Positions 1 through 15,858 of a stretch of 15,858 nucleotides of DNA are shown here, piece after piece. How positions within the stretch are numbered: position 1 is the first letter of the stretch; the number at the start of each line of letters is the position of its first letter. The translations under genes were made by a program, and so were the position numbers. The stretch lies in NCBI GenBank assembly GCA_003697085.1, contig RFFU01000095.1, forward strand, positions 1 through 15,858, in the 5' to 3' direction. Below the pieces are notes generated by a model that was not told where the DNA came from, ran no database searches, and saw nothing but the letters and a program-made list of their open reading frames with translations. The stretch is from Candidatus Hydrogenedentota bacterium (GTDB lineage Bacteria; UBA8481; J006).

Positions 1-711
1 AAACCATTCTGTCCAAATTTTATACCACTCCTCGAAGGTGCTCGTGCGATCGAGCAGATATTCGCCTGCTTTCGGGGTAAATTTCATCCCGAAAAAATAA
101 CTCCAGATGAAGGTTCGGTGTCCGAAGATATCAGAGAGGCCGTGCGCCAAGGCGATTATAACGGCCGCATAGAGACAGCATCGCGCGACGAGATCCCGCG
201 TAACACGACGAGCAAGGGTTACGAGGACAGCGGCGACGATGATCGTAGCACCGAGAATCAGAAAATCGTCGGTGTAGATGAGCACCTTCTGGGAAACGGC
301 CTTTTCGTGGGCCTGCACGAAATATCCGACATTCTCGTGCCCTTGAAAGAGTTCATCGAGGGTGGCGCCGCCCGCCAAGACCGCGAACAGAGACGCAAAG
401 GCTCTCCGGGGCCGTTCCTTCCTTTCATCGAGCGCCGATGCGGCGGAGACAAAACAGACCAAAATCATGAGAAAGGCGCTCATCTTCGTCGCGGGATCCT
501 GCTCGCGAAATCCGATAAAGACGCACCAGCGCGACAATGTCAAGGCAATAAGAAAGAGACCGAGAAAAATCGGAAAAAAATGCAACGAGGCTTCTGCCCA
601 ACGTTCCCTTTCCAGCCATTGCTGCTCCGCTACTTCGATCGGCCGGAAGAACTCCTCGAAAAAAGAGAATCTCCCCCCCAGCCCTCGTCTCGCTTTTGCC
701 AACGACACCAT
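1..711 (-). CDS. Polytopic membrane protein of unknown function, 3' end outside window
   Basis: The minus strand is open from an ATG at 711 to the left edge (237 codons, no stop), so the C-terminus is missing. A GGAG lies 8-11 bases before the ATG and supports this start. Hydrophobic helices are visible near residues 45-65 (HFFPIFLGLFLIALTL), 80-95 (AFLMILVCFVSAASA), 150-165 (FLILGATIIVAAVLV) and 175-190. Between them are polar conserved-looking pieces, LDELFQGHE and a final EEWYKIWTEWF. From memory, an uncharacterised group of bacterial membrane proteins carries a similar LDE..HE element followed by an EE-rich amphipathic segment; I cannot name it with confidence. The gene is head-to-head with the membrane protein starting at about 799, so the two probably share a control region. 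That it is a real gene is fairly sure, because the frame keeps membrane-protein character throughout; its role is unknown. Confidence 0.72.
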   Translation of the reverse strand, partial: MVSLAKARRGLGGRFSFFEEFFRPIEVAEQQWLERERWAEASLHFFPIFLGLFLIALTLSRWCVFIGFREQDPATKMSAFLMILVCFVSAASALDERKERPRRAFASLFAVLAGGATLDELFQGHENVGYFVQAHEKAVSQKVLIYTDDFLILGATIIVAAVLVTLARRVTRDLVARCCLYAAVIIALAHGLSDIFGHRTFIWSYFFGMKFTPKAGEYLLDRTSTFEEWYKIWTEWF

Positions 712-798
712 TTTTTGATAATCTCCGGCATTATGGTAGCAGGGGACTTGGGAAAAGAAAACCGATCCTCGGGGCGAAAGGGGGAAGAGCGTGACACG

Positions 799-2439
799 GT
801 GGTTTCTCGGTCGAAAGGCATTCTCTTACCGTTTCTCATTTTCCTGATCGGCATACTCACTGCCCTGTATCTTCATTCCCCCGCGCTCCTAAGCCGCACC
901 GTCTATCGGAGCGATCTCCGCCAAGCCATTCATTGGGCCGCTTATCACACGACGACGTTTCGACAGGATGACCTCCTCCTTGCCTATGCTCGTTTCAACG
1001 AGAGCCCAGTCCAGAACGTCCTTTACTGGTATGGAACACTTTTTCTCGACGTCATTCTTTTGAGTAAGGTGCTTGCGATTCTCGGCTATGCCTTGGCCGG
1101 GCTCTGCGCCTATTTCGCGGCTCTCTCTTTCACGAACCGCACCGGAGCCTTCTTCTCCGCTTGCTTTTTCCTTCTCTGCCCCGACCAGTTCGTCTATTAC
1201 AGCGGCGGCTTCTCCAAGGCATGGATGATGCCGCTTTTGATGATCACGATCCGCTTCCTCGAACGAGAACGATGGCAAGCGTTCCTCTTGTTGATGCCGT
1301 TCGCCGCGCTGGCCTATCCCGTAGCGGCCGTGCTCATCGGAATGACGGTTCTTGTCCACCTGCTCCTCTATCGCCGAAATCTTCTCTTCCCGCCGGGAAG
1401 ACCGGTTTTCTTCTTCCTGGCGGGATCGTTCGTGGCTCTTGTCATCCTTCTTCTCCGGTTCGGCTCCCCGAAGGGGTTCATCGGACCGTTGGGGGCTCAC
1501 GAACTCTTGATGCGCACCGAAGAACTCTATGAAGGAGGTGCCCAGCACTATCTTCCCACTCCCTCACTCCTCGATGCCCTCCTCCCCTTTCTTACTCCCC
1601 CTTTCGTTCTCGTCTCCGCCTTCTTGATTTTTCTGCTTCTGAAACCGAAGGAGATCACGTGGCCCTCTTCTTTCTCCTCGCTCCTCGTCGCCTCGATCAT
1701 TGGATACCTCCTCGCCGACCTTCTCTTCATCAGGCTCTACATTCCAAACCGCTATCTCCGTTACACGATTCCGGTCCTCTTATCCTTCTGGCACGGGGTT
1801 CATCTGCCACGCGTTGTGAAGAAAATTCCGCGGCCGGGGCTGCGGGCGGCGACCGTACTCATCCTGGCTTCTATAGCGGTCGTTTCGTACAGAGGGGATT
1901 TCAAACCCGGCAAGGAGACACTGGATCGGAGTCGTTTGTCCTCGCTTTGCCGATTTTTCGAGACGACGCCCCCGGGAACGTTGATTTCGGGGCATCCGTA
2001 TGTGAACGACGATATTCCGATTCAGGCGCGCCGGAGTGTTCTTTGCAACTACAAATTGGCTCATCCCTGGTTTCCCCGTTTTTACGCTCTTCAGAAAGAA
2101 AGGACACTGGCGACCTTCCGCGCCATTTACGCGGCCGACACCAAGCCGCTGATCGAGTTGCGGAAGAGATACGGAGTCGATCTCTTGGTCATCCGTAAGA
2201 AAAAAGATTACAGCAGGAAGCGGATTCGCAAGGGGCGGATCTATCTTCGCAGTTATCGTCGTGAGATCGACGCGATCATTGGAGACCGCAGACACTTTCT
2301 TCTCGAAGATCCGCCCCCGGAGTGGATAGTTTACGAGGACGAACGCTACCGCGTCATCGATCTGAGGAAGGTTTCGAGACGGTCCTCGCGCGCTTCGCGG
2401 AACGGCGCTCCGAACGAAATATCCGTCCCACTTCGATGA
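799..2439 (+). CDS. Large integral membrane protein, GT-C glycosyltransferase-like
   Basis: About 546 residues. An N-terminal helix (ILLPFLIFLIGILTALYL) is followed by an extracytoplasmic loop with YRSDLRQ and FRQDDLLLAY, then about eight further hydrophobic helices, and from about residue 380 a soluble C-terminal domain (for example ISGHPYVNDDIPIQARRS). This layout (acidic residues in the first loop, many helices, C-terminal periplasmic domain) is that of GT-C type polyprenyl-sugar glycosyltransferases and related uncharacterised families, so transfer of a sugar at the outer face of the membrane is an inference. The frame stays open upstream to 118, but that part lies antisense to the divergent gene. 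I chose GTG 799 because a purine-rich AAGGGGGAAGAG precedes it by about 9 bases; ATG 733 is possible but has no ribosome site and leaves only 21 bp to the divergent start. The 3' end overlaps the convergent gene by 86 bp. Confidence 0.8.
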   Translation: MVSRSKGILLPFLIFLIGILTALYLHSPALLSRTVYRSDLRQAIHWAAYHTTTFRQDDLLLAYARFNESPVQNVLYWYGTLFLDVILLSKVLAILGYALAGLCAYFAALSFTNRTGAFFSACFFLLCPDQFVYYSGGFSKAWMMPLLMITIRFLERERWQAFLLLMPFAALAYPVAAVLIGMTVLVHLLLYRRNLLFPPGRPVFFFLAGSFVALVILLLRFGSPKGFIGPLGAHELLMRTEELYEGGAQHYLPTPSLLDALLPFLTPPFVLVSAFLIFLLLKPKEITWPSSFSSLLVASIIGYLLADLLFIRLYIPNRYLRYTIPVLLSFWHGVHLPRVVKKIPRPGLRAATVLILASIAVVSYRGDFKPGKETLDRSRLSSLCRFFETTPPGTLISGHPYVNDDIPIQARRSVLCNYKLAHPWFPRFYALQKERTLATFRAIYAADTKPLIELRKRYGVDLLVIRKKKDYSRKRIRKGRIYLRSYRREIDAIIGDRRHFLLEDPPPEWIVYEDERYRVIDLRKVSRRSSRASRNGAPNEISVPLR

Positions 2440-2884
2440 CCCAACGCCCGGAAGACTTCCTCGCTCTGCCGAAGACGACGACCTTCTCTCCGTTCCCGAT
2501 CGTCTTTTCGAAGGCCTGAAATCCGGGGAATCCTTTTTCCACGAGGGCGTCGTGGGAGGAGACGTCGAAAGGATCGGATCGGGTTTTCAACGCGATCCGG
2601 CCGTCGGGCATTTCCAGGAAAAGGTTTTCCGCGAAGACGGTGGCCCGAAGGAGGCGGCGAAATTGGGTGCGCCGCCGCAGCGTGAATTTCGGGGGAACGT
2701 AGCGCGCCTTGTAATAGAAGGCGGCACAGATTTTCCCTCGGAGCGGCGAGGTCAACGGCGAGGTCGTCGTAAGTCTTCCTTTCAAGGCCACATACCCTTG
2801 GCGTATGTCGGCCACGCGATCGATTTGCGGAGGTTGTCTCACGCCGATCGCCACGAGGAATTCCTGAAGGATTCTCTGAAACAT
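2354..2884 (-). CDS. Small protein with GIDE-like domain
   Basis: 176 residues from ATG 2884, which follows an AAGAGG by 7-8 bases; the same frame is open to 3001 but that extension has no ribosome site. Residues 30-60 (YVALKGRLTTTSPLTSPL, then GKICAAFYYKAR) resemble the start of the GIDE domain, a beta-rich module found in bacterial membrane proteins and in the mitochondrial E3 ligase MUL1, where a G/V-x-G-x-A followed by SPLTG-x-x-C is typical. Bacterial GIDE proteins usually have N- and C-terminal membrane helices and often sit beside LemA; here no helix is present and LemA is not visible. A short frame encoding one membrane helix ends 11 bases upstream, so the membrane part may be supplied by a separate or frame-split piece. 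The C-terminus is basic and overlaps the convergent gene. The family call is from memory of the motif and is moderate at best. Confidence 0.6.
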   Translation of the reverse strand: MFQRILQEFLVAIGVRQPPQIDRVADIRQGYVALKGRLTTTSPLTSPLRGKICAAFYYKARYVPPKFTLRRRTQFRRLLRATVFAENLFLEMPDGRIALKTRSDPFDVSSHDALVEKGFPGFQAFEKTIGNGEKVVVFGRARKSSGRWVIEVGRIFRSERRSAKRARTVSKPSSDR

Positions 2885-2895
2885 CCGCGCGCCTC

Positions 2896-3030
2896 TTATT
2901 CTTCTTTCGGTTTGAGGTAAACCCGGGAATATCGCGTCCCAGCCAGAACGTAACAAGAAACAGAAAGAAGGGAAACGAGAAAACCGACCGCCGGCGTGCA
3001 AAGATTAACTTCGTAGGCCCGCGGAAACAA
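2896..3030 (-). CDS. Possible small single-helix membrane protein
   Basis: A 44-residue frame with one clear helix (VGFLVSLLSVSCYVLAG), an aromatic/basic stretch and a KPKEE tail. Its TAA overlaps the AAGAGG ribosome site of the GIDE-like gene, as in a coupled operon. The start is uncertain: TTG 3030 is the closest candidate and has no Shine-Dalgarno sequence; the frame remains open to a GTG at 3159. It could instead be the out-of-frame remnant of the GIDE protein's own N-terminal helix. Kept at low confidence. Confidence 0.25.
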   Translation of the reverse strand: MFPRAYEVNLCTPAVGFLVSLLSVSCYVLAGTRYSRVYLKPKEE

Positions 3031-3194
3031 GAAAGATGCCGAGAAGCCCGGAATAGAAATGGGGCGCAGGTTCTCCAACTTGCGAGGAGCGGATTGGCGA
3101 TCGGCGGTCGGGGGAATCCCCGTCTCCAATCTTATGAAATGCACCTGCGGGATGGGCACTGGCTTGCGCGAACTTCTTCTCGTAGACTCCGGAT

Positions 3195-4142
3195 ATGAAG
3201 GATACAGAGAGAAATACGCGGCACAGGTCTCTCCGTTTCGCGCGGGCGCGGGATGCGGGGCGCCGGAATTTAATCGCAGGAATGGCTCTCAATATCGGGC
3301 TTGCGGCCGTCAAGATTCTCAGTGGCATCGTCGGCCGTTCACAAGCCCTGATCGCCGACGGCATTGAATCCCTTGCGGACATCGGCGGAAATTTGATCGC
3401 GTTCGGCGGAATTCGCATCGCGTCCCAGCCGGCGGATCATAATCACCCTTACGGGCACGGAAAGGCGGAACCTCTGGCTTCCGTGCTCATCTCCTTTCTG
3501 CTTGGGGGAGCCGTCATCGTCATTGCTATTTCAAGTGTCCGAAGTCTTATTCATCCTCAGCCGCTCCCGGCGCCGTGGACACTTGTCGTTCTCGCGCTCA
3601 TTTTCACGACGAAAGAAGTGTTATTCCGGTTTACGGAACGCCGGGGAACGGATGCGGGAAGCAACGTCCTTGTCGCGGATGCCTGGCATCACCGATGCGA
3701 TGCCATCACTTCCTTCGCCGCTTTCATTGGAATCTCGCTCTCACTTCTTTTCGGATGGCGTTTTGCAGACGCTGCAGCGGCCATGATCGCGGCGGGAATC
3801 ATCGCCGTGAATGCGCACCGTATCGGACGGCAGGCGCTGGCGGAACTGATGGACGAATCGCCGGAACCGGCCCTCGAAGCAAAAATCCTCGATGTCGCCG
3901 TCGGCGTTCCGAATGTCCGCGGGCTGGACAAGTGCCTCGTTCGGAAGATGGGGCTCGAATACTATGTTGAACTTCACCTGCTCCTGGACGGCTCACTAAC
4001 TGTTCACAAGGGACATGAAATTGCTCACGAAGTCAAGGACGCAGTCCAAAACCAGATCGCCGGCGTTGCTGACGTGATCGTCCACGTGGAACCCGTTATC
4101 GAGAAGCATCCTTCGGAGAACCCGGCCCCTCTTCCGAAATGA
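3195..4142 (+). CDS. Cation diffusion facilitator (CDF) metal efflux transporter
   Basis: 315 residues, the usual length for this family. It exports divalent metal ions (Zn, Fe, Mn, Co or Cd, depending on subfamily) in exchange for protons across the inner membrane. Family marks in order: transmembrane helix 2 with ADGIESLADIGGN (residues 54-66), the loop HNHPYGHGKAE (82-92), helix 5 with ADAWHHRCDA (161-170) carrying HxxxD (H165, D169), and a C-terminal cytoplasmic ferredoxin-like domain with VHKGHEIAHEV (270-280). In helix 2 the metal site reads E58xxxD62 where DxxxD or HxxxD is common, so the metal cannot be predicted. About 25 basic N-terminal residues precede helix 1. The stop overlaps the start of the EamA gene by four bases, so the two are co-translated. 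Confidence 0.93.
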   Translation: MKDTERNTRHRSLRFARARDAGRRNLIAGMALNIGLAAVKILSGIVGRSQALIADGIESLADIGGNLIAFGGIRIASQPADHNHPYGHGKAEPLASVLISFLLGGAVIVIAISSVRSLIHPQPLPAPWTLVVLALIFTTKEVLFRFTERRGTDAGSNVLVADAWHHRCDAITSFAAFIGISLSLLFGWRFADAAAAMIAAGIIAVNAHRIGRQALAELMDESPEPALEAKILDVAVGVPNVRGLDKCLVRKMGLEYYVELHLLLDGSLTVHKGHEIAHEVKDAVQNQIAGVADVIVHVEPVIEKHPSENPAPLPK

Positions 4143-5032
4143 TTCCCGCCTTTCTCAACGCAATCCTCTTTGGGACGAACGCTTTGGTCGCAAAAGGTCT
4201 TTCTGAAAAAGGGTTAACAGACCGCGACCTTCTATTCACGAACTTCTCCATCGGCGCGGTACCACTCTTTCTGTTCGCGTTCCTTTTGGGAAAGTGGAGG
4301 TTTCCTGCAGCGGTTCTGCCGGTGTTTTTCGGAGCCGTAGCGGGAAACCTCCTCGCGGTCACACTCTATTTCCGCGCGCTCCGGTTCACGGAGGTCTCGA
4401 TCGCACTGCCTTTGATCTCGCTCTCCCCCGTCTTCATTCTCGTAACCGCTCCGGTGATCGTGGGCGAGCGGATCGGGCCCCTGGGAATCGCGGGCGTCCT
4501 TCTCGTAGGAATGGGCGCCTATCTTCTCGGGGCCTCCCGTAACCGGGCCTCTTTTGCGGCGCCGGTATTGGCTTTGAGCCGGGATCGCGGCGCGCGTTAC
4601 GCGCTCGCCGTCGCCCTCGTCTGGTCCGTCACGGCCAACTTTGACAAACTCTGCCTTCGTTATCTCGACCCTTACGTCTATCCGGCCGTTTTTTCCGCAG
4701 CAATGGCTCTTTTCAGCCTGCCATGTTTCCGGCGATTCTGGCCCTCCGGTCCGGACTCCGCTTGGCCCGCACGCTTGAAAACGGGCGCTTCTTCCGTTGC
4801 CGCGCGTCTCGGTTTGGGCCTGAGTTACGGTTTCATGCTTGCGGCGCATATGTTTGCAATGATGGCGCTGCCGGTTGCTTATGTGATCGCCATCAAACGC
4901 GCGGGAATGCTAGCCGGGATCGCCGAGGATGCCCGTCGCCGAACGCCGGGACGCGCCCTTCGGGCCGCTGGGGCCATCGCAATCCTGATCGGAATCGCCA
5001 TCATCGTCCTTCGCGGTGGTGGAGCGAGTTAA
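4139..5032 (+). CDS. EamA/DMT-family transporter
   Basis: 297 residues with about ten hydrophobic helices in two homologous halves, the drug/metabolite transporter (DMT, EamA) plan. The first half shows the usual repeat end VIVGERIGPLGIAG (107-119). The second half has the family signature YVIAIKRAG (248-256). Members move small metabolites or act as exporters; substrate cannot be read from sequence. The ATG overlaps the TGA of the CDF gene (ATGA), so expression is linked to it. One oddity: after IKRAGMLAGI the expected hydrophobic helix and GE motif are replaced by a polar, Arg-rich run (AEDARRRTPGRALR, 262-275) before the last helix, so one helix near the end looks shortened. This could be a diverged tail or a small local mutation. 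Confidence 0.9.
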   Translation: MIPAFLNAILFGTNALVAKGLSEKGLTDRDLLFTNFSIGAVPLFLFAFLLGKWRFPAAVLPVFFGAVAGNLLAVTLYFRALRFTEVSIALPLISLSPVFILVTAPVIVGERIGPLGIAGVLLVGMGAYLLGASRNRASFAAPVLALSRDRGARYALAVALVWSVTANFDKLCLRYLDPYVYPAVFSAAMALFSLPCFRRFWPSGPDSAWPARLKTGASSVAARLGLGLSYGFMLAAHMFAMMALPVAYVIAIKRAGMLAGIAEDARRRTPGRALRAAGAIAILIGIAIIVLRGGGAS

Positions 5033-5106
5033 CGTCGTAATGTAAGAAACGCGTTGCGGCGGAAAAACCAGGAAGGACCGAAAAACGCGGGAAGAAAGGG
5101 TGTGCC

Positions 5107-5160
5107 AAATGAGAGTCTGCGCACCGCCTCGCTCGGAATGACACCACGGGCAGGTCGGCA
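5107..5160 (-). repeat. Dispersed-repeat-like GTCATTCCGAG element
   Basis: Read on the minus strand this begins GTGTCATTCCGAGCGAGGCG and continues GTGCGCAGACTCTCAT. Sequences of the form GTCATTCCGAGCGAAGCGAGGAATC are, from memory, a common non-coding element in many genomes and metagenome assemblies, where they yield spurious CHSERSEE-like peptides. A related but diverged copy lies at about 6470-6507 in this window. Confidence 0.5.
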
Positions 5161-5262
5161 ATTCGCAGATGGGAGAGTCTGCGCTCCAAATCTTCCCGGA
5201 AGATTTCTTCCCTCTTCCCTTCCGTTTTGCCTTTTTCCGTTTGACTTTTGCCTTTCTTTTTT

Positions 5263-5364
5263 TTCCGTGTCATTCCGTGGCTTCCGTGGTTCCCTTCCCT
5301 TCCGCGTCTTTCCGTGGCTTCCGTGGTTCTTTTCCTTCCGTGTTCTTCCGTGTCCTCCGTGGTT
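5263..5364. repeat. Three imperfect 36-37 bp tandem repeats
   Basis: Units start at 5263, 5300 and 5336. Each contains the pattern TTCCGTGT-N(2-3)-TTCCGTG-N(1-2)-CTTCCGTGGTT with one or two changes; the third ends at GGTT 5364. Inside each unit the 6-mer TTCCGT itself recurs, so this is a nested repeat. On the minus strand it reads as CCACGGAGGACACGGAAG-like sequence, a type of GGACACGG intergenic repeat I have seen widely in environmental bacterial genomes. Confidence 0.85.
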
Positions 5365-5397
5365 GAAGGGCGGTCGCACCCGGCCTCCGCTGCCGGT

Positions 5398-6294
5398 TCA
5401 TCCTCCGTTCAACACTTGATCGAAATAAGCTGCTCCAACGATGCCCGCATCGATACCCAAACGTGCGGGAACGATCTCGAAACTCTCTTTCAAGAAGTCA
5501 TAAACCCGTTTCCGCGTGTAATCTCGAAGCGGCGCGAAAAGGATTTCCCCTGCTCCCGCAATCTGCCCTCCGATCACAAAGGACTCGAAATTGAAAATCT
5601 GCACCATTCCGGAAAGAACTTGAGCCAGATCGCGGGCAACGGAATCGAAGACTTTTTGCGCCCATTCGCTTCCCTCCCGAGCGGCGTCCGCAACGTCCTT
5701 CGGCGAATACTCCCCGTGATCGGGACTCAGTTCTCTGGCGAGACGAATGATCCCGTTTTTGGCGACGTACTGTTCGAGGCACCCGTCGTTTCCACAGGCG
5801 CAGACGACGCCTCCGGGGCGGAGCGTAAAATGCCCGATTTCCCCGGCCGTCTCATCCTTTCCGAGAAAGAGTTTTCCACCCAAGACGACGGCACCGCCCA
5901 GGCCCGTCCCGAGCGTCAAAAAGAAGACATCCTTCTTTCCCCGTCCCGCTCCGAACGCCATCTCGCCCCACGCCATCACGTTGACGTCGTTGCCAATCGC
6001 AACAGGACAATCGAGCCGTTTTTCGAGTTCCGAGGTCAACGGAACGTCCTTCCAGAGCGGAAGGTTGGGGCAGACCTGAACAAGCCCATGACGAGATTTG
6101 ACCAATCCTGGGACCCCAACACCGACTTTTTCGACCTTTTCGAATCCGGAAACGATTTCGACAATCCGCTGAATCGTTATTTTCGGAGGTTCCTGAGCTT
6201 CCGTATCAATGAGAACGCGGGAGACCACATCTCCCTTTTCGTTAACAAGTCCGGCCTTGATATTTGTTCCTCCGATGTCTATTCCAACTCTCAA
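5398..6294 (-). CDS. ROK-family sugar kinase (glucokinase-like)
   Basis: 298 residues. ROK kinases phosphorylate glucose or related hexoses and N-acetylhexosamines with ATP in the cytoplasm. Visible marks: N-terminal phosphate-binding VGIDIGGTNIKAG (3-15), GNDVN with the catalytic Asp at 103, LGTGLGGAVV (128-137), the GEIGH box (151-155) and the zinc motif CACGNDGC (C165, C167, C172, with H155 as fourth ligand), then a late glycine-rich DAGIVGAAY (282-290). All key residues are present, so the enzyme should be active. The start is TTG 6294, supported by a strong GAGGAGG five bases upstream. Glucokinase is the most likely activity by resemblance, but ROK specificity is hard to predict. The gene is divergent from moaA and preceded by a good promoter about 325 bp away, giving a long untranslated leader. 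Confidence 0.94.
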   Translation of the reverse strand: MRVGIDIGGTNIKAGLVNEKGDVVSRVLIDTEAQEPPKITIQRIVEIVSGFEKVEKVGVGVPGLVKSRHGLVQVCPNLPLWKDVPLTSELEKRLDCPVAIGNDVNVMAWGEMAFGAGRGKKDVFFLTLGTGLGGAVVLGGKLFLGKDETAGEIGHFTLRPGGVVCACGNDGCLEQYVAKNGIIRLARELSPDHGEYSPKDVADAAREGSEWAQKVFDSVARDLAQVLSGMVQIFNFESFVIGGQIAGAGEILFAPLRDYTRKRVYDFLKESFEIVPARLGIDAGIVGAAYFDQVLNGG

Positions 6295-6547
6295 TTTTTC
6301 CTCCTCTACCCTGGTTTTTCCGGCACAATTCTTCTCACTGCGATCGCAGCCAGGAATGTCCGCCCTCTATTTGCGAGGTATCCCACAACGGGGACGTTAT
6401 TCCGGCCGAAAGAGGATTCCTTTCACGAGGTGCTCCGCAGGCGGGACCGGTCAACGGCCTGGGGGAATTCCTCGCCGAGTTCCTCCCTCCTCGGAATGTC
6501 AAGATCCTCAATTTTGTTCCCCCGGTTTGAAAACCCACGCCCCTCTT

Positions 6548-6570
6548 CCGGCAGACTAGAATACTGCCGG
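6548..6570. repeat. Inverted repeat CCGGCAG / CTGCCGG
   Basis: A 7-bp perfect stem (6548-6554 with 6564-6570) around a 9-base loop. The sequence CGGCAGAC recurs directly after it, so the stem is partly made from two direct copies. There is no T-run after it on either strand, so it is not a standard terminator; it may be part of a dispersed repeat. Confidence 0.6.
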
Positions 6571-6619
6571 CAGACAAACCTGCGCTCCCAGGAAGTCTTG
6601 CCTACCGAATTTACCTCCC

Positions 6620-6648
6620 TTTATAAACTATCACGCACCCTTTTTCAA
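6620..6648 (-). promoter_or_regulatory. Sigma-70-type promoter for the ROK kinase
   Basis: On the minus strand TTGAAA (6648-6643) is separated by exactly 17 bp from TATAAA (6625-6620). Both are one mismatch from consensus. Transcription would start near 6613 and run toward the kinase, leaving a leader of about 320 bases. Confidence 0.6.
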
Positions 6649-6661
6649 TGCATCTTGCATT
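6647..6661. promoter_or_regulatory. Inverted repeat AATGCA-tct-TGCATT, possible operator
   Basis: A perfect 6-bp inverted repeat with a 3-bp spacer. It touches the -35 box of the leftward kinase promoter and lies where the -35 of the rightward moaA promoter would be, which is the usual place for a regulator site controlling a divergent pair. No regulator gene is visible in the window. Confidence 0.35.
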
Positions 6662-6669
6662 TTTCCTCG

Positions 6670-6675
6670 TATAAT
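6670..6675 (+). promoter_or_regulatory. TATAAT -10 box of moaA
   Basis: A consensus TATAAT ends 9 bp before the moaA ATG, so the transcript would start at or just before the start codon (nearly leaderless mRNA). This fits the lack of any Shine-Dalgarno sequence before moaA. No good -35 box is present at 16-18 bp, so an activator or another sigma factor may take part. Confidence 0.45.
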
Positions 6676-6684
6676 AGAGCAATT

Positions 6685-7677
6685 ATGGCTCTTGTCGATT
6701 CATATGGACGTTCCCAGGAAACATTGCGCATCTCCGTGACCGATCGGTGCCAGATGCGGTGCCGGTATTGCCTTCCGAACGGCGCTCCACCACCGATGCC
6801 GCGCGACGCGATACTTTCCTATGAAGAGATAGCCACAGTTGCCACGGTCTCCTCCGAACTCGGAATCAAGCGTTTCCGATTGACGGGAGGCGAACCGCTT
6901 CTTCGCCGACATCTCCACAGACTCGTTCGCCTCATTCACGATCAGTGTGCTCCGGACACGATCGCACTGACAACCAACGGATTGCTTCTTTCAGACCAAC
7001 TCGATTCCCTCGTGCACGCCGGGCTGACGCACATCTCTTTCTCCCTCGATACCACGGATGCGGAAGCCTTCCAAAGGTTGACCGGGCTGGATGCTCTTCC
7101 AAGGGTGCTGGCGGCGCTGGAGAAAGCCGTCTGCTACCGATCTCTTTCCGTTGAAATCAACACCGTTGCTTTGTCCGGAAGTACGGAACGCCAGATCGTA
7201 AATCTTCTGGAACTGGGACGGAAGCACGACATCGCCGTTCGCTTTATTGAGTTGATGCCGTTTGAGGATGTCGAATGGAAGCGGGAGGCGGTGCTGACGG
7301 GGGAACGAATTCTCGAGATCATCCGAACGTTCTATGGAGCCGACCGGGTGGAAGAGATCGAACGCAGTCGGCCGGCCGCTCCTGCTCGGCGATTCCGCTT
7401 CAAGGACGGTCGCGGTGGCTTCGGTTTGATCGAGCCGGTCTCGCGGCCCTTCTGCGAAAAATGTGACCGGCTCCGCCTCCGTTCGGATGGCCGCCTCTTC
7501 CACTGTCTTTTCGATCGAGAAGGGATCGATCTCCGGCAACCGCTGCGCGATGGTGATCGGGAGGCGGTACGGAAAAGAATCCAAGAGTGTGTCGAGGCGA
7601 AGGGTCCGGGAGGGATGCTGGAACTTCAAAAGCAGGTCGAACGACCAGCGCGTATTATGGCCTCGATCGGCGGATAA
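6685..7677 (+). CDS. moaA: GTP 3',8-cyclase MoaA (molybdenum cofactor biosynthesis)
   Basis: 330 residues, the normal length. MoaA is a radical SAM enzyme that converts GTP to 3',8-cyclo-GTP, the first step of molybdopterin synthesis. The N-terminal cluster motif CQMRCRYC (C22, C26, C29) binds the SAM-cleaving 4Fe-4S cluster; LTGGEPLLR (66-74) contacts SAM; TTNG and ISFSLDT follow; the second, GTP-binding cluster uses C257, C260 and C274 in FCEKCDRLRLRSDG and HCLF. The protein ends in the required C-terminal Gly-Gly (SIGG). All functional residues are therefore present. The frame is open far upstream (to 5248), but that stretch is antisense to the ROK kinase; ATG 6685 fits the family N-terminus. 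No moaC, moaE, mogA or molybdate transporter gene lies in this window, so this is a lone copy here. Confidence 0.96.
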   Translation: MALVDSYGRSQETLRISVTDRCQMRCRYCLPNGAPPPMPRDAILSYEEIATVATVSSELGIKRFRLTGGEPLLRRHLHRLVRLIHDQCAPDTIALTTNGLLLSDQLDSLVHAGLTHISFSLDTTDAEAFQRLTGLDALPRVLAALEKAVCYRSLSVEINTVALSGSTERQIVNLLELGRKHDIAVRFIELMPFEDVEWKREAVLTGERILEIIRTFYGADRVEEIERSRPAAPARRFRFKDGRGGFGLIEPVSRPFCEKCDRLRLRSDGRLFHCLFDREGIDLRQPLRDGDREAVRKRIQECVEAKGPGGMLELQKQVERPARIMASIGG

Positions 7678-8073
7678 ACCAGGTTTTTTCCTCCGTGAAG
7701 GAAAGCGTGGAAAAGAAGAGGGAACGTATTTTGAAGAGAGAGGAGATAGAGCCGGGACTCGGCCACGAACAGCCGCACCTTCGGAGGAGAACCTGGAGGC
7801 GATCATCCGGACCAAGTCTCCTCAGGATCGAACGGAAGCGGCGCACCTCCATACGGAACCGGCAGCCGCCATCTTCGAAAGCGGCCGCCAAAAGTGGAAT
7901 CGTGAGCTCAAACGCAAGAAGGGCTTAGAAAGCGATAGCCGGGACTGAGAAATTCAGCCCGTCCCCTCCGTTGCTTCCGGACATCATAGATATTCTGAAA
8001 GAGAAGGATGTTCCGCCGGCAAACTAACGAAGGAGACAGTTCTCCCCCATCAAAAGCGGCCGGCGAAAGGAGC
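7678..8073. other. Gene-free region between moaA and the surface operon
   Basis: 396 bp between two convergent stops. Two plus-strand frames stay open over part of it (to 7928 and 7948) and encode basic, low-complexity peptides; neither has a start with a ribosome site and both continue from inside moaA. A bulged stem CGGG-a-CTGA / TCAGCCCG (7940-7961) and a short stem GGAGA/TCTCC (8032-8045) are visible. I see no RNA gene. Confidence 0.6.
8032..8045 (-). terminator. Weak candidate terminator of the surface operon
   Basis: On the minus strand GGAGA-ACTG-TCTCC forms a 5-bp stem about 30 bases after the last stop of the operon and is followed by TTCGTTAGTTT. The stem is short and the T-tract interrupted, so this is only a candidate. 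Confidence 0.25.
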
Positions 8074-9591
8074 CTACCGGCGATCTTCTTCGATACGCTT
8101 CGACAGATCGGCGATCATCCAGTCCCAGACACGGGCGGATTCGGTGACGGAACCGGTCCAGACGAAGGCATCGATGAGCCGTCCTTCCTTGTAAAGGTGC
8201 GCGGAGACCGTAATCGCGGTTCCCTCGACCTGATAACTCCCCTCGATTCGGTACCGAGCACCCGTTCCGTCGGCGGAATAGAGGTAGCGGCCGCGCCATC
8301 CATCCGCCAGAACGATCGGAATCGCCTCGCCTAACCAGGCATATTCTTCCCGGCCGGATTTATACTCGAAATTGGCCACGTAAACAGCGGGGGGGACTTC
8401 CGCGGCGGGAACCGGTTGGACGGTCTTTTCCTCGACGTTTGAGACCGGCTCCGTCCTCTTCCTCGTGCTCGCCTCCCGTTCTGAAACGCGAGTTAGTTTT
8501 GTCCCCGGAGCGGATTCCCGCTCGCGTTCCGGTTGCTTCGCCATATTTCCGGCCTTTCCGGTCTTTCCTCTTTCGGGAGGAACGGCCTGGAGTTGCTTCG
8601 TCTCCGCCTTCTCTTCCTTCCGGCTCCGTTTCGGTCCGATCTCGTAAGCCAGCGAGACGATGTGTTCGTTACCGAGGTCGCCGAAGGGGACGAAGGCGTA
8701 GTCGAGGTCGAGGCCTTGCCAACGGAACTGAGCGCCGGCCGTGAGCCCGCTTCCCTCGTCGGTGGCGGTATTGATTCCTCCGCGCACCGCGAAGTGTTCG
8801 GGCCAGATCCAATATTCCACGCCGAACTTTCCTTCCAAGTTTTCGTTCCGGACCCAAACGGCGTCGCCCGCCAGACTCCACCGGGAACCGGGAGGGCGAT
8901 ATCCGGCTCCGACGCGCATGGTGATCGGAAGATCCTCCTCCTCCCGAACGAACTTCAGGCTTGTTCCGACATTGGCCAGGCTGACGCCGACGGTGAGCCC
9001 CTCGACAGGGGTAAAAACCTTCCCTCCGATATCCACGGCGACGGCATTTGCGGAAAAACGATCGAGATTCTCGTGGATATAACGAAGGGTGAGGCCGAGA
9101 TCGACCCACGGGGCGACGATGCGGGAATAGGTCAAGGCGAGGGCGAGGTCGTCAGCGGTGGCGGAACCGACAATCTGATTATTGATGCCGGACGCGACGG
9201 TGGTCCGATCGATCTTGCCGAGATCGACGAACTGGGCGGAGACGGCCAACGCGCCCTTCTCTTTGAAGGGATAGAGGTATCCGGCGTAGTCGTAGGAAAC
9301 ATCGGCGAAGAGATTGTGGTGGACGAAGCCGAGTTGGCCGGTGCGCGTTCGCGCGATTCCCGCCGGATTGAAGAAGACACCGAAGACGTCGTCGGCCCAG
9401 GCCGTGTTCGCCTCGCCCATACCGGAGGCGCGCGCGCCGACGCCCAGCTGAAGGAAGGCCGCCCCCGTGCTTCCCGCCGCGGTAGCGGCGCGCACGGGAG
9501 GCGAAACGCCCGTCAAAAGGGCAAACGACAAGGCGAGAAGGAATCTTCTCCCCCCTCGCCGGCTCCTCGGTATGCCGGCCATGATATTCAT
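8074..9591 (-). CDS. PorV/PorQ-family outer-membrane barrel fused to a FlgO-like C-terminal domain
   Basis: 505 residues. A basic N-terminus and hydrophobic core (FLLALSFALLTGVSPPVRA) form a signal peptide cut near residue 36. Residues 42-62 show the family opening GAAFLQLGVGARASGMGEA, then FNPAGIA and alternating beta strands to about 317, ending GNEHIVSLAYEIG, as in PorV/PorQ-type barrels; PorV is the shuttle that handles cargo of the type IX secretion system. A charged, low-complexity linker (about 318-398) leads to a second domain (401-505) with VYVANFEYKSGREEYAWLG, YRIEGSYQVEG and a C-terminal helix, resembling FlgO/CsgG-like periplasmic modules. The ATG abuts the TGA of the preceding gene, so translation is coupled; a second ATG lies three codons in. 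Function in export or anchoring of neighbouring proteins is inferred. The barrel call is firm, the C-terminal call moderate. Confidence 0.88.
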   Translation of the reverse strand: MNIMAGIPRSRRGGRRFLLALSFALLTGVSPPVRAATAAGSTGAAFLQLGVGARASGMGEANTAWADDVFGVFFNPAGIARTRTGQLGFVHHNLFADVSYDYAGYLYPFKEKGALAVSAQFVDLGKIDRTTVASGINNQIVGSATADDLALALTYSRIVAPWVDLGLTLRYIHENLDRFSANAVAVDIGGKVFTPVEGLTVGVSLANVGTSLKFVREEEDLPITMRVGAGYRPPGSRWSLAGDAVWVRNENLEGKFGVEYWIWPEHFAVRGGINTATDEGSGLTAGAQFRWQGLDLDYAFVPFGDLGNEHIVSLAYEIGPKRSRKEEKAETKQLQAVPPERGKTGKAGNMAKQPERERESAPGTKLTRVSEREASTRKRTEPVSNVEEKTVQPVPAAEVPPAVYVANFEYKSGREEYAWLGEAIPIVLADGWRGRYLYSADGTGARYRIEGSYQVEGTAITVSAHLYKEGRLIDAFVWTGSVTESARVWDWMIADLSKRIEEDRR

Positions 9592-11274
9592 TCAGCGAAT
9601 CACCATGAACTTCCTCATCACCTGTTCTCCGTTTTCCGAACGGATCAGCGCGAAGTACACGCCCGACGCGACCTCCCGGCCGTCGTCGTTGTGCACGTCC
9701 CACTGAACATTTCCGCCGCTGTTGGTCACTTGAATCCGCGCGACACGGTGCCCCGCGACCGTATAGATAGTTATATCGACGTTATTCGGCACATTTTTGA
9801 AGACGATCCCCGTCGTATTGTCACCTTTGACAAACGGACGCCCCGTCTGCGGATCGCCGTCGTAAGGTATGTACGGGTTTGGATAGATTAGTACGGAAGC
9901 GAGATTCGATGCGGGTTGGTTGCCGAAGACCGCGAAATCGGTGAAATGGCGAAGAACGGCGGTCACGAGGTTCTGATTCGGGTCCACGGTCGAGGAAGCC
10001 TCGCGGATCCAAGCCCCCAGCCCCGTGTCGTAATAGTAGATTCCCAGATTCTCTTCCGGAATCGTCAGATTCGCGTCATCGTACGGAAGGGAGATCACGA
10101 CCTCGTGATCAAAGAGCCGCAGTCCGTCTTCACGGAAGAAACGCCGGTACGTTCCCGCTCCGGGAATGATCAAACCGCTGGACGGATCCGGAGCCGGGGC
10201 TTCGGACGGTGCCGAGAAGAAGAGAACACTTTGGACCCACACCGTATCCTGGCTCAAAACGCTCTCGTCCCGCGCATACACATAGGTTCCATCCCACATC
10301 CAGGAGGTATCGGGCACCTGTTTGAAGAAAAGATGGCGGCGATAATGGGCCATGGCCACAGTATCGTTCCACTCCTCCACGACCGGATTCGTCGGATTCT
10401 TGAAGATTCTTTGGATCTTCGGACTGGGGTCGGTCTCACCGTTTGCCTTCACGCCGACCGCCCGCACGACATATTCGCCGTTCGGTACGTTCCGGACATC
10501 CCACAAAACGCTCCAGGGTGGTCCCACCGTATCCGGATTTCCTCCGCTCCAAACCGCGGGAACAACGGGGGTCCAGTCGCCCCCCGGCGCGGGTCGATAT
10601 TCGAAGTAAACGCGCGCGAAACTGTCCGAAGGTTCGGCCACGAGCGAGAAGGCGTTGCCGGTAACGCGAACGCTGTCCGCGTTTTCGTGTCCGAACGAGA
10701 TCACCTCCGTAAAGGTCGGCGTCGCGTCCACGATGCCGATCGTAATCGTTACGATCGTGGACGTTCCCGACTTATCGATTACCGTCAACGTCACTTCGTA
10801 GGTGTCGCCGCTGATGTTCGAATCGAAACTCAGAAGCACGTTCCAGATGCTGTCGCCGGCCAAGGTGTCGCCGTTCGTTCCGTCATCGTAAAGCGGCACT
10901 GTGTCCGGACCTCCCAAGGGACTCAAATCCAGAACGACGGTATCGATTCCGCTGGTATCGCTGGCGCCAACGGTAACCACCACCGTACCTCCCGTGTTGA
11001 CCGTGATGGGAGGTTCAACATTCGTGAAGCCGACTCGCGGTGGACTCGTTTCCGATTCTTGGACGACGGTATCCACGGAATTCGATAGCACCGTCTTCGT
11101 GGTTCCCGAGGGGAACGAGAAGCGTATCCGGGCCGTGTTCGAGATGACTGTTCCCGGCGGAGTTGTTGCCGCAGCCGCGGTGGTTCCGAGGAGAAACGCC
11201 ACCGCGCAGAAGAGGAAGAAGCCCAGGACAAACTTCCCCAACGCTCTCGACGGGAGTCCTCGCCCGAGAAACAT
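9592..11274 (-). CDS. Exported protein with FlgD-like / type IX-style C-terminal domain
   Basis: 560 residues from ATG 11274, preceded by GGGGAG at about 7 bases; the frame is open to 11568 but the extension is Arg/Pro-rich and has no ribosome site. The signal peptide is KFVLGFFLFCAVAFLLG plus AAAA (14-36). Residues 40-70 share the pattern GTVISNTARI...SNSVDT with the N-terminus of the next gene's product. Ig-like beta domains follow, including LYDDGTNGDTLAGDSIW (128-144), a common extracellular module. A segment around 390-450 (GIYYYDTGLGAWIREASS, HFTDFAVFG) is another known surface module. The last about 100 residues start with VLIYPNPYIP and end with GREVASGVYFALI and VMRKFMVIR, the FlgD-like Ig fold used as a C-terminal sorting domain in T9SS substrates. 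Adjacent to a PorV-like gene, it is a probable cargo or partner. Confidence 0.87.
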   Translation of the reverse strand: MFLGRGLPSRALGKFVLGFFLFCAVAFLLGTTAAAATTPPGTVISNTARIRFSFPSGTTKTVLSNSVDTVVQESETSPPRVGFTNVEPPITVNTGGTVVVTVGASDTSGIDTVVLDLSPLGGPDTVPLYDDGTNGDTLAGDSIWNVLLSFDSNISGDTYEVTLTVIDKSGTSTIVTITIGIVDATPTFTEVISFGHENADSVRVTGNAFSLVAEPSDSFARVYFEYRPAPGGDWTPVVPAVWSGGNPDTVGPPWSVLWDVRNVPNGEYVVRAVGVKANGETDPSPKIQRIFKNPTNPVVEEWNDTVAMAHYRRHLFFKQVPDTSWMWDGTYVYARDESVLSQDTVWVQSVLFFSAPSEAPAPDPSSGLIIPGAGTYRRFFREDGLRLFDHEVVISLPYDDANLTIPEENLGIYYYDTGLGAWIREASSTVDPNQNLVTAVLRHFTDFAVFGNQPASNLASVLIYPNPYIPYDGDPQTGRPFVKGDNTTGIVFKNVPNNVDITIYTVAGHRVARIQVTNSGGNVQWDVHNDDGREVASGVYFALIRSENGEQVMRKFMVIR

Positions 11275-11379
11275 CGTCTTCTCCCCGCGGGTCGAATTTT
11301 CTCCCATCCCGCGGATCGGCACCCGAAGCGCACTTCGCCCGGGACCGGCTCGCATCAGAGCCGCGACTCCCCCCGCGGC

Positions 11380-11399
11380 CGTCCCGCCGAAGCGGGACG
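11380..11399 (-). promoter_or_regulatory. Very stable hairpin with UUCG tetraloop
   Basis: On the minus strand CGTCCCGC-TTCG-GCGGGACG gives an 8-bp perfect stem closed by C(UUCG)G, one of the most stable RNA hairpins. It lies about 105 bases before the start codon at 11274. It is followed by G-rich rather than T-rich sequence, so it is not a simple terminator; an RNA structural role is inferred. Confidence 0.5.
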
Positions 11400-11608
11400 A
11401 CACATCAGGAGCCTTTATTCGATTCGACGGAGCAGCGCGAGACGCTGCCGTCGTTGGGTTCTGCCGCGTTTTCGGAACCGGTCGGGTTCCGGGCGGACCG
11501 TTACACGGTCCCCGGCCCCTCGCGGGTCCTCCTCGCGGATACGGACGCCTGCGTTCCATAATGGGCACCGCCGGAAGACGGTATCCGGACGCACCACGGG
11601 TGAAGTGT

Positions 11609-11629
11609 CGAGATCCTCGAAGGATCTCG
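11609..11629 (-). promoter_or_regulatory. Perfect 8-bp hairpin after the DUF11 gene
   Basis: CGAGATCC (11609-11616) and GGATCTCG (11622-11629) form an 8-bp perfect stem with a 5-base loop, about 75 bases downstream of the DUF11 gene's stop on the minus strand. No T-run follows (GACACTTCACCC), so Rho-independent termination is doubtful; it may protect or delimit the upstream message. Confidence 0.4.
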
Positions 11630-11702
11630 GTTTCCCCACGGCGTCCCCCGGCTTCGCGGAGGATGTCTCATGACACCGTTCCGGCCTCCAGCCGCTCTCC
11701 CG

Positions 11703-12752
11703 CTACTGGATGATGACCCGGAAACGCATCGTCTTCGTTTCGGCCGCCGGCACTTGCTGGCGCACCCAACGGATCCATTTCACCGCGGATGGCGCGCCAC
11801 CGTAACTCGTGATCACCTTGTAATCTGGCGAATTATAGGCCTGGTTCGGAGAGGCCAGGGTCGAGACCTGCAATTCCCAACCCGTTGCGCCGGAATCACC
11901 CTCAACAAAAGTTGCCGTTGCGCCGAGATTCGTGGAGGAATTTGACGCCGTATCCCACGTCGTGTTCGTCGGAACCGAGTCGTAAATGATCACGGAATCA
12001 GCAGCGGCGCTTCCCGTGTTGTTATAGGTCAGTTCGTACTCGATCGTCGCACCCGGAAGAGGTACCGAGGCGTTTCCGCCGATCGTGACCGCCGTAACAC
12101 CCTTGGCCAGCGTCAGAATAGCCGCGGCAATCGTCGCCTTGGCCGTGTCGCTCGACCCGATTCCATCGGTCGCATAAGTCGTGCCGTTGTCCCCCGTGTA
12201 CTGGCCCGTGCTGTCGTAGGCCTGGGTAAATCCGGGGAGAATAACGAGTTTGAATTCTCCAGCGGCCCCGTCAGGCGAACTGTCGGGATTCGAGTTCGAC
12301 CAAACAGCCACGGAGCAGGAATATGTTCCGTCCGCCGCAACCGCCGGTGTCGCCAATGTGTCCTGCATCAGGGACGTGCTCTGGTTCCCGACGTACAGTG
12401 TAAAACGCCAGAGGCTTGCTCCCCCTGTCAGCGTCGTATCGGAAATGTAGATTTGAAATGTATCGCTGGCGTTTCCGGTATTCGTCAACGTATAGGTGAA
12501 GACTTGCGTCTCACCGACGTTGAACGTGGCATTCGCTTCGTCGGAAAGCGTGTCACCTCCGATCGTCGCCACCGTCGAATCGATCGGCCCACTCGTATCC
12601 GTCTGCGTCGATGCTCCCGATGTCCAGGAGACCGTCGCGATGTTTTGAATCGTCGTTCCCGACGCCGTACCCGTCGCGGAGGCTTTCCCTGGAAAGGCCA
12701 GTACCGCAAGAAGGACGGCGGAGAGAACCAAAAAAAGTTCCTTTCGTCTCAC
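11703..12752 (-). CDS. Secreted DUF11-domain surface protein
   Basis: 349 residues from GTG 12752, chosen because AAAAGGAG sits 7 bases upstream; a TTG at 12788 in the same frame has no such site. A clear signal peptide (LFLVLSAVLLAVLAFPGKASA) ends near residue 26. Residues 30-62 carry GTTIQNIATVSW, related to the N-terminus of the FlgD-like-domain protein downstream. Two DUF11-like Ig-type beta domains follow: about 75-170 (VFTYTLTNTGNASDTFQIY) and 211-349 (PLPGATIEYELTYNNTG). The second is closely similar, up to the last residue (FRVIIQ), to the C-terminus of the beta-helix protein at the right end of the window. DUF11 domains are found in large cell-surface and S-layer-like proteins; no enzyme motif is visible. 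Thr/Ser/Asn/Gly content is high, as in extracellular proteins. Confidence 0.87.
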   Translation of the reverse strand: MRRKELFLVLSAVLLAVLAFPGKASATGTASGTTIQNIATVSWTSGASTQTDTSGPIDSTVATIGGDTLSDEANATFNVGETQVFTYTLTNTGNASDTFQIYISDTTLTGGASLWRFTLYVGNQSTSLMQDTLATPAVAADGTYSCSVAVWSNSNPDSSPDGAAGEFKLVILPGFTQAYDSTGQYTGDNGTTYATDGIGSSDTAKATIAAAILTLAKGVTAVTIGGNASVPLPGATIEYELTYNNTGSAAADSVIIYDSVPTNTTWDTASNSSTNLGATATFVEGDSGATGWELQVSTLASPNQAYNSPDYKVITSYGGAPSAVKWIRWVRQQVPAAETKTMRFRVIIQ

Positions 12753-12867
12753 TGCCTTACTCCTTTTCGAATCGAAATTTTTGCTCAAAATCGCCCGTCA
12801 CCGAACCGGATATCCCCGTGATACCCGGCTGGAAATCGTCTGTCGCGATCCCGAAGGAACCGACGGA

Positions 12868-14439
12868 CTAATTCCCTTCCTCTTCCTCACCTCCTCCCCT
12901 CGCCTCCAATTCCGTCCCCTTCCAAACGCCGTTCACTTCAATCTCAGAGAGTTGAACGAAGCGCCAGGAAGGAGAACGCGTGTAGTAGTTCCTTCCCTTG
13001 GGGATGAATATCTTGACGAAACGAACCTTCTTTCCGCCGACGGGAACCTCCAAGCGCAACAGCGGGTCTCCCCGTTCGGATCGCTCCGAGAGACCCGCGA
13101 AGGCATTGAGTGAAAAACCGGGGTAACTCCAGTCTTTACCGTTCTCCGAAACCATCAGTGCGAAATTCGTCGGATAGGCATTTCCCCGCCAGATCGTCTC
13201 GACAGATTCGATCTCCTGGGTCCGGCCGAGATCGACCTGAACCCATTGGTAGGTATCCGTGAGATCGCCGGACGTCGCCATCCCCCGGAAATAATCGTAC
13301 CGACCGTCGGTAATTCGTTTGAGCGCGGGACGGGTATCCTCCGTCATTTGATCCGGCAGGAGTTGCCGAAACGAGCCGATTACCGGTGCACCGCGGGCGA
13401 TGTTGAAACTCCGTGTCCGGAATTTTCCCGGAGGATAGGTCGTCGTGCGTCCGCGGCGGTCGCGAACCTTGAGTGTGTAGCGATAGAACGACCGCGGTCG
13501 CAAATTTCCAATCGCGACGCTGTGTTCCCTGCCCTTTTCCGTCTCCCATTCCCGGACCTGGCCTGTACGGACATCCTCGAGCAGTACCTTCCCCGTTGCC
13601 TCGACGTTGGTCCCGAAGGAGATCACCGCCGTTCCGATCCCCGTGCTCACACGAATGTTCGTGGGAATCGGATAGGGATCCCCCGCCGTCCGGAAGGTGT
13701 ATGGTTCCTCGACACTCTTTCCGTGACTTCGCCCGCCGGCGAGAATCCAGACGAAATATTCCGTTCCCGGATAGAGGCCCGTGAGGGTCACGTGATGCTC
13801 GGTCGAAAAATCCGCTTGCGGTGTCGAAGTCGTCGTGAGTTCCACGGTGGAAAGGCCGTACAGCAGACTCGTCTTTTCCGGCAACGTCGTCCGCCAGCGT
13901 ACGGTTGCCGAATGTTCTGAAATATCCTCGAACCGGACATCCTTCACATCCACAGTCCCTTGTTCCGGAAAAAGGAAAGCGACTTCGGCAACCGAAACCG
14001 CTTCCTTCCCGGCCTTCATGGTCAACTTCACCATGCGCGCGGAGACCGGGTCGAAGGAGATTTCGTTCTTCCCCGCCGTTACTTTCCTCTCCGAGACGAT
14101 CTCGCGCCAATTCACTCCATCTCCGCTTATCGCAAGGGTTACTCCCGCCACGCCGAAAAAATCCTTCAGAATCACTCCGGAAAGGACCGCCTCACGGTCG
14201 GGAACGAGATAGACGGTCAATTCCCGACCCGCCTCGACGGTAACGACGGTTTCTCGCGATCCGTCCACGAGTCTTGCCAGTTCCTTCGCCCCCATCACGC
14301 GAAAATGCACTTCGGCGGTATCCGACGGGAGCAGAGCATCCGGCGAAGGAGCCGCGCGGGAGACCGTGCTCAAGAGCACGGAGATTCCAAGGGAAAATAA
14401 AAGGAAACCGATGGGGAAGAGAAATCGTCGCCGGTTCAT
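12868..14439 (-). CDS. Exported protein with two fibronectin III domains and F5/8 type C (discoidin) domain
   Basis: 523 residues. ATG 14439 overlaps the TGA of the preceding gene (ATGA), giving translational coupling; the frame is open further upstream but only antisense or inside that gene. The signal peptide is FLFPIGFLLFSLGISVLLSTVSRA (6-29). Domains in order: a discoidin-like beta domain (about 60-155, with ISGDGVNWREIV), a fibronectin III domain (about 163-251, ATVRWRT...LTGLYPGTEYFVWI), a second one (about 257-343, AVISFGTNVEATG...LRPRSFYRYTLKV), and an F5/8 type C domain (about 365-505, ITDGRYDYFRG, WVQVDLGRTQEIESVE, FVKIFIPKGRNYY). The tail is Gly/Glu-rich (GGGEEEEGN). Discoidin domains bind carbohydrates or lipids, so surface glycan binding is a reasonable inference. 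No catalytic motif is seen. Confidence 0.87.
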   Translation of the reverse strand: MNRRRFLFPIGFLLFSLGISVLLSTVSRAAPSPDALLPSDTAEVHFRVMGAKELARLVDGSRETVVTVEAGRELTVYLVPDREAVLSGVILKDFFGVAGVTLAISGDGVNWREIVSERKVTAGKNEISFDPVSARMVKLTMKAGKEAVSVAEVAFLFPEQGTVDVKDVRFEDISEHSATVRWRTTLPEKTSLLYGLSTVELTTTSTPQADFSTEHHVTLTGLYPGTEYFVWILAGGRSHGKSVEEPYTFRTAGDPYPIPTNIRVSTGIGTAVISFGTNVEATGKVLLEDVRTGQVREWETEKGREHSVAIGNLRPRSFYRYTLKVRDRRGRTTTYPPGKFRTRSFNIARGAPVIGSFRQLLPDQMTEDTRPALKRITDGRYDYFRGMATSGDLTDTYQWVQVDLGRTQEIESVETIWRGNAYPTNFALMVSENGKDWSYPGFSLNAFAGLSERSERGDPLLRLEVPVGGKKVRFVKIFIPKGRNYYTRSPSWRFVQLSEIEVNGVWKGTELEARGGGEEEEGN

Positions 14440-15858
14440 TGCACGATCACCCGAAACCGGATCGTCTTGGATGTTTTCCTGGGAATCCGGCGCCGAATCC
14501 AACGGACCCACTTCACGGTGGTCGGATCGGCGGGAATCCCGTCCGAATAATCGGGTGAGTTCTCGGACTGATCCGGATTGACGACGGTGGCGGTCTGGAG
14601 TTTCCAGCCTTTCGTAATGTAGGTGTCACTGAAGGTCGCCGTGGCATTGAGGGTGTCGGCCTCGCGGGAGGCCGTCGAGAATACGGTGTTGAGCGGAACG
14701 GAATCCCGGATGATGGCGGTCTCCGACGCGGCGTCACCGGAGTTGACGATCGTCAGTTCATACTCGATCGTCGCCCCGGGCAGCGGCGCCGAGGTCTCTC
14801 CACCGATACTGACCGCCCGGATTCGCTTGGAAATCGAGACGGCCGCGGAATCGATGTGATCGCCGATGATCGAATCGGAATAGAACGCCTCGTTCTCGAA
14901 GGGACTGACATTGTCGTACGCGGTGACGCGATAGTAGTAGGTTTCTCCGGTCGTGAGATTCGAATCCATGAAGGATTCCGTTCCGGCCGGCACAGTTCCG
15001 ACGAGCGGCCAATAGGAAGTATCGGAGGTCTTCGAGCGATAGATGCGATAGCCGGTCAGGTTGGTTGCATTCGGATCGGGTTCTCCATCAGCCGTCACGA
15101 TCGCCCAAGTGACCTGAATCGTCTCCCCGCCGAGAACCGTTACCGCGACAGTATCCGGAGCCTTCGGCGCCACGGTATCGGCTCCGGGAGACGTGTCGAC
15201 CGGCCCAAGACGCCACGGCGTGTACACCACACCGGCTCCTCCATCGTTGACCAGGTCCAGAATGGCGGCTGAATCCGTCGTGCCCCAGTAGTTTCGTATC
15301 GCACTCAAAGGATTGATCGGAGACCAGATCCCGTTCTTTTGGCCCGGCTCCTGGTAGATGTTGTTCTTCGAGATCGTCACTCCGTTGCTGCCGGCCCCCA
15401 CCACGATCTGGTAGTTCGCGTTCGAATCGATCTCGTTCGCCTCGATTATGACATTCGTGCAGGAGTTGAGCCGGAAGCCGGCGGAATTATTGAACCGGAC
15501 GAGGTTGAATTGGGCCGTGCAGGAGCGGGCATTGTTGAACTGAATTCCGTCCCATCCGTTGCTCAAGATCTCATTTTTCTTCAAAACGATGCTGTGCGCC
15601 GAATCGACGAAGATTCCGTGAAGCGGTCCATTCTGGACGACCGAGTTGAGGACCTGATTCCGATCCGCCGTCGTCGCCGTTCCTTCGAAGTAAATGCCGT
15701 AGTCGCTCGCGCCCGAGATCGTGACATTATCGATGAGATTGTCCGGATCGCGCACCGTGATCCCGCGCCAGCCGGTGTTCTCGATCGTCGTCGATTCAAC
15801 CGTGTTGTTTCCGCCGCCGTCGAGCCAGACGTGATCCGTGATCGTGCAGCCCGTGATC
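14436..15858 (-). CDS. Right-handed beta-helix / FN3 / DUF11 surface protein, 5' end outside window
   Basis: 474 codons are visible; the frame is open through the right edge, so the start and any signal peptide are missing. A GTG at 15755 is internal to a continuing beta-helix pattern and is not taken as the start. The first about 210 visible residues are parallel beta-helix repeats (for example NQVLNSVVQNGPLHGIFVDS, KKNEILSNGWDGIQFNN, NVIIEANEIDSNANYQIVVG), closing with NYWGTTDSAAI, a usual end of such helices. A fibronectin III domain follows (TIQVTWAIV...TGYRIYRSK...GETYYYRVTAYD), then a DUF11 domain (PLPGATIEYELTIVNSG) ending in IRFRVIVQ. Such helices are found in polysaccharide-active or adhesive surface proteins; no catalytic residues are recognisable, so adhesion or structure is as likely as an enzyme role. 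It is the first visible gene of the surface operon. Confidence 0.87.
   Translation of the reverse strand, partial: ITGCTITDHVWLDGGGNNTVESTTIENTGWRGITVRDPDNLIDNVTISGASDYGIYFEGTATTADRNQVLNSVVQNGPLHGIFVDSAHSIVLKKNEILSNGWDGIQFNNARSCTAQFNLVRFNNSAGFRLNSCTNVIIEANEIDSNANYQIVVGAGSNGVTISKNNIYQEPGQKNGIWSPINPLSAIRNYWGTTDSAAILDLVNDGGAGVVYTPWRLGPVDTSPGADTVAPKAPDTVAVTVLGGETIQVTWAIVTADGEPDPNATNLTGYRIYRSKTSDTSYWPLVGTVPAGTESFMDSNLTTGETYYYRVTAYDNVSPFENEAFYSDSIIGDHIDSAAVSISKRIRAVSIGGETSAPLPGATIEYELTIVNSGDAASETAIIRDSVPLNTVFSTASREADTLNATATFSDTYITKGWKLQTATVVNPDQSENSPDYSDGIPADPTTVKWVRWIRRRIPRKTSKTIRFRVIVQ

Follow-up and report, generated by a model that had tools for sequence, protein, structure and literature searches.

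The question raised by this locus is whether a cluster of secreted-protein genes from an uncultured and barely sampled lineage carries its own means of export across, or anchoring at, the outer membrane. The window, by which we mean the whole stretch of DNA analysed (15,858 nt), is an entire contig (C130) of a 3.2-Mb genome that is 94.6% complete (G000), and its minus strand holds five genes:

14436..15857, minus strand: P0005, with its 5' end past the contig end; beta-helix, FN3-like and DUF11-type C-terminal domain
12868..14439, minus strand: P0004, FN3 and F5/8 type C (discoidin) protein with a signal peptide, without a C-terminal sorting domain (CTD)
11703..12788, minus strand: P0003, DUF11-type repeat protein with a signal peptide, without a CTD
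9592..11274, minus strand: P0002, secreted Ig-like cargo, probable start MFLGRG at 11274
8074..9591, minus strand: P0001, PorV/PorQ-family outer-membrane barrel of 505 aa with an N-terminal signal peptide
9589..9594, minus strand: stop codon TGA of P0002 abutting the start codon ATG of P0001 (junction sequence)

The first-pass annotation read these as an operon for an extracellular assembly with its own export or anchor component, and its description of the layout holds. All five genes are present on one strand with the domain types attributed to them (ORFs, Pfam/NCBIfam), and gaps of 0-428 bp fit if P0002 starts with MFLG at 11274; translation of the longer P0002 ORF from 11568 is improbable. 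Both tight junctions are there, an ATGA overlap between P0005 and P0004 (14436-14439) and the abutment between P0002 and P0001 (9594-9589), where the junction sequence makes translational coupling probable. The four visible N-termini carry what appear by eye to be Sec-type signal peptides, and the set does include a sorting-type C-terminal domain (P0002, TIGR04183) together with a PorV-type barrel (P0001, NF033709). For the P0002 domain labelled "FlgD-like", TIGR04183 scores over its cut-off and Pfam FlgD_ig is sub-threshold only. The window is the whole contig, so the operon's 5' extent is not fixed by this DNA. An Rfam scan of the window gave no match, and promoter and terminator scans of it were at or under the shuffled background.

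Domain searches place all three upstream products among extracellular protein types. P0005 matches a beta-helix (4.3e-18) and a DUF11-type repeat (3.1e-7), with fn3 slightly below the Pfam cut-off; P0004 matches F5/8 discoidin (2.4e-18) and fn3; and P0003 matches the DUF11-type repeat TIGR01451 (1.8e-7). None of the three has a CTD. The C-terminal DUF11-like domains of P0003 and P0005 are 54% identical to each other, and no further copy was found in G000 and none in G001, its nearest compared relative. The idea that this domain is a second sorting signal was considered and dropped, as G000 has only these two copies. The operon structure is the basis on which P0003-P0005 may be partners of the surface protein P0002. 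On the plus strand, positions 1-7677 hold neighbour genes that are seemingly unrelated to the minus-strand operon:

about 700-2439, plus strand: membrane protein
3195-4142, plus strand: CDF cation efflux
4139-5032, plus strand: EamA transporter
about 6682-7677, plus strand: moaA; the upstream portion of ORF 5248-7677 is probably spurious

What kind of barrel is P0001? Two parts can be distinguished in its AlphaFold2 model, which was built from ten sequences and has a mean pLDDT of 74:

8638..9339, minus strand: 14-stranded FadL/PorV-type barrel, residues 85-318 (AlphaFold2, Foldseek, VIA)
8080..8385, minus strand: C-terminal alpha-beta-beta-beta-alpha domain, residues 403-504 (AlphaFold2 model), without a Pfam match

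By sequence, P0001 belongs to the PorV/PorQ family (NF033709, 178.8 bits against a cut-off of 90; Pfam PorV, 30.9 against 27) while scoring under the equivalog cut-offs for PorQ (NF033711, 121.6 vs 220) and PorV (NF033710, 80.2 vs 250), and it matches the PorV structure 6h3i in a phmmer search (9.2e-8). No PorP/SprF model was reported for it. The predicted structure upholds the PorV-like barrel named in the first-pass annotation, with 14 main strands within residues 85-318 and PorV as the best match in both programs (Foldseek, 8gl6_F, 5.1e-14; VIA, Z 32.8 over 279 residues); FadL/TodX transporters come a close second (VIA Z about 30). NCBIfam includes a "PorV2" model (NF052325), so PorV paralogues are already known to curators. 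No relatives of P0001 were found in IMG/VR. The C-terminal domain, presumably periplasmic, is common to close homologues of P0001 on contigs C96 and C110 of G000 and C169 and C204 of G001. A CsgG/FlgO-type periplasmic domain was considered as a name for it and dropped, the likeness being one seen by eye and Pfam giving no match. C-terminal extensions occur on many of the barrels (window 8080-8385; L041, L042, L060, L061, L069); the alpha/beta extension is apparently doubled in L041 and L060, and L069 has TPRs instead. These extensions are perhaps periplasmic anchors comparable to the PorE of type B operons.

The gene directly upstream encodes the candidate cargo of this barrel, and its sorting domain is the following feature:

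9595..9879, minus strand: T9SS-type C-terminal sorting domain of P0002, last 95 aa (TIGR04183, PorZ model, profile A1, structure)

This domain matches TIGR04183 Por_Secre_tail at 28.4 bits (cut-off 23) and the PorZ model at 44.1 bits; Pfam FlgD_ig, Por_Secre_tail and CHU_C (19.7 vs 27) stayed below threshold, and TIGR04131, the type B CTD, was not reported for P0002. Profile A1, made from 18 aligned CTDs, all from G000 and G001, retrieves PorZ first (3.7e-8) and PorU second from the PDB. The structure model of the domain (pLDDT 79) gives the same order, with PorZ at Z 10.3 (92 residues) and PorU at 9.2, and the CTDs of RemA, mirolase and RemZ rank behind both. All 18 aligned CTDs, that of P0002 included, have an invariant lysine near the C terminus. 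In Flavobacterium johnsoniae, the sole nearly invariant CTD residue that touches the translocon is such a lysine, hydrogen-bonded to PorV (PMC10994853). The CTDs of PorU and PorZ are not removed (PMC11285876), and the two proteins are anchored as complexes, PorZ by PorQ and PorU by PorV (PMC5562754).

The juxtaposition of cargo and barrel is not peculiar to the window. Protein searches with P0001 gave 20 matches in G000 and 17 in G001, some of them fragments of one gene, and most P0001-like genes lie directly 3' of a secreted, often large ORF that ends in a P0002-type CTD, with the C-terminal pattern ASGVY...GK..VIR. G001 is 86% complete and related to G000 at order level only; the remaining compared genomes have only the domain rank in common with it. 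A PorV-like gene is directly downstream of a CTD gene in 11 of 15 cases in G000, 10 of 14 in G001, 14 of 17 in G030 and 10 of 11 in G019, against a chance expectation of 0.02-0.04 per genome (0.03 in G000; P 1e-24 to 4e-34). A second CTD model, trained without G000 and G001, gives 12/16 and 10/14 in these two genomes, so the pairing is not a training-set artefact. Stop and start codons overlap by exactly four bases in 19 of the 22 pairs from G000 and G001. Barrel and CTD distances correlate within genomes (Mantel r 0.35, 0.71, 0.66 and 0.68; p 0.04, 0.0016, 0.0002 and 0.0008), indicating that pairs diversified as units, and for reciprocal-best barrels of G000 and G001 the matching CTD travels along in most cases. 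The pair is also adjacent in Elusimicrobia (L086) and Ignavibacteriae (L087), is interrupted by one small gene in Balneolaceae (L084) and Neomarinimicrobiota (L085), and in the cultured Rhodothermus marinus is found on the plasmid pRMAR01. Pairing is not strict, since about nine CTDs in G000 and five in G001 are orphans without a barrel; several of these come closest to P0002-type CTDs, and P0001-like barrels may therefore serve orphans too.

Does the genome also hold the machinery with which such a pair would work? In the textbook T9SS, a single PorV serves all type A cargo and PorU processes it. A check for core T9SS genes elsewhere in the genome gave a putative translocon, a divergent SprA/Sov-like ORF, but neither the C25 domain of PorU nor GldL.

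L058:6452-12754, in G000: SprA-like ORF of 2100 aa with ordered TIGR04189 matches

Its TIGR04189 score of 143 bits (E 5.5e-42) is below the 200-bit equivalog cut-off. The SprA-like protein of G001 is 56% identical to the G000 copy, and a direct phmmer search against the PDB gave no match. A profile (A3) recovers the proteins of both genomes and finds long homologues in G030, G039, G031, G010 and G007, and fragments at best in G019 and G028. In both G000 (L058:6452-15413) and G001 (L074:4378-12862), the SprA-like gene adjoins the LPS export permease genes lptF-lptG, a neighbourhood that suggests a link between LPS transport and the SprA-like translocon. The C25 peptidase domain (PF01364) is absent from G000, G001, G019, G030, G028, G039 and G007, and present in the positive controls G002, G004, G008, G010, G026, G031, G036 and G040; PorU-model matches in G000 and G001 fall outside the catalytic part, the best one in G000 spanning the CTD only. 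GldL (TIGR03513) was not found in G000, with two Bacteroidetes controls positive, nor in G030, G019, G010, G002, G008 and one Ignavibacteriae genome. As these include SprA- and PorU-bearing genomes, its absence is not specific to PorU-less lineages. With GldL not found, export may differ from that in Bacteroidota. The search for GldM matched in no genome, controls included, and is uninformative for want of a positive control. Among the features of a type A T9SS, P0002-P0001 has the type A CTD and the PorV/PorQ-family barrel, and no C25 sortase was found with it. An SprA-like protein without PorU departs from the textbook T9SS, and P0001 is not best read as the PorV shuttle for all cargo.

The missing sortase is accompanied by a different relation of cargos to barrels. 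The CTD:PorV ratio is 1.1-2.0 in C25-less genomes and 3.9-18.5 in C25-containing ones (p 0.006). Paired PorV genes number 45-48 of 65 in the former and 16-22 of 55 in the latter (Fisher 2e-5 to 2e-4; genome-level p 0.005-0.03), and the exact 4-base overlap is found in 33 of 48 C25-less pairs against 4 of 22 C25-containing pairs (p 1e-4). C25-containing genomes thus also hold some pairs, and pairing is enriched in, rather than exclusive to, those without the domain. The genomes are few and non-independent, so this relation is a correlation and not a proof.

We consider it probable that P0002-P0001 belongs to a set of repeated modules, each a cargo with its cognate barrel, in a divergent, PorU-less type IX-like route. 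P0002 and P0001 would be translated in tandem from their abutting genes in roughly equal amounts, and the cargo would be exported by Sec. The Ig-like CTD would then guide it through the SprA/Sov-like outer-membrane translocon, from which its own PorV/PorQ-type barrel would take it over. Because no sortase would remove the CTD, the cargo would be kept on the surface, held non-covalently by its own barrel in the way that PorQ holds PorZ and SprF holds type B cargo. The idea of an own outer-membrane export or anchor component thus survives for P0002-P0001, given the PorV-like fold, the PorZ/PorU-like CTD and the recurrence of the pairs, and not for the other three genes.

This arrangement combines traits of known systems. 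In type B pairs (SprB-SprF, Fjoh_3952-Fjoh_3951, PG1035-PorP), the cargo gene is likewise immediately 5' of its own FadL-type barrel; in F. johnsoniae the adjacent SprF-like shuttle and cargo are cognate, and the barrel has been proposed as a surface anchor (PMC12618676; PMC9143113), as it may be here. However, those pairs join a type B CTD to PorP/SprF, whereas here a type A/PorZ-like CTD is joined to a PorV/PorQ-like barrel, with no GldL motor found. The closest sequences and folds to the P0002 CTD and the P0001 barrel are those of PorZ:PorQ and PorU:PorV of Porphyromonas gingivalis, in which uncleaved Ig-like CTDs are held 1:1 at the surface, a likeness that probably extends to the present pairs. 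PorZ and PorU are two parts of a machine, whereas here about ten or more cargos per genome come with their own barrel and PorU is missing. With the canonical type A T9SS (SprA, single PorV, PorU), our genomes share a putative SprA-like translocon, a type A-like CTD with the invariant lysine and a PorV-family barrel, but neither a C25/PorU sortase nor GldL was detected and there are many barrels in place of one shared PorV. In the literature searched, which was open-access with few subscription papers, we found no account of type A-like cargo having PorV-type barrels of its own.

Three other readings have to be weighed. The system could be an ordinary T9SS. The paired barrel would then be exchangeable with several other PorV shuttles, an unrecognised peptidase would later remove the CTDs, and pairing would set expression dosage only. 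The orphan CTDs lend this some weight: they have to rely on a barrel supplied in trans, those of the KKIMII type mostly come nearest to P0002-type CTDs, so that P0001-like barrels may serve several cargos, and in F. johnsoniae one shuttle serves three orphan type B CTDs (PMC12618676). The near 1:1 CTD:PorV ratio and the parallel divergence of CTDs and barrels point to specificity, however, and the C25 domain was not found; we regard interchangeable shuttles as improbable. A second view takes the barrels to transport small hydrophobic molecules as FadL-type proteins do, or to serve as assembly factors in the manner of the FadL-like barrel in the BAM complex of Bacteroidota, with no mechanistic meaning in the CTD neighbourhood. 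The nearness of FadL/TodX to PorV in structure comparison, BAM-associated chains at Z about 26, weak Pfam Toluene_X matches in some paralogues and the four unpaired PorV-like genes of G000 would all fit, but an adjacency to CTD genes so far above chance (P about 1e-27) would not, and sequence models group P0001 with PorV/PorQ; this view is very improbable.

A third possibility, compatible with the cargo-barrel module and not exclusive of it, is that the whole operon makes one multi-subunit surface structure, P0003-P0005 being bound to surface-held P0002 with P0001 as the base. The single strand, the two tight junctions and the uniformly extracellular-type domains speak for such a structure. 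Conversely, no conserved five-gene order emerged among loci of which several, like the window, run off contig ends; P0003 and P0005 have in common a C-terminal domain that is found in this operon only; and at many other loci the pair is just a large cargo with its barrel. We therefore regard a single structure as possible but unlikely, and the earlier claim that the five products form one extracellular assembly is unsupported, P0003-P0005 lacking CTDs and that domain being confined to the operon.

Returning to the cargo-barrel module, a lineage without detectable PorU, in which PorV-like barrels nearly equal CTD cargos in number and the pairs are translationally coupled, suggests another route to surface retention. 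More generally, several deep lineages may use a sortase-independent type IX secretion, with most type A-like cargos being produced and exported together with their own PorQ/PorV-type barrel and permanently held by it, a proposal that we put forward tentatively, just short of calling it probable. The pair design joins the logics of type A and type B and offers a testable account of the origins of PorQ-PorZ and PorU-PorV. Were it ancestral, PorZ:PorQ and PorU:PorV would be its survivors, and the shared PorV with its sortase a later economy. A further question that it brings up is the energy source of SprA-type export in genomes without GldL.

Some loci show the barrel or the pair in other company. 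On pRMAR01 of the thermophile R. marinus DSM 4252 (L193:1481-7546), a TonB-dependent receptor, the CTD protein (RMAR_RS14115), the PorV/PorQ barrel immediately downstream of it (RMAR_RS14110) and a peptidoglycan recognition protein are encoded in a row. One of the four unpaired PorV-like genes of G000 (C110:27981-28964, L053) is near regulator genes, and both it and a counterpart in G001 (C26:9112-9957, L072) are followed by a conserved gene of 256-284 aa; this barrel possibly does a different job. Among P0001 homologues that lack a neighbouring CTD gene, the closest (G000, C110:45033-45959, L041; G001, C204:7797-8756, L060) come after prepilin-like genes and large ORFs of pilus type, in an order that is identical in both genomes.
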